From Microbacterium sp. Bi121 (lineage in GTDB: Bacteria; Actinomycetota; Actinomycetes; Actinomycetales; Microbacteriaceae), in NCBI RefSeq assembly GCF_918698005.1, contig NZ_CAKKLJ010000002.1:248001-312000 (forward strand): a DNA stretch of 64,000 bases. Direction: 5' to 3'. The position numbers and the translations under genes are program-made. The notes under the pieces were generated by a model. That model was not told where the DNA came from. It worked only from the letters and a program-made list of their open reading frames with translations, and did no database searches. Every line of letters starts with the position of its first letter. Positions within the stretch are counted from its first letter, which is position 1. Below are positions 1 to 64,000 of the stretch, piece after piece.

Positions 1-546
1 CTGTTCGTGGGTTTCGTGTTCATCGGTGTCGCGCTCGGCATGATCCTGAGCCTTGTGACCTATGCGATCGTTCGCCGCAGGCGGGATTTCGCGAGCGTGA
101 CGCAGCTCGCGGCCGATCACTACGAGGTGACGGTGGCGCCGGACTCCCTCGCGAAGGCTCGCGCGGCGCTCGGATCCGCCCCGCGCACCCAGGTCGCCCG
201 GCCGACGGTCGACCTGGACGAACCGCCGCGGTACGGCGAGCGGGTCGCTCCTGGCACCGAGACCGCGGCGCAGGCGGGCGCGCAGGCTCCCGCCGGGCAC
301 GTGATCCCTCCCCGTCCCGCTGACCCGCGTCCCGCTGACCCGCGTCCTGCGGAAGCGCGGCCGCAATACGGCGAGCGGGTCGAGCAGGCCGCGCCGACGC
401 AGGACCCGACGCCGACGGATGCCGCTGACGGGGATGCTGCGCCCGAGTCGGCCACCGCTGAGACAGCGCCCGGAGGGACGGGGACTTCCGCAGAAGCCGC
501 GCCCGTGACGGACGAGTCGGCCCAGAAGCGCGACGACCGGGCCTGA
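1..546 (+). CDS. membrane-anchored Ala/Pro-rich protein, 5'-truncated
   Basis: The reading frame is open back to the first base of the window, so the true start may lie upstream; GTG at 7 is the first candidate inside. One hydrophobic segment (about residues 3-22 from that GTG) is followed by a basic stretch RRRR, which suggests an N-terminal membrane anchor with the rest in the cytoplasm. The remaining ~150 residues are rich in Ala, Pro, Glu and Asp, look disordered, and contain two YGERV motifs and a PADPR tandem repeat that is also visible as a DNA direct repeat near 313-350. One base separates its stop from the next start, so the two genes are probably cotranscribed. I do not recognise a family and assign no function. 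Confidence 0.6.
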   Translation: MFVGFVFIGVALGMILSLVTYAIVRRRRDFASVTQLAADHYEVTVAPDSLAKARAALGSAPRTQVARPTVDLDEPPRYGERVAPGTETAAQAGAQAPAGHVIPPRPADPRPADPRPAEARPQYGERVEQAAPTQDPTPTDAADGDAAPESATAETAPGGTGTSAEAAPVTDESAQKRDDRA

Positions 547-547
547 C

Positions 548-1195
548 ATGGGCTTCGACGTCGAGCTCCCTCGGGGGACGGTGCCGATCTCTACGGCCTG
601 GGGAGACGGCATCGGGCGCGGAACCGTCCTCGTCGCTCATGGCGCCGGCGCCGGGATGGAGCATCCGTTCCTCGTCGGATTCACCGACGCTCTGAACGCC
701 ATCGGTCTCTCGACCCTGCGGTTCAACTTCCCGTACCGCGAGCAGGGCAGGCGGATGCCCGGACCCGCCGCCCACGCGATCGCGACGTGGAAGGCCGCAG
801 TGGCGTATGCCCGCACTTTCGATCCCGCCGGTCCGCTGTGGGCGGCGGGCAAGTCCTACGGGGGACGGATGGCATCGATGGCAGTCGCTGAGGGGCTCGT
901 CGTCGACGGACTGGTGTATCTCGGTTACCCGCTGCACCCGCCGGGCGACCCTGGGAAGCTGCGCGCGGAGCACCTGCCGGCGATCGCCGTGCCCCAGCTG
1001 TTCATCGAAGGAACGAACGACCCCTTCGTACAGCCCGTTGCCCAGCTCGAGGAGGTCGTCCGGACCTGCCAGGACGCCCAGGTCGTCTGGGTCGAAGGCG
1101 GCGGACACTCGTTCGAGGTGAAGGGGCAGAAGCGACCGGCCGCCGAGATCGGGGCATCGCTCGCCCCGGTGGTCGCGGACTTCACCTCGAACTGA
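548..1195 (+). CDS. alpha/beta hydrolase family protein (KANL3/Tex30, dienelactone-hydrolase-like)
   Basis: A 215-residue single-domain alpha/beta hydrolase. The oxyanion strand reads LVAHGAGAG (residues 28-36), the nucleophile elbow GKSYGGR puts Ser at 103, the acid is Asp158 in EGTNDPF, and His187 lies in GGGHSF, so the triad is complete. The short length and the AHGAGAG motif match the KANL3/Tex30-like branch of small hydrolases. The substrate is unknown. There is no signal peptide, so it should be cytosolic. The ATG follows the previous stop by one base, which points to translational coupling. Confidence 0.85.
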   Translation: MGFDVELPRGTVPISTAWGDGIGRGTVLVAHGAGAGMEHPFLVGFTDALNAIGLSTLRFNFPYREQGRRMPGPAAHAIATWKAAVAYARTFDPAGPLWAAGKSYGGRMASMAVAEGLVVDGLVYLGYPLHPPGDPGKLRAEHLPAIAVPQLFIEGTNDPFVQPVAQLEEVVRTCQDAQVVWVEGGGHSFEVKGQKRPAAEIGASLAPVVADFTSN

Positions 1196-1229
1196 TGATC
1201 TCAGCGGGTGAACGACGCCGACCTGCCTC

Positions 1230-1829
1230 TCAGCGGTGCTTCCACCGGAACAGCAGCAGCCGCAGCGACGCTCCGATCTTCATCGGCACGATCTCGCCGA
1301 AGCGGTGCTCATCGGCTCGCACGAGGCGGTCGGCCAGGTCCGGACGCTGCTGACGCAGGTACTCCCGAGCCACTTCGGCATGCGGGGAGTTCGAGACGAT
1401 CTTGATCCGGTCGGCGTGCTCGATCAGCGGAATCGCGTTCTCGATGTTCTCCCACGTGGAACGGCTGTCCGGCTCGAGCACGATGTGTCCGGTGTAGTCG
1501 AGTTCCTCGCGCGCGTACCGCTCCATGATGACGGCCTCCGGCACGTCGCCCTCCACGGTGCCGCCGCACATCACGACGGTGCTGCGGGCATCGCGATCGA
1601 TGGAGCGGATGCCGGCGCGCACGCGGTAGCGGTTGATGAAGTTCGCGCGCTCGCCGCGGTTGCCGTAGCCGAGGACGACGACGGCCTCGGTGCTGCTCGC
1701 CGGTGCGGCTGCACCAAGCATCCGCCTGCTCGATCGCCAATGGACGTACTCCGCCCACACGGCGAACGCGGAGTACGCCGCGAAACCGGCCCAGAAGAGC
1801 CGGCCGGCGACGCCGCGCGAACTGCTCAA
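1230..1829 (-). CDS. YdcF/ElyC-family (DUF218) protein
   Basis: A 199-residue protein with one N-terminal membrane helix (about residues 7-28) followed by a DUF218 domain. Visible family features are VVVLGYG after the anchor, a VMCGGTVEGDVPEA segment, the LEPDSRSTWENIENA segment typical of the YdcF/SanA/ElyC group, and KIVSNSPHAEVA. Characterised relatives act in envelope maintenance and in undecaprenyl-phosphate-linked processes, but the chemistry is not settled. It starts 13 bases after the stop of the aminopeptidase P gene, so the two are probably one transcription unit. It converges with the hydrolase gene on the other strand. Confidence 0.8.
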   Translation of the reverse strand: MSSSRGVAGRLFWAGFAAYSAFAVWAEYVHWRSSRRMLGAAAPASSTEAVVVLGYGNRGERANFINRYRVRAGIRSIDRDARSTVVMCGGTVEGDVPEAVIMERYAREELDYTGHIVLEPDSRSTWENIENAIPLIEHADRIKIVSNSPHAEVAREYLRQQRPDLADRLVRADEHRFGEIVPMKIGASLRLLLFRWKHR

Positions 1830-1842
1830 GCCCCCGGGCCCG

Positions 1843-3270
1843 TCATCCCTCAGAGCCCCGAGCCTCAGAGCCCCGAGCGATCCAGGCCTCGATCTCGTCG
1901 GCCGTGCGAGGGATGTCGGCCGACAGGTTCACGGGACCGTCCGCGGTCATGAGGATGTCGTCCTCGATGCGCACGCCGATGCCGCGGAACTCCTCCGGAA
2001 CGGTGAGGTCATCGATCTGGAAGTACAGGCCGGGTTCGATCGTGAAGACCATGCCGGCCTCCAGCACGCCGTCGTAGTACATCTCGCGGCGTGCCTGTGC
2101 GCAGTCGTGCACGTCGATGCCGAGGTGGTGTGAGGTGCCGTGCACCATGTAGCGGCGGTGCTGGCCCCCTGCGTCGGCGTCCAGAGCCTCATCGGCGGTC
2201 ACCGGCAGCAGGCCCCACTCGGCAGTGCGCTTCGCGATCACAGCCATGGCGGCCTCATGAACCTGGCGGAAACGGACACCGGGGCGCGCTGCGGCGAATG
2301 CGGCGTCAGCGGCTTCGAGAACCGTCTCGTAGACGCGGCGCTGCACGTCCGAGAACCGCCCGTTCACCGGCAGGGTGCGGGTGATGTCCGCGGTGTACAG
2401 GCTGTCGGCTTCGACGCCGGCGTCCACGAGGATCAGGTCACCGGGAATAACGGCGCCGTCGTTGCGCGTCCAGTGCAGGTAGCAGGCGTGCGGTCCGGAA
2501 GCCGAGATCGTGTCGTAGCCCTCGCCGTTGCCGTCCTCGCGGGCGCGGCGGTGGAAGACCCCCTCCACGACGCGTTCGCCGCGGGCATGCTGGGCGGCGT
2601 CGGGGAGAGCCGCGATGATGTCGTCGAATCCGCGCGCCGTGATCTCGACGGCTCGGCGCATCTCGGCGATCTCGTAGTCGTCCTTGACCAGGCGCAGTTC
2701 GGACACGAAGCGTTCGAGGTCGGCATCCGCCAGCGTCACGTCGTCGTCGGTCGCGCCGAACGCGGAGAGGTGCTCTGTGGTCACCGCCAGGTCGGCGGCG
2801 ACGCCGGCGAGCGAGGGGCGGGGGCCGATCCAGAACTCCCCGACCGTGGCATCGGCGTAGAACTCGGTCGTCGTGCGGTCGGCCCGCTCACGGAAGTAGA
2901 GGGTGATGTCGTGACCGTCATCCGCTGCGTCCGAAGAACGGGGCTCGAACACCAGGACGGAGTCGGGCTCGGTGTCGGCCGCCCACCCGGTGAGATGGGC
3001 GAAGGCGGAGTGCGCACGGAACGGGTAGTCGGTGTCGTTGCTGCGCTGCTTGAGGGAGCCGGCCTCGATCACCAGGCGCTTGCCGGGGAAGGCTGCGGAC
3101 ACCTTGTCGCGACGAGCAGCGGCGTAGGCGGCCTGCTCGCGGGCGGCGGGGAGCGACTCCGGACGCTCGGCCCACCCGGTGGAGATCGTGTCCAGGAATC
3201 CTCGCGGGAACGGCTGCTTGCGGTTCGTGACGGGGGCTTCTTCGATCGTCTCGTTCTCTGCGGTGCTCAT
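1843..3270 (-). CDS. pepP: aminopeptidase P family protein (Xaa-Pro aminopeptidase)
   Basis: A 475-residue M24B metallopeptidase that removes an N-terminal residue preceding proline. The N-terminal domain (about 45-180) has the creatinase/AMP_N look (SNDTDYPFRAHSAFAHLTGW). The C-terminal pita-bread domain supplies all five dinuclear metal ligands: Asp283 (VDAGVE), Asp295 (TADITRT), His381 (HGTSHHLG), Glu412 (TIEPG) and Glu436 (IGVRIEDD). There is no signal peptide, so it is cytosolic. A GAGACT hexamer lies six bases before the ATG (3277-3282 on the complement), a weak match to the leaderless promoter pattern. It heads a two-gene unit with the DUF218 gene. Confidence 0.93.
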   Translation of the reverse strand: MSTAENETIEEAPVTNRKQPFPRGFLDTISTGWAERPESLPAAREQAAYAAARRDKVSAAFPGKRLVIEAGSLKQRSNDTDYPFRAHSAFAHLTGWAADTEPDSVLVFEPRSSDAADDGHDITLYFRERADRTTTEFYADATVGEFWIGPRPSLAGVAADLAVTTEHLSAFGATDDDVTLADADLERFVSELRLVKDDYEIAEMRRAVEITARGFDDIIAALPDAAQHARGERVVEGVFHRRAREDGNGEGYDTISASGPHACYLHWTRNDGAVIPGDLILVDAGVEADSLYTADITRTLPVNGRFSDVQRRVYETVLEAADAAFAAARPGVRFRQVHEAAMAVIAKRTAEWGLLPVTADEALDADAGGQHRRYMVHGTSHHLGIDVHDCAQARREMYYDGVLEAGMVFTIEPGLYFQIDDLTVPEEFRGIGVRIEDDILMTADGPVNLSADIPRTADEIEAWIARGSEARGSEG

Positions 3271-3293
3271 CCATCCAGTCTCTCACTCCTGCG

Positions 3294-3299
3294 TAGGGT
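3294..3299 (+). promoter_or_regulatory. -10 box TAGGGT, leaderless-type promoter
   Basis: The hexamer lies seven bases before GTG 3307 and no Shine-Dalgarno lies between. This fixes the start of the DUF3054 gene, whose frame is also open far upstream by chance. Confidence 0.6.
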
Positions 3300-3306
3300 G
3301 GGGAAT

Positions 3307-3669
3307 GTGGTGATTCTCATCGATCTGGTGCTCGTGGTCGTCTTCTGCGTGATCGGACGGCTCTCGCACGCGGAGGGGATCTTCGGCGACCTACCTGGAC
3401 TCATGAACACGATCTGGCCGTTCGCGGTGGCGGCGCTCATCGCGCACGCCGCGCTTCTGCTTCGCCGGGCGCGGCCCGACAGGATGCTGCCAGGGCTGCT
3501 CGTGTGGGCCGTCACGGTCGTCCTCGGCCTGCTGCTGCGCGCCGTCAGCGGTCAGGGGACGGCGGTGCCCTTCATCATCGTCGCTACGCTCACACTGGCC
3601 CTGTTCTTGCTCGGCTGGCGCGCTGTGGCCGCACTCGTGCGGCGGGCACGGGCGCGTTCGGCCTCCTGA
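3307..3669 (+). CDS. DUF3054 domain membrane protein
   Basis: A 120-residue protein with about four hydrophobic helices covering nearly its whole length, beginning VVILIDLVLVVVFCVIGRLSH. The IGR-SH motif after the first helix and the overall length match DUF3054, a small actinobacterial and haloarchaeal membrane family of unknown role. The frame is open upstream across the antisense of the aminopeptidase gene, but that extension has no family resemblance. GTG 3307 is chosen because of the -10 box seven bases before it. A second GTG follows immediately. Confidence 0.8.
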   Translation: MVILIDLVLVVVFCVIGRLSHAEGIFGDLPGLMNTIWPFAVAALIAHAALLLRRARPDRMLPGLLVWAVTVVLGLLLRAVSGQGTAVPFIIVATLTLALFLLGWRAVAALVRRARARSAS

Positions 3670-3678
3670 GCGCAGGGC

Positions 3679-4695
3679 TCAGCCGGCGGGTTCGAGCTGC
3701 ACGACGAGTGCACGGTGGTCGGAGCCGGCGGCATCCAGCACCAGCGAGCCGGTCGGGACCCAGTTCTCGGTCGCCATGACGTGATCGATCGGGGCGCCGA
3801 TCAGCTCGGGATAGTCCGCCGGCCACGTGCCGGTGATCCCGGTGCCGGTGCGCGACGCGACGTCACGGCAGTTGCCCATGTCGCCGCCGTCGACACCGAG
3901 CCCGGCCATGTGGTCGAGGGTCGCGTTGAAGTCGCCGGCGAGGATGAAATCGCCCTGAGGGCACTGATCGGCGATCCATTCCAGGTCGGACTGCCACCGC
4001 GCCATCGCTTCGACGCGCGGTGCCACAGCGTGCACCGCGACGATCGTGGGGCCCGAACCGCTGACCGGCATGATCACGGCACTGGGAACGGAACTGGTGT
4101 TGCTGCTGCCGTCCTCGGACGATGCGATCACCGAGTAATCGCCGAGCTCGGGCGAGATGAGGATCGTCGTCTCCCACGCCTGCGGGCCGTTCTCGACGTT
4201 GCCGAACTGGACGTGGTGGACCCACATCGGATGCCCCTGCTCCCGCAGCATGACGGCGATGCGCTCGCCCACGGATTCCGCCGTCTCGGGGAGCGTCACG
4301 ACGTCGACCTGCTGCGTCAGGATGGCGTCGGCGATCGTCTCGGCCGAGACCGCCTCGCCGGCGGTGTTCCACGTGAGGACCCGAACGCCGGCATCCGTCT
4401 TCTCGGGCAGGGAACCCGTGCCGAACCCGCGCATCGCACCGATCGCGCCTGTCGCCGCCGCGCCCAGCAGGGCGACGATGAGGATGGATGCTGCGAACCC
4501 GCGCAGCGGGCGGGCGAACAGCAGCAGCAGCGAGAGCAATGCTATGGCCACGAAAGCGGCCAGCACGAGGCCGCGAACGGCTACCAGCTGCGCGAACGGG
4601 AACGTCTGCTCGAGCTGGAAGAACTGCGGCCACACCACGATCGCCGACGCGATCGCGAACAGCACGGTGAGGAGGATTCCCAGCAGTCGAAACAT
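3679..4695 (-). CDS. endonuclease/exonuclease/phosphatase (EEP) fold membrane protein
   Basis: A 338-residue protein with three N-terminal membrane helices (about 1-25, 36-62, 66-88) and a C-terminal EEP domain. Expected catalytic positions are present: Asn110 (LTWN), Glu137 (TLPET), His222 (AVHAV), Asp255 and Asn257 (AGDFNA), Asp304 (IDHV) and the final SDH at 325-327. The topology places the EEP domain outside the membrane. Related actinobacterial proteins are annotated only as EEP-family; the substrate could be a phosphodiester or phospholipid. The frame runs on to 4821, but ATG 4695 begins the first helix directly and the extension is arginine-rich and overlaps the neighbour's promoter. 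Confidence 0.85.
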   Translation of the reverse strand: MFRLLGILLTVLFAIASAIVVWPQFFQLEQTFPFAQLVAVRGLVLAAFVAIALLSLLLLFARPLRGFAASILIVALLGAAATGAIGAMRGFGTGSLPEKTDAGVRVLTWNTAGEAVSAETIADAILTQQVDVVTLPETAESVGERIAVMLREQGHPMWVHHVQFGNVENGPQAWETTILISPELGDYSVIASSEDGSSNTSSVPSAVIMPVSGSGPTIVAVHAVAPRVEAMARWQSDLEWIADQCPQGDFILAGDFNATLDHMAGLGVDGGDMGNCRDVASRTGTGITGTWPADYPELIGAPIDHVMATENWVPTGSLVLDAAGSDHRALVVQLEPAG

Positions 4696-4768
4696 CCTCT
4701 CGAGCCTAAGGGCGCACGCTGTGAATCGCCTGCCGTGACGCCGCCGCGCCGTCGTCCTGGGCCCGCAG

Positions 4769-4774
4769 TAGTGT
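4769..4774 (+). promoter_or_regulatory. -10 box TAGTGT, leaderless-type promoter
   Basis: It lies six bases before ATG 4781 of the PHP gene, with no room for a ribosome-binding site after the expected transcription start. Confidence 0.6.
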
Positions 4775-4780
4775 CGAGTC

Positions 4781-5647
4781 ATGACCGACCGGAGCTTCGC
4801 GGGGCCGAGCGACCTGCACATGCACTCGAATCACTCCGACGGCACCGAGAACCCCGGTCAGGTCGTCCGTCAGGCGCGTGACCACGGCATCCGCACGATG
4901 GCGCTCACCGACCATGACCGCACCACAGGGTGGGACGAGGCGGCTCGCACCGCCGTTTCTCTCGGCATGACCTTCATCCCCGGCATGGAATTGTCGGCGA
5001 AGCACCAATGGCGCAGCGTCCACGTGCTCGGATACCTGTTCGATCCGGAGGACGCGGCGCTCCGTGCCGAGACGGACCGCATCCGCGACGACCGGGTCGG
5101 GCGGGCGGAGCGGATCGTCCGCAACATCGGCCGGGACTACGAGCTGAGCTGGGCGGATGTGCTCGAGCAGACGACGGTGGATGCCACGGTCGGCCGCCCG
5201 CACATCGCCGACGCACTCGTCGCCCGCGGGATCGTCCGCGACCGCGCAGAGGCGTTCGACGGCATTCTCCATCCCCGCGAGGGGTACTACGAGCCGCACT
5301 ACGCGCCGGATCCGCTCACCGCCGTCCGGCTGATCGCGGATGCGGGGGGAGTGACGATCATCGCGCACCCCGTCACGTCAGGGCGCGATCGCATGATGCC
5401 GCTCGACTTCATCGAGCAGCTCATCGCCGCAGGGCTCGGCGGCTTCGAGATCGACCACCGCGAGAACACCGAACAGGGCAAACGGACGCTGCAGAAGCTC
5501 GCGTCGAAGCACGACCTCATCGTGACGGGGTCGAGCGACTACCACGGTGCTGGCAAGCCCAACAGGCCGGGCGAGAACACCACCTCGGACGAGATGGTGG
5601 CTCGGATCATCGCCCAGGCGACGGGGACGAGCCCCCGCTACCCGTAG
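4781..5647 (+). CDS. PHP-domain phosphoesterase (nucleoside-bisphosphate phosphatase-like)
   Basis: A 288-residue single-domain PHP protein, cytosolic. Metal-binding motifs are clear: DLHMHSNHSDG (His13, His15, Asp20), LTDHDRT (Asp44, His45), GMELS (Glu70), IIAHP in the C-terminal half, and SSDYHG near the end. The length and motifs fit the family that includes 3',5'-nucleoside bisphosphate phosphatase and RNase AM (YciV/TrpH). Exact substrate choice cannot be read from sequence. It converges with the RNA helicase gene, 13 bases apart. Confidence 0.88.
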   Translation: MTDRSFAGPSDLHMHSNHSDGTENPGQVVRQARDHGIRTMALTDHDRTTGWDEAARTAVSLGMTFIPGMELSAKHQWRSVHVLGYLFDPEDAALRAETDRIRDDRVGRAERIVRNIGRDYELSWADVLEQTTVDATVGRPHIADALVARGIVRDRAEAFDGILHPREGYYEPHYAPDPLTAVRLIADAGGVTIIAHPVTSGRDRMMPLDFIEQLIAAGLGGFEIDHRENTEQGKRTLQKLASKHDLIVTGSSDYHGAGKPNRPGENTTSDEMVARIIAQATGTSPRYP

Positions 5648-5660
5648 CCGGCGTCGTTGC

Positions 5661-7211
5661 TCAGGCTCCGGCCGGCGCTGCACCGCCGGAGCGGCGACGA
5701 CGGCGACGACGCTGCGGCGCCGGCTTGCCGTCGCGGTGCTCGCTGGTGGCGTCGCCGTCATGGGTGCCGGCGCCCTCGGCATCACGGCCTGCGGCCGGTG
5801 CCGACTCCGATCCGCCGGCGGCGGGGGTCGCAGCGTCCTCGGTGAACGTCGAGCCGACTGCACCGCTCGCGCCACCGCGGCGGCGGCGGCGCCGACGCTT
5901 CGTGGTGCCTTCGTCCGTACCCTCTGCGGCGGCATCCGCTGCCTTCTGGGGCTGACGCTGACGACGCTCTGCCGCCGGCTTCTCGGCCTTGGGTGCGGTC
6001 GTCAGACGGCCCTTCGTGCCCTCGGGGATATCCAGGTCGGTGTACAGGTGCGCGCTCGACGAGTAGGTCTCGACGGGCTCGGGCTGACCGAACTCGAGCG
6101 CGCGGTTGATGAGGGCCCACTTGTGCAGGTCCTCCCAGTCGACGAACGTCACGGCGATACCGGTCTTGCCGGCGCGGCCGGTGCGCCCGGCGCGGTGCAG
6201 ATACGTCTTCTCCTCATCGGGGATCGTGTGGTTGATGACGTGCGTGACGTCGTCGACGTCGATGCCGCGGGCGGCGACGTCGGTCGCGACCAGGACGTCG
6301 CGCTTGCCGGCCTTGAACGCGGCCATTGAGCGCTCGCGCTGCTCCTGACCCATGTCGCCGTGAACGCCGCCGACGTTGAACCCGCGATCGCCGAGTTCGT
6401 CGACGAGTCGCTGCGCCGCGCGCTTGGTGCGCGTGAAGATGACGGTCTTGCCGCGGCCCTCGGCCTGCAGGATGCGGGCGATGACCTCATCCTTGTCGAG
6501 TGAGTGCGCGCGGTAGACGAGGTGCTTGATGTTCGCCTGGGTGAGGCCCTCGTCGGGGTCGTTCGCACGGATGTGGATCGGGTTCGACATGAAGCGGCGG
6601 GCGAGCGCCACGATCGGGCCGGGCATGGTCGCCGAGAAAAGCTGGGTGTGGCGGACCGCCGGCACCTTCTGGAAGATCTTCTCGATGTCGGCGAGGAAGC
6701 CGAGGTCGAGCATCTTGTCTGCCTCGTCGAGGACGACCTCCGTGGCGTTCGACAGGTCGAGCAGACGCTGACCGGCGAGGTCGATCAGACGGCCCGGTGT
6801 GCCGACGACGATCTGCGCACCGGCCTTGAGCTGGTCGATCTGGCCCTCGTAGGCCTTGCCGCCGTAGATGGCGACGACGCTGGTCGAGCGGTTGCTCGTC
6901 AGCAGGTCGATGTCCTCGTACACCTGCACCGCGAGCTCGCGGGTCGGGACGACGATGAGGGCTTTGACGCCGTGCTCCGGGTCCTTGCCGAGTCGTTGCA
7001 CGACGGGGATGCCGAAGCCGAAGGTCTTGCCGGTGCCGGTCTTCGCCTGCCCGATGATGTCCTGCCCGGGAAGGCCCAGGGGGATGGTCTGCTCCTGGAT
7101 GGGGAACGCGTCGACGATGCCCTTGGAAGCGAGCGCGTCGATGATGTCCTGATCGATGTTGAGATCAGCGAAAGTTGTCACTTGTTCTGTTGCCTGTCCG
7201 GCGGCCTTCAC
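5661..7211 (-). CDS. DEAD-box ATP-dependent RNA helicase
   Basis: About 516 residues. All helicase motifs are present in order: Q-motif region around FPIQEQTIP, motif I AKTGTGKT, PTRELA, GG, TPGR, DEAD, SAT, VIFTRTK, ATDVAARGIDV and HRAGRTGRAG. The ~120-residue C-terminal tail is low-complexity, with two clusters of consecutive arginines plus glycines, probably an RNA-binding extension. The position next to a ferritin-like gene and the DUF3107 gene resembles the neighbourhood of mycobacterial rhlE. The start is uncertain: GTG 7211 is the longest, while GTG 7181 would begin VTTFADLN, the usual N-terminus of such proteins. Confidence 0.93.
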   Translation of the reverse strand: MKAAGQATEQVTTFADLNIDQDIIDALASKGIVDAFPIQEQTIPLGLPGQDIIGQAKTGTGKTFGFGIPVVQRLGKDPEHGVKALIVVPTRELAVQVYEDIDLLTSNRSTSVVAIYGGKAYEGQIDQLKAGAQIVVGTPGRLIDLAGQRLLDLSNATEVVLDEADKMLDLGFLADIEKIFQKVPAVRHTQLFSATMPGPIVALARRFMSNPIHIRANDPDEGLTQANIKHLVYRAHSLDKDEVIARILQAEGRGKTVIFTRTKRAAQRLVDELGDRGFNVGGVHGDMGQEQRERSMAAFKAGKRDVLVATDVAARGIDVDDVTHVINHTIPDEEKTYLHRAGRTGRAGKTGIAVTFVDWEDLHKWALINRALEFGQPEPVETYSSSAHLYTDLDIPEGTKGRLTTAPKAEKPAAERRQRQPQKAADAAAEGTDEGTTKRRRRRRRGGASGAVGSTFTEDAATPAAGGSESAPAAGRDAEGAGTHDGDATSEHRDGKPAPQRRRRRRRSGGAAPAGA

Positions 7212-7226
7212 GAAGACGGAGCCACC

Positions 7227-7232
7227 ACGTTA
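7227..7232 (-). promoter_or_regulatory. -10 box TAACGT upstream of the RNA helicase gene
   Basis: The hexamer TAACGT on the complement would place transcription initiation about eight bases before GTG 7211 or about 38 bases before GTG 7181. No good -35 is visible. Confidence 0.35.
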
Positions 7233-7340
7233 CGGATCCACGCCGTCTCTTGTGCCACAGGCGCGGCGTCCTGCTCCACCGGCAGGACGCGTCCAGCCTA
7301 CCCGAGGCGGCCCCGCAGACGAGGATCCGGTGCGCGCAGG

Positions 7341-7346
7341 TAGTCT
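7341..7346 (+). promoter_or_regulatory. -10 box TAGTCT, leaderless-type promoter
   Basis: It lies six bases before GTG 7353 of the ferritin-like gene. Confidence 0.6.
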
Positions 7347-7352
7347 GATCCC

Positions 7353-8063
7353 GTGGTGAAGTGGTTCTGGCAGCGAGACAAGCCCCGGCGCACCCTGACC
7401 CTGCGCAGTCGGGGGGACATGGGAGACGCGACACGCGTCGACTTCGCCGAACTCGCGCCGGAGCTCAACCGCTTCCTCGGGCAGGCCGCCTATCTGCAGC
7501 TCGGTTACTTCGAGACGCTCACGCGCCTCATCCGCGCTACCCCTGAGCTCGATGAGAAGGAAGCGCTCGCACGAGCCGCCGGCGCGGCCCTCAGCAAGCA
7601 CCGCGGCATCGTCGAGGTGATCCGCGCCCAGGGCGAGGATCCGACCGAGATCATGCTGCCGTTCCAGGAGCACCTGGACGCCTTCCGGCGCAAGACCATC
7701 GGCGCGAGGCCGCGCGAGACGCTTCTCGCGGTGTACATCACGGCGGGGATGCTGGACGACTTCTACCTCGCCCTCGCCTCGAGCTACGGCGATACCGGCG
7801 CACGGGTCGCCGAGATCCTGCGCGAGGACGATGACACCGGCGAGATCGTCGCCATCCTCAAGCGCACGATCGAGATCGACAACGAGTGGCGCTCGCTGTT
7901 GTCGATGTGGGCGCGGCGCATGGTTGGGGACACCGTGCTGGTGGCGCGGCAGGCGCTGCGAGCCGAGCGCCTCATCGAGGACGAGGACCGCGTCGAGCCC
8001 GTGTACACCGAGCTCATGGGCGCGCATGCGCGCCGCATGGACGCGATGGGGCTGGCCGCGTAG
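7353..8063 (+). CDS. ferritin-like fold protein (MiaE-like family)
   Basis: A 236-residue, mainly helical protein without signal peptide. The helical pattern with FLGQAAYLQLGYFETL, then AAGAALSKHRGIVEVIR and a central AVYITAGMLDDFYLALAS helix matches the actinobacterial 'ferritin-like fold-containing protein' family related to MiaE. Possible metal ligands are Glu and His residues in these helices (for example ETL and SKHR), but I cannot confirm a diiron site. It lies between an RNA helicase and DUF3107 genes, as does Rv3210c in M. tuberculosis as I recall it. Two GTG codons are tandem at the start; the -10 spacing favours the first. Confidence 0.75.
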   Translation: MVKWFWQRDKPRRTLTLRSRGDMGDATRVDFAELAPELNRFLGQAAYLQLGYFETLTRLIRATPELDEKEALARAAGAALSKHRGIVEVIRAQGEDPTEIMLPFQEHLDAFRRKTIGARPRETLLAVYITAGMLDDFYLALASSYGDTGARVAEILREDDDTGEIVAILKRTIEIDNEWRSLLSMWARRMVGDTVLVARQALRAERLIEDEDRVEPVYTELMGAHARRMDAMGLAA

Positions 8064-8075
8064 CGTCCGTCCCGC

Positions 8076-8140
8076 GAGAAATCACGAACTGCACGAAACA
8101 TCACGTGGCGCGCGGTGTCTCGCGTCGGAAGTGGTTTCTC
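8076..8140. repeat. inverted repeat in convergent intergenic gap
   Basis: Arms GAGAAATCAC (8076-8085) and GTGGTTTCTC (8131-8140) pair with one G-T wobble across about 45 bases. It sits between the stops of two convergent genes and could be a weak bidirectional transcription end, but there is no T run. Confidence 0.35.
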
Positions 8141-8154
8141 GGGCGGCAGCGGAC

Positions 8155-8442
8155 TCAGATTCCGAGCGCTGCGCGCTTCGCGGCATCCGACCTGCGACGG
8201 GATGCCGTGAGGGCGAGGCCCGCGGCCGCGGCGACGACGAGGCTGCCGAGGATACTGGCCAGCCAGAGCCAGCCGCTGTCCTCGCCGACGCCCGACCACT
8301 GCATGAGCGTGTAGATGCTCGCCGCCGCGGCCGTGGCGACGGCCGGCACGACCGCGACGCCGCGCAGCGCGCGGTCTGGAAGCAGGAAGTGCACGCCGAT
8401 GCCGAACGCGCACGCGGCGATCAGCGCGAGGAGGATGTACAT
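8155..8442 (-). CDS. small membrane protein, three helices
   Basis: A 95-residue protein beginning MYILLALIAACAFGIG, with three predicted membrane helices and a short basic tail (TASRRRSDAAKRAALGI). It starts four bases after the stop of the DUF3107 gene, so it is probably cotranscribed and translated after it. The frame continues upstream to 8541, but that part is antisense-like Ser/Pro/Arg sequence overlapping the DUF3107 gene, so ATG 8442 is preferred. I do not recognise a named family. Confidence 0.7.
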   Translation of the reverse strand: MYILLALIAACAFGIGVHFLLPDRALRGVAVVPAVATAAAASIYTLMQWSGVGEDSGWLWLASILGSLVVAAAAGLALTASRRRSDAAKRAALGI

Positions 8443-8446
8443 CGGG

Positions 8447-8671
8447 TCAGGCGACGAAGCCGACGCGACGGGACTCCTCGGTGCCGAGCTCGATGTATGC
8501 GAGGTTCGCGGTCGGGACGATGTAGGAGTTGCCCTTGACATCGGTGAAGCTCACGTGAGCGCTGTTCTGCTCGAGAGCGGCGGCCACCTGGGTGCGGACA
8601 TCGTCCGCGCTGGTGGCGGTCTCGAAGTTCAGTTCGCGGCCGGTGTTGATGATGCCGATGCGGATTTCCAC
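8447..8671 (-). CDS. DUF3107 family protein
   Basis: A 74-residue protein starting VEIRIGIINTGRELNFET and ending around YIELGTEESRRVGF, a full-length match to the small actinobacterial DUF3107 family (TB9.4, Rv3208A in M. tuberculosis). Its function is unknown. GTG 8671 has a good ribosome-binding site, AAGGAG, five bases upstream (8677-8682 on the complement), which decides this start over the longer frame to 8956. This contrasts with the leaderless starts nearby. It heads a two-gene unit with the small membrane protein and is divergent from the adnA-like gene. Confidence 0.88.
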   Translation of the reverse strand: MEIRIGIINTGRELNFETATSADDVRTQVAAALEQNSAHVSFTDVKGNSYIVPTANLAYIELGTEESRRVGFVA

Positions 8672-8821
8672 GCGTGCTCCTTGAAGATTCGGGGACTGAG
8701 ACGACTCTACCCCGGCGATGCAGCGGCGGATCGGGCACACGACCGGTTTCGCCCTGGGCGCACAAGCATCTCGGCGGGGCGGCCCGCGAGGCCGCGAACG
8801 GACGATGTCGGCAGCGGCCGA

Positions 8822-8827
8822 TAGCGT
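8822..8827 (+). promoter_or_regulatory. -10 box TAGCGT, leaderless-type promoter
   Basis: It lies seven bases before ATG 8835 and supports that start for the adnA-like gene over upstream in-frame codons at 8718 and 8805. Confidence 0.55.
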
Positions 8828-8834
8828 GGATGCC

Positions 8835-11800
8835 ATGACCGATGCCGCTGCCCGAGTGACGGCGGATGCCGGGCAGCAGGCGGTCGTGGACGCACCTGTC
8901 ACGGCATCCGGCGTCGTCATCGGCGCGCCGGGAACAGGCAAGACGCACACGCTCATCGACCGTGTCGTGGCTCTTCTGAGTCACCACGCGCTCGCGCCGC
9001 AGGAAGTGCTCGTCCTCACGCCGAGCCGACAGGCAGCGACGACCCTCCGCGATCGGATCGGCGTGCGCATCGGCCAGGCGACGCCGGGGCCGCTCGCTCG
9101 GTCGCTGGGGTCGTTCGCCTTCCAGCTCGTCCGCGGCGCGATGGTGCACGCAGGCTCCGAGCCCCCCGCCCTGCTCACCGGGGCCGACCAGGATCGCATC
9201 ATCGCCGACCTGCTGGCCGGAGACGCCGACGATGAGGCCGCCGGGATGCTCAGCCGTTGGCCGGCGACGCTGTCGGCGAGCGTGCGCGCCTCGAAGGACT
9301 TCCGATCCGAGCTGCGCGCCTTCCTCGCCGAATGCACGGAGCTCGAGGTGCTGCCCGGCGACCTGCAGCGTTCGGACAATCCTGTCTGGGCGGCCGCCGG
9401 GACGTTCATCGACGAGTACCGCACGGTGCTCGCCGGCATGCGCACGGCGTACCGCGACGCGGCCGATCTGCTGAGCGAGGCGTCGGCGATCCTGCGCGAC
9501 GCCGAACCGGCCGCTCTCGGTCCGCTCGCGGCACTGCGCGTCGTGCTGATCGACGACGCGCAGGAGGTGACTCGCGGCGGCATCGCGCTCATTCGTGCGC
9601 TGCGTGATCGCGGCATCTCGGTGACGGCGTTCGGCGATCCCGACATCTCATCCGGTGCGTTCCGCGGGGCGAGCCCGCAACTGTTCCACGAGCTGTCCAG
9701 TCTGCTCGGCGACGTGCACGTGCTCGACGGCGCGCATCGGCAGCGCCCTGCGCTCACCGACCTGACCAGAAAGGTCACGCAGGCCATCGGCGTCGCCGGT
9801 CGCGTCGAGCATCGGCGTCCGCCTCGGCCGGCGCCGCAGACGCCAGACCCGGTGCGCACCTCCGATGAGCCGGTGCAGGCGTATCTGGCGTCCTCGCCGT
9901 ATGAGGAGGTCGACCGCATCGCAGGCACCCTTCGTGACTGGCACCTCAGCCATGGCATCCCGTGGAGCGACATGGCCGTGATCGCGCACGACACCCGTCA
10001 GGTGTCGACGCTCGAGACCGAGCTGGCCGCGCGGGAGGTGCCGACAAGGGCGGCCGGCGTGCAGCGGCCGCTGGGCAGCGAGGGCGTAGTGCGCGACCTC
10101 GTCGGCATCGTGCGTCTCGCGCTGCAGCCGGCATCCGAACGCACTCCGGAAGACCTCGTCGAAGCGCTGCGCTCGCCCTTCGGCGGGCTGGACGCCGTCG
10201 GGCTCCGGCGCCTGCGGGCTCGTCTGCGGCATGTCGAGCTCGCCGACGGGGGCGCCACGCCGGCTTCCGAGCTGCTGCGTCAGGCGCTGGAGTTCCCCGC
10301 GCACTTCACCTTCGTCGACGCGCCGGAGGCACGCACCGCGGCGCGATTCGCCACCACCCTCGCCGAGACGGCTGCTGCCGCCGAGGCGCACGAGACTATT
10401 CATGAGCTGCTCTGGCGCGTCTGGGACGCTGCCCGCGCTCTCGACGGCTCGAAGCTCGCCCGGCATTGGCAGGAGGCCGCAGGGCAGCCTGGCGGCGCGG
10501 AGATCGCACGCAACCTCGACGCTCTGGTGGCGCTGTTCGACGCCGCCAAGCGATTCGTCGAGCGCACGCCGAACGAGGATCCGGAGACGTTCGTTCGCGA
10601 CATCCTCGACAGCGAGGTGCCAGAGGACTCGCTCTCGACGCCCGATCGGCCGGGCCTCGTCACCCTGCTGACACCGGCCACCGCTCTCGGCACCCAGTTC
10701 GAGGTCGTCGTCGTCGCGGGTGTCCAGGACGGCGTGTGGCCCAACACGCGCCTGCGCGGCGGACTGCTCGAGACCTGGCGGCTGGCCGATGCCGTGGTCT
10801 CTGCCCGCACGGGGAGCCCAGCAGGAAATCCCGGTGTGCTCGACCGTCGCCGCGACGCGCTGCATGACGAGCTGCGCCTGTTCGTGCGTGCGGTGTCGCG
10901 TGCGCGTTCGCGCATCCTCATGACAGCGGTCGATGACGACGACTCCAGCGCCAGCCCGTTCTTCATGTTCCTCCCCGAACCGCCCCCGGCATCCGACCAT
11001 CCGGCCGCCGAGCATCCCCTGACGCTGCGCGGTCTGGTCGCACGTCATCGACGCACGCTCACGAGCTCGCCCGATCCTGCCTCGCGTGCTGAAGCCGCCG
11101 GCCAGCTCGCTGTGCTCGCGAGGGAGGGCGTCCCCGGCGCCGATCCCACCGAGTGGTACGGCACGGCCGCGCCGTCGACGCTGGCGCCGCTGAACGATCT
11201 GGCCGTCGAAGCCGCGCGGGTGTCGCCGTCGCGGATGGAGTCCTTCGAGGAGTGCGAGCTGCACTGGGCGATCTCCGCCCTGGGCGGTGACACGGTGCTG
11301 CCCCCGTCTGCTGGTATCGGCACGATCATCCATGAGGCGATGGAGAAGGTGCCGGACGGAGATCTCGACGTCATGCGCGCGATCGTCGCCGAGCACTGGG
11401 GAGAGCTGGACTTCGAGACCGAGTGGATCAGTCGCAAGGAGCACCGCAGGGCCGATCTGTACGTCGATCGGCTGAGCTCGTACCTCGGAGAGGTCGCGCG
11501 CGACGGAGGCCGGGTGCTCGCGAGCGAGGTGGAGTTCCGCTTCGCGGTCGAGGTGGGCGACGCGGGCTCGGCGGCGACGCCGGCGGTGCACATCGGCGAA
11601 GACGCGGGCGGGCCGTCGCGCGCCGTCGTGCACGGCTTCATCGACCGCGTCGAGGCATACCCGAGCGGTGCGGGGGAGCACATGGTCGCACGCGGCCGCG
11701 GGGCTGCGCCGATGGGTGAGGGCTCCGACGGGGAATGCGTCGTCGTGGTGGATCTGAAGACGGGCAAGTACGAGCCGGAATCCGACGGCAAGGTCGAGGA

Positions 11801-12107
11801 GCACGCACAGCTCGCCGCCTACCAGATCGCTGTGGAGCAGGGGCTCATCGAGGGCGCTGACCCCGCCGCTCTCACGGGTGCACGACTGCTCATCGTCTCG
11901 AAGACCCTGTCAGGCAGCGAGTATCGGGTCGCCCATCAGCACACGCTCGAGGGCGAGCTGCGCACGCGCTTCCTGAATCGGCTCGCCGACGCCGCTCGAG
12001 GCATGTCCGCCGGCAGTTTCACGGCCCATGTCGAGGCCCACTGCGCCGATGTGCAGTGGCGTGTTCAGCCCTGTCGCATCCACACGGTTCCCTCGGTGAG
12101 CGCATGA
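8835..12107 (+). CDS. adnA: AdnA-like UvrD-family helicase with C-terminal RecB-type nuclease
   Basis: A 1090-residue subunit of a presumed AdnAB-type double-strand-break resection complex. Motif I is GAPGTGKT (about 30-37). Motif II reads IDDAQE (about 238-243), not the usual DExQ. A C-terminal motif VI-like segment is VRAVSRARS. The C-terminal third carries a PD-(D/E)XK nuclease signature, VVDLKTGK (about 971-978) followed by AQLAAYQIAV. Size, domain order and overlap with a second, similar gene match mycobacterial AdnA/AdnB rather than RecBCD. The altered motif II agrees with the known unequal motors of AdnAB. The gene overlaps the next by four bases. Confidence 0.85.
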   Translation: MTDAAARVTADAGQQAVVDAPVTASGVVIGAPGTGKTHTLIDRVVALLSHHALAPQEVLVLTPSRQAATTLRDRIGVRIGQATPGPLARSLGSFAFQLVRGAMVHAGSEPPALLTGADQDRIIADLLAGDADDEAAGMLSRWPATLSASVRASKDFRSELRAFLAECTELEVLPGDLQRSDNPVWAAAGTFIDEYRTVLAGMRTAYRDAADLLSEASAILRDAEPAALGPLAALRVVLIDDAQEVTRGGIALIRALRDRGISVTAFGDPDISSGAFRGASPQLFHELSSLLGDVHVLDGAHRQRPALTDLTRKVTQAIGVAGRVEHRRPPRPAPQTPDPVRTSDEPVQAYLASSPYEEVDRIAGTLRDWHLSHGIPWSDMAVIAHDTRQVSTLETELAAREVPTRAAGVQRPLGSEGVVRDLVGIVRLALQPASERTPEDLVEALRSPFGGLDAVGLRRLRARLRHVELADGGATPASELLRQALEFPAHFTFVDAPEARTAARFATTLAETAAAAEAHETIHELLWRVWDAARALDGSKLARHWQEAAGQPGGAEIARNLDALVALFDAAKRFVERTPNEDPETFVRDILDSEVPEDSLSTPDRPGLVTLLTPATALGTQFEVVVVAGVQDGVWPNTRLRGGLLETWRLADAVVSARTGSPAGNPGVLDRRRDALHDELRLFVRAVSRARSRILMTAVDDDDSSASPFFMFLPEPPPASDHPAAEHPLTLRGLVARHRRTLTSSPDPASRAEAAGQLAVLAREGVPGADPTEWYGTAAPSTLAPLNDLAVEAARVSPSRMESFEECELHWAISALGGDTVLPPSAGIGTIIHEAMEKVPDGDLDVMRAIVAEHWGELDFETEWISRKEHRRADLYVDRLSSYLGEVARDGGRVLASEVEFRFAVEVGDAGSAATPAVHIGEDAGGPSRAVVHGFIDRVEAYPSGAGEHMVARGRGAAPMGEGSDGECVVVVDLKTGKYEPESDGKVEEHAQLAAYQIAVEQGLIEGADPAALTGARLLIVSKTLSGSEYRVAHQHTLEGELRTRFLNRLADAARGMSAGSFTAHVEAHCADVQWRVQPCRIHTVPSVSA

Positions 12108-15100
12108 GCGCCGTCTGGGGTGACACCGGCCCTGGGCTGTCCGCGCTGGAGGTGGCTGCCGCTCTCGGTCAGCCGCCGCCTACGCACGCTCAGCAGCGCG
12201 TGATCGAGGCTCCCCCGACACCGGCGCTCGTCGTGGCCGGCGCTGGGAGCGGCAAGACGGAGACGATGTCGGGACGGGTCGTCTGGCTGGTCGCGAACGG
12301 TCACGTTCGCCGGGATGAGATCCTCGGCCTGACCTTCACGCGCAAGGCAGCAGGCGAACTGGCCGAGCGCATCGGCGCCCGCCTCGCCGTGATCGACGAG
12401 TTCGGACGCCGCGGCCTGCTCCCGCACGTCCCCGCCATCGTCGCATCCGGTGCGCTGGCGCGCGTCGACGCCGCCGACGCCGCGAACCGATCCGCCGTGC
12501 GAGCACACGTGCTGGACGAGCTGGCGGCGCGTTATGAAACGGGCTGGGATGCCGCGACGCCGCGCACCGCTGAGGAGATGCTGATCCGCCCTCGGGTGTC
12601 GACCTACAACGCCTTCGCCGATTCGATCGTGCGCGAGCACGCCGCCAGAATCGGTCGTGACCCTGATGTCGCGATGCTGAGCCAGGCAGCGTCGTGGATG
12701 CTGGCGCGCGAGGTCGTGCTGCGCGCCGACCTGCCGCAGTTGGAGGACATCGAGCTGTCCGTCGCCACCGTCGTCGACGCCGTGCAGCGTCTGGCAGGGG
12801 AGTCACTCGATCACCGCGCCGACCTCGAGCGTGCGGAGCGGATCGCTCTCGAACATGCGGCCGCGTTCGAGCCGTATCGCAGCAACGGCGAGGTCCAGAA
12901 GGCAGCGGACAACCTGCTCGCCCTTCCCACGCTCGCCTCTCTCGTTCGCGAGTACATCTCCGAGAAGCAGCGCAGGGGCGTGCTCGACTTCGCCGATCAG
13001 GTCAGCGGTGCCTTCGACATCGTCGAATCGTCGCCCGACGTGCGTGACGCCCTACGAGAGCAGCACAGGGTGGTCCTCCTCGACGAGTATCAGGACACCT
13101 CGGTAATCCAGACCCGGTTCCTCTCCGCCGTCTTCCGGGACTCGGCCGTTATGGCCGTCGGCGACCCGCACCAGTCCATCTACGGGTGGCGCGGGGCCAG
13201 CGCCGACAACCTGTACGCGTTCGCACGGACGTTCGCCGCCGAGCAGCCTTCGCACAGCTACAGCCTGATGACGAGCTGGCGCAACGACAGCGCGATCCTC
13301 GGCATCGCGAACCGCGTTCTCGAGCCGTTGCAGCGGCCGGGCCTGGACGTCCCGCCGCTCGAGCCGCGACCGGGCGCCGGCGCCGGCAACGTCGAGGTCC
13401 GCTATCCGCTGACCGTCCACGACGAGGCAGCCGAGGTCGCCGACTGGTTCGCCGAGCGTCGTGCAGAGCATGACGGTCGTGCTCCGCTGGGGACGGCGAA
13501 GCCGCACACCGGGGCGATCCTGTTCCGCTCGAAGCGTCACATGCAGACCTTCGCCGAGGCGCTCGCCGCCCGTGACATCCCGCACCGCATCCTGGGGCTG
13601 GGCGGGCTGCTCGCGACGCCGGAGGTGGTCGACCTGGTCTCGATGCTGCGGGTGGTCCACGATCCGAACGCCGGGTCAGCGCTGATCCGACTGCTCGTCG
13701 GGCCACGGTTCGCCGTCGGCGTCGCCGACATGGGCGCCCTCTACGATCTCGCCGGCGAGCTCGCTCGGCGCGACAGCGGGCTGCTGCCCCTGCCCGATGA
13801 GCTCCGCGCCCGCATCCGCGCTTCCCGCGGGGCGGACGAGGCCGTGTCGATCGTGGACGCGGTCGATGTCGTCCGGGGACTCCGTGACGACTACCGGCTC
13901 ATCGAGAAGATCACTCCAGAGGGGCGCGAACGCATCCGCGCGGCGGGGGAGATGCTCGAAAGGCTTCGGCGCGCGTCCGCGCAGCCGATCCCTGAGCTCA
14001 TCCGCCTCATCGAGGTCGAGCTGCGGCTGGACATCGAGCTGGCAGCCAATGAGACCCGGGGTCCTGCGCGCGTCGCATCGACCCAGCTGCGCGCGTTCAC
14101 CGATGAGGTGCGCACATTCCTCGCCGCTGACGAGCGCGGCACCATCGGCAGCCTCCTCGCGTGGCTCGACAAGGCCGAGAGCACCGATGAACTCATGCCA
14201 CGCCCCGAGCCACCGGAGCCCGGTGTCGTGCAGCTCCTGACGATCCACGGATCCAAGGGCCTCGAATGGGATGCCGTGGCAGTGGTGCGCATGGTCGACG
14301 GCGAACTGCCGTCCAGGCCGACGGACACGTCGGGCTGGTTCGGATTCGGCGTGCTGCCCTTCGCGTTGCGCGGCGACAGCGACGCACTGCCGAGGTTCTC
14401 GTGGAGTGCTCCGCTCGATGATGAACCGGATCCGGCCAAGCGCTTGAAGGCCGGCGTCGCGTCGCTCACCAGCAAGAGCAAGACGGCTCCTGGTGCTATC
14501 ACGATGTTCAAGGACGCGTACCGCGGGTATCAGCAGCAGGAGGAGCGTCGCCTGGCGTACGTCGCCGTCACCCGCGCGCGCACCGACCTGCTGCTGACCG
14601 GCGCGCACTGGGCCGGGCAGAAGAAGCCGCGTGAGGCCGGGCCGTATCTGCTCGAGGCGATGACCGTCCTCGATGCGGACGTGATCGGAGAGGTGGACGC
14701 CGAGGACAACCCGTACGAGGGCGAGGGCAAGACCACCGTGTGGCCGCTCGACCCCTTGGGGGCGCGCCGTGCGAAGGTCGAGGCTGCCGCCGCGTTCGTG
14801 AGAACCGCGCTCGAGGGCGAGCCGACCTCCGCGTCGCCGCACCTCGAGCGTCTGCTCGCCGAGCGTGCCGAGCGGCAGCGGGGAGTCATCGCCGAACCGC
14901 CGACACGTGTGCCGGCATCCAAGTTCAAGGACTACGTGACCGATTTCGACAGCACGGTGCGCGAGCTGTCGCGTCCGATGCCGGAGCGCCCGTACCGGCA
15001 GACGAGGCTCGGGACGCTCTTCCACGCCTGGGTCGAGCACCGATCGGGTCTCGTCGGCGCCGGTCCCAGCGTCGACGCCGCGCTGTGGGAGAGCGATGAC

Positions 15101-15559
15101 GAACAGCCGGAACAGGGGAGCGTGTCGGCAGCGGACGACGCTGACCTGCAGTCGCTTCGTGACATCTTCGAGCGCAGCGAGTGGGCCCCGCTTCGTCCGA
15201 TCGCGGTGGAGATCGAGATCGACTTCGCATTCGGGGGTACCGGCTCGGTCGCCGGCCACCCGGAGCACATCGTGATCTGCAAGCTCGACGCGGTCTATCG
15301 CCGTGAGGACCGCGGCGGGCGCATCGAGATCGTCGATTGGAAGACCGGACGAGCGCCCCGCACGGCCGCTGAGCGGGAGGAGCGGATGCTGCAGCTCGCT
15401 CTGTACCGACTCGCCTATCACCGCCGCTTCGGTGTTCCGCTCGAGGAGATCGACGTGGCGCTGTACTACGTCGCAGACGACCTGATCATCCGCGGCGACC
15501 GGGTCTACTCCGAGGAGGAGTTGGTCCAGCGGTGGAGTGCCGCTCGCGCGGCCCGCTGA
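12104..15559 (+). CDS. adnB: AdnB-like UvrD-family helicase-nuclease
   Basis: A 1151-residue protein with a complete SF1A motor: motif I GAGSGKTET (about 46-54), TFTRKAAGEL, motif II LLDEYQDT (about 325-332), GDPHQSIYGWRGA, a late TIHGSKGLEWD motif and motif VI AYVAVTRARTD. The C-terminal RecB-type nuclease shows IVDWKTGR (about 1077) and LQLALYRLAYH. It should be the lead motor of the heterodimer that resects DNA ends for recombination. ATG 12104 overlaps the adnA-like stop by four bases, so the two are coupled. Its last 55 bases overlap the convergent phosphotransferase-fold gene. Confidence 0.9.
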   Translation: MSAVWGDTGPGLSALEVAAALGQPPPTHAQQRVIEAPPTPALVVAGAGSGKTETMSGRVVWLVANGHVRRDEILGLTFTRKAAGELAERIGARLAVIDEFGRRGLLPHVPAIVASGALARVDAADAANRSAVRAHVLDELAARYETGWDAATPRTAEEMLIRPRVSTYNAFADSIVREHAARIGRDPDVAMLSQAASWMLAREVVLRADLPQLEDIELSVATVVDAVQRLAGESLDHRADLERAERIALEHAAAFEPYRSNGEVQKAADNLLALPTLASLVREYISEKQRRGVLDFADQVSGAFDIVESSPDVRDALREQHRVVLLDEYQDTSVIQTRFLSAVFRDSAVMAVGDPHQSIYGWRGASADNLYAFARTFAAEQPSHSYSLMTSWRNDSAILGIANRVLEPLQRPGLDVPPLEPRPGAGAGNVEVRYPLTVHDEAAEVADWFAERRAEHDGRAPLGTAKPHTGAILFRSKRHMQTFAEALAARDIPHRILGLGGLLATPEVVDLVSMLRVVHDPNAGSALIRLLVGPRFAVGVADMGALYDLAGELARRDSGLLPLPDELRARIRASRGADEAVSIVDAVDVVRGLRDDYRLIEKITPEGRERIRAAGEMLERLRRASAQPIPELIRLIEVELRLDIELAANETRGPARVASTQLRAFTDEVRTFLAADERGTIGSLLAWLDKAESTDELMPRPEPPEPGVVQLLTIHGSKGLEWDAVAVVRMVDGELPSRPTDTSGWFGFGVLPFALRGDSDALPRFSWSAPLDDEPDPAKRLKAGVASLTSKSKTAPGAITMFKDAYRGYQQQEERRLAYVAVTRARTDLLLTGAHWAGQKKPREAGPYLLEAMTVLDADVIGEVDAEDNPYEGEGKTTVWPLDPLGARRAKVEAAAAFVRTALEGEPTSASPHLERLLAERAERQRGVIAEPPTRVPASKFKDYVTDFDSTVRELSRPMPERPYRQTRLGTLFHAWVEHRSGLVGAGPSVDAALWESDDEQPEQGSVSAADDADLQSLRDIFERSEWAPLRPIAVEIEIDFAFGGTGSVAGHPEHIVICKLDAVYRREDRGGRIEIVDWKTGRAPRTAAEREERMLQLALYRLAYHRRFGVPLEEIDVALYYVADDLIIRGDRVYSEEELVQRWSAARAAR

Positions 15560-16824
15560 GCCTCGTCGGCTGGGTCGTGCTCTTCGCCGTCGTTCTCCGG
15601 CCCGTCGACGGGCCCAGCGAGCGAAGACGCTTCAGCCGCGTCGGTCCCTGAGCCCGTCGATGGCCCGGCACCGTCCCCTGATCCGTCGTCCCAGGCGGCG
15701 GCGACCTCGCTGAGGTCCTCCGTGGCGTCACCCACCGGCGCCTCCTCGAGGTCGTGGAGTTCTTCGGGCATCAGATCGCTCGGGTTGTATGCATCGGTCT
15801 GCATCGAGGTGTTGATGCTCGGGGCTGCTGTCTCGGGCACACGGTCGAGCGCATCGAGCGCCGAGTCGACGCCCTCGCCTCGCGCTGCGATGACGGACAG
15901 GTCGTTCTCGCGCAGTCCGTCGGCGAGGGCTTCGAGAAGGGCCGCAGCATCGTCGACGATGTCCGGACGGCGCAGCACATCGCCGTGCACCAGCCAGCGT
16001 GCGAACTCGAGTTCTGCCAGCATCCGCGCCCGCACGGCCAGCGCCGCATCCGGTGCGCGGTCGGACGCCTCGGCGTATGCGGCGTGCACGTCGCCTGCGG
16101 CGTCCGGTGCGGACGACAGCCAGGCGAGATCGACTGCGGGGTCGCCGAGCGACAAACCGTTCCAGTCGAGGACGCCGATGACCTCGGGCCCGCGGTCAGG
16201 GTCGTCGTCGAACAGGAACGACGTCGCCTTCGTGCCGCCCAGTGTCACGGCGGATTCGAAGCGCCACAGGTCGTCGTCCTCGACGGCTTCGCGCCACCGC
16301 ACGGTCAGGCGGGCCGGCACCCGGCCGGTGGCTGCAGCACGATCGACGAGCTGACGGATCTCGTCGCGCGCCTCCTCGGCGCTCCGTGCGGTGAGCCCAG
16401 CGCTGCGGACCACCGAAGCGGGGAGGGAATGGACGGCGGCGATCGATGCGCCCATCGAGGTCGCGGCACCACGGCCTCGGGGTACGTGGTGCGCCTCGAT
16501 CTGGAAACCGGGCAGCAGCTCCGCGACCAGCGCGCGGCCCTCTGCGAGGCGGGTCTCGCCGACGTACTCGGGCACGGCGAAAGGCAGCATCGCGCGAGCG
16601 CCGGCGGTGAGCGCGCGCAGCGCCAGTGCCTCGGCTGCGAGCTCGCGCGATGTCTCATCGTCCTCGGCGACCCGGATAGCGAGTTCGCGTCCATCGGCGA
16701 GAGTGGCGACGGCGGAGTCGAAGCGTCCGTCACCGTCGGCGGTGAGCGATCGTGCGCCCACGACCTCCGCCCCGGGCAGTGCGGCTGTGACCGCCGCCGC
16801 TAGAGTAAAGGGAGACCGTGCCAT
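15505..16824 (-). CDS. aminoglycoside-phosphotransferase-fold protein with degenerate catalytic loop
   Basis: A 439-residue protein. Residues about 20-300 have the APH/choline-kinase fold: a kinase N-lobe, then VIGVLDWNGLSLGDPAVDLAWL with the metal-binding DW and GDP..DLAW motifs. The expected HGD....N catalytic loop just before it is replaced by SAVTLGGTKATSF, which lacks the His, Asp and Asn. A later HGD (in LVHGDVL) comes after the DW motif and is not equivalent. The C-terminal ~110 residues are acidic, low-complexity and partly encoded by REP-like DNA. It could be a pseudokinase or a divergent kinase. The start is supported by a leaderless -10 box. Confidence 0.75.
   Translation of the reverse strand: MARSPFTLAAAVTAALPGAEVVGARSLTADGDGRFDSAVATLADGRELAIRVAEDDETSRELAAEALALRALTAGARAMLPFAVPEYVGETRLAEGRALVAELLPGFQIEAHHVPRGRGAATSMGASIAAVHSLPASVVRSAGLTARSAEEARDEIRQLVDRAAATGRVPARLTVRWREAVEDDDLWRFESAVTLGGTKATSFLFDDDPDRGPEVIGVLDWNGLSLGDPAVDLAWLSSAPDAAGDVHAAYAEASDRAPDAALAVRARMLAELEFARWLVHGDVLRRPDIVDDAAALLEALADGLRENDLSVIAARGEGVDSALDALDRVPETAAPSINTSMQTDAYNPSDLMPEELHDLEEAPVGDATEDLSEVAAAWDDGSGDGAGPSTGSGTDAAEASSLAGPVDGPENDGEEHDPADEAQRAARAALHRWTNSSSE
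15599..15666. repeat. REP-like palindromic elements inside a coding tail
   Basis: A perfect 16-bp palindrome (GGCCCGTC/GACGGGCC) spans 15599-15614, and a second unit GGTCCCTGAGCCCGTCGATG begins at 15643. Both resemble the short palindromes common between genes in Micrococcales (compare the recalled type GGTCCCTGAGCCTGTCGAAG). Here they lie inside the 3' part of the phosphotransferase-fold gene and are translated as its acidic tail. Confidence 0.6.
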
Positions 16825-16831
16825 GACCCCA

Positions 16832-16837
16832 AGATTA
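16832..16837 (-). promoter_or_regulatory. -10 box TAATCT, leaderless-type promoter
   Basis: On the complement it lies seven bases before ATG 16824 of the phosphotransferase-fold gene. Confidence 0.6.
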
Positions 16838-16889
16838 GGTCTGGTCGGGCGCGGTTCCGCCTACGCCACGCCTGTGAGAGAGGGAGTCG

Positions 16890-17774
16890 ATGACCGTCCA
16901 GAGCGCTCAGTTCGATCGAGCGGGACACCTCCGCGACGAGCCGGGCATCATCGACGCACTGCGGTCATCAGCCGACGCCCGCGTCATCGTCGTCCGAGAC
17001 GGTCGCGCCCGTGTCGAGGACGGCGCGCTCGTCGCCGTCACCCCGGCCGACGTCGACGACGACGCTGTATGGACGCTCCTCGGCCGCCGCAGCGACGGAA
17101 CCCCGCTGCTGCTGGCCGCCGAGGGCCCGGAAGCCGAGTCGATCGATTCCGCACCGGCCGAGACCTGGCTCGGCGTCCGCGACAGCGGCGGAGTGCTGGA
17201 TGCCGAGGGCACCGATCTCCTGGTCACAGCGGTCGCCCTCGCCTCCTGGCTTCGCGAGGCGCGCTTCTGTCAGGCGTGCGGCGCCGAGACGGTTCTCGGT
17301 CAGGGCGGGTGGTCGCGCCGCTGCGAGAGATGCGAACACGACATCTTCCCGCGGACGGACCCCGCGGTGATCGTCGCGGTCGAGAGCGCCGATGGGGAAC
17401 GGCTGCTTCTGGGCGCGAACGCGAACTGGCGGGGGCGGATGTACTCGTGCTTCGCGGGATTCGTCGAAGCAGGGGAGTCGCTCGAGACGACGGTGCACCG
17501 CGAGATCCAGGAGGAGGCGGGTGTCCTGCTCGACGAGGTCCGCTACATCTCCTCGCAGGCATGGCCGTACCCTCGGTCGCTGATGATCGGCTTCCGGGCC
17601 ACGGCATCCGATCAGCGACGCGCCCGTCCGGACGGCGAGGAGATCATCGACGTCCGCTGGTTCACCCGCGACGAGATCCGCAGCGCCCTGAGGGGCGATG
17701 GCCCCGTCGGGCTGCCTGGTCCGGCATCCATCGCCAGATCACTCATCCTCGACTGGTGCGAGGAGCGCGCGTGA
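16890..17774 (+). CDS. nudC: NAD(+) diphosphatase NudC
   Basis: A 294-residue Nudix hydrolase that splits NAD(H) into NMN(H) and AMP and, in studied homologues, removes NAD caps from RNA. A four-cysteine zinc ribbon (FCQACG...RRCERCEHD) precedes the Nudix domain. The Nudix box reads GFVEAGESLETTVHREIQEE with G to follow, and the NudC-specific SQ-WP-P-S motif appears as SSQAWPYPRS. ATG 16890 is preceded by AGGGAG. The stop overlaps the start of the uvrD2-like gene by four bases. The pairing with uvrD2 matches mycobacteria (Rv3199c/Rv3198c). Confidence 0.93.
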   Translation: MTVQSAQFDRAGHLRDEPGIIDALRSSADARVIVVRDGRARVEDGALVAVTPADVDDDAVWTLLGRRSDGTPLLLAAEGPEAESIDSAPAETWLGVRDSGGVLDAEGTDLLVTAVALASWLREARFCQACGAETVLGQGGWSRRCERCEHDIFPRTDPAVIVAVESADGERLLLGANANWRGRMYSCFAGFVEAGESLETTVHREIQEEAGVLLDEVRYISSQAWPYPRSLMIGFRATASDQRRARPDGEEIIDVRWFTRDEIRSALRGDGPVGLPGPASIARSLILDWCEERA

Positions 17775-19492
17775 GTGCGCTCGACGCACTCGACGAACGC
17801 CAGCGGGAAGCAGCATCCGTGCTGCGTGGGCCGGTTGCGGTGCTCGCCGGCGCCGGTACCGGAAAGACGCGCGTCATCACCCACCGGATCGCGCACGGCG
17901 TCGACACCGGCGCCTATTCGCCGAGCCGTGTCATGGCGGTGACATTCACGGCGAAAGCCGCCGGTGAGCTCAGGGGGCGGTTGCGCGCGCTCGGGATCGA
18001 AGGTGTCGCGGCACGCACCTTCCACGCCGCGGCCCTCGCGCAGCTGAACTTCTTCTGGCCGACTCTCGCCGGCTCTCCCGCGCCCTCGATCATCGACAAC
18101 AAGGTGCGCGTGCTCGGCCAGGCCGCGGAGCAGCTGCGTCTGCGGCTCGACACCGCGACTCTCCGTGACGTCGCGAGCGAGATCGAATGGCGCAAGGTCT
18201 CGATGATGTCGATCGACCAGCACGCAGCGCTCGGCAAGTCGGTCGGCAGGGTCGGCACCGAGCAGCTCGCCGACCTCCAGCGCGGTTACGAGGTGCTCAA
18301 GGACGACCGGCGTCAGCTCGACTTCGAGGACGTCCTGCTCGCCTGCGCCGGGATGCTGGAGGCCGAGCCCCGAGTGGCGGCATCCGTGCACGAGCAGTAC
18401 CGCCACTTCACCGTGGACGAGTACCAGGACGTGTCGCCGCTGCAGAACCGGCTGCTCGAGCTCTGGCTCGGTGAGCGCAGAGACCTCTGCGTCGTCGGCG
18501 ATGCCAGCCAGACGATCTACTCGTTCGCCGGCGCCGACCAGCGCTACCTGCTGGAGTTCGGCCGGCGGTTCCCTGATGCCACGATCGTGCGGCTGGAGAC
18601 GAACTACCGGTCGCAGCCGCCGATCCTCGCAGCAGCCAACGCACTCATGAAGGGGCGGCCCGGCGCGCTCGAGCTCGTCGCAGCGCGCGAGGCACCGACA
18701 GCCGAACCGCCGACGCTCACGGCGTTCGACAGCGAGACGGAGGAGGCGGCGGGGATCGCCGCATCCGTGGCGGCCCGCATCAAGTCCGGAGCGGCGTCGT
18801 CGGAGATCGCGGTGCTGTACCGCGCCCACGCGCAGTCCGCCGCGATCCAGCAGGCGCTCGCCGGCGCAGGTATCGCCGCGACGGTCCTCGGCGGCAAACG
18901 ATTCTTCGACATGCCAGAGGTCCGTCAGGCCGTTCTCGCTCTGCGCGGCGCCTCGGTCGCGCCCACCGAGCGCGGCTTCCTGCCGAACGTACGGCGGGTG
19001 CTGCGTGAGATGGGGCTTACGGATGAGCCCCCGACAGCGGGCGGAGCGCAGCGCGACGGATGGGAGGCGAGACGGGCCATCCTCCGACTCGCCGAGGAAG
19101 CCCCGGACGACACCACCCTGCGATCCTTCAGCGACACGCTCATGGCTCGCGCGAAGGACCAGCACGAGCCCACCATGCAGATGGTGACGCTGTCGACGCT
19201 GCACGCGGCGAAGGGACTCGAGTGGCCGCACGTCATCCTCGCCGGATGCGCGGAGGGTGCGCTTCCCATTTCGTACGCGACGAGCTTCGACGCGATAGAC
19301 GAGGAACGCAGGCTCGCCTACGTGGGTATCACGCGCGCCGCGCGAACGCTGGAGCTGACATGGTCGCATTCGGCGGGCCGAGGGGAGCGTCGTCCGTCGC
19401 GGTTCCTTCAGGAGATCGGAACGACTGGTCGTGGCACCGGCATTCTTCGTGAAACGTCGCCTCGCGCCACACGCGGCGTCCGTCGGGGCTGA
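17771..19492 (+). CDS. uvrD2: UvrD2-like superfamily 1 DNA helicase
   Basis: A 573-residue 3'-5' DNA helicase with complete SF1A motifs: GAGTGKT (about 27-33), TFTAKAAGEL, TFHAAAL, DEYQD (about 216), GDASQTIYSFAGA, LETNYRS, TLHAAKGLEW (about 476) and YVGITRAART (about 516). GTG 17771 overlaps the nudC stop, so expression is coupled. Mycobacterial UvrD2 is about 700 residues with a C-terminal HRDC domain and a tetracysteine module; here the protein stops soon after motif VI with no HRDC. The 3' end overlaps the convergent neighbour by 164 bases. Confidence 0.88.
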   Translation: MSALDALDERQREAASVLRGPVAVLAGAGTGKTRVITHRIAHGVDTGAYSPSRVMAVTFTAKAAGELRGRLRALGIEGVAARTFHAAALAQLNFFWPTLAGSPAPSIIDNKVRVLGQAAEQLRLRLDTATLRDVASEIEWRKVSMMSIDQHAALGKSVGRVGTEQLADLQRGYEVLKDDRRQLDFEDVLLACAGMLEAEPRVAASVHEQYRHFTVDEYQDVSPLQNRLLELWLGERRDLCVVGDASQTIYSFAGADQRYLLEFGRRFPDATIVRLETNYRSQPPILAAANALMKGRPGALELVAAREAPTAEPPTLTAFDSETEEAAGIAASVAARIKSGAASSEIAVLYRAHAQSAAIQQALAGAGIAATVLGGKRFFDMPEVRQAVLALRGASVAPTERGFLPNVRRVLREMGLTDEPPTAGGAQRDGWEARRAILRLAEEAPDDTTLRSFSDTLMARAKDQHEPTMQMVTLSTLHAAKGLEWPHVILAGCAEGALPISYATSFDAIDEERRLAYVGITRAARTLELTWSHSAGRGERRPSRFLQEIGTTGRGTGILRETSPRATRGVRRG

Positions 19493-20201
19493 TCCGCACG
19501 GACTTCCTGCGCTTGGCGACATCGGCGTCGCCGAGCAGTCGGGCGATGAGACCTGCTGCCTCTGCAGTGCGAGTGGTGGTGATCTGTCCGCAGTTCGCGC
19601 CTATGAGCTGCGCATGCATGCCCGGCCAGGCCGGATCGCGGTCGCGCTCGTGCGCGTCGCGGCAGGACAGGCACGGCGTGCGACCCGGGACGATCAGGGG
19701 GCCGACGACGGTGGCTCCCGGTTCGAAGGCGACCGGCACGTGCGTGAGGTCGTCGCGCAGATAGCTGCCGAGCCGATGGGCGGATGCCGCGCCCTGCACG
19801 AGCACGATACCCACGGAGCCAGCGGCGCCTCGGGGTGCTGTCCCGAACCCCTCGTCGCACAGGGCGAGCTCCATGCGTGCATCGACGCGGGAATCGTCGA
19901 TGTCGATGCTCTCGATCCAGACGCAGGGGAGAGGCGGACGGTCGGTGATGAGAATCGGTTCTAGTGCAGCCAGCAGTGCCCGTGCGTCTTCGCGTGGCGC
20001 GCCGATGCCGTGCGCGATGACATCGAACGCCGAGCGCCGGAACCCCGATCGCATCCTCTGGAGGAGCGGCTCGATCCAGGGTGCCGTCAGCGGAACCCTG
20101 AGCGTGCCGTCAAGGCCGAACTGGATCGTGTCGGCGTCGCGCCACAGCAGCGGCTGGGCCGGATCGATCCTGGTCACGGTGGTCGGTGTCGTCGGAGACA
20201 T
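19329..20201 (-). CDS. stand-alone cyclodehydratase/ThiF-like protein (Ocin_ThiF-like)
   Basis: A 290-residue protein of the type annotated 'bacteriocin biosynthesis cyclodehydratase domain' or TOMM precursor leader peptide-binding protein. The N-terminal part, with TIQFGLDGTLRV and PLLQRMRSG, resembles the peptide-binding winged-helix region. The C-terminal part has VGPLIVPGRTPCLSCRDAHERDRDPAWP and ends in EECRC, giving a CxxC...CxC zinc site. No YcaO partner or precursor peptide is nearby, so a natural-product role is doubtful. The neighbourhood matches Rv3196 beside uvrD2. ATG 20201 is preferred over 20258 because a CAGAAT -10 lies six bases before it. Confidence 0.7.
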   Translation of the reverse strand: MSPTTPTTVTRIDPAQPLLWRDADTIQFGLDGTLRVPLTAPWIEPLLQRMRSGFRRSAFDVIAHGIGAPREDARALLAALEPILITDRPPLPCVWIESIDIDDSRVDARMELALCDEGFGTAPRGAAGSVGIVLVQGAASAHRLGSYLRDDLTHVPVAFEPGATVVGPLIVPGRTPCLSCRDAHERDRDPAWPGMHAQLIGANCGQITTTRTAEAAGLIARLLGDADVAKRRKSVRISPDGRRVWREATFHEECRCHDQSFRSPEGTATDDAPLGPPNATMSAPAFARRA

Positions 20202-20207
20202 GCCCCG

Positions 20208-20213
20208 ATTCTG
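20208..20213 (-). promoter_or_regulatory. -10 box CAGAAT, leaderless-type promoter
   Basis: On the complement it lies six bases before ATG 20201. The first base departs from TANNNT. Confidence 0.45.
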
Positions 20214-20306
20214 CTCAGCCGGGGGCGTCGGTGGAGCGCCGATCGACGATCCGTGCACAACTTCGGCGGATCGCCGAGTGGTGCAGAACGAGTTGCGCTG
20301 GGCGGA

Positions 20307-21698
20307 TCAGACCGGCTTCTCGCCCTCGCCGGAGTCGTCGTCCTCTTCGGTGTTCTCGTCGCCATCGCCGGAGAAGTCGTCGCCGTCGAGCAGGCGGGCG
20401 AGCGCCTCGTCGAACTCGTCGGCGGCAGGCGCCTCGCCGCGGGCACGGGCCTGGAGCCGCTCGATGAGTCCTGTCGGGTCATCGATGTCGGCGGCTGTCG
20501 GCAGCAGATCGGGGTAGTCCCACAGCGAGTCACGCGCCGCGATGCCGACGGCATCCGTCACCTTGCGCCACATCGCGGCGGCCTCGCGCATGCGACGCGG
20601 ACGCAGCTTCAGTCCGACCAGGGCGCCCAGAGCATCCTCGGCGGGTCCGCCGACGGCGCGACGACGACGTGCGGCCTCGGCGAGTCGAGCGCCGTCGGGG
20701 AGGCGTGAGGTCGCTTCACTGGTGACGACGTCGACCCAGCCGTCGATCATGGCGATGATGTTCTCGAGACGGGCGAGCGCCTCGCGCTGCGCCTCCGTCT
20801 GCGCCGGCAGCAGCGCCCCGCCCTCGATCGCCGCACGCAGCTCCTCGGGGTTGGACGGGTCCAGCCTGCTCGCCACGTCCTCGAGCGCGTCGACGTCGAC
20901 CGTCACGCCCCTGGCGAAGTCCGTGATCTGCGACATGACCTGAAGGTGCAGCCACTTCGCGTGGCGGTACAGCCGGGCGTACGCGAGTTCGCGGGTCGCG
21001 AGGTAGAGCGTGATCTGGTCTTCGGGGATCTCGAGGCCCTCGCCGAACGCGGTGATGTTCTGCGGGATGACGGCCGCCGTGCCCGGTGGCAGGACGGGAA
21101 TGCCGACGTCGCCGCCGGAGACAGCCTCGAGTGAGAGATTGCCGAGCACCTGCCCGAACTGAGCGGCGAAGACTGAGGAGCCGAGGCCGCGCATGAGCTT
21201 GCCCGCCCCCTGGATCGCGCCCCGCATGTCATCGGGAACCTGCGTGTCCAGGGCGCTGGTGAGGGCGTCGGCGATGCTCGTCGAGACGGGGCCGGCGATC
21301 TCCTTCCACACCGGAAGCGTCTTCTCGACCCACTCGCCGCGGGTCATCGGACGCGGGCTCGCGGACAGCTCCGAGATCGTGGTCGCCTCGCCGAGCCACA
21401 GGTTCGCCAGTGCGAACGCGTCGACGAGCGAGTGCCGCGAGCCGTCGGTGATTCCCTGGCCCTCGCGATTGGCGATGTGCAGCGCCTGGCGCAGCGTGTT
21501 CTCCCACGGGTCGCCGCTGAAGGCGTTCTGCAGCTGCTGCGACAGCGCGGCCATCATCGCCGGGTCGATCTGGAGTCCCTCAGCCCCGCCGAACGCGTTC
21601 TGCAGCGCGCTCAGGTCGAAGTCACCGGGGCCCTCGCCGGACATCATCCTTCGCAGGAACTCCTGGAAGTCTTCCGGGTTCGGATCGTTGTCTGCCAT
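20307..21698 (-). CDS. DUF2342 (zincin_2) family protein
   Basis: A 463-residue protein of the family usually annotated 'zinc-dependent metalloprotease' (TIGR03624-like; Rv3195 in M. tuberculosis). Family hallmarks are visible: LATRELAYARLYRHAKWLH, MIDGWVDVVTSEATSRLP, RRRRAVGGPAEDALGALVGL, LRPRRMREAA and DLLPTAADIDDP. There is no HExxH motif anywhere, so protease activity should not be assumed. Both ends are low-complexity; the C-terminus is strongly acidic (DGDDFSGDGDENTEEDDD). GAGAGG about ten bases before the ATG is a plausible ribosome-binding site. It is divergent from the PDZ protease gene. Confidence 0.85.
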   Translation of the reverse strand: MADNDPNPEDFQEFLRRMMSGEGPGDFDLSALQNAFGGAEGLQIDPAMMAALSQQLQNAFSGDPWENTLRQALHIANREGQGITDGSRHSLVDAFALANLWLGEATTISELSASPRPMTRGEWVEKTLPVWKEIAGPVSTSIADALTSALDTQVPDDMRGAIQGAGKLMRGLGSSVFAAQFGQVLGNLSLEAVSGGDVGIPVLPPGTAAVIPQNITAFGEGLEIPEDQITLYLATRELAYARLYRHAKWLHLQVMSQITDFARGVTVDVDALEDVASRLDPSNPEELRAAIEGGALLPAQTEAQREALARLENIIAMIDGWVDVVTSEATSRLPDGARLAEAARRRRAVGGPAEDALGALVGLKLRPRRMREAAAMWRKVTDAVGIAARDSLWDYPDLLPTAADIDDPTGLIERLQARARGEAPAADEFDEALARLLDGDDFSGDGDENTEEDDDSGEGEKPV

Positions 21699-21815
21699 GT
21701 CGGTCGCCTCTCAGCACGTCGCTAGCCGTGCCATCTACGCTAGTTGCAGGTTTCTGCACGCACCCCCGACGCGAGCAGATCGCTGTACGCCGGTCGCGAA
21801 CGACGGAGGATAACC

Positions 21816-22910
21816 GTGACACGAACCCGCCCTGCCCGCATCGGGCTCGGAGTCTGGGCGCTCATCGTCGCGCTCGTCGCGCTGGTCGTGCTCACCTTCC
21901 TGCCCACCCCCTACGTGATCCAGCGACCAGGACCCGTGTACGACACACTCGGCAGCGCCGCCAGCACGGACGGCGAGCAGGTGCCGCTGATCGCGATCGA
22001 CGGTGCGGACACGTACGAGACGGGTGGCAGCCTCAATCTCACGACCGTGCAGGTCGTCGGCAACCGCGAGCGCACGCCGTCGTGGTTCGAGCTCGCCCTC
22101 GCCTGGATGGATTCCTCACGCGCCGTGGTGCCCCTCGACTCGGTATTCCCTGAGGGTGTCACCACCGAGGAGCGCGACGAGCGCAACGCCGACCTCATGG
22201 TCGACTCGCAGCACGAGGCGACGGCCGCTGCCCTGCACGAATTGGGCTACGACACCGGCGCCGAGGTGACGGTCGTCTCGACCATCGACGACTCACCGGC
22301 CGACGGGCTGCTCGAGGAGGGCGACATCGTCGAGAAGGTCGACGGCGTCGACGTCACGAGCGCCGCCGCATTGCGGGCGGCGATCCAGGATTCCGAGGGG
22401 GATGCCGTCGAGCTGACCGTGCGGCGGGGCGGCGATCAGCAGATGGGCATCGACGTCACCCCCGAGCTCGAACAGGTGAACGGGGTCGACACCTGGCTGG
22501 TGGGAATCACACTGAGCACGGAGTACGACTTCCCGTTCGACGTCCACATCCAGCTCGACAACGTCGGCGGACCGAGCGCAGGCATGATGTTCGCCCTCGG
22601 CATCGTCGACGAACTGACCCCGGGGGAGCTGACCGGAGGCAACGACATCGCCGGCACCGGCACGATCGACGCCACCGGTGCGGTCGGGCCGATCGGCGGC
22701 ATCCGTCAGAAGCTCTACGGAGCGCGCGATGCCGGAGCGGACTACTTCCTCGCGCCGGCGTCCAATTGCGACGAGGTCGTGGGTCATGTGCCCGACGGCC
22801 TCACTGTCATCAGCACCGCGACGCTGGAGCAGTCGATCGACGCCATCGAGGTGATCGCCGACGGAGGCGACGTCGGCGATCTGCCGAAGTGCGCTGCCGA
22901 CGTCTCCTGA
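21816..22910 (+). CDS. YlbL/PDZ-Lon (S16) family membrane protease
   Basis: A 364-residue protein with one N-terminal membrane helix (about residues 8-30), a PDZ domain (about 120-215) and a C-terminal Lon-type proteolytic domain. The Ser-Lys dyad is visible as GGPSAGMM and, later, GGIRQKLYGARDAG. Homologues are Rv3194c and B. subtilis YlbL, membrane proteases facing outward. GTG 21816 is chosen because GGAGGA lies five bases before it (21805-21810); the longer frame to 21744 lacks a site. The context next to UPF0182 and DUF2342 is conserved in actinobacteria. Confidence 0.9.
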   Translation: MTRTRPARIGLGVWALIVALVALVVLTFLPTPYVIQRPGPVYDTLGSAASTDGEQVPLIAIDGADTYETGGSLNLTTVQVVGNRERTPSWFELALAWMDSSRAVVPLDSVFPEGVTTEERDERNADLMVDSQHEATAAALHELGYDTGAEVTVVSTIDDSPADGLLEEGDIVEKVDGVDVTSAAALRAAIQDSEGDAVELTVRRGGDQQMGIDVTPELEQVNGVDTWLVGITLSTEYDFPFDVHIQLDNVGGPSAGMMFALGIVDELTPGELTGGNDIAGTGTIDATGAVGPIGGIRQKLYGARDAGADYFLAPASNCDEVVGHVPDGLTVISTATLEQSIDAIEVIADGGDVGDLPKCAADVS

Positions 22911-22938
22911 CACGCGGCCCGCACATAGGGAGCGCACA

Positions 22939-22944
22939 TAGGAT
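22939..22944 (+). promoter_or_regulatory. -10 box TAGGAT, leaderless-type promoter
   Basis: It lies six bases before GTG 22951. The stretch GCACATAGG occurs twice in tandem here (starting at about 22921 and 22934), and the second copy provides the hexamer. Confidence 0.6.
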
Positions 22945-22950
22945 GGTCAG

Positions 22951-25881
22951 GTGACCACGACCTCAGCGCCGAATCCGGCCACGCCCCGAACCTCCCGACG
23001 GATCCTCACGATCTCGCTGGTGATCATCGCCGCGCTGGTCGCGGCCTTCTTCGTCTTCGCCTCGCTGTACACGGACTTCCTGTGGTTCGATCAGCTCGGA
23101 TTCCAGCGAGTGCTCACCACGCAGTGGCTCGCGGCGGCAGTGATGTTCGTCATTGGTTTCCTCAGCATGGCCGCACCGTTGTTCGTCGTCATCCAGCTGG
23201 CCTATCGGCTGCGCCCGGTGTACGTGCGGCTGAGCTCGCAGCTCGACCGCTACCAGGAGGTCATCGAGCCGCTGCGCCGCCTGGCCATGTGGGGCATGCC
23301 GATCTTCTTCGGCATCTTCGCGGGCTTCGCCGCAGCCGGCAACTGGGAGACGGTCTGGCTGTGGTTCAGCGGCGGTTCCACTGGCGTCGCCGACCCGCAG
23401 TTCGGCATGGACACCGGCTTCTACCTGTTCGCGATGCCCTTCTACTCGATCGTCCTCGCGTTCGTGTCGGCCGTCCTCCTGCTCTCCCTCATCGTCACCG
23501 CCCTCGTCTCGTACCTGTACGGCTCGGTGCGCATCGGCCAGGGCGAGCTTCGCATCTCCAAGCCGGCCCGGATCCAGCTCGCGGTTCTGGCCGGTCTCTA
23601 CCTGCTGGTGCAGGCGGCCAGCCTCTGGCTCGACCGCTTCAAGACCCTCGTCACCGAGGAAGACCGCATCACCGGTGCGGCCTACACCGGTGCGAACGCG
23701 ACCATCCCCGGCCTTGCGATCCTCGCGATCCTCGCCGCGCTCGTCGCGGTGCTGTTCTTCGTGACCGCCGTGATCGGCCGCTGGCGCTTCCCGCTGGCGG
23801 CGACCGCGCTGCTCATCGTCGCTGCCCTGGTCGTCGGCATCGGCTACCCCTGGGTGGTGACCACCTTCCAGGTGCGCCCGAACCAGAACAGCTTCCAGGC
23901 CGAGTACTACCAGCGCAACATCGACGGCACCAAAGAGGCGTACGGCATCGACGACCTCGAGGTCACGCCGTTCAAGGCGGAGACCACGGCCGAGGCCGGT
24001 CAGCTGCGCGATGACGCCGAGACCACGGCATCCATCCGCATCCTCGATCCGAGCATAATCAGCCCCACCGTGCAGCAGCTCGAGCAGTTCCGCGGTTACT
24101 ACCAGTTCCAGGACACGCTCGACGTCGACCGGTACGAGATCGATGGAGAGACGCAGGACACCGTTGTCGCGGTCCGTGAACTCGACGTGAATCGCCTCGG
24201 CGACAGCAACAACTGGAACAACCGCACAGCGGTGTACACGCACGGCTACGGCCTGGTCGTCGCCGCCGGCAACCAGCGCAGCAGCGAGGGCGAGCCGGTG
24301 TTCCTCGAGCGCGGCATCCCGTCGTCCGGCTTCCTCACCGACGCCGAGAAGTTCGAGCCGCGGGTGTACTTCGGCGAGACCTCGCCGCCGTACTCGATCG
24401 TCGGAGCCCCGGAGGGCACCGACCCCGTCGAGATCGACTACCCGCGCGGTGAGGACGGTGCCAACGAGACGAAGAACACGTTCGACGGTGACGGCGGCCC
24501 GGCGATCGGCAACACGTTCAACAAGCTGCTGTACGCCCTGAAGTTCCAGGAGGCGGAGATCCTGTTCTCCGACCTCGTGAACGACGAATCGCAGATACTC
24601 TACGACCGCGACCCGGTCGAGCGCGTGCAGAAGGTCGCGCCGTACCTGACGCTCGACAGCGACCCGTACCCGAGCGTCGTCGACGGCGAGATCGTGTGGG
24701 TCGTGGACGGGTACACGACCAGTGCGACGTACCCGTACTCCACCGGTGTGAACCTGCCGGATGCGATCACCGATTCGAACACACCGGCGCCGAGCTTCGC
24801 GCTCGACAACATCAACTACATCCGCAACTCCGTCAAGGCCACGGTGAACGCCTATGACGGTTCGGTGACGCTGTACGCCTGGGACGACGAGGACCCGATC
24901 CTCAAGGCGTGGGAGAACGTCTACCCGACGACCGTCGAACCGATCAGCGAGATGTCCGCCGATCTGATGAGTCACGTCCGGTACCCGACCGACCTCTTCA
25001 AGGTGCAGCGCCAGATCCTCGGCGTCTACCACGTCGACACGGCAGGATCCTTCGCTCAGCAGGACAACCGCTGGCAGACGCCGGACGACCCGCGCGACCC
25101 GACGTCGCTGCAGCCGCCGTACTACCTGTCGATGCAGATGCCCGGTCAGGATTCGCCGCGATTCTCGATGTTCTCGACGTTCATCCCCGCCTCGGCGCAG
25201 GGTACGACGAGTCGCAACGTCCTGATGGGCTACCTGGCCGTGGATTCGGATGCCGGATCCACCGCCGGTGAGAAGTCCGAAGGCTACGGAAAGCTGAGTC
25301 TGCTCGAGATCGACGCGGATACGACGGTGCCCGGCCCCGGTCAGGTGCAGAACACGTTCAACTCCGACCCGAACGTCGTGCGAGAGCTCAACCTGCTGCA
25401 GCAGGGCGAGTCCGAGGTGAAGTACGGCAACCTGCTGACCCTCCCGGTCGGCGGCGGTCTGCTGTACGTCCAGCCCGTGTACGTTCAGTCGTCCGATGCC
25501 GGCGGCACGCAGCTGCCGTTGCTGCAGAAGGTGCTCGTGACCTTCGGCGACAACGTCGCCTTCGAGGACACGCTCACCGCGGCGCTCGACACGATCTTCG
25601 GCGGAGACTCCGGTGCCACCGGCGGCGATGAAGAGGTGGAACCGACTCCTGGTGAGACGACGCCCCCGGATGAGGGCGGCACGGACCCGGGAACGGAGAC
25701 TCCGGGTACCGGAACCGACGCGGACGCCTACCAGACGGCGCTCAACGCGGCTCAGCAGGCGCTGGCCGACCGCGAGGCGGCTCTGAAGGACGGCGATCTC
25801 ACGGCGTTCGCCGAGGCGGACAAGCGCCTGACGGATGCCGTCACCGAGCTGCTGGCGCTGGAGGCCGCAGCCGGGGAGTGA
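22951..25881 (+). CDS. UPF0182 family large membrane protein
   Basis: A 976-residue protein. The first ~310 residues hold about seven membrane helices (for example ILTISLVIIAALVAAFFVFA and FGIFAGFAAAGNW). A large extracytoplasmic domain follows, with family features such as VRPNQNSFQAEYYQRNI, DPSIISPTVQQLEQ and SSGFLTDAEKFEPRVYFGE. The C-terminal ~100 residues are Pro/Thr/Glu-rich and end in an Ala-rich predicted coiled coil. It matches UPF0182 (Rv3193c) over full length. The function is unknown. Two hairpin terminators follow. Confidence 0.93.
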   Translation: MTTTSAPNPATPRTSRRILTISLVIIAALVAAFFVFASLYTDFLWFDQLGFQRVLTTQWLAAAVMFVIGFLSMAAPLFVVIQLAYRLRPVYVRLSSQLDRYQEVIEPLRRLAMWGMPIFFGIFAGFAAAGNWETVWLWFSGGSTGVADPQFGMDTGFYLFAMPFYSIVLAFVSAVLLLSLIVTALVSYLYGSVRIGQGELRISKPARIQLAVLAGLYLLVQAASLWLDRFKTLVTEEDRITGAAYTGANATIPGLAILAILAALVAVLFFVTAVIGRWRFPLAATALLIVAALVVGIGYPWVVTTFQVRPNQNSFQAEYYQRNIDGTKEAYGIDDLEVTPFKAETTAEAGQLRDDAETTASIRILDPSIISPTVQQLEQFRGYYQFQDTLDVDRYEIDGETQDTVVAVRELDVNRLGDSNNWNNRTAVYTHGYGLVVAAGNQRSSEGEPVFLERGIPSSGFLTDAEKFEPRVYFGETSPPYSIVGAPEGTDPVEIDYPRGEDGANETKNTFDGDGGPAIGNTFNKLLYALKFQEAEILFSDLVNDESQILYDRDPVERVQKVAPYLTLDSDPYPSVVDGEIVWVVDGYTTSATYPYSTGVNLPDAITDSNTPAPSFALDNINYIRNSVKATVNAYDGSVTLYAWDDEDPILKAWENVYPTTVEPISEMSADLMSHVRYPTDLFKVQRQILGVYHVDTAGSFAQQDNRWQTPDDPRDPTSLQPPYYLSMQMPGQDSPRFSMFSTFIPASAQGTTSRNVLMGYLAVDSDAGSTAGEKSEGYGKLSLLEIDADTTVPGPGQVQNTFNSDPNVVRELNLLQQGESEVKYGNLLTLPVGGGLLYVQPVYVQSSDAGGTQLPLLQKVLVTFGDNVAFEDTLTAALDTIFGGDSGATGGDEEVEPTPGETTPPDEGGTDPGTETPGTGTDADAYQTALNAAQQALADREAALKDGDLTAFAEADKRLTDAVTELLALEAAAGE

Positions 25882-25913
25882 TCGGAGCCGGTCCAGCCGG
25901 CGGAATGTCTGGG

Positions 25914-25948
25914 AAATGGCGGGTTCGCGCGTGCGCGACCCGCCATTT
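25914..25948 (+). terminator. hairpin after the UPF0182 gene
   Basis: Arms AAATGGCGGGT (25914-25924) and ACCCGCCATTT (25938-25948) pair perfectly, and CGCGC/GCGCG extends the stem with a one-base bulge to a two-base loop. It begins 33 bases after the stop codon. Confidence 0.7.
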
Positions 25949-25986
25949 CTGCGACACGGATGCGGGCCGCTTGCGTGCGCGCAAAG

Positions 25987-26029
25987 CGAAAGGCCCCTGA
26001 TCGGATTTCTCCTGATCAGGGGCCTTTCG
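25987..26029. terminator. bidirectional intrinsic terminator, 16-bp perfect stem
   Basis: CGAAAGGCCCCTGATC (25987-26002) pairs perfectly with 26014-26029 across an 11-base loop. The AAAG/CTTT flanks give a short U run in both directions. It lies downstream of both UPF0182 (+) and the tRNA gene (-), so it probably ends both transcripts. Confidence 0.85.
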
Positions 26030-26044
26030 TGTGTCGCATTCTCG

Positions 26045-26118
26045 TTGCGGGGACAGGATTTGAACCTGCGACCTCCGGGTTATGAGCCCGGCGAGCTACC
26101 GAACTGCTCCACCCCGCG
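26045..26118 (-). tRNA. initiator tRNA-fMet (anticodon CAT)
   Basis: A 74-base gene without encoded CCA. The 5' end reads CGCGGGGTGGAGCAG and the 3' acceptor strand CCCCGCA plus discriminator A. The unpaired C1-A72, the A11-T24 pair in the D stem (GAGC/GCTC), and the GGG/CCC pairs flanking the CTCATAA anticodon loop are the classic initiator identity features. The anticodon is at 26082-26084 and the T arm contains GGTTCAAATCC. A terminator lies 16 bases downstream of the 3' end. Confidence 0.95.
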
Positions 26119-26124
26119 GCACGT

Positions 26125-26135
26125 CTTATAGCTTA
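26125..26135 (-). promoter_or_regulatory. putative -10 region of the initiator tRNA gene
   Basis: On the complement the sequence TAAGCTATAAG offers two overlapping -10 candidates (TAAGCT, TATAAG) 7-17 bases before the mature 5' end. No convincing -35 is seen. Confidence 0.4.
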
Positions 26136-26188
26136 GCACGCGTTCGGAGTGCGGGATGCCACCGGCCGGGATGCGCGAGGATGGGGGC

Positions 26189-26980
26189 ATGTCCACGATC
26201 GTCGCCGTCTGCCAGTTCAGCCCGACCGCCTCGCGTGCGGACAATCGTGCGCGCATCGCGGATCTGACAGCGGAAGCCGCGCGCCGAGGGGCGCACCTGG
26301 TGGTCTTCCCGGAGTACTCCAGCTACTTCGTCGACCCCATGGACTCCACCCTCGCCGAGAACGCCGAGCCGCTGGAGGGCGCGTTCGTGCGGGCGCTGCA
26401 GGAGACGGCATCCGCTCACGACGTCACGATCGTCGCGGGGCTCGTCGAGGATGCCGGCGAGAAGGTGCGCAACGCCCTCGTCGCCGTGGATGCCACAGGG
26501 CTGCGCGCTGTGTACCGCAAACAGCATCTCTACGATGCGTTCGGGCAGACAGAGTCCGACTGGATCGAGGCCGGCGCGATCGACGAGCCGCAGACCCTCG
26601 AGATCGAAGGACTGCGGTTCGCCATGATGACCTGCTACGACCTGCGCTTCCCCGAGGTCGCCCGCACGCTCGTCGACGCCGGGGCCGACGTGATCGTCGT
26701 TCCGGCCGAGTGGGTGCGCGGCCCGCTCAAGGAGCAGCACTGGACGACCCTGCTCGCAGCCCGCGCGATCGAGAACACCGTGTACGTCGTCGCCGCCGAC
26801 CACCCAGGACCGATCGGCGTCGGCCACTCGCAGGTCATCGACCCGCAGGGCGTCGTCCTCGCCGGCGTCGGGACAGGGGAGGGCATCGCCGTCGCGGAGA
26901 TCACGGCCGGTGCCATCGCTCGAGTGCGCGAGGTGAACCCCGTGCTGCGACTGCGTCGTTACGCAGTCGTCCCGCGCTGA
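26189..26980 (+). CDS. carbon-nitrogen hydrolase (nitrilase-family amidase)
   Basis: A 263-residue cytosolic amidase of the nitrilase superfamily. The catalytic Glu42 (VVFPEYSS), Lys111 (YRKQHLYDAF) and Cys149 (MMTCYDLRFPE) are all present, and the second Glu of the family is likely in the stretch leading to NALV. The YDLRFPE motif and length fit the Nit/omega-amidase/deaminated-glutathione-amidase branch, which repairs or deaminates small amides; the exact substrate is not determinable. ATG 26189 is preferred over the frame start at 26156. It may be leaderless with a poor -10 (GAGGAT), so promoter assignment is weak. Confidence 0.9.
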   Translation: MSTIVAVCQFSPTASRADNRARIADLTAEAARRGAHLVVFPEYSSYFVDPMDSTLAENAEPLEGAFVRALQETASAHDVTIVAGLVEDAGEKVRNALVAVDATGLRAVYRKQHLYDAFGQTESDWIEAGAIDEPQTLEIEGLRFAMMTCYDLRFPEVARTLVDAGADVIVVPAEWVRGPLKEQHWTTLLAARAIENTVYVVAADHPGPIGVGHSQVIDPQGVVLAGVGTGEGIAVAEITAGAIARVREVNPVLRLRRYAVVPR

Positions 26981-27013
26981 CGCCGTCTCGACTCGCCTGC
27001 GGCTCGCTCAACG

Positions 27014-27103
27014 CGTTTCGTCTTCGGAGGCTGCGCCTCCTCCGATCAACGACTCGCCGGGGAGCAGCATCGGGTCGCTGAGCGAGCGAAGCGAGACGAA
27101 ACG
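27014..27103. repeat. intergenic REP-like palindromic element
   Basis: CGTTTCGTCT (27014-27023) is repeated in inverse orientation as AGACGAAACG (27094-27103). Between them are a smaller hairpin (CGGAGG/CCTCC) and the string TCGCTGAGCGAGCGAAGCGA, a sequence type seen in many intergenic palindromes of Microbacterium-like genomes. It fills the gap between two convergent genes and could form a transcription-ending structure. Confidence 0.65.
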
Positions 27104-27143
27104 GGCTGAGCGAGGAGGGCAACGACGAGCCGAAGCCTCGACC

Positions 27144-28346
27144 TCAGAACGTGGCCGCGGCGAGCCGCGACGCGGCCTCCTCGAGCACGTCGACGCGCTT
27201 GCAGGCCGCGAACCGCATGAGCCCAGCGAAATCGCCCTGGTGCTCGGGGCTCACGAACGCGCTCAGGGGAATCGCGACGACACCCGCCTGCTCTGGTAGC
27301 GAACGGCAGAACGCCGCGGCATCCACCCCGCCCAAGGACGTGGCGTCGGCGACCGTGAAGTACCCGCCCTGGGGCGGGATGACGTCGAAGCCGGCTGCGC
27401 GCAGGCCATCGCCGAGAATCGCATGCTTGCGTCGCAGGGCGTCCGCGGCATCCGTGAAGAATGAATCCGGCATCCCCAGACCGACCGCGATCGCCGGCTG
27501 GAACGGTGACCCGTTCACATATGTCAGGTACTGCTTGACGGTCAGCACTGCCGTGATGAGGTCGGCGGGGCCGTGCACCCAGCCGATCTTCCATCCGGTC
27601 GTCGAGAAGGTCTTGCCGGCCGAGGAGATCGTCAGCGTCCGTTCCGCTGCGCCAGGGAGCGTCGCCAGCGGCACATGAGAGCCGGAGAACGTCAGGTGCT
27701 CGTAGACCTCGTCGGTGACGATGACCGCGTCGTGCGCGTCGGCGAGCCGGACGATCTCGGCCTGCACCGCCGGCGTGAAGACCACTCCGGTCGGATTGTG
27801 CGGGTCGTTGACGAGGATGATCCGGGTTCGATCGGTGACAGATGCGGCGAGCACCTCGAGATCCGGTTGGAATTCCGGCAGCCGCAGCGGAACCGTCCGC
27901 AGCCGCGCTCCGGCGAGGGCGACGGCCGCCGCATAAGAGTCGTAGTACGGCTCGAAGACGACGACCTCGTCGTCCGGTGAATCGATGAGTGCGAGCAGCG
28001 TCGCCGTCAGCGCCTCGGTCGCGCCGGCAGTGACGATGATCTCTGTCGCCGGGTCCACCTCGAGCCCGTAGAAACGGCGCTGATGCTCGCTGATCGCCGT
28101 GAGCAACTCGGGATTGCCACGACCTGGCGGGTACTGGTTCACGCCCCGCGCGATCGCTTCGCGCGCAGCCTCGAGAACCTCAGCCGGGCCGTCCTCGTCG
28201 GGGAAACCCTGGCCGAGGTTGATCGCCCCGGTTCGGACCGCGGCCGCCGACATCTCTGCGAAGATGGTGGGCGCGACAACGCCGTCGGGGGAGAGCAGGC
28301 CCGCTCCGGCTGCAGTGCGCCGCCAGGCGCCGGGAATAGCACTCAT
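27144..28346 (-). CDS. class I/II PLP-dependent aminotransferase
   Basis: A 400-residue fold-type I aminotransferase. Markers are NQYPPGRGNPELLTAI, TAGATEAL, the NDPHNPTG substrate and cofactor loop, TDEVYEHL, and the PLP lysine in ISSAGKTFSTTGWKIGWV. The sequence resembles the KAT/MalY/YbdL/DapC-like group that transaminates methionine, kynurenine or N-succinyl-LL-diaminopimelate; which one cannot be told from sequence. ATG 28346 is chosen because the -10 TAGCCT lies seven bases before it. The frame extends to 28805, but only as the antisense of the protease gene. Confidence 0.9.
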   Translation of the reverse strand: MSAIPGAWRRTAAGAGLLSPDGVVAPTIFAEMSAAAVRTGAINLGQGFPDEDGPAEVLEAAREAIARGVNQYPPGRGNPELLTAISEHQRRFYGLEVDPATEIIVTAGATEALTATLLALIDSPDDEVVVFEPYYDSYAAAVALAGARLRTVPLRLPEFQPDLEVLAASVTDRTRIILVNDPHNPTGVVFTPAVQAEIVRLADAHDAVIVTDEVYEHLTFSGSHVPLATLPGAAERTLTISSAGKTFSTTGWKIGWVHGPADLITAVLTVKQYLTYVNGSPFQPAIAVGLGMPDSFFTDAADALRRKHAILGDGLRAAGFDVIPPQGGYFTVADATSLGGVDAAAFCRSLPEQAGVVAIPLSAFVSPEHQGDFAGLMRFAACKRVDVLEEAASRLAAATF

Positions 28347-28353
28347 GCAAACC

Positions 28354-28359
28354 AGGCTA
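28354..28359 (-). promoter_or_regulatory. -10 box TAGCCT, leaderless-type promoter
   Basis: On the complement it lies seven bases before ATG 28346 of the aminotransferase. Confidence 0.6.
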
Positions 28360-28443
28360 AGGCCATAGGCCGCACTCACCTCGCCCATATCGAACGCACA
28401 GCAACAGGCGGCAATCTGAGATGGCGTCGATGAAGGAGCAGAC

Positions 28444-29925
28444 ATGAACGACAACAACACCCCCGAAGAGAACTCGGTTCCCGAGCAGACTTCACAGCCC
28501 CAGGGCGGCACCGGTTCGGGCCACGACATGCCGGCCGCGTTCACGTCGCACGCCTCGCAGCAGACGGCACCGACCGAGCAGTTCACCGCTCCTGTCGCGC
28601 ATTTCACCGCACCGGCGGCGAACACCGCGAACGGTTCGTCCTTCGGCATCCCGCCGCAGGGACCCGAGGGAATCGGCCAAGACCAGACAGCACCCGTGAC
28701 GCCCGTCGCGACCAAGCCCAGGGACAAGAAGTCCTTCGGCGCAGGCAAGGTCGCGGCGCTCATCGTCGCTGCGTCCCTCGTCGGCGGCGCAGCAGGACTC
28801 GGCACCAGCTACCTCGGCAGCACCCTGTGGTCGCAGCCCGTCGGATCGACTGCAACCGGCCCGGACACGATCACCGTCAACAATCCCGGCTCCGTGAACG
28901 AGACCACGGCGATCGCCACCGAGGTCCTCCCGTCCGTCGTGACCATCCAGGTCGCCGGCAGCAGCGAATCAGGCAGCGGCTCCGGCGTGGTTCTCAGCGA
29001 TGACGGCTACGTACTCACGAACACGCACGTCGTGACCCTCGGCGGCGCCGAGGCCGACCCGACGATCCGCGTGACGACCTCCGACGGCCACCTCTACAAC
29101 GCCAAGGTCGTCGGCACCGATCCGATCTACGACCTCGCGGTGATCAAGCTCGAGGGTGCGAGTGACCTCGCGCCGATCGAGTTCGGAGACTCGTCCAAGC
29201 TTAATGTCGGTTCCACAGCGGTCGCCATCGGTGCGCCTCTGGGCTTGTCGAACTCAGTGACCACCGGAATCGTCAGCGCGCTGAACCGCAGCATCCAGAT
29301 CGCCTCCTCGGCCGTGCCGGACTCCACTCAGGACTCGCAGGATGACCAGGGCGACCAGGGGGATCAGGGCGGCAGTCCGTTCCAGTTCGACCTCCCAGGC
29401 ACTCAGCAGCAGAACCCGAACTCGTCGATCTCGATCTCGGTGATCCAGACGGACGCAGCGATCAACCCCGGCAACTCCGGTGGCGCACTGGTCGACAGCG
29501 AGGGCAAGCTCATCGGCATCAACGTCGCGATCGCGACCGCGGGGAGTTCGGAGGAGTCCGGGTCGATCGGCGTCGGATTCTCGATCCCCTCGAACATCGC
29601 CAAGCGCGTCTCCGAGGAGATCATCGAGAGCGGCGCGGCCACGCACGGGCTGCTCGGTGCGACGGTGCAGGACGCCACGTCGGTCTCGAGCGCGGATGTC
29701 GCCGGTGCCGTGATCGTCGACCCGACCCCGGGAGGCCCTGCGGCCGATGCCGGCCTGAAGAAGGGCGATATCGTCACGAAGTTCAACGGGCTGCCGATCT
29801 CTGGAGCGACCGACCTCACCGCTCAGGTGCGGGCGGCCGCCGCGGGCAGCGACGCGACCGTGACCTACGTCCGCGAGGGCAAGACCTTCGAGGTGGATGT
29901 CACCCTCGGCGAGCTCGATCTCTGA
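28444..29925 (+). CDS. HtrA/DegP-type membrane-anchored serine protease with PDZ domain
   Basis: A 493-residue envelope quality-control protease. A cytosolic, disordered N-terminus (1-95) precedes one membrane helix (about 99-122), a chymotrypsin-fold domain (about 155-390) with triad His195 (LTNTHVV), Asp230 (IYDLAVI) and Ser345 (NPGNSGGAL), and one PDZ domain (about 395-490). A low-complexity insert with DQGDQGDQGG (about 300-310) lies before the catalytic serine. AAGGAG at 28433-28438, five bases before the ATG, is a strong ribosome-binding site. A hairpin that overlaps the next promoter follows the stop. Confidence 0.93.
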   Translation: MNDNNTPEENSVPEQTSQPQGGTGSGHDMPAAFTSHASQQTAPTEQFTAPVAHFTAPAANTANGSSFGIPPQGPEGIGQDQTAPVTPVATKPRDKKSFGAGKVAALIVAASLVGGAAGLGTSYLGSTLWSQPVGSTATGPDTITVNNPGSVNETTAIATEVLPSVVTIQVAGSSESGSGSGVVLSDDGYVLTNTHVVTLGGAEADPTIRVTTSDGHLYNAKVVGTDPIYDLAVIKLEGASDLAPIEFGDSSKLNVGSTAVAIGAPLGLSNSVTTGIVSALNRSIQIASSAVPDSTQDSQDDQGDQGDQGGSPFQFDLPGTQQQNPNSSISISVIQTDAAINPGNSGGALVDSEGKLIGINVAIATAGSSEESGSIGVGFSIPSNIAKRVSEEIIESGAATHGLLGATVQDATSVSSADVAGAVIVDPTPGGPAADAGLKKGDIVTKFNGLPISGATDLTAQVRAAAAGSDATVTYVREGKTFEVDVTLGELDL

Positions 29926-29941
29926 GCCGAGACCGTTCAGG

Positions 29942-29990
29942 GAGAAGGACGCCACCCGCGATAGGCTCGCGGGGTGGCGTCCTTCTCTTT
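29942..29990 (+). terminator. 20-bp hairpin terminator with the next promoter in its loop
   Basis: Bases 29942-29961 pair with 29967-29987 over 20 base pairs with a single bulged G. The five-base loop TAGGC (29962-29966) is most of the -10 hexamer of the following gene, and CTTT follows the stem. The downstream arm covers the GTG and first codons of that gene. Confidence 0.7.
29962..29967 (+). promoter_or_regulatory. -10 box TAGGCT, leaderless-type promoter in a hairpin loop
   Basis: It lies six bases before GTG 29974. Transcription from here would begin inside the downstream arm, so the new mRNA could not form the hairpin. Confidence 0.6.
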
Positions 29991-31227
29991 CGGCTCCGGC
30001 AACGCGGCCAAGCTGCTGCGGATGCCGTTGTATGCCGCAGGACGCATAGGAACCCTCGTCGTTCCGCGCGGTCGCCGTTGGGTGTTCGGCTGCGGCGCGG
30101 GGATCGGTGACGGCGCGCTGGCGCTGTGGCGGGTCGCGACCGACGAGGGGCGCGATGCCGTCTGGCTCGTCTCTTCGGCCCGTGAGCGCGCGGATGCGGC
30201 ATCCTTGGGCATCCCGACGATCGCGAAGTCCTCGCTGCGCGGCTGGTGGGCGACCGCCAGAGCGGGCGTCCTCGTCGTCACGCACGGGCAAGGCGATGTG
30301 AACCGCTACGCGACCTCGGGCGCGTTTCTCGTCCAGCTGTGGCACGGAATCCCGCTCAAGCGCATCGGTCTGGACTCCTCGGCGACGACCCAGGTCCCTG
30401 ATGTGCCCGGAGCTTCGCTGCTGCGCCGGCTCGTCGGGGTCCTGTACCGCAGCACGGCTCAGCGCATCTCCCTGATGCCTGCGGCATCCGATCGCTCCAG
30501 GGGACGACTGGAATCCGCCTTCGCACTCGGTGGCGGCCGTGTCATCGTGACCGGAGAACCGCGCGTCGACGTGCTCTCGGCCGGCACGAGCGACGAGCGC
30601 CGGCAGGCGGCATCCGTTCTCCTCGAAGCGACCGCCGGCCCCATTCCGCCGAACGCCCGCACGGTGCTGTACGCGCCGACGTGGCGCGACGGGGCAGAGG
30701 ACCCTGCCGTGCCGACGGCGGCGGACTGGGTGCGGATCATCGCGCTGCTCGAGCAGCAGAACGCGGTCCTGTTCGTGAGGTCGCATCCGCTGGGAGCCGG
30801 TTCCTACCAGCCACCCCTCCCGAGCGCCCGCGTGCGGATGCTCGGGTCGGATGTCCTCTCTGACGTGACGCCAGCGCTCCCGGGCATCGACGTGCTCATC
30901 ACGGACTACTCGTCGATGGCGTACGACGTCGGACTGCTCGCGATGCCCGTGCTCTACCTCGCACCGGACGCCGCGGACTACGCGCGAACGCGTGGTTTCT
31001 ACGGCCGCTACGAGGCCGTCACGGGCGGCAGCGCGACCGCCGACTGGCCCGCGCTGACCGACCGGCTCGAGAGCCTGCTGACCGATGAGCGCGCGTTCGC
31101 CGAGCGCTCCGAGCAGTCCGCAGCGCTCAGCGCTCGGATGCATGCCCATCGTGACGGTCGCAACACGCGGCGCGTGTACGACGCGATCCGCGCGCGGATG
31201 ATCTCCGCGCCGAGAGGAGAACGATGA
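29974..31227 (+). CDS. CDP-glycerol glycerophosphotransferase family protein (TagF-like) 1
   Basis: A 417-residue GT-B-fold enzyme of the TagB/TagF family, which adds glycerol phosphate or related alditol phosphate to wall polymers. Family marks are VTHGQGDVNRY, LWHGIPLKRIGLDS (catalytic His region), VLYAPTWRDGAE, VRSHPLG and the CDP-binding ITDYSSMAYD, then ARTRGFYG. No signal peptide is seen; such enzymes sit on the inner face of the membrane. The gene overlaps its homologue by four bases, so the two act together. The real donor could differ from CDP-glycerol. Confidence 0.85.
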   Translation: MASFSFGSGNAAKLLRMPLYAAGRIGTLVVPRGRRWVFGCGAGIGDGALALWRVATDEGRDAVWLVSSARERADAASLGIPTIAKSSLRGWWATARAGVLVVTHGQGDVNRYATSGAFLVQLWHGIPLKRIGLDSSATTQVPDVPGASLLRRLVGVLYRSTAQRISLMPAASDRSRGRLESAFALGGGRVIVTGEPRVDVLSAGTSDERRQAASVLLEATAGPIPPNARTVLYAPTWRDGAEDPAVPTAADWVRIIALLEQQNAVLFVRSHPLGAGSYQPPLPSARVRMLGSDVLSDVTPALPGIDVLITDYSSMAYDVGLLAMPVLYLAPDAADYARTRGFYGRYEAVTGGSATADWPALTDRLESLLTDERAFAERSEQSAALSARMHAHRDGRNTRRVYDAIRARMISAPRGER

Positions 31228-32660
31228 CGACTGCCCGCATCGACGAGCAGGCCGAGCGACTGATCATCGCAGGGGTCGGACCCCGACCCGCGTCTGCGGT
31301 TCTGGCCGGCGCCCGTGCGCGCGTCGACGGTGTCATCACCGGGGGCGGGAAGACCTGGAAGGCGGCGTTCCCGCTTCGGGCGTCGCGGTGGGGTGGCGAG
31401 GAGCTTCCGCTGCCGTCAGGGTCGTACCGGCTGGCGGTCGACGCCGTCGATCTGTCGGCGATCGAATCGGAGGTGCGCCTGCTGCCGACGCTGCGGATCT
31501 CGATCCACGGCGCCGACGTCGAGATCGCGCCGCCGCTCGATCAGGAGAACGAGTCGCCAGGCGGGCAGGCGGCGCTCGAGGCGAGCTACGCCGCTCAGGC
31601 AGGCGGCGACGAGAACGCGGTGTTCTTCGAGAGCTTCTACGGACAGAGCGCAGGCTGCAATCCGCGTGCGATCGACCGTGAGCTCGCACGTCGAGCACCG
31701 GGCGTGACCCGGTACTGGAGCGTCGTCGACCTGTCCGTCCCCGTGCCAGAGGGTGCGGTGGCGATCGTCGAGGGGAGCCCGGAGTGGTGGCGCGCACGGG
31801 GAGCTGCCCGCCTGCTCGTCGTCAACGACTGGCTGCGTCGACGGTTCGCGCGCAAACCGGGCCAGAAGGTTCTGCAGACCTGGCACGGCACACCGCTGAA
31901 ACGTCTGGCGCTGCACCGCCCCGGGTTCGACCCGCGGCGCATGGCCGCCGTGGTCAAGGAATCACGTCGTTGGGACGTGCTGCTCGCGCAGAACCTGTAC
32001 TCCGAGCGCATCCTCAAACGGGCATACGCATTCTTCGGCAAGCCGATCTGGACCGACGGGTACCCGCGCAACGACATGCTCAGCACCGACGACGGCGCAG
32101 CCACGCGTGCGCAGCTCGGCATCGCGGAGGACGAGAAGGTGCTGCTGTACGCGCCGACGTGGCGTGACGACCGGTCGGAGATCGTCGACTTCGTGGATCC
32201 GCAGCTGCTCGCCGAGCAGACGGATGCCGTCGTTCTGGTGCGCGGCCACTCGCGGACGCTGCGACCCGGCAAGGACCACGGCGGAGCGCGGGTTATCGAT
32301 GTGACGGGTTTCTCCGAGACGGCACGGCTCCTGAGCGTGGCCGATGCGCTGATCACGGACTACTCCTCGGTGATGTTCGACTTCAGCGTCACCGGCAAGC
32401 CGATGTACTTCCTCGTCCCCGACCTCGAGCACTACCGGGGGCAGCTGCGCGGCTTCTACTTCGACCTCGCTCAGCGATCGCCTGGACCGCTGGTCGGGTC
32501 GCAGGACGACCTCGTCGCCGCGGTGCTCGACGAGGGCGTGCCCGCGCAGTACGCCGAGCGATACGCCGCATGGCGGCGTCAGTTCAACGGCCTGGACGAC
32601 GGTCAAGCGGCGGAGCGCGTCGTCTCCCGATTGATCGATCTCGGGTACATCGACGGCTGA
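31224..32660 (+). CDS. CDP-glycerol glycerophosphotransferase family protein (TagF-like) 2
   Basis: A 478-residue paralogue of the preceding protein with a longer N-terminal beta-rich region (about 1-110). It keeps the motifs FESFYGQSAGCNPRAI, LQTWHGTPLKRLALHRPG, LLYAPTWRDDRSE, VRGHSRT, ITDYSSVMFDFSVTGKPM and RGFYFDL. The FESFxGxxxxxNPxAI signature is typical of teichoic acid polymerases and primases. ATG 31224 overlaps the upstream stop, and expression is coupled to the leaderless promoter at 29962. It probably builds a poly(alditol phosphate) wall polymer with its neighbour. Confidence 0.87.
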   Translation: MTTARIDEQAERLIIAGVGPRPASAVLAGARARVDGVITGGGKTWKAAFPLRASRWGGEELPLPSGSYRLAVDAVDLSAIESEVRLLPTLRISIHGADVEIAPPLDQENESPGGQAALEASYAAQAGGDENAVFFESFYGQSAGCNPRAIDRELARRAPGVTRYWSVVDLSVPVPEGAVAIVEGSPEWWRARGAARLLVVNDWLRRRFARKPGQKVLQTWHGTPLKRLALHRPGFDPRRMAAVVKESRRWDVLLAQNLYSERILKRAYAFFGKPIWTDGYPRNDMLSTDDGAATRAQLGIAEDEKVLLYAPTWRDDRSEIVDFVDPQLLAEQTDAVVLVRGHSRTLRPGKDHGGARVIDVTGFSETARLLSVADALITDYSSVMFDFSVTGKPMYFLVPDLEHYRGQLRGFYFDLAQRSPGPLVGSQDDLVAAVLDEGVPAQYAERYAAWRRQFNGLDDGQAAERVVSRLIDLGYIDG

Positions 32661-32665
32661 GGCGG

Positions 32666-33739
32666 CTACGGCAGCGGCGTGTTCCGGGTGCCGAGACGCG
32701 AAGCATCCACGGTGTCACGTGCGCCGCGCAGCACGCCGCTGATGAACCCCAGACCCCACGAGAGGTGCATCGTCGGCAGCACTGCCAGCGTCCAGAGCCG
32801 TTCTCTCGGGGTGCGCCCGCCTCCTGGCTTCAGGGCCATGACGGTGACGAGCAACGCGTAGGCGATGAGCGGCAGATAGACGATGGATGCCACGACCGAG
32901 GCGACCCAGCCGAGCACGCGGGTGAGTTGCAGAACTCCGGCTATGAGCGCGAGTGCGACGTTCAGGACGAGCGCGGGTGGCGCGAAGAAGCGCAGGCCGT
33001 TGCTGCGGCCGTACCGGCGAACGAGTTCGCCGCGCCACGCGCCGGTCGCGCGGAACTGCCTGGCCAGACGCCACCAGCTCTCCCGTGGCCAGTAGGTGAC
33101 GGACAGCTTCGGGTCCAGCCACACCTTGTACCCGGCCTGCCGGATGCGCAGGTTGAGTTCCCAGTCCTCGCCTCGCCGCACCGACTCGTCGAACAGACCG
33201 ACTTCGTCGAGCACGGAGCGCCGCATGACCCCGAGGTAGGCGGACTCGGCTTCACCCTCGTGGGTCGTGCCGTGATACGCGCCGCCGCCGAGGCCGATCG
33301 GGGAGTTGTAGGCGCGTGCGACTGCCCGCTGGAACGGCGTGCGGCCGTCGGCGCGCATGACACCGCCGACGTTCGCCGCTCCGGTGCGCTCGAGCGTCGC
33401 CAATGCGCGCTCGGCGTACCCCGGTGCGAGTTCGGAGTGCGCGTCGACGCGGACGATGGTGGGGTAGCGGCTCTCGCGGATGGCGGCGTTGAGGCCGACG
33501 GGGATGTGCGCCGCCGGGTTCTCCACGAGGCGGATGCGGTCGTCCTCCGCTGCCAGGCGTCGGGCGAGCTCCGTCGTGCCGTCCGTCGACGGCCCCAGTG
33601 CGAGCACGAGCTCGCTCGGCCCCGTCAGCTCCTGCGCGAGCACGGAGGCCACTGCGTGCTCCAGATAGGCCCTCTCGTTGAGCACGGGCATGACGAACGA
33701 CACCCCGGTCGCAGGTGTTGTCGAATCGTGCTCTTCCAC
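32666..33739 (-). CDS. GT2-family glycosyltransferase with C-terminal membrane helices
   Basis: A 357-residue GT-A enzyme. The N-terminal catalytic domain has VSFVMPVLNERAYLEHAV, a DDRIRLVEN stretch, TIVRVDAHSE as the DxD-type metal site, RRGEDWELNLRIRQAG as the acceptor-side ED motif, and GGGAYHGT between them. Two or three membrane helices follow (about 270-325). It resembles polysaccharide-forming GT2 enzymes such as ExoA/succinoglycan-type transferases. It points against its TagF-like neighbours but is surrounded by them, so a role in the same glycan is likely. The GTG start has a CATGAT -10 six bases upstream. Confidence 0.87.
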   Translation of the reverse strand: MEEHDSTTPATGVSFVMPVLNERAYLEHAVASVLAQELTGPSELVLALGPSTDGTTELARRLAAEDDRIRLVENPAAHIPVGLNAAIRESRYPTIVRVDAHSELAPGYAERALATLERTGAANVGGVMRADGRTPFQRAVARAYNSPIGLGGGAYHGTTHEGEAESAYLGVMRRSVLDEVGLFDESVRRGEDWELNLRIRQAGYKVWLDPKLSVTYWPRESWWRLARQFRATGAWRGELVRRYGRSNGLRFFAPPALVLNVALALIAGVLQLTRVLGWVASVVASIVYLPLIAYALLVTVMALKPGGGRTPRERLWTLAVLPTMHLSWGLGFISGVLRGARDTVDASRLGTRNTPLP

Positions 33740-33745
33740 CCGTCG

Positions 33746-33751
33746 ATCATG
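33746..33751 (-). promoter_or_regulatory. -10 box CATGAT, leaderless-type promoter
   Basis: On the complement it lies six bases before GTG 33739 of the GT2 gene. Confidence 0.5.
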
Positions 33752-33776
33752 TCATGGCGCGCGCAGGCTCCATGCG

Positions 33777-33782
33777 TACTCT
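33777..33782 (+). promoter_or_regulatory. -10 box TACTCT, leaderless-type promoter
   Basis: It lies six bases before GTG 33789 and only three before GTG 33786, which decides between two adjacent start codons. Confidence 0.6.
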
Positions 33783-33788
33783 TGAGTG

Positions 33789-35072
33789 GTGAGTGGTGTC
33801 AGCGATGTCAAGAAGGCGTACCGGCTGCTGCGGAAGGCCCTGCGTTCGCGCAAGGCCGTGCAGCGCGTCCGTCGAACGCTCGCAGCACGCCCCGTCCACC
33901 CGGAGCAGCACTACAAGATCGCGGTCTATTTCGCCGACGGCGCGGTCAACATGTACCAGATGCGCCAGTGGTACCGCCCGCTCGCCGAGTTGCAGAAGCT
34001 GTGGCCGGTCGTGGTGCTCGCGCGCAACGCCGGCGGTGCCGAGAAGCTGATCGAAGAGGATGCTCCGCCCGTCGCGTTCGTCCCGACCGTTCGCGACCTC
34101 GAGCGCTTCATCGCCAAGCAGGACATCCGCATCGTCCTCTACGTGAACCAGAACACGCGCAACTTCCAGATGTTCCGGTACGGCCGACGCTGGCACGTGT
34201 TCATCAACCACGGCGAGTCCGACAAGATGTACATGACCACGAACCAGTACAAGTCGTACGACTACGCGTTCGTCGCCGGTCAGGCCGCGCGCGACCGGCT
34301 CAGCCGCACACTGTGGCACTACAACGTGGATGCCAGGACGATCGACATCGGCCGCCCCCAGGCCGACCACTACTCCGGCACCCTGCCCTACGCCCAGGAC
34401 GACCGGGTCGTCGTGCTCTACGCGCCGACCTGGGAGGGCGACCGTCCGAGCGCCCATTACGGCTCGATAGCGACGCACGGCGAGACGCTCGTGAAGGGGC
34501 TGCTCGCCACAGGCCGGCACCGGGTCGTCTACCGGCCCCACCCGCGCAGCGGTGTCGTCGACGACGAGTACGGCGCCGCGCACCGGCGCATCGTCACGGC
34601 GATCGCTGAGGCGAACGCGAGTGACACGGCGGCGAACCACATCTACGACGACGGACCGGAGCTCGGCTGGCAGCTCGCCGCAGCCGACGTCGCGATCGTC
34701 GACATCTCGGCGATGGTCTACGACCGCCTCGCATCCGGCAAGCCGCTGATGATCACCCGGCCTCTCGACGAGCGCGCCTCGATCGACACCGGGGGGTACC
34801 TCTCGGACTGCGAGTGGTTGACGGCGGACGCGGCGGCCGACATCGTGGCCGAGGTCGACCGGGTCCGTGCCGACGACGAGGCGATCGCGAAGCTGCGCAT
34901 GTGGGTGCAGCACTACTTCGGCGACACCACGCCCGGGGTGGCGACGGCGAAGTTCCATGCGGCGATCGAACAGCTCATGGGCCTGTGGGAGCACTGGCGC
35001 GACCGCGAGATCGGCGCCATCACGCCCGACGAGGACGACGACGACGAAGAGGACAAGGACGACGAGCTCTGA
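33789..35072 (+). CDS. CDP-glycerol glycerophosphotransferase family protein 3
   Basis: A 427-residue, more divergent member of the TagF-like group. After a basic N-terminus it shows KIAVYFADGAVNMYQMRQW, YVNQNTRNFQMFRYGRRWHVFINHGESDKMYMT in place of the usual WHGxPLK segment, VVLYAPTWEGDRPS, YRPHPRSG, and VDISAMVYDRLASGKPLM in place of TDYSS. The acidic C-terminus is encoded by a run of GAC/GAG codons. The His of INHGES is the probable equivalent catalytic residue. It may use a different acceptor from the tandem pair at 29974-32660. Confidence 0.75.
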   Translation: MSGVSDVKKAYRLLRKALRSRKAVQRVRRTLAARPVHPEQHYKIAVYFADGAVNMYQMRQWYRPLAELQKLWPVVVLARNAGGAEKLIEEDAPPVAFVPTVRDLERFIAKQDIRIVLYVNQNTRNFQMFRYGRRWHVFINHGESDKMYMTTNQYKSYDYAFVAGQAARDRLSRTLWHYNVDARTIDIGRPQADHYSGTLPYAQDDRVVVLYAPTWEGDRPSAHYGSIATHGETLVKGLLATGRHRVVYRPHPRSGVVDDEYGAAHRRIVTAIAEANASDTAANHIYDDGPELGWQLAAADVAIVDISAMVYDRLASGKPLMITRPLDERASIDTGGYLSDCEWLTADAAADIVAEVDRVRADDEAIAKLRMWVQHYFGDTTPGVATAKFHAAIEQLMGLWEHWRDREIGAITPDEDDDDEEDKDDEL

Positions 35073-35113
35073 CGAGCTCTGAGTCACCCCTGACGGATGC
35101 GCGGTCGGATTCA

Positions 35114-35119
35114 TAGACT
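35114..35119 (+). promoter_or_regulatory. -10 box TAGACT, leaderless-type promoter
   Basis: It lies six bases before ATG 35126 of birA. Confidence 0.6.
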
Positions 35120-35125
35120 GGTCGC

Positions 35126-35890
35126 ATGGACTTTCCTCAGGCTTCGGCCGTGGCATCCCGTTTCGAGTACCTTGCCGAATCGGCGTCGACGAACGCGGCG
35201 ATGCGCGTCCTGTCCAGCGATGCGGATGCATGGCCGCACCTGTCCGTCGTGCTCACGGACAACCAGACGGCTGGACGAGGGCGTCTCGACCGGTCCTGGG
35301 AGACGCCGGCAGGGAGCGCGCTCGCCGTCTCGGTGCTGATCCGAGAGCTGCCGAGCGACCCGGAGGCGGTGGGGTGGATCCCCCTGGTCGCCGGGCTCGC
35401 GATGGCGGATGCCGTCACGGTTCAGCTCGCGGATCGTCCGGTGGGCGTGAAATGGCCCAACGACGTGCTGGTCGGCGATAAGAAGCTCTGCGGGATCCTG
35501 GCCGAGTCGACCGGATCGGCGATCGTGCTCGGCGCCGGTGTGAACACGGCGATGACGGCGGCCCAGCTGCCGGTGCCGACCGCGACGTCCTTCGCCGCGC
35601 TGGGCGCCGTGGCCGACGAAGACCGACTGATCGCGGACTATCTCCGTCGCCTGGACGGGCTGCTCGCCGCGCTCTCCGCGTGGGGCGATGCCGACCGCAG
35701 CGGGGTGCATTCCGCCGTCTCGGCGCGCTGCGTGACGCTCGGTCGCGAGGTCGAGGTGTCGTTGCCGGACGACTCGACGCTGCAGGGTACGGCCGTGAGG
35801 CTGGAACGCGATGGCCGGTTGTGCGTCGATGTCGACGGTGCTGAGAGGCTCATCTCGGCGGGTGACGTCGTGCACGCGCGGCTCGCCTGA
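35126..35890 (+). CDS. birA: biotin--[acetyl-CoA-carboxylase] ligase
   Basis: A 254-residue monofunctional biotin protein ligase, which activates biotin with ATP and attaches it to carboxylase carrier domains. The adenylate-binding GRGRLDRSWETPAG loop, GVKWPNDVLVGDKKLCGILAE and VLGAGVNT are all present, followed by a small C-terminal SH3-like domain (RCVTLGREVEVSLPDDS). There is no N-terminal helix-turn-helix, so it should not act as a repressor. The order birA, PH-domain gene, purK, purE resembles mycobacteria (Rv3279c-Rv3275c). Confidence 0.93.
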   Translation: MDFPQASAVASRFEYLAESASTNAAMRVLSSDADAWPHLSVVLTDNQTAGRGRLDRSWETPAGSALAVSVLIRELPSDPEAVGWIPLVAGLAMADAVTVQLADRPVGVKWPNDVLVGDKKLCGILAESTGSAIVLGAGVNTAMTAAQLPVPTATSFAALGAVADEDRLIADYLRRLDGLLAALSAWGDADRSGVHSAVSARCVTLGREVEVSLPDDSTLQGTAVRLERDGRLCVDVDGAERLISAGDVVHARLA

Positions 35891-35945
35891 AGCGAGGCCT
35901 GCCAGGACACGCCGTCACACGGCGTGAGATGTCTGCGGCGGCAGG

Positions 35946-35951
35946 CACAAT
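35946..35951 (+). promoter_or_regulatory. -10 box CACAAT, leaderless-type promoter
   Basis: It lies six bases before ATG 35958 of the PH-domain gene. Confidence 0.45.
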
Positions 35952-35957
35952 GGAGCC

Positions 35958-36512
35958 ATGACCCAGCCAGTGACCCTCGGAGGTCGGCCCATGATGCCGC
36001 CGCCGGGAGCGCCTGCCGAAGAGCTGCTCATCGCGCGCTTCCGCAGCCAGGGGCGCGGGCTGTTCTGGTCAGCGCTGCTGCTGATCGCCGTGTGCGGGGC
36101 GACGGCGTTCTTCTACGACAACCTGCCTGCGGGCTTCGAGAACTGGATGCTGCTCGCAGCCGCCGCTGCGCTCATCCTTGTCGGTGTCGTCGTCCCCTAC
36201 TCGGTCTGGCTCTCACGCACCTACACCCTGACCACCCGCCGTGTGATCGTCCGCCAGGGCATGGGGGCGCGCCAGCGGCGGGAGATGTCGCACGTGCGCG
36301 GGTACTCGATCGGTGTGCGCCGCGGCATCCCGCAGCGCATGTGGGGTGCGGGAACGATCACGCTGACCAACGGCCTGGACGCGCCGTTGCGCCTGGTGAA
36401 CATCCCGCACGTGACTCTGGTGCACGAGGCTCTCGCCGACCAGATCGAGGTGAACCAGATCCTCGCCCACCGCGACGCGCAGTCGATGGGCGATACCGAT
36501 CCCGTCGCCTGA
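35958..36512 (+). CDS. PH-domain (bPH2/DUF304-type) membrane protein
   Basis: A 184-residue protein with two membrane helices (about 36-53 and 62-85) followed by a bacterial PH-like domain. The domain shows TYTLTTRRVIVRQGMGARQRREMSHVRG in segments, then a GTITLTNGLD strand. The family is widespread and of unknown function; a lipid or protein adaptor role at the membrane is only inference. Its position between birA and purK matches Rv3278c. The distal C-terminus is polar. Confidence 0.82.
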   Translation: MTQPVTLGGRPMMPPPGAPAEELLIARFRSQGRGLFWSALLLIAVCGATAFFYDNLPAGFENWMLLAAAAALILVGVVVPYSVWLSRTYTLTTRRVIVRQGMGARQRREMSHVRGYSIGVRRGIPQRMWGAGTITLTNGLDAPLRLVNIPHVTLVHEALADQIEVNQILAHRDAQSMGDTDPVA

Positions 36513-36567
36513 CGCACGCGCCGTTCGTCCGGTGCGAGACAATAGGACCCGACGAACGGAGAACCAC

Positions 36568-37692
36568 ATGGCGTTGCGCATCGGTGTGATCGGCGGCGGA
36601 CAGCTCGCCCGGATGATGATCGCCCCGGCGGTCGAACTCGGCATCGAGATCCGCGTGCTCGCCGAGTCCGATGGCATGTCGGCGCAGCTGGCTGCGACGG
36701 CGGTCGGGGACTACCGCGATCTCGACACGGTGCGCGCTTTCGCGAAGGACGTCGACGTGATCACGTTCGATCACGAGCACGTGCCGCAGGAGGTTCTTCG
36801 GGCCCTGGTGGCCGACGGCGCCGCCGTGCACCCAGGACCCGACGCCTTGCGGTACGCGCAGGACAAGCTCGACATGCGCGCGCGTCTCGCCGAGCTCGAT
36901 GTCCCGCAGCCCGACTGGGCTCGGGTGACCGATGCCGACGAGCTGCAGGCCTTTCTGGACGACCACGGCGGCCGTGCCGTCGTGAAGACACCGCGCGGCG
37001 GTTACGACGGCAAGGGCGTGCGGGTCGTGCGGTCTGCGGACGACGCCGCGGACTGGTTCGCGCAGACCGAGGCCGGCGATGCGCTGCTCGTCGAGGAGCT
37101 GGTGTCCTTCCGACGCGAGCTCGCTCAGCAGATCGCGCGCCGGCCGAGCGGGCAGATGGTGGCCTATCCGGTCGTCGAGACCGTGCAGCGCGATGGTGTG
37201 TGCGCCGAGGTGTTCGCGCCGGCGCCCGGCGCGGGGGAGCGATTGGCGCACATGGCTGAGGGGATCGGCCGGCTGATCGCGGAGGGCCTCGGGGTGACCG
37301 GGATGCTCGCGGTCGAGCTGTTCGAGACCGATGACGAGCGGATCCTCGTGAACGAGCTGGCGATGCGTCCGCACAACAGCGGCCATTGGAGCCAGGACGG
37401 CGCTGTCACCGGGCAGTTCGAACAGCACCTCAGGGCTGTGGCCGATCTGCCGCTCGGCGATGCGACACCGACCGCCGAGTGGGCGACGATGGTCAACATC
37501 CTCGGCGGCCCGGCCGACGGCACCTTCGAGAGCCGCTTCGAGGCTGCGATGTCCGAGCATCCTGACGCGAAGATCCACACGTACGGCAAGGCTGCACGGC
37601 CCGGGCGCAAGGTCGGACACGTCAACGTCTCGGGCGACGACCTCGACGACATCGTGTACAAGGCCCGCGCCGCCGCCGCACATTTCGCCTGA
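36568..37692 (+). CDS. purK: 5-(carboxyamino)imidazole ribonucleotide synthase PurK
   Basis: A 374-residue ATP-grasp enzyme of purine synthesis that converts AIR, bicarbonate and ATP to N5-CAIR. It begins with the pre-ATP-grasp motif IGVIGGGQLARMM. The ATP-grasp domain follows with VVKTPRGGYDGKGV, LVEELVSFRRELAQQIAR and ELAMRPHNSGHW. ATG 36568 is preceded by CGGAG six to ten bases upstream, unlike most neighbours, and the alternative at 36532 adds only unrelated residues. Its product is the substrate of PurE, encoded 73 bases downstream. Confidence 0.95.
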   Translation: MALRIGVIGGGQLARMMIAPAVELGIEIRVLAESDGMSAQLAATAVGDYRDLDTVRAFAKDVDVITFDHEHVPQEVLRALVADGAAVHPGPDALRYAQDKLDMRARLAELDVPQPDWARVTDADELQAFLDDHGGRAVVKTPRGGYDGKGVRVVRSADDAADWFAQTEAGDALLVEELVSFRRELAQQIARRPSGQMVAYPVVETVQRDGVCAEVFAPAPGAGERLAHMAEGIGRLIAEGLGVTGMLAVELFETDDERILVNELAMRPHNSGHWSQDGAVTGQFEQHLRAVADLPLGDATPTAEWATMVNILGGPADGTFESRFEAAMSEHPDAKIHTYGKAARPGRKVGHVNVSGDDLDDIVYKARAAAAHFA

Positions 37693-37753
37693 ATCTGCTG
37701 AGAACGCGGAGCCAAACGTCGCGCCGTTCAGTCGAACATCGGCGACCAGAAAG

Positions 37754-37759
37754 TAGCCT
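37754..37759 (+). promoter_or_regulatory. -10 box TAGCCT, leaderless-type promoter
   Basis: It lies six bases before GTG 37766 and selects that codon over the adjacent TTG at 37763 for purE. Confidence 0.6.
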
Positions 37760-37765
37760 GGGTTG

Positions 37766-38281
37766 GTGACTGAGCAACTGCACTCCTCCAGCGTGCCCGT
37801 CGTCGGCGTCGTGATGGGTTCCGACTCCGACTGGCGCGTGATGAGCGACGCCTCCCAGGCGCTCACCGACTTCGGCATCCCGCACGAGGTCGAGGTCGTC
37901 TCGGCGCACCGGACGCCGGACAAGCTCATGTCTTATGCACGCGAGGCGCGAGCACGCGGCATCCGGGTCATCATCGCCGGCGCAGGCGGAGCAGCGCACC
38001 TGCCCGGCATGGTCGCTTCGATGACGCCGCTGCCCGTGATCGGCGTCCCCGTCCCGCTGGCGCACCTGGACGGCATGGACTCTCTGCTCTCCATCGTGCA
38101 GATGCCGGCCGGCATCCCCGTCGCGACGGTGTCGATCGGCGGTGCTCGCAATGCCGGGATCCTCGCTGCCCGCATTCTCGGAGCGGCGGATGCCGCGATC
38201 GCGGACAGTCTCGAGGACTACGCGAAGACCCTCGAGTCGCAGGTGGCGGAGAAGAACGAGCGGCTGAAGGATTCCCTGTGA
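37766..38281 (+). CDS. purE: N5-carboxyaminoimidazole ribonucleotide mutase PurE
   Basis: A 171-residue class I PurE that moves the carboxyl group of N5-CAIR to give CAIR. The hallmarks are [35 protein letters not shown] and [13 protein letters not shown]. The His of SAHRTP is the catalytic residue known in the family. It has its own -10 box although it follows purK. The stop overlaps the GTG of the LCP gene by four bases, linking purine synthesis and wall assembly in one transcript, as in other actinobacteria. Confidence 0.95.
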
Positions 38282-39738
38282 CCCTTGCCGCACCGCACGC
38301 GACGGCGGGCGTCGGCCGCCGGCTGATCGAGCCGCGGCCGCTGCGCAACCCCGACAGCGCCGATCCGGCGTTCATGGGCCGGCGCGGCTGGTGGCTGGTC
38401 GCGATGAACGTCCTGGTTCCCGGTTCTGCGCAGATCCTCGCGGGGCGCAATCGCAAGCTCGGACGGTTCGGCCTCGGGGCGACGCTGCTCGGGTGGCTGC
38501 TGGTCCTCGTGGCTGCCGGCATCGCACTGTTCGCGCGTTCCACACTCGTGTGGCTGGTGAGCGGTCCGCTGTCGTGGGCTGTGCTGACGCTCGTGCAGGT
38601 GCTGCTCATCGGGTATTTCGTGTTGTGGCTGGTGCTCACGACCGATACGTTGCGGCTGGTGCGTCTGGTGAAGGTGCCGCCGGCCTCGCGGTGGGCGATT
38701 CCGATCGCGTCACTGCTCGTGCTTGCGCTCGTCGGCGGGGGCGCGCTGTACGCAGCCAGTGCGGCAGCATCCGGCCGCGGTGCCCTCGGAGACATTTTCG
38801 CCAACAGCGGTCCGAGCGTCGAGCCCAGCGACGGGTACTACAACATCCTGCTCCTCGGGGCCGACAGCGGTGACGGACGCGACTCCATGCGCTTCGACAG
38901 CATCTCTGTCGCGTCGATCAACGCGGACACCGGAGCTGTGACGATCTTCGGCATCCCGCGTGAATTGCCGCACCCGCCGTTCAGTGACGGCAGCCCGATG
39001 CAAGAGCTGTACCCGGACGGATTCCAGGGTCAGTCATCGGCGACCTGCGGATGGAACGGCTGGGTGAATCACATCCGCTACGCCGCCGAGGTCTGCCGTG
39101 AGGACGAGGGCGCGAGCCTGTATCCGGATGCGGCCGCCCACGGCTCCGCTCCGGGGATCGAAGCGACCAAGGACGCCGCAGAGGGGATCCTCGGCATTCA
39201 GATCCCGTACTACGTCTTCATCGACATGCACGGGTTCGCCGACATGATCGACGCGCTCGGCGGCGTCGACATCAACGTCACGGAGCGGCTGCCCAAGGGT
39301 GGACCGCCCGAGGGCTGGACCGGCAACGATGTCAATGAATGGGCGATCGGCTGGATCGAACCAGGGCAGCAGCACATGAACGGCGACACCGCTCAGTGGT
39401 ACGCCCGGTCGCGCTACACCACGAGCGACTGGGATCGCATGGAGCGGCAGCGCGAGCTGCAGGTCGCGATGCTGAAGCAGTTCACACCGCAGAACGTGCT
39501 GTCGCGGTTCAACGAGATCGCGGCCGCCGGCACGGTTCTCATCGACACCGACCTCCCCAAGGACAAGCTGCCGGAGTTCTTCGACCTGATGATGAAGGCC
39601 AAGGAGCAGCCGGTCACATCGATCGAGTTGACCCCGGCTAGCGGTGTCGACGAGTTCGAGCCGGACTACGCCCACATCCGTGAACTGGCGCAGGAGACGC
39701 TGCATCCGCCGACGGCCACGCCGACGCCGACGCCGTAG
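38278..39738 (+). CDS. LCP (LytR-CpsA-Psr) family glycopolymer transferase
   Basis: A 486-residue protein expected to transfer lipid-linked glycopolymers to peptidoglycan outside the membrane. It has about four membrane helices (37-55, 64-86, 97-121, 139-160), then the LCP domain: [24 protein letters not shown] in segments, [24 protein letters not shown] and [27 protein letters not shown]. Conserved Asp and Arg residues that bind polyprenyl pyrophosphate and Mg are present. The C-terminus ends in a Thr-Pro tail. It is a reasonable candidate to attach polymers made by the loci at 29974-35072 and 45545 onward. Confidence 0.92.
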
Positions 39739-39751
39739 GTTGGGCGGCGAT

Positions 39752-41470
39752 TCAGCCGCAGTCGACGTCCGCTCGGACGACGTCCGGTGACGCGAGGAGC
39801 GGTGTGTGGTGGACGCGTGCGACTCGTTCGCCTGCGCCACCGCCGGTGAAGGTGGCGGTGACGGTCGTCGATTCGCCGGGGGATACCGTCACATCCTGCT
39901 GGACGACAGGGCGGGCGCCCAGCATCGCCGTCGTCGCCCCGCCGCGAACAGTCGATCCGTCCGGCCCGTAGACGGCGATGAGCGTTCGGATGTCACCCGG
40001 GGCGCCGTCAGCCGGTGCTGGCGCTGCGGCCGCGATGCCTTCAGGGACCTCGCTCGTCCACGTCACGCGCACCTGAGTCGTGGGTGCGCCTTCGCACGTG
40101 CCGATGGCCGTGCTGATCGTCGCGTCGGCGTACGCGCCGAGAGGCGCTCCGGTCCGGTCGTTGAACAGCACCCCGATGTCGGACGCGCTCTCGCCGTCGG
40201 TCGGCGGTGCGCCGGCGAGACTGGATGCGGCGAGCAGTTCTTGCTCCTCGGGGCGGGCGCTCCAGACACGAATGCGGTCGTCGGTCGCGGCTCCGCTGAG
40301 AGCTGCGAGCACGGCGGCCGGCTCCTGAGAGGACAGCGCGGCTGTGAGGACGGCAGTCGCGGCATGCGCGAATGCAGCATCCTGTGCTCTGGGATCGGCC
40401 GCAGTCGCCGGCACCTCGGCGGTGAGGATGGAGACGAGTGACCGGTCGGTCGCGCTGAATCCATCGAAGGTCACGCCGCCTGTGGCCGCGAGGATCCTGC
40501 GCATGGTCTCGATATCGACCGCCACGACACCGTCGACCTTGCCGCCGAACGCGTCCTGCCATCGCTGAGCCAGGTGCTCCCCGGCCAGGGAGAACTCCGG
40601 GATGCTCGTCAGATCGCGCGCCACGCGACCAGGGGCGTCGCCGAACAGTGCGACCACCGCATCATCCGTCGGGGCGGGATCCTTCAACGAGGGAAGATCG
40701 TGTCCGGTCATGGCGCGGTCGATGGAGATCGCTCCATCATCGGCGCTGACCAGGACGAGGGCTGCGATCGCACCGCCCTGCGAGCGCAGCTCGGCGTTGT
40801 TCTGCACCGCGATGAGGTAGGTGCGCGGTTCGGAGCCACCGAGCATGCCCGGCAGCAGCAGGGACGCATCGTGCAGCGCCCCCACGTTGGATGCCGCGTC
40901 GCGGAGGAGAGCTTTGGCCTCGCGCACCGCATCCGCGATCGGGGGAAGAGAGACCTCGGCGTCGATGAGGCGCGCCCGAGCGTTCGCGCCTGCCAGTGCC
41001 GAGGCGGCGTCTGCGAGGGGCTCGGCGATGGTCGGCAGTGTGGTCAGGTCGATCCGGCTCCCGGCGAACCCCAGCGTCGCCAGGTCGACGTCGGGGGCGA
41101 GGGCGACGATCGGCGCGACGGCGTCGTCCGCGACGTCGTCGGCGATCTCGGCGACCTCGCGGACGGCGGTGAGGTTCTGGCCCAGCCAGGGGATGAACTC
41201 GAAGCCTCGCCAGATCGGGTCGGAGGTGAGGTCGTGGGCGAGGGCGGCATGGTCCGCGATGCGGGGTGCGATCCGCTCGGCGCGTTCGTAGGCGCGTTCG
41301 TCGATCGCGCTGCGCAGCTGGGCCGCGGAATGGCGGAGGTTCTGGAGCTCGCTGAACGCGCCGAAGCCGCGGACGACCACCCAGCTGACCGCGAACACGA
41401 TGACCACGGCGACCACGGCGATGGTCCACCCGGCCCAACGCCGTCGTGTCGGCAGTCGCCCGTCGCTCAT
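39752..41470 (-). CDS. DUF4012 domain membrane protein
   Basis: A 572-residue protein with one N-terminal membrane helix (about 12-35) and a large extracytoplasmic region. The segments WRGFEFIPWLGQNLTAVREV, LLPGMLGGSEPRTYLIAVQNNAELRSQGG and MRRILAATGGVTFDGFSA are typical of DUF4012, a family frequently found in actinobacterial polysaccharide loci and of unknown activity. It converges with the LCP gene 13 bases away. The frame begins with TTG at 41482, but ATG 41470, with TTGAAT six bases upstream, is preferred. Confidence 0.85.
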   Translation of the reverse strand: MSDGRLPTRRRWAGWTIAVVAVVIVFAVSWVVVRGFGAFSELQNLRHSAAQLRSAIDERAYERAERIAPRIADHAALAHDLTSDPIWRGFEFIPWLGQNLTAVREVAEIADDVADDAVAPIVALAPDVDLATLGFAGSRIDLTTLPTIAEPLADAASALAGANARARLIDAEVSLPPIADAVREAKALLRDAASNVGALHDASLLLPGMLGGSEPRTYLIAVQNNAELRSQGGAIAALVLVSADDGAISIDRAMTGHDLPSLKDPAPTDDAVVALFGDAPGRVARDLTSIPEFSLAGEHLAQRWQDAFGGKVDGVVAVDIETMRRILAATGGVTFDGFSATDRSLVSILTAEVPATAADPRAQDAAFAHAATAVLTAALSSQEPAAVLAALSGAATDDRIRVWSARPEEQELLAASSLAGAPPTDGESASDIGVLFNDRTGAPLGAYADATISTAIGTCEGAPTTQVRVTWTSEVPEGIAAAAPAPADGAPGDIRTLIAVYGPDGSTVRGGATTAMLGARPVVQQDVTVSPGESTTVTATFTGGGAGERVARVHHTPLLASPDVVRADVDCG

Positions 41471-41582
41471 GACTGCATTCAAGCACGTCGCGGCGTGCTG
41501 CCGATGTTCGCGATTCGGGTTCAGCCCGGTCCCTGGGGCGTCGAAGGGTGAGGCGATCCGTGTAACCGCTCGTCTGCGCGAT

Positions 41583-41588
41583 TACGCT
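41583..41588 (+). promoter_or_regulatory. -10 box TACGCT, leaderless-type promoter
   Basis: It lies six bases before ATG 41595 of the glycosyltransferase gene and rejects the longer frame that opens at 41400. Confidence 0.6.
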
Positions 41589-41594
41589 GTGCAC

Positions 41595-42668
41595 ATGAGT
41601 GCTGAGCTGCGCGTCGTCCTCGACCAGATCGCGAGCGTCGTCGACGTCGATCAGGCCGGCGCGGCACGCGATCTCGTCGTCGGGCTCGTCGAGACCGCAC
41701 CGAAGGACTGCACAGTGGAGGTCATCGTCCCCTCCGGCTCGGCGGCTGAGATCGACGGCGTCGCCTCCGTGCACGCGTTGGGCCTCCGCCGACGCGAACT
41801 CGCGGCGTCCTGGCAACTCGGTCTGGTCTCCGGCGTCGGTGGAGGACTGATCCACGCGCCGTCCTTGATGGCACCGCTCGCCAAGCACGACCGAGTGCAT
41901 GATCACGATCAGACGGCGATCACCGTGTGGGATCTGAATGCGTGGGAGGCGCCGCAGACGCTGTCCAAGTCCGCGGTGGCCTGGCAGCGCGGGATGCTGC
42001 GGCGAGCGGCGAAGCATGCCGATGCCGTGGTCGTGCCTTCGCACGCGATGGCGGAGCGGATCGGAGAGCTCGCGAAGCTCGGCGATCGGGTGCGGGTGAT
42101 CGCCGGCGCCCCGCCCACCGGTTTCGCTGTTCCGGTCGATGCCGGTGCGCGCAGGGGTGAACTGTCTCTGCCGTCGCGCTATGTGGTGCTGACCGGGACT
42201 GCCGGCGAGTTGGAGTCCGGCTTCCGGGCCGCGGCCGCAGCCGACATCGATGCGGTCGTGCTGGATGTCGCTGAGGGAGCAGAGCCGCGGCTCGCCGACG
42301 CAGCCTCGGCCGCCGGCCTGCCGGAGCGACGCGCGCACATCCGCGGCACGCTGTCGCTCGAGGACCGGGCCGCGGTGCTCGGAGCGGCTTCCGCTCTGGT
42401 GGCGACCAGCGAACGGTCCGCGTGGCCATGGCGGGCGATGGAGGCTCTGACCCTGGGAGTTCCGATCGTCGCTGCTGCCAGCGGTGGGCATCGCGACGCG
42501 ATCGCTGAAGGCGGGATGCTCGTGTCTTCCGACGAGATCGCGGATGCGGTGGTGGATGCCGTGGCTGCGGGGGAGCGGCGGCTCAGGGTGCTCGCAAGCG
42601 ACAGAGCGAAGGCGTTCTCGTGGGCGAGTTCGGCGGAGCGCGTGTGGGCGCTGCACGCCGATCTTTGA
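41595..42668 (+). CDS. GT-B-fold glycosyltransferase (GT4/GT1-like)
   Basis: A 357-residue cytosolic protein. The N-terminal half contains LIHAPSLMAPL and ITVWDLNAWEAP, then AVVVPSHAMAERIGEL, the usual linker of GT4 enzymes. The C-terminal half has VVLTGTAGELESGF, IRGTLSLEDRAAVLGAA, TSERSAWPWRAMEALTLGVPIVAAASGG, which includes the ExxxxGxP-type donor-binding segment. It resembles mannosyl- or other hexosyltransferases of wall or capsule synthesis; donor and acceptor are unknown. It stands as a single gene between the DUF4012 and LGFP genes. Confidence 0.82.
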   Translation: MSAELRVVLDQIASVVDVDQAGAARDLVVGLVETAPKDCTVEVIVPSGSAAEIDGVASVHALGLRRRELAASWQLGLVSGVGGGLIHAPSLMAPLAKHDRVHDHDQTAITVWDLNAWEAPQTLSKSAVAWQRGMLRRAAKHADAVVVPSHAMAERIGELAKLGDRVRVIAGAPPTGFAVPVDAGARRGELSLPSRYVVLTGTAGELESGFRAAAAADIDAVVLDVAEGAEPRLADAASAAGLPERRAHIRGTLSLEDRAAVLGAASALVATSERSAWPWRAMEALTLGVPIVAAASGGHRDAIAEGGMLVSSDEIADAVVDAVAAGERRLRVLASDRAKAFSWASSAERVWALHADL

Positions 42669-42776
42669 CGCATTTTGTGCGGGTTCGGAGCCTGCACGCT
42701 GGCTGACAGTTCGTGCGACACGCCGGTTTCTTATGCGGATCTATGAATCCCAGTGGCATCATCTCGCAACTTCAGT

Positions 42777-42782
42777 CACACT
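42777..42782 (+). promoter_or_regulatory. -10 box CACACT, leaderless-type promoter
   Basis: It lies six bases before ATG 42789 of the LGFP-repeat gene. The first base departs from the usual T. Confidence 0.4.
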
Positions 42783-42788
42783 AGTCAC

Positions 42789-45512
42789 ATGTCTCGTCGT
42801 GCCCAACGCTCCGGATCCGTGCGTCACCGTACTCGGTTCCTGACCGTATTCGTCGCCGCCATCGCCGTCGTCATCGGCACGGTCGCGCCGCTTGAGTCGG
42901 CGACGGCGTCTGCAGCGATGTCCTCGTCGACGAGCCTCGCGCGGTCGACGGGCGATGTGACGCAGACGGGCATGGTCAAGACGTCGCTTGCCGGGTTCAA
43001 TCCCGGCAACATCATCAGCGATGCGATGTTCACGAACTCGGGCACGATGACCGAGGCGCAGATCCAGTCGTTCCTGAACGGGAAAGTCGCGAAGTGCGTC
43101 GTCGGCAAGGACGAGGACGGTCTGCCGTTCGTCTGCCTCAAGGACTTGAAAGTACCGACGCAGTCGAAGGCGGCCGACAAGTACTGCTCGGCGTACGCAG
43201 GCGCTTCGAGTGAGCCAGCGGCGCGGATTCTCTACAAGGTGGCTCGCGCCTGCAACATCAATCCGCAGGTGCTGATCGTCATGCTCCAGAAGGAGCAGGG
43301 TCTCGTGAACCACGTGTGGCCGAGCAACTGGCGATACAACAAGGCGATGGGCCAGGCGTGCCCGGATACGGCACCCTGCGACACGGCATTCGCCGGCTTC
43401 TTCGCGCAGGTGTACGGCGCTGCGCGCCAGATGCAGATCTACATGGAGGGCAAGTACTTCCAGTGGTACAAGGCCGGCAGGACCTGGCCGGTGCTCTACC
43501 ACCCGAATGCCTCCTGCGGTACGGCGCCCGTGTATATCGCGAACAAGGCGACAGAGGCCCTTTACTACTACACGCCGTACCAGCCCAACGCGGCAGCGCT
43601 GAAGGCGGGTTACGGGACGGGCGACGGCTGCTCGAGCTATGGCAACCGAAACTTCTACAACTACTTCACCGACTGGTTCGGGTCGACGCAGACCCCGGCG
43701 ATCACACCCACCGGAGCCATCGCCACCGAGTGGAAGCGCATGGGCGGCGCTTCGGGCGCGCTGGGGAAGCCCGCTGCGGTAGTGCAGGCCGTAACGGACC
43801 CGAACGGCAACGGGTTCGCGCAGAAGTTCGCGGGAGGTTGGATCCACTCATCCGCGGCGGGGACGTTCTCCTCACTGACGCCGATCATGACGGCTTACAG
43901 CGCGGCCGGCTGGTTGCGTGGAAGCCTCGGATGGCCGCTCTCGCAGACGGCCTGCGCCAACGGCTCCTGCACGCAATTGTTCGACGGTGGGATCATCTCC
44001 TACGCGAGCGGAAAACCAGCGACGACGACTCTCGGCCTCACAGAGCGGTCGTTGTATGCGGCATCCCCCGGGCTGAGCACTGTCGGAGCGATGGTCGGCG
44101 AACTGCAGGTGGTGGGTGACCCGAACGGCGGGGGGCTCGCTCAGAAGTATCAGAACGGGTGGATGCATGCCTCCTCTTCAGGAGCGTTCTGGTCATCGAC
44201 GGGCATCATGACCGGCTACAGCCGCGCCGGGTGGCTTCGCGGTTTCCTCGGCTGGCCGATCAAGGCGGAGCAGATCGTTAGCGATCCGAATGGGAACGGT
44301 GTCGCGCAGGAGTTCCAAGGCGGCTGGGTGCACTCTTCAACCGCAGGCACGTTCAGTTCGTCGACCGAGATGATGAAGGCTTATAGCGCTGCCGGCTGGG
44401 TGCGCGGACAGCTCGGCTGGCCGACGAGCGACGAGGCGTGCACCGGGCAGGCGTGTGCCCAGGCCTTCACCAAGGGTGTGATCGGATACGTCAAGGGCCA
44501 GGGCGCCGTCACGAAGATCGGCGTCACACCCGCAGCGATGAAGACGGCCGCCACCCAACAGGTGAACGTGACGAAGTCGCTCGGTGCCGCACAGGCACCG
44601 CTCCAGGTGATCGCGGATCCGAACGGCAGCGGGCTGGCTCAGAAGTTCGCGAACGGATGGGTGCACTCCTCGGATAAGGGAACGTTCGTCTCCTCGACGA
44701 GCGTCATGACCGCGTACAGCTCCGCTGGGTGGTTGCGTGGCACGCTCGGCTGGCCCACGGGGATCGAGACCTGCTCTGGAACGCTGTGCTCTCAGCCGTT
44801 CGAAGGGGGCACGATCGCCTACTCGCCCGGCAAACCCGCTGTCGCGTTGCATGGCATCGCTGCCCAGGCGTTTGCAACGCTCCGATCCCCGCAGGCGACC
44901 GGTATCGGTGCTGCGGCTGCTGGCGTCCAGGTCGTGAAGGACCCGAACGGAAACGGGCTCGCTCGCAAGTACGCGGCAGGATGGCTGCATGCCTCGGATC
45001 GAGGAACGTTCTCGTCGAGCCTCAGAATCATGACCGGCTACAGCGCTGCGGGCTGGCTTCGTGGTTCGCTGGGGTGGCCGGTGAAGGCTGAGCAGACTGT
45101 GACCGATCCGAAGGGCAATGGTGTCGCTCAGGAGTTCGAGGGTGGCTGGATCCACTCGTCGAACGCAGGCACGTACGCGTCCTCCAGCAAGATCATGGCA
45201 GGGTACAGCGCGGCGGGCTGGGTGCGTGGCGACCTGGGCTGGCCGGTGAAGGCCGAGCAGGTCGTGACCGACCGCAACGGCAATGGCGTCGCCCAGTCGT
45301 TCCAGGGCGGTTGGGTGCATTCATCGGCCGCAGGAACGTTCGCATCGTCGTCGACCGTGATGAAGGCGTACAGCGCGGCCGGATGGCTGCGGGGCAAGCT
45401 CGGATGGCCGACGGGAGCCGAGACCTGCTCCGGGACAACGTGCTCGCAGACGTTCACAGGCGGCACGATCTCGTACTCTCCTGGCAAGCCGGCGGTCACC
45501 ACCTTCAAGTGA
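42789..45512 (+). CDS. secreted LGFP-repeat protein with N-terminal lysozyme-like domain
   Basis: A 907-residue exported protein. A signal peptide (about 1-43, hydrophobic core TVFVAAIAVVIGTVAP, AxA-type site near TASAA) is followed by a unique domain (about 55-300) with AARILYKVARACNINPQVLIVMLQKEQGL, a helical arrangement that looks lysozyme-like with a candidate catalytic Glu in QKEQG. The rest is eleven LGFP-type units of 45-60 residues with the core GW(L/V)RG-LGWP. LGFP repeats are known from corynebacterial envelope proteins and are thought to bind the wall. It lies directly upstream of the nonulosonic acid operon. Activity of the N-terminal domain is unproven. Confidence 0.85.
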   Translation: MSRRAQRSGSVRHRTRFLTVFVAAIAVVIGTVAPLESATASAAMSSSTSLARSTGDVTQTGMVKTSLAGFNPGNIISDAMFTNSGTMTEAQIQSFLNGKVAKCVVGKDEDGLPFVCLKDLKVPTQSKAADKYCSAYAGASSEPAARILYKVARACNINPQVLIVMLQKEQGLVNHVWPSNWRYNKAMGQACPDTAPCDTAFAGFFAQVYGAARQMQIYMEGKYFQWYKAGRTWPVLYHPNASCGTAPVYIANKATEALYYYTPYQPNAAALKAGYGTGDGCSSYGNRNFYNYFTDWFGSTQTPAITPTGAIATEWKRMGGASGALGKPAAVVQAVTDPNGNGFAQKFAGGWIHSSAAGTFSSLTPIMTAYSAAGWLRGSLGWPLSQTACANGSCTQLFDGGIISYASGKPATTTLGLTERSLYAASPGLSTVGAMVGELQVVGDPNGGGLAQKYQNGWMHASSSGAFWSSTGIMTGYSRAGWLRGFLGWPIKAEQIVSDPNGNGVAQEFQGGWVHSSTAGTFSSSTEMMKAYSAAGWVRGQLGWPTSDEACTGQACAQAFTKGVIGYVKGQGAVTKIGVTPAAMKTAATQQVNVTKSLGAAQAPLQVIADPNGSGLAQKFANGWVHSSDKGTFVSSTSVMTAYSSAGWLRGTLGWPTGIETCSGTLCSQPFEGGTIAYSPGKPAVALHGIAAQAFATLRSPQATGIGAAAAGVQVVKDPNGNGLARKYAAGWLHASDRGTFSSSLRIMTGYSAAGWLRGSLGWPVKAEQTVTDPKGNGVAQEFEGGWIHSSNAGTYASSSKIMAGYSAAGWVRGDLGWPVKAEQVVTDRNGNGVAQSFQGGWVHSSAAGTFASSSTVMKAYSAAGWLRGKLGWPTGAETCSGTTCSQTFTGGTISYSPGKPAVTTFK
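43727..45509 (+). repeat. array of eleven LGFP-type units in two alternating types
   Basis: Type A units carry DPNGNG...AQ(K/E)F..GW(V/I)HSS..GTF..S....M.AYSAA. Type C units carry a cysteine pair (for example ETCSGTTCSQ) and GG.I.Y..GKPA. The order is A-C, A-A-C, A-C, A-A-A-C, so each group ends in a type C unit. The repeats are also obvious at DNA level. Confidence 0.8.
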
Positions 45513-45532
45513 GGGTGAGCGGCTGCGATGGC

Positions 45533-45538
45533 TAGACT
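45533..45538 (+). promoter_or_regulatory. -10 box TAGACT, leaderless-type promoter of the leg operon
   Basis: It lies six bases before ATG 45545. As all eight following genes overlap, this is the only evident promoter for the run to 53788. Confidence 0.6.
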
Positions 45539-45544
45539 GGGAGT

Positions 45545-46540
45545 ATGAAGGTACTGCTCACAGGCGCTGACGGTTTCATCGGATCGCACCTCGCGGAGCA
45601 GCTCGTCAGGGATGGACACGACGTCCGGGCACTCGTGCTGTACAACTCGTTCGACTCGCGTGGATGGCTTGACGGGATCTCTCCCGACGTGGCCTCTCAG
45701 ATCGAGTTCCTCCCTGGAGACATCCGCGATCCCGCGCTGATGATGTCGGCTGTTCGCGACCGCGACGCCGTCCTGCACCTCGCCGCGCTGATAGCGATCC
45801 CGTACTCGTACGCTGCTCCCGACCTCTACGTCCAGACGAACATCCAGGGCACCCTGAACCTCCTCAATGCGGCGCGGGCGGCGGACGTGAGCCGTTTCAT
45901 CCACACTTCGACGAGCGAGGTCTACGGCACGGCTCGCTACGTCCCCATGGACGAGGGGCACCCGCTCCAGGGGCAGTCGCCGTACTCGGCCTCCAAGATC
46001 GCCGCCGACCAGATGGTCAACTCATATCACGCGTCCTTCGGCCTGCCGACGGTGACGATCCGCCCGTTCAACACGTTCGGGCCCCGGCAATCGGCGCGTG
46101 CCGTGATTCCTACGATCATCAGCCAGCTCGCGGCGGGTAAGCGTGAGATCCAGCTCGGCGCGCTGACACCGACGCGCGACTTCACCTACGTGCCTGACAC
46201 TGTGGCGGGCTTCACTACTGCACTCACGAGCACCGCGGGAGTTGGCGAGGTCATCAACCTCGGCGTCGGCTTCGAGGTCTCGATCGGGCGCACTTTCGAG
46301 CTCATCGCCGAAGCCATGGGAATCGACGCGGTCGCCACCGAAGACCCCGCGCGACTGCGCCCGGCCAACTCCGAGGTCGAACGACTCTTCTCCGACAACA
46401 CCAAGGCGAGGGAGATCCTCGGCTGGGCTCCCCGCTTCAGCGGCGACGACGGCTTCCGCGAGGGGCTGCGCGAGACCGCGCAGTGGTTCACCGACCCGGA
46501 CAACCTCGCCCGCTATCGGACCGACGCGTACGTCGTATGA
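45545..46540 (+). CDS. legB: NAD-dependent sugar-nucleotide 4,6-dehydratase, LegB-like
   Basis: A 331-residue extended SDR. The NAD site is GADGFIGSH (7-15), and the catalytic residues are Thr123/Ser124/Glu125 (TSTSEVYG) with Tyr147 and Lys151 (YSASK). The adjacent Asp/Glu replacing the second Ser of the triad is typical of 4,6-dehydratases. FNTFGPRQSARAVIPTII and TPTRDFTYVPDTV match the LegB branch (GDP- or UDP-GlcNAc 4,6-dehydratase of legionaminic acid synthesis) better than GDP-mannose dehydratase. It is the first gene of the operon and should make the 4-keto-6-deoxy intermediate for LegC. Confidence 0.85.
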   Translation: MKVLLTGADGFIGSHLAEQLVRDGHDVRALVLYNSFDSRGWLDGISPDVASQIEFLPGDIRDPALMMSAVRDRDAVLHLAALIAIPYSYAAPDLYVQTNIQGTLNLLNAARAADVSRFIHTSTSEVYGTARYVPMDEGHPLQGQSPYSASKIAADQMVNSYHASFGLPTVTIRPFNTFGPRQSARAVIPTIISQLAAGKREIQLGALTPTRDFTYVPDTVAGFTTALTSTAGVGEVINLGVGFEVSIGRTFELIAEAMGIDAVATEDPARLRPANSEVERLFSDNTKAREILGWAPRFSGDDGFREGLRETAQWFTDPDNLARYRTDAYVV

Positions 46541-47694
46541 GCGTCGCGGCAGAGGTCGTCGGCGCCATCCGCAGTGTCGTCGGCGACGACTCGTTCGTCG
46601 GACTCCACATCCCGAGTATCACCGAGCGTGAGAAGGCCAGGGTGCTCGAGTGTCTGGACTCGACTTTCGTCTCCAGCGTCGGCACATTCGTCACAGATTT
46701 CGAGGACGGCATCGCCTCGTACACCGGCGCGGCGCACGCGATCGCCGTCTCCAACGGAACTTCCGCGCTCCAGGTGGCTCTCGAACTCGCCGGTGTGCGT
46801 CCTGGCGACGCGGTGATCGTCCCGACACTCTCATTCGTCGCGACAGCCAACGCCGTCTCCCATGCCGGGGCCGTGCCGTTCTTCGTCGACAGTGACGAGG
46901 AGACGCTCGGGATGTCCGTCGAAGCTGTCGCGCGTGTACTGCGTGCCGCAAGCTCCGGGCCTGACGGCCTGGTCGACGGAAGCACGGGGCGGCGGATCGC
47001 CGCGATCGTTCCGATGCACACCCTCGGCCATCCGATGCGGATCGTCGAGCTGGTGGCGCTCGGGGACGAGTACGGCGTGCCCGTCGTCGAGGACGCCGCT
47101 GAGTCCCTCGGCAGCCGGGTCGCTGACATGCACACCGGAATCTTCGGCCGCCTGGGCATTCTCAGTTTCAACGGGAACAAGATCCTCACAACGGGCGGCG
47201 GCGGCATGATTCTCACCGCGGACGACGAACTCGCCCGACGCGCCAAACACGTGACCACGACGGCGAAGCTTCCACATCGCTGGGAGTTCGAACACGACGA
47301 GGTCGCCTACAACTACCGAATGCCGAATCTGAACGCCGCACTGGGCGTGGCCCAACTCGAGCGGCTACCCGAGTTTCTCTCGGCCAAGCGCATGCTCGCC
47401 GGCCGGTACCGGTCGGCGTTCGCCGACATGCCTGGACTGCACTTCCTCGCCGAACCGACCGGAACAACCAGCAACTACTGGCTCTGCGCGCTGCGCGTCG
47501 ATGGCGGCTTGCGCGAGCGTGACGCGGTGCTGGAGGCGACCAACGACGCCGGGCTGCAGTGCCGACCGTTCTGGAATCTGCTCCACAGGCAAGCGCCGTA
47601 CCGCGATCTTCCCCGTGCAGAGACTCCAGTCGCCGAGGCGTTGCATGCCAGTACGATCTGCATCCCCAGCACGCCGTCGCTGGCGGCCGCATGA
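46537..47694 (+). CDS. legC: LegC-family PLP aminotransferase
   Basis: A 385-residue DegT/DnrJ/EryC1-type aminotransferase. The PLP lysine is Lys215 in SFNGNKILTTGGGG, and Asp186 (VVEDAAESLGS) binds the pyridine nitrogen. The N-terminal segment VGLHIPSITEREKARVLECLDSTFVSSVG is the LegC signature region. It should add the C4 amino group to the keto sugar made by LegB. ATG 46537 overlaps the legB stop by four bases. An unusually short DegT-family C-terminus (PSTPSLAAA) suggests slight truncation relative to relatives, without loss of known key residues. Confidence 0.87.
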   Translation: MSVAAEVVGAIRSVVGDDSFVGLHIPSITEREKARVLECLDSTFVSSVGTFVTDFEDGIASYTGAAHAIAVSNGTSALQVALELAGVRPGDAVIVPTLSFVATANAVSHAGAVPFFVDSDEETLGMSVEAVARVLRAASSGPDGLVDGSTGRRIAAIVPMHTLGHPMRIVELVALGDEYGVPVVEDAAESLGSRVADMHTGIFGRLGILSFNGNKILTTGGGGMILTADDELARRAKHVTTTAKLPHRWEFEHDEVAYNYRMPNLNAALGVAQLERLPEFLSAKRMLAGRYRSAFADMPGLHFLAEPTGTTSNYWLCALRVDGGLRERDAVLEATNDAGLQCRPFWNLLHRQAPYRDLPRAETPVAEALHASTICIPSTPSLAAA

Positions 47695-48857
47695 GGACGA
47701 TCGCGGTTCTGACCGGGACGCGGGCGGACTACGGATTGCTGCGGGGCCTTCTTCGTGCCATCGAAGACGACCCGGAGCTCGCGCTGCGGCTGATCGCCAC
47801 CGGCACCCATCTCGTCGACGAGTTCGGACGGACGAGCAGCGAGATCGAGGCTGACGGATTCGCCGTCGCCGCAGCCGTTCCGATCTGGACCGGCTGCGAC
47901 GACCGGCTGGCCGTTGCCGCAGATGTGGGTGCTGCGATACCCCGCTATGCACACGCGCTCGCCGAGATCGCTCCCGATGTGCTGGTAGTTCTCGGTGACA
48001 GGCTCGAAGCTTTCGCCGCAGCGACCGCGGCGACGATCCTCTCCGTGCCCGTCGCGCACATCCACGGCGGCGAGGTCACCGAAGGCGCGATGGATGACGC
48101 GCTGCGGCACTCGCTGACGAAGATGTCATACCTGCATTTCGCGTCCACAGAGGATCATCGCCGCCGCGTCATCCAGCTCGGGGAAGCGCCGGACCGCGTG
48201 TACGCCCATGGCGCCCCGATCGTCGACGCGCTGGATGCTCTTGAATTGCTGTCCAAGGGTGAGGTCGAGCGTCGATTCGGCATCCGCCTGCCTGAACCGA
48301 CGGCTCTGGTCACCTTCCATCCTGCCGTGATGGATGCCGCAGAGCCCGAGGTTCTCGTCGATGAGCTTCTCCATGGCCTCCTCGCCGTGAACGGGCTGCA
48401 CATGGTCATCACGGGGTCGAACTCGGACATCGGCACGGCGGACGTGCGAGCCCGCATCGCGGCCTTCGTCACCGAGCATCCCGACAGAGTCGACTTCGTC
48501 GAGTCCTTTGGTCAGCTCGGGTACCTCAGCGCGATGTCCTCCGTCGCCGTCGTCGCGGGCAACTCGTCGAGCACCGTGCTCGAGGCTCCGGTCCTCGGCG
48601 TTCCATCCGTGCTCATCGGGGACCGACAGAAGGGTCGCCCGATCGCGGAGTCCGTCGCTGTCCCCCGGCCGGATCGCCACTCGATCGCGGCCGCCGTGCG
48701 CGCGGCGATCGAGCGAACCTCGACCACGGTCGAGACCAGCATCTTCGGGGGCTCCGGCTTCGCTGAACGCACCGCCGCTACCCTGCGTGACGCGACCATT
48801 CCGCGCCCGCCACGCAAGTCCTTCCACGACCTTCAGGGAGAACCCGCCCATGACTGA
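47691..48857 (+). CDS. legG: hydrolysing sugar-nucleotide 2-epimerase, NeuC/LegG-like
   Basis: A 388-residue GT-B-fold epimerase of the NeuC family, which releases the nucleotide diphosphate while inverting C2 to give the ManNAc-type (6-deoxy diamino) sugar for the synthase. Features are VLTGTRADYGLLRGLL, VLVVLGDRLEAFAAA, HIHGGEVTEGAMDDALRHSLTKMS, VTFHPAV, GSNSDIG and VVAGNSSSTVLEAP. In a Leg pathway it acts on the nucleotide-linked 2,4-diacetamido sugar. The start overlaps the legC stop by four bases and its own stop overlaps legI by eight. Confidence 0.88.
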   Translation: MRTIAVLTGTRADYGLLRGLLRAIEDDPELALRLIATGTHLVDEFGRTSSEIEADGFAVAAAVPIWTGCDDRLAVAADVGAAIPRYAHALAEIAPDVLVVLGDRLEAFAAATAATILSVPVAHIHGGEVTEGAMDDALRHSLTKMSYLHFASTEDHRRRVIQLGEAPDRVYAHGAPIVDALDALELLSKGEVERRFGIRLPEPTALVTFHPAVMDAAEPEVLVDELLHGLLAVNGLHMVITGSNSDIGTADVRARIAAFVTEHPDRVDFVESFGQLGYLSAMSSVAVVAGNSSSTVLEAPVLGVPSVLIGDRQKGRPIAESVAVPRPDRHSIAAAVRAAIERTSTTVETSIFGGSGFAERTAATLRDATIPRPPRKSFHDLQGEPAHD

Positions 48858-49947
48858 CCAGGTTTTCGTCATCGCAGAAGCAGGAGTGAACCACAACGGT
48901 TCGCTCGAGACGGCCAAGGAACTCGTCGATCTCGCCGCGTCCGCCGGCGCTGACGCCGTGAAGTTCCAGACGTTCTCGGCTGATGCACTTGCGCTGCAGA
49001 GCGCCGCGCTTGCCGACTACCAGCGACTGTCCGACGAAGACGGTCGCACGCAGCATGATCTGCTGCGACAGCTCGAACTGACGCACGAAGAGTTCCGCTC
49101 CCTGCGTGACCACTGTGACTCACGCGGCATCCAGTTCCTGTCGACGGCCTTTGACGAGGCGGGGCTCGACTTCCTCGTCGGCGAACTCGGCATCCCGATC
49201 GTCAAGATCGCCTCGGGTGACCTGACGTTCGCCCCGCTACTGGTCGCCGCCGGTCGTACGGGGCTTCCGATCATCCTCTCAACCGGGATGGCCGAGATTC
49301 CCGAAATCCAGCGGGCGCTGCGATTCCTTGCAGCCGGGGTGGCGCAGGCACATGGCGTACTGCCGGTCGGCACACGCCTGCACGAGGACAAACTCGCCCG
49401 TGCCTGGGCGCAACGAGACCAGTTCGTCGACTTCTCGCAGCACGTGACGATCCTGCACTGCACCACCGAGTATCCGGCGGCTGACGAGCATCTCAACCTT
49501 CGCGCGATGCAGACAATCGCCGAGACGTTCGGACACAGGGTCGGCTATTCGGATCACTCGCTGGGATCGCTGGCCTCTGTCATCGCGGTCGGCCTGGGCG
49601 CCACTGTCGTTGAGAAGCACTTCACCTTCGACGTGAACGCAGACGGCCCAGACCACGCTGCGTCGCTCGACCCGGACGGGCTGCACGCGTATGTCGCAGA
49701 CCTGCGACGCGTGCCGGTGATGCTCGGTTCGCGCGAGAAGCACTGTCAGCCGGTGGAGGAGGGGAATCGCGCGGTCGTGCGCCGCAGCCTCGTCGCCACG
49801 CGCACCATCGCCGCCGGCGCGACGATCGTCGAGGATGACGTCGCCTGCTTCCGACCTGCATCGGGCCGGACATCGTTCGATTTCTGGGAGGTCGTCGGCA
49901 CTAGCGCCAGTCGGGCGTACCGCAGGGGTGATCTGATCGATGCCTGA
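48850..49947 (+). CDS. legI: nonulosonic acid synthase, NeuB/LegI-like
   Basis: A 365-residue PEP-dependent condensing enzyme. The TIM-barrel domain begins FVIAEAGVNHNGSLETAKEL and contains AVKFQTF, QFLSTAFDE, VKIASGDLTFAPLL, LHCTTEYPA, and GYSDHSLG, all NeuB hallmarks. A C-terminal SAF antifreeze-like domain (about 305-365) has RRSLVATRTIAAG. It should condense PEP with the 6-deoxy-diacetamido-mannose product of LegG to give legionaminic acid. GGAG lies upstream of the ATG, and the gene also overlaps legG. Confidence 0.92.
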   Translation: MTDQVFVIAEAGVNHNGSLETAKELVDLAASAGADAVKFQTFSADALALQSAALADYQRLSDEDGRTQHDLLRQLELTHEEFRSLRDHCDSRGIQFLSTAFDEAGLDFLVGELGIPIVKIASGDLTFAPLLVAAGRTGLPIILSTGMAEIPEIQRALRFLAAGVAQAHGVLPVGTRLHEDKLARAWAQRDQFVDFSQHVTILHCTTEYPAADEHLNLRAMQTIAETFGHRVGYSDHSLGSLASVIAVGLGATVVEKHFTFDVNADGPDHAASLDPDGLHAYVADLRRVPVMLGSREKHCQPVEEGNRAVVRRSLVATRTIAAGATIVEDDVACFRPASGRTSFDFWEVVGTSASRAYRRGDLIDA

Positions 49948-50578
49948 CCTCATCCTTCTCGGCGGCGGGGGACATGCGCGATCCGTGCTCGCTGCGCTTC
50001 TCGCCGCGGGGGAGAGTGTGCGCGGATACCTCGCCCCCGAGCCGTCGCCGGACTGGTCGCTGCCCTACCTGGGCGACGATGACGTCCTCGACGGTCTGGA
50101 TCCGGCGGACGTCCGCATCGTGAACGGACTAGGCTCAATCGCCTCCACAGCAGCCCGCCGCCGGTTGCACGATCACACAATCGCGCGCGGGTTCACCGTC
50201 GTCGGCGTGATTCATCCCCGCGCGATCGTCGATCCTGAAGCCAGCATCGATCCGTCGGCGCAGGTGCTCGCCGGCGCCATCGTGAGCGCCGGGGCGACGA
50301 TCGACGTGGACGCCATCGTCAACAGCGGAGCGATCGTCGAGCACGACTGCATCGTGGAGGCGCATGCGCACGTCTCGCCGGGGGCTGTACTGGGCGGGGA
50401 GGTCCGTATCGGCGGCGGCGCCCACATCGGGCTCGGCTCCCGTGTGCTACAAGGGCTCACGATAGGGTCGGGGAGTGTCGTCGGTGCGGGAGCGGTCGTG
50501 ATCTCGGACGTGGCTCCGGGCGTCACAGTGGTCGGCGTGCCCGCGCGGCCCCGCCCGAACAAGGAAGTGCATGCATGA
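49940..50578 (+). CDS. PglD/NeuD-type sugar O/N-acetyltransferase (candidate LegH)
   Basis: A 212-residue left-handed beta-helix acetyltransferase. The N-terminal PglD-like domain begins LILLGGGGHARSVLAALLAAG, and the hexapeptide-repeat part includes IDPSAQVLAGAIVSAGATIDVDAIV in segments, EHDCIVEAHAHVSPGA (the His region used in catalysis) and GAGAVVISDVAPGVTVVGVPAR. In this operon it is the only acetyltransferase, so it most likely acetylates the C4 amino group made by LegC. A NeuD-like late O-acetylation role is the alternative. It overlaps both neighbours. Confidence 0.82.
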   Translation: MPDLILLGGGGHARSVLAALLAAGESVRGYLAPEPSPDWSLPYLGDDDVLDGLDPADVRIVNGLGSIASTAARRRLHDHTIARGFTVVGVIHPRAIVDPEASIDPSAQVLAGAIVSAGATIDVDAIVNSGAIVEHDCIVEAHAHVSPGAVLGGEVRIGGGAHIGLGSRVLQGLTIGSGSVVGAGAVVISDVAPGVTVVGVPARPRPNKEVHA

Positions 50579-51621
50579 TCGACAGGACGGACCTGATCGT
50601 TGCGCCGGACACGACGATCAGGACGACATTGATACACCTGGACCGCAGCCGCCTTCAAGTCGTGTTCGTCGAGGACGTCGAGGGTCGGCTGGTCGGTGCC
50701 GTCAGCGACGGCGACGTGCGTCGAGGACTGCTCTCGGGCTCCGGGTTGGAGGACCGTGTTGAGGCAGTGATGAATCGGACTCCGGCCACCGTTGCTCCGA
50801 CCGCGAGCCAGGAAGTCGTCGACGAGCTCAAGTCGCGCCGCGGCATCCGAGTGGTCGCGGTCGTCGACGACGCCGGGCGAATGGTCGATGTGGTGGCGGA
50901 GGGCGACCGCATCGCGACGCCTCTGCCCACGCCGGTCGTGCTGATGGCCGGCGGTCGGGGACAGAGGCTCTATCCGATCACGAAGGACATCCCCAAACCG
51001 CTGGTGCCGCTGGGCGACGTGCCGATGATCGATATCATCCTCAGCCGACTGTACGATCAGGGCTTCCGTCGGGTGCATGTCTCGGTGAATCACCTGGGTC
51101 ATCTCATCGAGGAGCATCTCGGAGACGGTGCAGAGCACGGCCTCGAGATCACGTATCTGCATGAACCAGCGCCACTGGGGACCGCCGGCGCTCTGGCGCA
51201 GCTCCGTGGTGCCGTCGATGAGCCCTTCGTGGTGATGAACTCCGACCTGCTCACCCAGGTCGATCTTCGTCGCATGCTCGCATCCCACACGGCTGCCGGA
51301 CACACGGCCACCATCGGCGCGCGCGAGTACGGGTTCGAGATCCCGTTCGGGGTGATTCGACGCGAAGGCGACCGGGTAACCGCGCTCGCGGAGAAGCCCT
51401 ATCACAGCGAGCTCGTCAGCGCCGGCATCTATGTGCTGGACCCGAGAGTGCTGGAGTCGCTCGCGGCCGACGAGTACTGCGACATGCCGACGGTGCTCGC
51501 CCGGCTCATGGACGAAGGTCGGTCCGTCGGAGCCTTCGAGATCCACGAGGAGTGGATCGACGTGGGGCGCCCAGAGGATCTTGAGCGCGCTCGACAGGCG
51601 TGGGAACGGAGCGGACGATGA
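50575..51621 (+). CDS. ptmE: CBS-domain nucleotidyltransferase, PtmE-like (glucosamine-1-phosphate guanylyltransferase candidate)
   Basis: A 348-residue fusion of two N-terminal CBS motifs (about 5-115, with VEDVEGRLVGAVSDGDVRRG and VVDDAGRMVDVVAEGDRI) and a sugar-1-phosphate nucleotidyltransferase domain (about 118-348) with VVLMAGGRGQRLYPITKDIPKPLVPL in segments, VSVNHLGHLIEEHLGDG and EWIDVGRPEDLERA. This CBS plus transferase layout is that of Campylobacter PtmE, which makes GDP-GlcN to feed LegB. Its presence suggests a GDP-linked rather than UDP-linked route. Nucleotide specificity is inference. Confidence 0.82.
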   Translation: MIDRTDLIVAPDTTIRTTLIHLDRSRLQVVFVEDVEGRLVGAVSDGDVRRGLLSGSGLEDRVEAVMNRTPATVAPTASQEVVDELKSRRGIRVVAVVDDAGRMVDVVAEGDRIATPLPTPVVLMAGGRGQRLYPITKDIPKPLVPLGDVPMIDIILSRLYDQGFRRVHVSVNHLGHLIEEHLGDGAEHGLEITYLHEPAPLGTAGALAQLRGAVDEPFVVMNSDLLTQVDLRRMLASHTAAGHTATIGAREYGFEIPFGVIRREGDRVTALAEKPYHSELVSAGIYVLDPRVLESLAADEYCDMPTVLARLMDEGRSVGAFEIHEEWIDVGRPEDLERARQAWERSGR

Positions 51622-52316
51622 GGATCTGCACGATAACGGTGAGAGCAGGATCGAAAGGCGTGCCGGGGAAGAACCTCCGTATCGTGGCAGGCAGACCGCT
51701 GTTCGGCCACTCGGTGGCGCAGGCCGTCGCCACCGGACTGTTCGACGAGGTCGTGGTCTCCAGCGACTCGGACGAGATCCTGGCTCTAGCCCCCACGTTC
51801 GGTGCCACCGGGGTCATCCGCCGCCCGCCGGAGATGGCGACGGACACCGCGGGCAAGGTCCCGGCCATCGCCCACGCCGTGCGCAGCACGGAAGATCGCA
51901 CCGGTGCCCGATACGACGTGTGTGTCGATCTCGACGCGACCAGCCCGCTTCGCACCGTCGACGACATCCGCACTGCCGTGTCGATGTTCGAAGAGGTCCG
52001 TCCAGAGTCCCTGATCACAGGGTCGGAAGCACGCCGGAATCCGTATTTCAACCTTGTCGAAGAGCAGCCGGACGGCACTGTCGCGGTGAGCAAGAAGCCC
52101 GACGATGCGGTTCTGCGCCGACAGGATGCGCCTCGTTGCTTCGATATGAACGGCTCGATCTACGTCTGGCGCCGGGAGTCGCTGCTGGAGGATCAAGTGG
52201 TGTTCCTTCCGTCAACGATCCTGTACGAGATGCCGGCGGAGCGATCCATCGACGTCGACAGCGAGTTCGATTTCCGCATCGTCGAATGGCTGATGGACCA
52301 GCGGGTCGACCTGTGA
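51618..52316 (+). CDS. legF: CMP-nonulosonic acid cytidylyltransferase, NeuA/LegF-like
   Basis: A 232-residue cytidylyltransferase. The CTP-binding signature is RAGSKGVPGKNLR near the N-terminus, followed by VVVSSDSDEIL, CVDLDATSPLRTVDDI and the late FDMNGSIYVWRRESL and IDVDSEFDFRIVEWL. It should activate legionaminic acid as CMP-Leg, the donor for transfer. ATG 51618 overlaps the ptmE-like stop by four bases; the frame start at 51600 lies inside that gene. Its own stop overlaps the GTG of the transferase candidate. Confidence 0.9.
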   Translation: MRICTITVRAGSKGVPGKNLRIVAGRPLFGHSVAQAVATGLFDEVVVSSDSDEILALAPTFGATGVIRRPPEMATDTAGKVPAIAHAVRSTEDRTGARYDVCVDLDATSPLRTVDDIRTAVSMFEEVRPESLITGSEARRNPYFNLVEEQPDGTVAVSKKPDDAVLRRQDAPRCFDMNGSIYVWRRESLLEDQVVFLPSTILYEMPAERSIDVDSEFDFRIVEWLMDQRVDL

Positions 52317-53788
52317 CCGATCACGCCGATCTCGATGGACGCACCTCGGATGCCGTGCGCGCCATCCTCGAACTGGAGGAGGAGTCGCCTGACTCGCTCT
52401 TCGAGGTGCTTCCAGGGGCCACTGTTCCGTTCTGGGCGCACGTGCGCGTCCAGATCGCCTGGGCGCTCGGCGAACGGCAGACGGGGAGCGTGTCCGTCGC
52501 GTCGGAATCCACGTGGACGCGTTGGGGCGAGTTCAGGCGCGTCGTCCGCGGCCACCTCCCCAGCCGATGGGATGCCGTGCGCCACGGCCGCGCACACGAC
52601 GTATGCTTCTACGTCTCCGGTACGACGCTCACCGTCGCAGGTGATCGTGCGCGTAACTGGCTCGTGGACGACTTCGCCTTCGTGACACCCGGCGCGGTCG
52701 TCGTGCAGAAGAAGCCGCTCCCTGCGCCCGCCGGAGCGCCGCTGTTCCGACCGACGCTGAGCATGGAGCCCGCGACAGCCCGGGCCAGGTGGCGCGAGCG
52801 CGGCGCGATGCTGCCCACCGGATTCGCAGACGGTGTGCGACGACTGCTCCGTGAGTACGCGTCGAGGCTCGGAGTCGAGGCCGACGCCTTCGACGACATC
52901 GGCACGCGCGCGCTGCGGACGGAACGTCTTCGTCCGTTCGAGATGGACGAACTGCGTCGGATGCTGGACAGGATGCGCCCACGCCTTGTCGTGTTCGACA
53001 ACGGATCGTATTCGTATCACGGCGAGACGGTCGGTGCGATGAAGGACGCAGGCGCGTACGTCGTCGAACCGCAGCACGGCTGGATTGGTCCCTCGCATGC
53101 CGCCTACAACTACGGGCGAGCATTCCAGGAGCCATCGCTTCGACGCGCCCTCCCGGACGAGGTGCTGACGTTCGGGGACTACTGGACGGATTCGATCCGT
53201 CACCCCGGTCGAGTCACAACCATCGGCAAGCCTCATCTCGAGCGTCAGGCGGCGTTGGCCGAGGCCGAGCGCCCGAGACGGATACTCGTCATCTCCTCAC
53301 GCACCGATCCGAGCGCGACAGATGGGTTCGTCGCCGATCTGCACGCCGCAGTGGGCGGTGACTGGGCGATCGCGTTCCGTCCGCATCCGGGCGAGCGCGC
53401 GGAGACAGCACGACGGTACCCGCGGATCGCGTCGACTCCCGGCATCGCCGTGGACGTCGAACCCGACGTTTACGAGTCCCTGAAGCATGCTGCCGTGGTC
53501 ATCGGGGAGGCGAGCACGGTGCTGTTCGAAGCACGCGCATTCGGCTGCACGGTGATCGCGCGCGACAGCGCATTCGCGCAAAACGTCATCGGCGACGCAT
53601 TCGGTGTGCGCGTCGTCGACGTCCCCGGCGTCGCGGCGAGGCTCGCCGACATCGAGCACGGAGGGCGGTTCGTCGCGACGGCCGACCCCGCGATCTGGGC
53701 GCCGGATGCCGTTGCCGCCTACGCGCAGTGGCTGGAAAGACGTGTCGCCGACGACGACGCGCATGCGACGCGCACGCGTCCGCGATGA
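52313..53788 (+). CDS. unassigned GT-B-like transferase, candidate nonulosonic acid transferase
   Basis: A 491-residue protein with no signal peptide or membrane helix. I do not recognise a defined family. The C-terminal half resembles the CDP-glycerol glycerophosphotransferase/polysialyltransferase type of GT-B fold: VFDNGSYSYHG, VEPQHGWIGPSHAAYNYG with a His in the place of the catalytic WHG, LTFGDYWTDSI, ILVISSRTDPS, AFRPHPGE, and VVIGEASTVLFEARAFGCTV as a donor-phosphate loop. As the last gene of the CMP-legionaminic acid operon it is the natural candidate to use CMP-Leg. GTG 52313 overlaps the legF stop; the long upstream frame is chance. Confidence 0.7.
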   Translation: MTDHADLDGRTSDAVRAILELEEESPDSLFEVLPGATVPFWAHVRVQIAWALGERQTGSVSVASESTWTRWGEFRRVVRGHLPSRWDAVRHGRAHDVCFYVSGTTLTVAGDRARNWLVDDFAFVTPGAVVVQKKPLPAPAGAPLFRPTLSMEPATARARWRERGAMLPTGFADGVRRLLREYASRLGVEADAFDDIGTRALRTERLRPFEMDELRRMLDRMRPRLVVFDNGSYSYHGETVGAMKDAGAYVVEPQHGWIGPSHAAYNYGRAFQEPSLRRALPDEVLTFGDYWTDSIRHPGRVTTIGKPHLERQAALAEAERPRRILVISSRTDPSATDGFVADLHAAVGGDWAIAFRPHPGERAETARRYPRIASTPGIAVDVEPDVYESLKHAAVVIGEASTVLFEARAFGCTVIARDSAFAQNVIGDAFGVRVVDVPGVAARLADIEHGGRFVATADPAIWAPDAVAAYAQWLERRVADDDAHATRTRPR

Positions 53789-53811
53789 GTGGCGACTCAG
53801 GTTCTCTGTCC

Positions 53812-53817
53812 TAGAAT
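53812..53817 (+). promoter_or_regulatory. -10 box TAGAAT upstream of the exporter operon
   Basis: A good -10 lies 24 bases after the transferase gene stop. It would start transcription near 53824 and leave a leader of about 32 bases before ATG 53856, unlike the leaderless promoters elsewhere. Confidence 0.55.
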
Positions 53818-53855
53818 GGCGTCATCCCCGCGGCGTAACCGTCGTCGCGTGCTGA

Positions 53856-54797
53856 ATGAGTAGGCCCGTGACTGACACCCGAGATCTTTTCGCCGCTGTC
53901 CCGCGCAACCAGTTCGACACACCGGGCAAGAGCCGTGGCCTGATCGACGTGGTGCGCTGGCGCTACCTTCTCCTGCTCCTAGTGCGCACAGGTGTCACCA
54001 CGCGGTACCGCAACTCCGTGCTCGGCTGGACATGGTCGTACGTGCGTCCCGGCGCCCAGTTCCTGGTGTTCTGGGTGGTTCTCGGACTTTTCCTGAACCT
54101 CGATCGGGGCATCCCGAACTATGCGGTGTACCTCTTCTCGGGGATCATCGTCATCAACCTTTTCTCCGAGGCGTTCAAGAACGCGACGACGTCGATCGTC
54201 GGCAATGCGCCGCTGGTACGGAAGGTCTTCCTGCCGCGGCAGTTGTTCGCGGTCTCTGCTGCCATCGTGGCATTGGTGCACTTCCTGCCGCAGCTCGCGC
54301 TGCTGTTGCTGGTCTGCCTCGTGCTCGGCTGGATCACGCACGTGTCGCTCCTCGGAGTGCTAGCGATCTTCGCAGCAATCGCACTCGTACTCCTATTCAG
54401 CCTGGGTCTCGGTCTGCTGTTCGGCGCGCTCAACGTGCGCTATCGGGATGCCGAGAACATCGTCGAACTCCTCCTGCTACTGGCCACGTGGGCGTCGCCG
54501 GTTCTGTACAGCTGGACTCAGGTGCAGGATGCGATCGTCAGCAAGCTCGGCTGGCCGCAGTGGCTCGTGGAGGTCTACCTTCTGAACCCGATCACACAGG
54601 CCGTGGAGTTATTCCACTACGCGTTCTGGCGCCCGGTTTCCGAGGGAACGATCACGATCGAGGGGATCGGCATGGCCGATCTGCCTCCGAATCTGGGCTG
54701 GAATACCCTGTGGACGTTCCTCATCGCCATCGTCACTCTGCTGATCGGACAGGCTGTCTTCCGCCGCCTCGAGGGAAGGTTCGCCCAGGACCTATGA
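53856..54797 (+). CDS. polysaccharide ABC exporter permease (TarG/Wzm-like)
   Basis: A 313-residue ABC-2 permease with about six membrane helices. The N-terminal cytoplasmic part has DVVRWRYLLLLLVRTGVTTRYRNSVLGWTWSYVRPG in segments, which matches the TagG/RfbA/Wzm family, and GNAPLVRKVFLPRQLFAVSA is the coupling helix region. It should form the pore that flips a completed lipid-linked polymer. GTG 53868 is an alternative start. The stop overlaps the ATP-binding gene by four bases. Confidence 0.9.
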   Translation: MSRPVTDTRDLFAAVPRNQFDTPGKSRGLIDVVRWRYLLLLLVRTGVTTRYRNSVLGWTWSYVRPGAQFLVFWVVLGLFLNLDRGIPNYAVYLFSGIIVINLFSEAFKNATTSIVGNAPLVRKVFLPRQLFAVSAAIVALVHFLPQLALLLLVCLVLGWITHVSLLGVLAIFAAIALVLLFSLGLGLLFGALNVRYRDAENIVELLLLLATWASPVLYSWTQVQDAIVSKLGWPQWLVEVYLLNPITQAVELFHYAFWRPVSEGTITIEGIGMADLPPNLGWNTLWTFLIAIVTLLIGQAVFRRLEGRFAQDL

Positions 54798-55531
54798 CTG
54801 CGCACACCGTGTCCAAGCCCAGCATCATCATCGACGACGCTCGCAAGCGCTTCACCCTCAATCACGCGTTCTCGCTCAAGGACACCGTCGTGTCGTGGAT
54901 CAAGCGACGCAAACTCACCAGCGAATTCGAAGCGCTCAAGGGGGTCGACCTCGTCATTGAAGAGGGCGAGTCAGTGGCGATCCTCGGCTTTAACGGATCC
55001 GGCAAGTCCACCCTGCTCAAGCTCATCTCCGGTGTGATGGAGCCTGACGAGGGCGATGTCCTCACTCGTGGTCGGGTCGCCGGCCTCATCGAGGTCGGTG
55101 CGGGTTTTCATCCCGAACTCTCCGGGCGAGAGAATGTGTTCCTGAACGCCGCGATCCTCGGGATGAAACGGCATGAGATTGAGGAACGCTACGATGAGAT
55201 CGTCGCGTTCAGCGAAATCGAGCAGTTCATCGACCAGGAGGTCAAGCACTACTCGTCGGGCATGTTCATGCGTCTTGCGTTCTCAGTTGCGATCCACGTC
55301 GAACTCGACGTGCTCCTCGTCGATGAGATCCTCTCCGTCGGCGACGCTCCGTTCCGTGAGAAGTGCAGGCTGAAGTTCGAAGAGCTCATCGAGCAGGGCA
55401 AGACGCTTGTCGTAGTCAGCCACGACATGGAGATGGTGCGCGAGCTGTGCACCCGCGGCGTCGTCATCAACAAGGGCGAGGTGGTCTTCGACGGCGACAT
55501 CGAGGGCGCGATCGCGCTGGTAGACCGATGA
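54794..55531 (+). CDS. polysaccharide ABC exporter ATP-binding protein (TarH/Wzt-like)
   Basis: A 245-residue ATPase of the TagH/Wzt group: Walker A GFNGSGKST, the family motif GRVAGLIEVGAGFHPELSGRENV, the signature YSSGMFMRLAFSVA, Walker B LLVDEILSVGD and the switch VVSHD. An N-terminal extension before Walker A (about 60 residues, LKDTVVSWIKRRK) is typical of this group. It has no C-terminal carbohydrate-binding domain, so export is probably not gated by a Wzt-type terminal sugar cap. It pairs with the permease encoded upstream. Confidence 0.93.
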   Translation: MTAHTVSKPSIIIDDARKRFTLNHAFSLKDTVVSWIKRRKLTSEFEALKGVDLVIEEGESVAILGFNGSGKSTLLKLISGVMEPDEGDVLTRGRVAGLIEVGAGFHPELSGRENVFLNAAILGMKRHEIEERYDEIVAFSEIEQFIDQEVKHYSSGMFMRLAFSVAIHVELDVLLVDEILSVGDAPFREKCRLKFEELIEQGKTLVVVSHDMEMVRELCTRGVVINKGEVVFDGDIEGAIALVDR

Positions 55532-57465
55532 TTGGCGAGTGGGTCGCCGCGCTGCCGGCGCTGCTCGTCGCGGTTGCGCTCTTCTTCGTACCCGGTGGCG
55601 TCGCACTCGCGGGTATCGGGGTGCGCCGCCTGCCCCTCGTTGCGTTCGCACCCCCGGTGAGTGCGATCATGCTCGCTGCCGTCGGCTTGATCTTCGGCTT
55701 CGCCGGCGTCTCCTGGAATCCGCTGACCGTCGCGCTAGCGCTGCTGCTGCTCGCCGCAGTCGCCTGGCTGCTGGGTGTCTTCCTCGGGCGCGTGCGTGTC
55801 GAGCATCGGACTTTCGTCGGCAGGACGTGGGTGCTCCCCGTGGCGATCGCGGTCGGGATGCTCGTGACTGGATGGCGGCTGATCGCCTACATCGGACCGG
55901 CGTCGGCGATCTCGCAGACGAACGATGCGGTGTTCCATCTGAATGCCGTCCAGTACATCCTGGACACCTCTGACGCGTCCGTCCTGCACGTGAGCGGCGT
56001 GATCGGTGGGCACAGTTTCTATCCGGCCGTGTGGCACGGCTTCGTCTCACTCATCGTCCTCGTCACAGGGGTGGAGATCCCCGTCGCGGCGAACGTCGTC
56101 ACGCTCGTCATTGGGGCCGGCATCTGGACGCTCGGCATCGCATGGCTGACGCGGGTGCTCACCGGCTCCGGGATCGTTGCAGGGTTCGCGGCTGTGTTCG
56201 CTGGTGCGCTGCAGACCTTCCCGCTGCTGCTGTTTCAATGGGGCGTCCTCTATCCGAACGCGCTGTCGACTGCGCTCGTTCCGGCCGCGGTGGCGGCGGT
56301 GGTATCGCTGCCACGTTGGCTTCTCGCAGACCGCACGGTGCGCCACGGCATCCTCGGAGTGATCCTCGTCGGAATCGCCGCGGTCTCTCTGCTCCTAGCG
56401 CAGCCGTCGACGGCGGTCCCGTGGGCGCTGCTGTGTGCGATCTGGTTCACGTTCTGGATTCTGCGCAACCCTGTGCCGCGCGCCCTTGTGGCAAGACTCG
56501 GTCTCGTCGTCCTCGCGTGGGCGGTCGTCGCAGTGACGTGGCGATACCTCGCATCCGGTACCAGTGGGTCGCACTGGCCTCCGTTCCGGAGCCGCGGGGA
56601 GGCACTTCTCGACATCCTCCTGAACGGGCACATGCGCATCCCGTGGGCCGTGGGCATAAGCGTCCTCATGGTCGTCGGGCTCGCGGTCGCCGTGCGGCGT
56701 CGGCCTCTGCAGTGGTTTGCAGTGGGCTGGGTCGCGGTGAGCGTGCTCTACTTCCTCGTCGCCACCGTCGGTCGCGAGAACATCCGCAACGGGGTGCTCG
56801 CCGTGTGGTACGCCGACCCGTACCGTCTCGCAGCTCTCGCCCCGATCGTCGTCGTGCCTCTTGCCGCCATCGGCTTCGATGCGCTAGTGCGGCTGGTCCG
56901 GCAGCGGGTGCTGCGAAAGCATGGCGATGACGACACGCGCACCACCCTGATCCCGCTCGCGGTCGCTGTGGTGGGCATGGTGGTGCTGGTGCTGCTGCGC
57001 CCGGTCGCGATGCCCCAGTTCCTCGACGCGACCGTCGAACTGCACTCGAAGTACGCCGTCGAGGAAAGCGACTATCTCGAGCCGGATGAACGGGAGCTTC
57101 TCGAAGATCTGCGAGAGTACGTGCCGCCAGGGGATCGCATCATCGCCAATCCGTCCACGGGAGCGGGATTCGGGTACATGCTCGCCGGCTACGACGTGTT
57201 CCCTCGCACCTGGTCGCCCCCCGCTGGCAAGGCGTGGAACGTCCTCGCGGAGGATCTGCGGGATGCCGCATCCGATCCCGCCGTGTGCACGGCGTTGCAC
57301 GCGTTTGGCGACCCCGAGTTCGTGCTCGACTTCGGGCCGGGCGAGGCGCGGGCCGGCCGGTGGCTGATGCCGGGGATGACCGATTTCGCTGGCGAGGACG
57401 GCTTCGAGCTTGTTGCAGAGCGGGGTGATGCGTCTCTGTGGCGCATCACGGCATGCGCTCCGTGA
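55528..57465 (+). CDS. large polytopic membrane protein (DUF6541-like)
   Basis: A 645-residue protein with roughly thirteen to fourteen membrane helices in the first ~510 residues and a ~140-residue C-terminal domain that should face outward (starting near QFLDATVELHSKYAVEESDY). A conserved-looking luminal loop has TNDAVFHLNAVQYILDTSD and FYPAVWHGF, similar to DUF6541 proteins of actinobacterial envelope loci, some of which resemble GT-C glycosyltransferases. It overlaps the ATPase gene by four bases, so a role in lipid-linked glycan modification or polymer handling is likely but unproven. Confidence 0.75.
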   Translation: MIGEWVAALPALLVAVALFFVPGGVALAGIGVRRLPLVAFAPPVSAIMLAAVGLIFGFAGVSWNPLTVALALLLLAAVAWLLGVFLGRVRVEHRTFVGRTWVLPVAIAVGMLVTGWRLIAYIGPASAISQTNDAVFHLNAVQYILDTSDASVLHVSGVIGGHSFYPAVWHGFVSLIVLVTGVEIPVAANVVTLVIGAGIWTLGIAWLTRVLTGSGIVAGFAAVFAGALQTFPLLLFQWGVLYPNALSTALVPAAVAAVVSLPRWLLADRTVRHGILGVILVGIAAVSLLLAQPSTAVPWALLCAIWFTFWILRNPVPRALVARLGLVVLAWAVVAVTWRYLASGTSGSHWPPFRSRGEALLDILLNGHMRIPWAVGISVLMVVGLAVAVRRRPLQWFAVGWVAVSVLYFLVATVGRENIRNGVLAVWYADPYRLAALAPIVVVPLAAIGFDALVRLVRQRVLRKHGDDDTRTTLIPLAVAVVGMVVLVLLRPVAMPQFLDATVELHSKYAVEESDYLEPDERELLEDLREYVPPGDRIIANPSTGAGFGYMLAGYDVFPRTWSPPAGKAWNVLAEDLRDAASDPAVCTALHAFGDPEFVLDFGPGEARAGRWLMPGMTDFAGEDGFELVAERGDASLWRITACAP

Positions 57466-57483
57466 AACGGTCGGCCGAGTCGG

Positions 57484-57489
57484 TAGGAT
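57484..57489 (+). promoter_or_regulatory. -10 box TAGGAT before the GT2 gene
   Basis: It lies eight bases before ATG 57498, in the only gap larger than three bases within the exporter-side operon. It may be an internal promoter. Confidence 0.45.
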
Positions 57490-57497
57490 CACAGGCG

Positions 57498-58226
57498 ATG
57501 CGTCCACTAGAGCTGTCCGTTCTCGTCGTGATTCCGGCGCTGAACGAAGAGAATTCCGTCGCGGACGTGGTCCGCAACGTGCGCTCCGCGGTCCCGACCG
57601 CGACGGTCGTGGTCATCGACGACGGATCAACCGACGCGACTGCCCGGCGTGCCGCAGAGGCGGGTGCGGAGGTGTTGACGCTGCCGTACAACCTCGGTGT
57701 CGGCGGGGCGATGCGCGCGGGCTATCGCTTCGCACTCGATCGCGGTTTCGGCGTCGTCGTGCAAGTGGACGCCGATGGACAGCATGACGCGGTCGCCATT
57801 CCGCAGCTGATCGCTGCGCTCGACGAGGCCGATCTCGTTATCGGGGCGCGATTCGCCGGTGTTGGGGAGTACGGCGCGCGCGGACCACGGAGATGGGCGA
57901 TGCGTCTGCTCGCCGTCGTGATGAGCTCGGTGGCGCACACCAGGCTCACCGACGTCACGAGCGGCTTCAAAGCTGCGGGCCCCAGGGCAGTGCGCCTGTT
58001 CGCGGACAGCTTCCCTGCGGAGTACCTCGGTGACACCATCGAGTCGCTCGTGATTGCTGCACGGTCGGGGCTCATCATCCGTCAGCTGCCGGTGGTGATG
58101 CACGAACGCCAGGCCGGTACGCCGTCGCACCACCCGATCAAGGCCGCGGTGTACCTATTCCGTGCCTGCGCCGCGTTCGGCCTCGCGATGATGCGGCCGC
58201 GCACGCCGCTGGAGGAGGAAGCGTGA
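57498..58226 (+). CDS. GT2-family glycosyltransferase (DPM1-like)
   Basis: A 242-residue soluble GT-A enzyme of the polyprenyl-phosphate sugar synthase type: VLVVIPALNEENSVADVV, VVVIDDGSTDAT, GVGGAMRAGYRFA, VVQVDADGQHD as the metal-binding DAD, LVIGARFAG, TDVTSGFKA and HERQAGTPSHHPIKA. It lacks membrane helices. Such enzymes make polyprenyl-phosphate sugars or extend lipid-linked glycans. It overlaps the DUF2304 gene, a frequent partner. The longer frame from 57438 overlaps the upstream gene and is not favoured. Confidence 0.9.
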   Translation: MRPLELSVLVVIPALNEENSVADVVRNVRSAVPTATVVVIDDGSTDATARRAAEAGAEVLTLPYNLGVGGAMRAGYRFALDRGFGVVVQVDADGQHDAVAIPQLIAALDEADLVIGARFAGVGEYGARGPRRWAMRLLAVVMSSVAHTRLTDVTSGFKAAGPRAVRLFADSFPAEYLGDTIESLVIAARSGLIIRQLPVVMHERQAGTPSHHPIKAAVYLFRACAAFGLAMMRPRTPLEEEA

Positions 58227-58624
58227 ATCCGATCACCTATGCCTTCGGCATTGCTGCCGCCGTCTTCGCCCTCATCGCCATCGTCGAGCTGATGCGCCGG
58301 GGAACGCTGCGCGAACGCCACGCAGTGTGGTGGTTTGTCGGCGGCGTCCTTGCATTGGTCATCGCGATCTTCCCGCAGACGCTGACCTGGGCCGCCCGCA
58401 CGCTGGGTGTGAGCGTTCCGACGAACCTCGTGTTCTTCATCGCCATCGGACTCCTCTTCCTCGTGAGTCTGCAGTACGGGGCCGAGCTCACTCGCGTCGA
58501 GGAGAAGCTGCGCACGCTCGCCGAACGATCCGCGTTCCACGAGCACCGCATCGCCGAGCTCGAGCGACGCCTCAGTGCGCCGAAGCATCCCGATGACCAG
58601 AGCCCGGAGGACCGCACCGAATGA
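58223..58624 (+). CDS. DUF2304 membrane protein
   Basis: A 133-residue protein with three membrane helices (about 2-20, 32-52, 68-88) and a C-terminal predicted coiled coil (VEEKLRTLAERSAFHEHRIAELERRL in segments). It fits DUF2304, commonly encoded beside DPM1-like GT2 genes in Gram-positive glycan loci. It probably anchors or regulates the preceding glycosyltransferase. The GTG start and its stop both overlap neighbours by four bases. Confidence 0.87.
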   Translation: MNPITYAFGIAAAVFALIAIVELMRRGTLRERHAVWWFVGGVLALVIAIFPQTLTWAARTLGVSVPTNLVFFIAIGLLFLVSLQYGAELTRVEEKLRTLAERSAFHEHRIAELERRLSAPKHPDDQSPEDRTE

Positions 58625-59853
58625 GACGCCCGATCCGTGCCCTGATCGCCTCTCGTCTTTTCCCACCGGAGGTGAGCGCCGGCGCGTTCCGGCTCGGCGC
58701 GCTCGCCCGATCCCTCTCCCGTCGCGAGGCGGAGGTGACCGTGCTGACGACGACGCCCCCGAGCACGGCGCCCACGATCGCCGACCCCCCTGGCGTGCAT
58801 GTGCGCCGCTGGCCCGTGCTGCGCGACGCCGGCGGAAACGTCCGCGGTTACGTGCAGTACATGAGCTTCGACATCCCACTGATGCTGCGCGTCCTCACGC
58901 GCCGCTTCGACGTCGCAGTCTCGGAGTCCCCGCCGACGACGGGCCTTGTGGTCGTGCTCGCCGGCATTCTGCGCCGGAAGCCCGTGGTGTACTACGCCGC
59001 AGACGTGTGGACCGACGGGGTCATCTCGATGGGTGCTCCCAAAGCGGTGATCACGATCATGAAGATGCTCGAGCGCACCGTACTTGCGCGCTCCGCTCGT
59101 ATCATCTCGGTCTCGGATGAGGTGACGGAGCGGCTCATCGCGCTCGGCGCCGACCGTGGCCGGGTCACGACCGTCGGCAACGGCGTAGACACGGACGTGT
59201 TCACCCCGGAGGTGGAGCCGGCGGCGTCCGACCGCTACTTCGTGTACACCGGCACGATGTCCGAGTGGCAGCAGCCCGAGATCTTCGTCCGCGGGTTCGC
59301 TCAGATCTCCGATGAGGTTCCCGACGTGCGGTTGCGATTCTTCGGACAGGGCGCGATGAAGGAGCAGCTGCAGCGGATCGCGGAGGAACTCGTGCCCGGA
59401 CGGGTCGAGTTCGGCGGAGTCGTCACCCCAGAGGAGTCGGCGTCCTGGATCCGCGGCGCGGTCGCCTCGCTCGTGAGCATCGTGCCGGGAATCGGCTACG
59501 ACTTCGCGCGACCGACGAAGACGTACGCCGCGGCCGCCGTCGGAACCCCGGTGCTCTTCGCAGGTCCCGCCACCGGCTCGGAGCTGGTGCGTTCGGCTCA
59601 ACTCGGTCACGCCGTCGATTTCAACCCTGTGGCCGTGGCCGCGGCCATGCGGGAGCTGATCGCCGAGACCGAGGACGGGACGCGTGAGCGGTTGCGTGCG
59701 CAGCGGAGCTCGTGGGCGAGAGCGAACGTGTCTCTCACCGCGGTCGCAGCGCGCGTCTCGGCGGTGGTCTCCCAGGCGGCCCTGGGCACCGCGGGTAAGC
59801 TGGGGGACGCTTCGGACAGACCCGCTGACCGAGATGAAGGGCAGGCCGCGTGA
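58621..59853 (+). CDS. GT4-family glycosyltransferase (WbuB-like)
   Basis: A 410-residue GT-B enzyme. Features are LIASRLFPPEVSAGAFRLGALARSL in segments, VVYYAADVWTDGVIS, RIISVSDEVTERLIALGAD, VGNGVDTDVFTPEVEP, YFVYTGTMSEWQQPE and VPGIGYDFARPTKTYAAAAVGTPVLFAG, where the Glu-like donor motif is replaced by an Arg-Pro-Thr-Lys form typical of WbuB/WcaI-like proteins. The donor and acceptor are unknown, but an amino or uronic sugar made by the following genes is plausible. It overlaps both neighbours. Confidence 0.85.
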   Translation: MRRPIRALIASRLFPPEVSAGAFRLGALARSLSRREAEVTVLTTTPPSTAPTIADPPGVHVRRWPVLRDAGGNVRGYVQYMSFDIPLMLRVLTRRFDVAVSESPPTTGLVVVLAGILRRKPVVYYAADVWTDGVISMGAPKAVITIMKMLERTVLARSARIISVSDEVTERLIALGADRGRVTTVGNGVDTDVFTPEVEPAASDRYFVYTGTMSEWQQPEIFVRGFAQISDEVPDVRLRFFGQGAMKEQLQRIAEELVPGRVEFGGVVTPEESASWIRGAVASLVSIVPGIGYDFARPTKTYAAAAVGTPVLFAGPATGSELVRSAQLGHAVDFNPVAVAAAMRELIAETEDGTRERLRAQRSSWARANVSLTAVAARVSAVVSQAALGTAGKLGDASDRPADRDEGQAA

Positions 59854-60461
59854 CTCGCTCCACTTCTGTTCGCATCGTCGACTCCGCCGACGTCGCAGCT
59901 GACGCATCTATCGGCGATGGCACCTCTATCTGGCACCTCGCGCAGGTGCGCGAGAACGTGCGGATGGGCGAGAACTGCATCGTCGGGCGTGGCGCGTACA
60001 TCGGCAACGGCGTGGTCATGGGCGACAACTGCAAGGTGCAGAACTACGCACTCGTCTACGAACCGGCTCGACTCGGTGACGGCGTTTTCATCGGCCCGGC
60101 CGTGGTTCTCACGAACGACACGTACCCTCGCGCTATCAATGCGGACGGTTCGCTCAAGAGCGCCCATGACTGGACGCCCGTCGGCGTGACAATCGAGCGC
60201 GGGGCATCCGTCGGCGCGCGTGCGACCTGCGTCGCCCCTGTGAGGATCGGGGCCTGGGCGACGGTCGCCGCCGGTGCCGTCGTCGTCAAGGACGTTCAGC
60301 CCTACGCACTCGTCGCGGGCGTCCCTGCGCGCCGAATCGGCTGGGTGGGGGAGTCGGGCATCCCGCTCGTGGCGGGCGAGGACGAGGACGTGTGGGTCTG
60401 CCCGAACACCGGCGACCGGTATGTAGAGAACGATGGCATTTTGAGCAAGGAGTCCGTGTGA
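59850..60461 (+). CDS. hexapeptide N-acetyltransferase (WbpD/WlbB-like)
   Basis: A 203-residue left-handed beta-helix acetyltransferase. GDGTSIWHLAQVRENVRMGENCIVG in segments, VQNYALVYEPARLGDGVFIGPAVVLTND, and the C-terminal CPNTGDRYV zinc-ribbon-like end match WbpD/WlbB, the enzyme that acetylates the C3 amino group of UDP-GlcNAc3NA. Neighbouring aminotransferase and oxidoreductase genes support this. An alternative is acetylation of another 3-amino sugar such as dTDP-Fuc3N. The GTG start overlaps the GT4 stop. Confidence 0.85.
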   Translation: MTRSTSVRIVDSADVAADASIGDGTSIWHLAQVRENVRMGENCIVGRGAYIGNGVVMGDNCKVQNYALVYEPARLGDGVFIGPAVVLTNDTYPRAINADGSLKSAHDWTPVGVTIERGASVGARATCVAPVRIGAWATVAAGAVVVKDVQPYALVAGVPARRIGWVGESGIPLVAGEDEDVWVCPNTGDRYVENDGILSKESV

Positions 60462-61555
60462 GCGATTTCATTCCCCCCGCGAAGCCGATCATCGGTGATG
60501 AGGAGCGGGAAGCCGTCGATCGTGTGATGCGCAGCGGCATGGTCGCACAGGGGCCGGAGGTCGCCGCATTCGAAAGCGAGTTCTCGGAGCATTTCGTCGC
60601 GGGCCGCGCGGCGGTCGCGGTGAATTCGGGTACGGCAGGTCTGCACCTGGGCCTGCTGGCGGCGGGCGTGGGTGCGGGTGACGAGGTCATCGTCCCGTCG
60701 TTCACCTTCGCGGCGACGGGCAACTCGGTGGCGTTGACGGGTGCGACGCCCGTGTTCGTCGACATCGAGCCGGACACTTTCACGCTGGATCCTGAGGCCG
60801 TTGCCGCGGCGCTCACGTCCGCGACGAAGGGGATCATGCCAGTGCATCTGTACGGGCACCCCGCGCGGATGCGGGAGTTGGAGGCGCTGGCCGCGGAGCG
60901 CGGCGTCGCATTGTACGAGGATGCCGCGCAGGCGCACGGTGCGTCGCTGGAGGGGCGCCCGGTCGGCACGTTCGGCGAGTTCGCGATGTTCAGCCTGTAC
61001 CCGACGAAGAACATGACCAGTGGCGAAGGCGGCATGGTGACCGCCGCCACGGAGGACCTCGCCCGTCGGGTGAAGCTGCTGCGCAACCAGGGCATGGAGA
61101 AGCAGTACGAGAACGAGATCATCGGGTTCAATGCCCGCATGACGGACATCCACGCTGCTATCGGCCGTGTGCAGTTGACGAAGGTTGACGCGTGGACGAA
61201 AACGCGGCAGCAGAACGCAGCCTTCCTCGATGCGAATCTGCGCGGCGTGCTCACACCGCCGGTCGCCGATGGCGCGGTGCACGTGTACCACCAGTACACG
61301 ATCCGGGTTCCCGAGGACCGTGACGGGTTCGTCGCCGCGCTCAAGGCGGAGCACAATGTGGGCGCCGGGGTGTACTACCCGATCCCGAACCACCGTCTGC
61401 CCTCGCTCGCACCCTACGCTCCGGGGCTGGATCTTCGCGAGACGGAGCGGGCCGCGCGTGAGGTCGTCTCCCTGCCGGTGCATCCGTCGCTGTCGCAGGA
61501 CGATCTGGATCGGATCGTCGCCGCGGTGAACGCTGTCGCGAAGGCGGGTGCCTGA
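60458..61555 (+). CDS. DegT/DnrJ/EryC1 aminotransferase (WbpE/WlbC-like)
   Basis: A 365-residue PLP-dependent sugar aminotransferase. AVNSGTAGLHLGLLAAGVGAGDEVIVPSFTF in segments, LYEDAAQAHGA (Asp for the PLP nitrogen) and FSLYPTKNMTSGEGGMV (Lys Schiff base) are intact; QGMEKQYENEIIGFNARMTDIHAAIG is the substrate loop. With the acetyltransferase and oxidoreductase it fits the C3 amination step toward UDP-GlcNAc(3NAc)A. The gene uses GCG and GTG codons more heavily than its neighbours, by eye. GTG 60458 overlaps the previous stop. Confidence 0.88.
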   Translation: MSDFIPPAKPIIGDEEREAVDRVMRSGMVAQGPEVAAFESEFSEHFVAGRAAVAVNSGTAGLHLGLLAAGVGAGDEVIVPSFTFAATGNSVALTGATPVFVDIEPDTFTLDPEAVAAALTSATKGIMPVHLYGHPARMRELEALAAERGVALYEDAAQAHGASLEGRPVGTFGEFAMFSLYPTKNMTSGEGGMVTAATEDLARRVKLLRNQGMEKQYENEIIGFNARMTDIHAAIGRVQLTKVDAWTKTRQQNAAFLDANLRGVLTPPVADGAVHVYHQYTIRVPEDRDGFVAALKAEHNVGAGVYYPIPNHRLPSLAPYAPGLDLRETERAAREVVSLPVHPSLSQDDLDRIVAAVNAVAKAGA

Positions 61556-62538
61556 TGGTGTTGCGCGCTGGTCTACTCGGTGTGGGCATGATGGGCCGCC
61601 ATCATGCCCGTGTGTTGCGTGAGCTGGACGGAGTCGAGCTCGCCGCGATCGCTGATCCGGGCGGAGACCCGCATGGCGTGGCCGGAAACTTGCAGGTCCT
61701 TCCGGATATCGACGCGCTGATCGATGCGGGCATCGACATCGCCGTGGTGGCGGTGCCGACTCGGTTCCACGAGGATGCTGCGCTGAAGCTTGCGGCCGCC
61801 GGTGTTCATACGCTGGTCGAGAAGCCGATTGCGCACAGCATCGAGGCAGGACAGCGGATGGTTGATGCGTTCGCGGCTGCAGGTCTGGTCGGTGCCGTCG
61901 GGCACATCGAGCGTTTCAACCCCGCTCTGCAGGAGCTGCGCCGTCGGATCGAAGCAGGCGAGCTGGGCGCTCTGTACCAGGTCGCCACACGCCGTCAGGG
62001 CCCGTTCCCGTCGCGTATCGCTGACGTGGGCGTGGCAAAGGATCTCGCATCCCATGACGTTGATCTCACCGCGTGGGTCGTGCAATCCGACTACGAGCGG
62101 GTCTTCGCGCAGACCGCGTTTAAGTCCGGTCGTGAATACGAGGACATGATCACGATCACCGGGCGCACAGCATCCGGTGTGATCGTGAACAACATCGTGA
62201 ACTGGCTGTCTCCGATGAAGGAGCGTGTCACGGTCGTCACGGGTGAGAAGGGCGCCTTCATCGCCGACACCTCCACAGGCGACCTCACGTTCTACGCCAA
62301 CGGAACGATCCCGCTCGAGTGGGAGTCTGTGTCGTCGTTCCGAGGTGTGTCGGAGGGCGATGTCACGCGTTTCGCGTTCGCCAAGCGCGAGCCGTTGCGT
62401 GTCGAGCACGAGAACTTCCGTGACGCCGTCCTGGGACAGCAGACCGATGTCGTCACGATGGAACAGGGACAGCGCACGCTCGTCGTCGTGGAAGCGGCCC
62501 TGGAATCCGCCCGCGTCGGCGAGTCAGTGCACCTCTGA
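61555..62538 (+). CDS. Gfo/Idh/MocA oxidoreductase (WbpB/WlbA-like)
   Basis: A 327-residue NAD(P)-dependent sugar dehydrogenase. The Rossmann domain begins AGLLGVGMMGRHHARVLREL, and the EKP motif (VEKPIAHSIEAGQRM) is present. GHIERFNPALQELRRRIEAGELG and DVGVAKDLASHDVDLTAWV are substrate-domain features with candidate catalytic Lys and His. In the WbpB/WlbA role it oxidises C3 of a UDP-GlcNAc acid so that the aminotransferase can act. The order acetyltransferase, aminotransferase, oxidoreductase differs from Pseudomonas but keeps the triad. It shares one base with the previous stop. Confidence 0.87.
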   Translation: MVLRAGLLGVGMMGRHHARVLRELDGVELAAIADPGGDPHGVAGNLQVLPDIDALIDAGIDIAVVAVPTRFHEDAALKLAAAGVHTLVEKPIAHSIEAGQRMVDAFAAAGLVGAVGHIERFNPALQELRRRIEAGELGALYQVATRRQGPFPSRIADVGVAKDLASHDVDLTAWVVQSDYERVFAQTAFKSGREYEDMITITGRTASGVIVNNIVNWLSPMKERVTVVTGEKGAFIADTSTGDLTFYANGTIPLEWESVSSFRGVSEGDVTRFAFAKREPLRVEHENFRDAVLGQQTDVVTMEQGQRTLVVVEAALESARVGESVHL

Positions 62539-62541
62539 GCC

Positions 62542-64000
62542 ATGCTCGAGATCTTTCGCACCCTGAGGCGGCTGCTGCCCCTGCTGCCGCCGTCCACGGG
62601 CAGGTTCCTGACGGTCTTCGGCTTAGTGTCGGCGGTCCTCGCTCTGATCGATGTCACCGCGCTGATGCTGCTCGCGGTCGCCCTGGCGGGGACGGTCGCC
62701 GGCACGGGTGCCTCGCTTCCGCTGGTGGGCAAAATTCCCCAGGACCAACTGGTGTGGCTGATCCTCATTCTGGCCGCGATCGTCATCGCGAAGTCCGCAG
62801 CCAACGTCTGGTTGCAGTGGATCGCCACGCGCCGGTTCGCGAGCTACGAGCTGGCGGTCGGGCAGGAGCTGTTCGGCGCCTACATCCGCTCCTCGTGGAC
62901 CGACCGGATATCGCGTAACAGCGCCCAGATCGTCGCTATGACCGACAGCGCGATCGCGAACGTCGTCGCGGGTTTCCTGCTGCCGATCACGACCTTGCCC
63001 GGCCTGCTCGTGACGTCTGTCGGGGTCGTCGCCGTCATCGTCGTGGCGCAGCCGCTGACAGCGCTGATCACGATCGTGTACCTCGGCGGTATCGCACTGC
63101 TGCAGTACTTCGTGCTCAGCGGGAAGACTCGCCAGGCCGCCAGGGTCGCCCGTGATTCCTCCCTTCGCGTTGCCGCTCTGATCTCGGGGATGATCGCCGC
63201 GCTGAAGGAGATCACGCTCCGTGACAAGGCGGACGAGGTGACTGCAGTGGTCGGCGCAACCCGTGCACGCACCTCGCAGGCGCGGGCGAATTCGAGCTTC
63301 CTATCCGCCGTGCCGCGATTCGTGTTCGATGCGGCCATCATCGGCGGGTTCATCGTCGTGGGCGGTGGAGCGTATCTCACCAACGGCGGTGACATGGGCG
63401 CAACGATCTCGGCGGTCGCACTCTTCGGCGTCGCCGGGTTCCGGCTCGTGCCCTCGCTGACTGGTTTTCAGACCGTGCTCACCCGCACGGTCACCGCGGC
63501 TCCGTACATCGAACTCGTCATCGCCGATATCGAGGCCTCGAAGAGATATCACGCCGACCGCGAGATGCTCGGGTACGAGCCGCTCCCGGCCCAGCCGCAA
63601 GCTCTGCGACTGGAGGACGTGTCATTCGCGTTCCCGGGCAGCGACGTCGCCGCCGTTCGCGATGTCTCCCTCGACATACCGCTCGGCAGCACGGTCGGCA
63701 TCGCCGGTGCCTCCGGTGCGGGTAAGTCGACGCTCGTCGACCTGCTCCTCGGTCTGCTCTCACCTACCGGGGGGGCCATCAGCGTCGACGACCGCCCGCT
63801 GGCCGATGTGCTGCGGGCGTGGCGGAGCCACGTCGGGTATGTGCCTCAGGAGGTCACTCTGTTCGATGGCAGCATCGCGCAAAACATCGCGCTGACGTGG
63901 AGCGACGATTACGACCGTGCTCGGGTCGAGGAGGCAGCACGTCGTGCGCAGCTGTGGAGCGTCATCGAGGGACGAGCCGATGGTCTCGACACCCGGGTGG
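62542..64000 (+). CDS. ABC exporter, fused permease-ATPase (MsbA/PglK-like), 3'-truncated by window
   Basis: The frame is open from ATG 62542 to the window edge (486 codons). The N-terminal half has about six membrane helices (for example LTVFGLVSAVLALIDVTALM and AIIGGFIVVGGGAYLTNGG). The ATPase half shows LRLEDVSFAFPGSDVAAVRDVS, Walker A GASGAGKST (about 388-396) and a Q-loop YVPQEVTLFDGSIAQNIA; the signature and Walker B lie beyond the edge. The layout fits lipid-linked oligosaccharide flippases such as PglK/WlaB. It starts three bases after the oxidoreductase stop. Confidence 0.9.
   Translation, partial: MLEIFRTLRRLLPLLPPSTGRFLTVFGLVSAVLALIDVTALMLLAVALAGTVAGTGASLPLVGKIPQDQLVWLILILAAIVIAKSAANVWLQWIATRRFASYELAVGQELFGAYIRSSWTDRISRNSAQIVAMTDSAIANVVAGFLLPITTLPGLLVTSVGVVAVIVVAQPLTALITIVYLGGIALLQYFVLSGKTRQAARVARDSSLRVAALISGMIAALKEITLRDKADEVTAVVGATRARTSQARANSSFLSAVPRFVFDAAIIGGFIVVGGGAYLTNGGDMGATISAVALFGVAGFRLVPSLTGFQTVLTRTVTAAPYIELVIADIEASKRYHADREMLGYEPLPAQPQALRLEDVSFAFPGSDVAAVRDVSLDIPLGSTVGIAGASGAGKSTLVDLLLGLLSPTGGAISVDDRPLADVLRAWRSHVGYVPQEVTLFDGSIAQNIALTWSDDYDRARVEEAARRAQLWSVIEGRADGLDTRV

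Follow-up and report, generated by a model that had tools for sequence, protein, structure and literature searches.

Organization of the operon and its flanks

The window analyzed here, a stretch of 64,000 nucleotides from Microbacterium sp. Bi121, contains at positions 45545-53788 eight contiguous genes, all on the forward strand, in the order LegB-LegC-LegG-LegI-PglD-CBS-nucleotidyltransferase-LegF-g42:

45545..46540, +, LegB, NAD-dependent 4,6-dehydratase (TIGR04180, identity, motifs, tree)
46537..47694, +, LegC, PLP aminotransferase (TIGR04181, tree, SFNGNK motif)
47691..48857, +, LegG/NeuC, hydrolyzing NDP-sugar 2-epimerase (TIGR03568, best PDB match)
48850..49947, +, LegI/NeuB, nonulosonate synthase (TIGR03569, PF03102)
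49940..50578, +, PglD/NeuD-type acetyltransferase, proposed LegH (TIGR03570)
50575..51621, +, CBS plus nucleotidyltransferase protein, PtmE-like, proposed GDP-GlcN/GlcNAc pyrophosphorylase (PF00571, PF00483)
51618..52316, +, LegF/NeuA, CMP-nonulosonate cytidylyltransferase (PF02348, PDB match 1eyr)
52313..53788, +, g42, candidate CMP-nonulosonate transferase of GT-B fold (GTG start; predicted fold, genomic association)

With starts corrected, the seven junctions are overlaps of 4, 4, 8, 8, 4, 4 and 4 bases, in this order, and a gene caller that relies on codon usage and was trained on the window recovers the same eight frames, with slightly late starts for PglD and LegF. The junctions, the gene caller and the protein families all bear out the earlier note, which had read eight genes overlapping by 4-8 bases in this region. 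This gene set, g42 included, is found in identical order in nine distinct relatives outside the window (L024, which has no PglD gene, L034-L039, L041 and L042), and because of this recurrence the arrangement is not a matter of chance. A tenth related operon (L040) is interrupted at a contig end. In genome G022, the operon is without a PglD gene and a NeuD-family gene is kept elsewhere in the genome.

The operon is flanked by the following genes:

42753..45512, +, LGFP-repeat protein, probably secreted (Pfam LGFP 154.9 bits, 4 stretches)
53856..54797, +, ABC-2 permease of the polysaccharide export type (PF01061, 54.3 bits)
54794..55531, +, ABC ATPase of the TagH/Wzt type (best NCBIfam models: teichoic acid and galactan export ATPases, all under cut-off)
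55528..57465, +, DUF6541 protein (PF20176, 482.9 bits)
57438..58226, +, GT2 glycosyltransferase (PF00535, 73.6 bits)
58223..58624, +, DUF2304 small protein (PF10066, 83.8 bits)
58621..59853, +, GT4 glycosyltransferase (PF13579, PF13692)
59850..60461, +, hexapeptide acetyltransferase, proposed 3-N-acetyltransferase for a 2,3-diacetamido uronic acid (PF00132, 75.3 bits)
60458..61555, +, DegT aminotransferase, proposed 3-aminotransferase (PF01041, 400.3 bits)
61552..62538, +, Gfo/Idh oxidoreductase, UDP-GlcNAc 3-dehydrogenase-like (best NCBIfam NF040723, 208.9 bits, cut-off 450)

The LGFP-repeat gene, which has an apparent signal peptide by eye, ends 32 bases 5' of LegB and is also located directly upstream of LegB in L024, L027, L035-L039, L041 and L042; its start is uncertain (42753 or 42957). 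The unit continues past position 53788: after a gap of 67 bases follow the ABC permease/ATPase pair and the DUF6541 gene, with 4-base overlaps. The trio of hexapeptide acetyltransferase, DegT and Gfo/Idh genes is present in 12 of the 14 named loci with g42 relatives.

Enzymes of the predicted nonulosonate pathway

By sequence, LegB and LegC are of the Leg type, and the Pse type is disfavored. LegB reaches 461.9 bits against TIGR04180, 13 under the NCBIfam cut-off of 475, is 51% identical to the annotated LegB of Campylobacter jejuni and 63% to that of Rhizobium, and keeps the motifs TSTSEVYG (TSE) and YSASK (YxxxK). LegC exceeds the NCBIfam cut-off of TIGR04181 (490.3 against 420 bits), contains the SFNGNK motif and shows 40% identity to its C. 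jejuni counterpart. In the LegC tree (37 rows), a 25-row clade with support of 99/98 includes the window protein and the C. jejuni and alphaproteobacterial Leg-operon proteins, and in the LegB tree (33 rows), the window protein and C. jejuni LegB lie inside a 24-row set with support of 80/91, with PseB-type and other dehydratases outside. The LegC clade is impure, as it includes the protein of L101 (Rhodobacteraceae), a locus that resembles a bacillosamine locus and has no NeuB; conversely, LegC of L119 falls outside although this locus has LegB and LegG- and LegI-like genes. The tree program flags long branches, that of C. jejuni among them. One of the outcomes that the earlier note had set in advance as refuting, clustering of LegB and LegC with unrelated enzymes, is not what the trees give: both proteins fall together with homologs from C. 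jejuni and from Leg operons of Alphaproteobacteria, apart from the Pse enzymes. The NCBIfam models PseB, PseC and PseI stay under their cut-offs (PseB 63.6 of 407.75 bits, PseC 223.7 of 423.5, PseI 243.7 of 340.25). The profile searches against Leg, Pse and Neu families that the same note had proposed gave passes for the LegC, NeuC, NeuB and NeuD models, whereas LegB stayed under its cut-off, LegF reached none and the Pse models were missed.

The next three proteins were assigned with models that do not distinguish between Leg and Neu enzymes, namely TIGR03568 for LegG (363.7 bits, cut-off 235.9), TIGR03569 for LegI (399.7 bits, a margin of 0.05 over the cut-off of 399.65) and TIGR03570 for the PglD-type acetyltransferase (186.7 bits, cut-off 160.8). 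LegI additionally matches PF03102 (271.6 bits). The best PDB match of LegG is a GDP/UDP-N,N'-diacetylbacillosamine 2-epimerase (271.6 bits), compared with 136.8 bits for the bifunctional UDP-GlcNAc 2-epimerase/ManNAc kinase. LegF matches PF02348 (66.7 bits) and the CMP-Neu5Ac synthetase 1eyr (E 1.2e-32) but reaches no NCBIfam cut-off, the best model being PseF (120.1 of 205.7 bits).

The CBS-nucleotidyltransferase combines PF00571 and PF00483 domains, and its gene is overlapped on both sides. It is 37-43% identical to proteins of nine plasmid records; in all five of these that were read (L100, L102, L103, L105 and L106), LegB and LegC are encoded in the same locus. We propose that this protein is a PtmE-like GDP-GlcN/GlcNAc pyrophosphorylase. 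Such a PtmE-like gene is present in 21 of the 22 distinct testable loci whose LegB is at least 50% identical, where L023 and L025 as duplicates, L099, L112 and L115 as contigs of at most 5.4 kb, and the window itself are not counted; the GDP route is therefore favored.

The candidate transferase g42

The most novel part of the locus is g42. The protein of 491 residues has no sequence match in Pfam (E 0.001), NCBIfam or PDB; in particular, no Pfam family is matched at E 0.001, the alpha-2,8-polysialyltransferase family PF07388 included. An AlphaFold2 model (pLDDT 86.1, pTM 0.87) finds GT-B matches in structure comparison. Among these is the bacterial polysialyltransferase 5wcn (Z 15.3, rmsd 3.9 over 289 residues), a member of CAZy family GT38, which is tied with UDP-GlcNAc 2-epimerases, MurG and TarL; therefore, the match indicates a GT-B fold only and does not fix the family. 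Although profile comparison with the polysialyltransferases yields a probability of only 9%, the HP and S-T motifs are aligned. In the g42 alignment, E252, Q254, H255, G256, H358, P359, S401 and T402 are identical in 17 of 17 rows.

In all 14 named loci, relatives of g42 adjoin nonulosonate genes, of the Leg type in 10 and of the Pse type in 4, in or just beyond the flanks, and those of L024 and L027 are likewise beside Leg or Pse genes. The same holds for L139 and L140 from other actinobacterial families, where queries limited to the export, uronic acid and acetyltransferase genes that otherwise accompany g42 in Microbacterium match little. Rows of the g42 tree are unsorted by Leg versus Pse. 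Genome G074 has a weak g42 match (E 7e-5) away from its NeuB, and the seven plasmid loci L100-L106 have none at E 1e-8. Because the family tracks both Leg and Pse genes, g42 is proposed as a testable transferase candidate, and together with its relatives it is predicted to form a CMP-nonulosonate transferase family. The broader scenario, to which we give slightly less than an even chance, is that of an undescribed actinobacterial GT-B family which stays constant while the Leg or Pse cassette is swapped, and which builds an exported wall glycan of a nonulosonate and a 2,3-diacetamido-2,3-dideoxy uronic acid.

Distribution among genomes

LegC scores over the cut-off in 9 of 299 genomes of the family and in 3 of 396 genomes of the phylum, and the pathway is therefore patchy. 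Some NeuB gene is present in 58 of 150 family genomes. In one of the phylum genomes with LegC, G602 (L113), no LegB-type gene is found in the 16 kb of sequence covered, the best match being 29%. PtmF- and PtmA-like genes are not among the eight contiguous genes, so that the equality with the Campylobacter Leg set claimed in the earlier note does not hold, and no matches to them are found in the related loci L024, L034-L039, L041 and L042. Both are present in L100, L103, L105, L114, L116, L117 and L119, and the operons of Rhizobium, Azospirillum, a sphingomonad and some other Microbacteriaceae contain such genes or are followed by them; they are accessory, as some of the Leg operons read do without them. 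The Microbacterium genome has a separate Kdn/teichulosonate-like locus on contig C3, which carries a NeuA-HAD fusion and a gene of the polysialyltransferase family, with no LegB or LegC seen there; this locus may be of the teichulosonic acid kind.

Proposed pathway and alternatives

What the sequences show directly is which genes are present, their families and order, how LegB and LegC group in the trees, and that relatives of g42 occur beside nonulosonate genes. Based on these results, the gene set very probably makes legionaminic acid, with g42 as the probable enzyme for linking the sugar to a surface glycan. The full reading, which we consider likely, is that CMP-N,N'-diacetyllegionaminic acid is made by the GDP-linked route and handed to a dedicated GT-B transferase for an exported surface glycan; the LegB and LegC trees and the gene order common across phyla support it. 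The CBS-nucleotidyltransferase would activate GlcN(Ac)-1-phosphate with GTP, LegB would remove water to yield a 4-keto-6-deoxy sugar, LegC would add the 4-amino group, and the PglD-type enzyme would acetylate the 4-amino sugar. LegG would then epimerize C-2 and cut off the nucleotide, LegI would condense the product with phosphoenolpyruvate, LegF would form the CMP sugar, and g42 would transfer it. The ABC permease/ATPase pair behind g42 would export the glycan, a putative wall or capsule polymer also containing 2,3-diacetamido-2,3-dideoxy uronic acid. We infer each catalytic step, the GDP instead of the UDP donor, the activity of g42, the export and the glycan type from the genes.

The same enzymes could run from UDP-GlcNAc, as in the sps system of Bacillus subtilis, which uses UDP precursors (PMC7439481), with the CBS-nucleotidyltransferase serving another sugar. 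The LegG and LegC models leave the nucleotide undefined, and the lack of PtmF and PtmA in the operon fits this option; however, LegB is of the Campylobacter type, whereas SpsM is described as near CapE, WbjB and PseB (PMC7439481), and the nucleotidyltransferase gene is both overlapped on each side and nearly constant among the testable loci, so that we regard a UDP route as improbable. Production of ordinary Neu5Ac or Kdn, with LegB and LegC serving another sugar, is very improbable: the NeuC and NeuB models are common to the Neu and Leg pathways, but coupling of NeuC and NeuB to LegB, LegC and PglD is seen both in the window and in 8 of 9 whole near-relative operons (L024 being without PglD), and the genome has its separate Kdn/teichulosonate-like locus.

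Another stereoisomer or acylation form of a 5,7-diamino nonulosonate, such as 4- or 8-epi-legionaminic acid or another N-acyl derivative, has a small chance, given that the C-8 stereochemistry and the acyl donor are not fixed by sequence and that the G022 operon does without PglD; against it, there is no extra epimerase or modifying gene among the eight, and LegB and LegC group with Leg enzymes. Rather unlikely, too, is that g42 is another glycosyltransferase of the same glycan and that the GT2, the GT4 or an enzyme encoded at a distance transfers the legionaminic acid. Other glycosyltransferases are indeed nearby, the fold matches are unspecific, and the neighboring SpsA and SpsB are dispensable for transfer in B. 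subtilis (PMC7439481), but relatives of g42 adjoin nonulosonate genes, Leg or Pse alike, even in L139 and L140, and g42 itself overlaps LegF by 4 bases.

Comparison with known systems

The Leg gene set of C. jejuni includes LegB, LegC, LegG, LegI, LegF, an N-acetyltransferase and a CBS-nucleotidyltransferase, and all these families are shared with Microbacterium. The CMP-legionaminic acid pathway of C. jejuni (Leg/Ptm genes) goes back to Schoenhofen 2009, as cited in PMC7439481. The Microbacterium system differs in its single translationally coupled operon, the PglD-type acetyltransferase, PtmF and PtmA not being in the operon, its own GT-B candidate, the ABC exporter behind the operon and the Gram-positive host. 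A 2020 survey reported the GDP route for 93 of 96 genomes of C. jejuni, whereas 10 other genomes had the UDP route (PMC7725333). The present locus would extend the GDP-linked route to Actinobacteria. Legionaminic acid is a bacterial sugar that resembles the sialic acid of animal cells; going beyond the data, the sugar may have wall or phage-related roles in such bacteria instead of host mimicry.

The order legB-legC-neuC-neuB-acetyltransferase-nucleotidyltransferase-neuA is common to Microbacterium, plasmids of Rhizobium sp. WL3 and Sulfitobacter sp. W027, and a sphingomonad, with one gene inserted between the nucleotidyltransferase and neuA in two of these three operons; unlike Microbacterium, the Rhizobium operon adds Gfo/Idh (PtmF-like) and SDR (PtmA-like) genes. 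Compared with the polysialyltransferase 5wcn, g42 shares the GT-B fold and the aligned HP and S-T motifs and differs in the missed PF07388 match and the low profile probability.

The novelty that the earlier note saw in a Gram-positive host was overstated, considering the legionaminic acid on B. subtilis spores (PMC7439481) and the Kdn teichulosonic acids known as nonulosonate wall polymers in Actinobacteria (PMC11481543). The B. subtilis sps system likewise makes legionaminic acid in a Gram-positive bacterium, with the transferase described as unsolved there, but uses UDP-linked precursors and a dehydratase of another type, SpsM, and serves the spore crust; in 2020, the same source called the transferases that place legionaminic acid on cell surfaces unreported (PMC7439481). 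The actinobacterial teichulosonic acids, for which genes are described in Streptomyces coelicolor (SCO4873-SCO4882; PMC13011467), share with the proposed Microbacterium glycan a nonulosonate in an actinobacterial wall polymer and differ in that this nonulosonate is Kdn.

Content of the operon

The eight overlapping genes proposed in the earlier note are indeed found at 45545-53788, with overlaps of 4, 4, 8, 8, 4, 4 and 4 bases at the successive junctions; the genome of Microbacterium sp. Bi121 comprises 3.09 Mb in 20 contigs, and the window corresponds to bases 248001-312000 of contig C2. The family assignments suggested there hold for four proteins that exceed the respective NCBIfam cut-offs, namely LegC (490.3 bits, cut-off 420), LegG as NeuC (363.7 bits, cut-off 235.9), LegI as NeuB (399.7 bits, cut-off 399.65) and the PglD-type acetyltransferase as NeuD (186.7 bits, cut-off 160.8); LegB falls below its threshold (461.9 bits, cut-off 475), and the product of the eighth gene, g42, is not matched. 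In the family search, the sixth protein combines CBS and NTP_transferase domains, and the LegF protein belongs to CTP_transf_3. The best solved relative of LegG carries the name GDP/UDP-diacetylbacillosamine 2-epimerase. The dehydratase, the aminotransferase and the synthase retain motifs that we take to be catalytic, as in the SDR, DegT and NeuB families.

The CBS-nucleotidyltransferase is encoded in 21 of the 22 distinct testable loci with LegB. The related PtmE of Campylobacter jejuni is a GDP-GlcN pyrophosphorylase, and this co-occurrence favours a GDP carrier for the predicted pathway. Among the Leg loci compared, PtmF and PtmA are present in other Microbacteriaceae (L114, L116 and L117) and in Alphaproteobacteria (L100, L103 and L105) and are absent from the Microbacterium operons, so that glucosamine phosphate is presumably supplied in the latter by ordinary metabolism.

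The G+C content across 42000-58000 of the window is 0.625-0.674, and nearly all preceding 2 kb windows show 0.67-0.72, the exception being a lower value of 0.654 at around 24 kb; lowered G+C is common in surface-glycan islands. Just upstream of LegB, there is a gene for an LGFP-repeat protein (42753-45512), which has 773 residues in locus L027 and 1089 in L024 and may bind or carry the glycan. In the Leg operon of genome G022 (L024:8254-10415), the PglD gene is absent and the CBS-nucleotidyltransferase comes straight after LegI; elsewhere in that genome, there is a NeuD-family gene (190.7 bits).

Phylogeny and distribution of LegB and LegC

Clustering of LegB and LegC with unrelated enzymes had been named as an outcome that would speak against this pathway. 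In the trees (33 LegB and 37 LegC rows), both proteins group instead with homologs from C. jejuni and from alphaproteobacterial operons that carry LegB and LegC annotations, and neither group includes the PseB/PseC-type rows or the other dehydratases. The C. jejuni reference is a 2.8 kb record in which legB is annotated as 4,6-dehydratase LegB and legC, which carries no annotation, was found by similarity. The LegC clade (25 rows, support 99/98) is impure, with L101, a bacillosamine-like locus, inside and L119, a locus with LegB, outside; the LegB set (24 rows, support 80/91) includes long branches flagged by the tree program, that of C. jejuni among them. On the profile scores and the two trees, pseudaminic acid, Neu5Ac and Kdn are rejected as the product of the operon. 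The C. jejuni reference record (L099, NZ_CP154830.1), a circular 'plasmid' of 2763 bases, contains legB, a legC-like frame and little else; it may have arisen in assembly or may represent a circle excised from the genome.

The LegC nearest to that of the window is from M. aerolatum (82%), and LegB is equally near to those of M. aerolatum and M. murale. The LegB proteins of Microbacteriaceae form a main group of 14 rows, including one from Demequinaceae (support 100/100); the pair from G349 and G162 stands apart from this group, and those of G714 and G578, from other families, are placed elsewhere again. This split placement suggests more than one acquisition.

A true-type LegB (459-464 bits) is encoded in 4 of the 59 same-genus genomes, the next match scoring 206.5 bits. 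LegC exceeds the cut-off in 9 of the 299 genomes of the family and in 3 of the 396 of the phylum, the own genome being included in both counts. LegB adjoins LegC in seven of the eight other family genomes, and the contig of the eighth (G169) starts at LegC; in the phylum set, the other two genomes are G714, with LegB, and G602, with none in the stretch examined. Given that NeuB-family genes are present in 58 of 150 family genomes and LegC in few, nonulosonate genes are widespread among Microbacteriaceae, and their Leg branch is patchy. Matches to LegC below the cut-off (338-402 bits) were detected in 30 of 299 family and 18 of 396 phylum genomes. Among six such loci read, L119 (Leg-like, LegB 57%) and L123 contain a NeuB match, and none was found in L120, L121, L122 and L124. 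Together with G602, whose LegC passes with no LegB-type gene in the stretch examined, this indicates that the cut-off is no clean border of Leg loci. The G602 locus (L113), from another actinobacterial family, encodes LegC (482.7 bits) along with NeuB-, NeuD-, PtmE- and NeuA-like proteins, and no LegB-type dehydratase was found within the 16 kb examined; it possibly represents a different nonulosonate pathway.

A candidate transferase family

The product of g42 (491 residues) is matched by neither NCBIfam nor Pfam, and a sequence search of the PDB at E 1 yielded nothing. The structure predicted from 15 sequences (pLDDT 86.1, pTM 0.87) matches solved GT-B proteins, namely UDP-GlcNAc 2-epimerases (Z up to 16.6), MurG (15.6), TarL (14.8) and the polysialyltransferase 5wcn (Z 15.3, rmsd 3.9, 289 residues), a comparison that speaks only to the families among these solved structures. 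The scores being tied or nearly so, the model shows a GT-B fold and nothing more specific. The motifs E252-x-QHGW, R356-x-HPxE and S401-T402 are invariant in 17 of 17 g42 rows and are similar to two motifs of bacterial sialyltransferases, HP and S-T. A known polysialyltransferase is rejected as the identity of g42, with PF07388 unmatched and a profile probability of about 9%; for the DUF6716 protein, the profile comparison reached 35%, with no more than 61 columns aligned. The role of the HP motif in bacterial sialyltransferases is described in PMC7439481.

The own genome contains a second nonulosonate locus (L029:6541-12466, contig C3) that encodes a GT2 protein, a polysialyltransferase-family protein (PF07388, 58.2 bits), a NeuA-HAD fusion, NeuB and DUF6716, and may serve the synthesis of a Kdn/teichulosonic acid. 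Within the family, 5 of 150 genomes contain PF07388.

A profile search of 84,980 species genomes yielded 14 g42 loci, nine titled Microbacterium and one each from Cryobacterium, Leucobacter and Microbacteriaceae, Demequinaceae and unplaced Actinomycetes MAGs. All 14, although picked by protein similarity alone, contain nonulosonate genes, of the Leg type in L034-L042 and L045 and of the Pse type in L043, L044, L046 and L047. Within Microbacterium, M. aerolatum has the Leg operon, and in Microbacterium sp. CBA3102 there are Pse genes nearby. The Pse models were applied to two loci, L028 (the same as L046) and L047, where PseB and PseI exceed the cut-off and PseC is just under it; L043 and L044 were assigned from 66-78% identity to these. 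In L044, PseC and PseI fall immediately outside the flank and are visible in L128. With L024, L027 (where g42 is about 10.4 kb from LegB), L139 and L140 (the last two from other families), the association extends to 18 of 18 loci, the window apart. This count drops duplicates (L023=L037, L025=L042, L026=L044, L028=L046) and leaves out L138, whose 3.2 kb contig is too short for the comparison; L141 and L045 share one contig. Weaker matches adjoin nonulosonate genes in G125, G139 and G260, and not in G074. With NeuB at the above frequency, and mostly as a single copy in genomes of about 3 Mb in the set of 150, we estimate the chance of such proximity within 10 kb at well below 1% per locus.

The g42 tree does not sort by donor sugar, Leg or Pse (3 changes; 104 of 500 shuffles need no more), and hence gives no evidence of donor specificity. 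This pattern suggests that the candidate transferase family persists while Leg and Pse cassettes seem to be swapped. Few genomes encode a member of the g42 family (8 of 299 family, 4 of 396 phylum and 5 of 198 order genomes, three of the latter weak; own genome included, order search at E 1e-5). The weak order matches (G768, G836 and G875; L142, L143 and L144) are close to Pse gene sets; these open frames of 556-1251 residues contain HP dipeptides, and the QHG motif is missing in three of four. Given their length and the missing motif, they were not counted as family members.

Gene neighbourhood and the proposed glycan

The relevant features are as follows (window numbering).
52313-53788 (+): g42, candidate CMP-nonulosonate transferase
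Behind g42, in order: ABC export pair, DUF6541, GT2, DUF2304, GT4, hexapeptide-DegT-Gfo/Idh trio
62542-64326: MsbA/PglK-like ABC protein
68432-69502 (beyond the window): WecB-type epimerase
69549-70844 (beyond the window): nucleotide-sugar dehydrogenase

The trio is present in 12 of the 14 named g42 loci and missing in L040 (a short contig) and L047; the Gfo/Idh match is below its NCBIfam cut-off. Together with the dehydrogenase and the epimerase, the trio fits a UDP-2,3-diacetamido-2,3-dideoxy uronic acid pathway, and the glycan therefore probably combines legionaminic acid with a uronic acid of this type.

The adjacent locus L048 (C2:309500-329000; window positions 62542-76969) encodes the MsbA/PglK-like ABC protein, three GT4-type proteins, WecB, the nucleotide-sugar dehydrogenase, UDP-galactopyranose mutase, a second ABC-2 pair and GlfT2; the set is that of a galactofuran-type wall polymer locus, next to the Leg genes. 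In the stretch 55528-58624 of the window, the GT2 gene that follows DUF6541 has two forms among the loci, one with 67-73% identity and the same orientation (L034, L036-L038), the other with 28-37% identity and the opposite orientation (L024, L035, L039, L041 and L042); in the loci of the second form, DUF6541 is mostly about 30% alike (46% in L035). This variation looks like module exchange.

Comparison with known systems

No literature joining legionaminic acid with Microbacterium, or 'nonulosonic' with Microbacteriaceae, was found in a search that covered mostly papers outside subscription. For another member of the family, Pontimonas salivibrio, sialic acid addition is stated in PMC6106888. 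Legionaminic acid in a Gram-positive bacterium is already known from B. subtilis spores, via a UDP route (PMC7439481), and in Actinobacteria, Kdn teichulosonic acids are known as wall polymers with a nonulosonate (PMC11481543; PMC13011467). Given these precedents, the Leg pathway predicted here would be of a known kind, and the claim to novelty would lie with the g42 family of candidate transferases.
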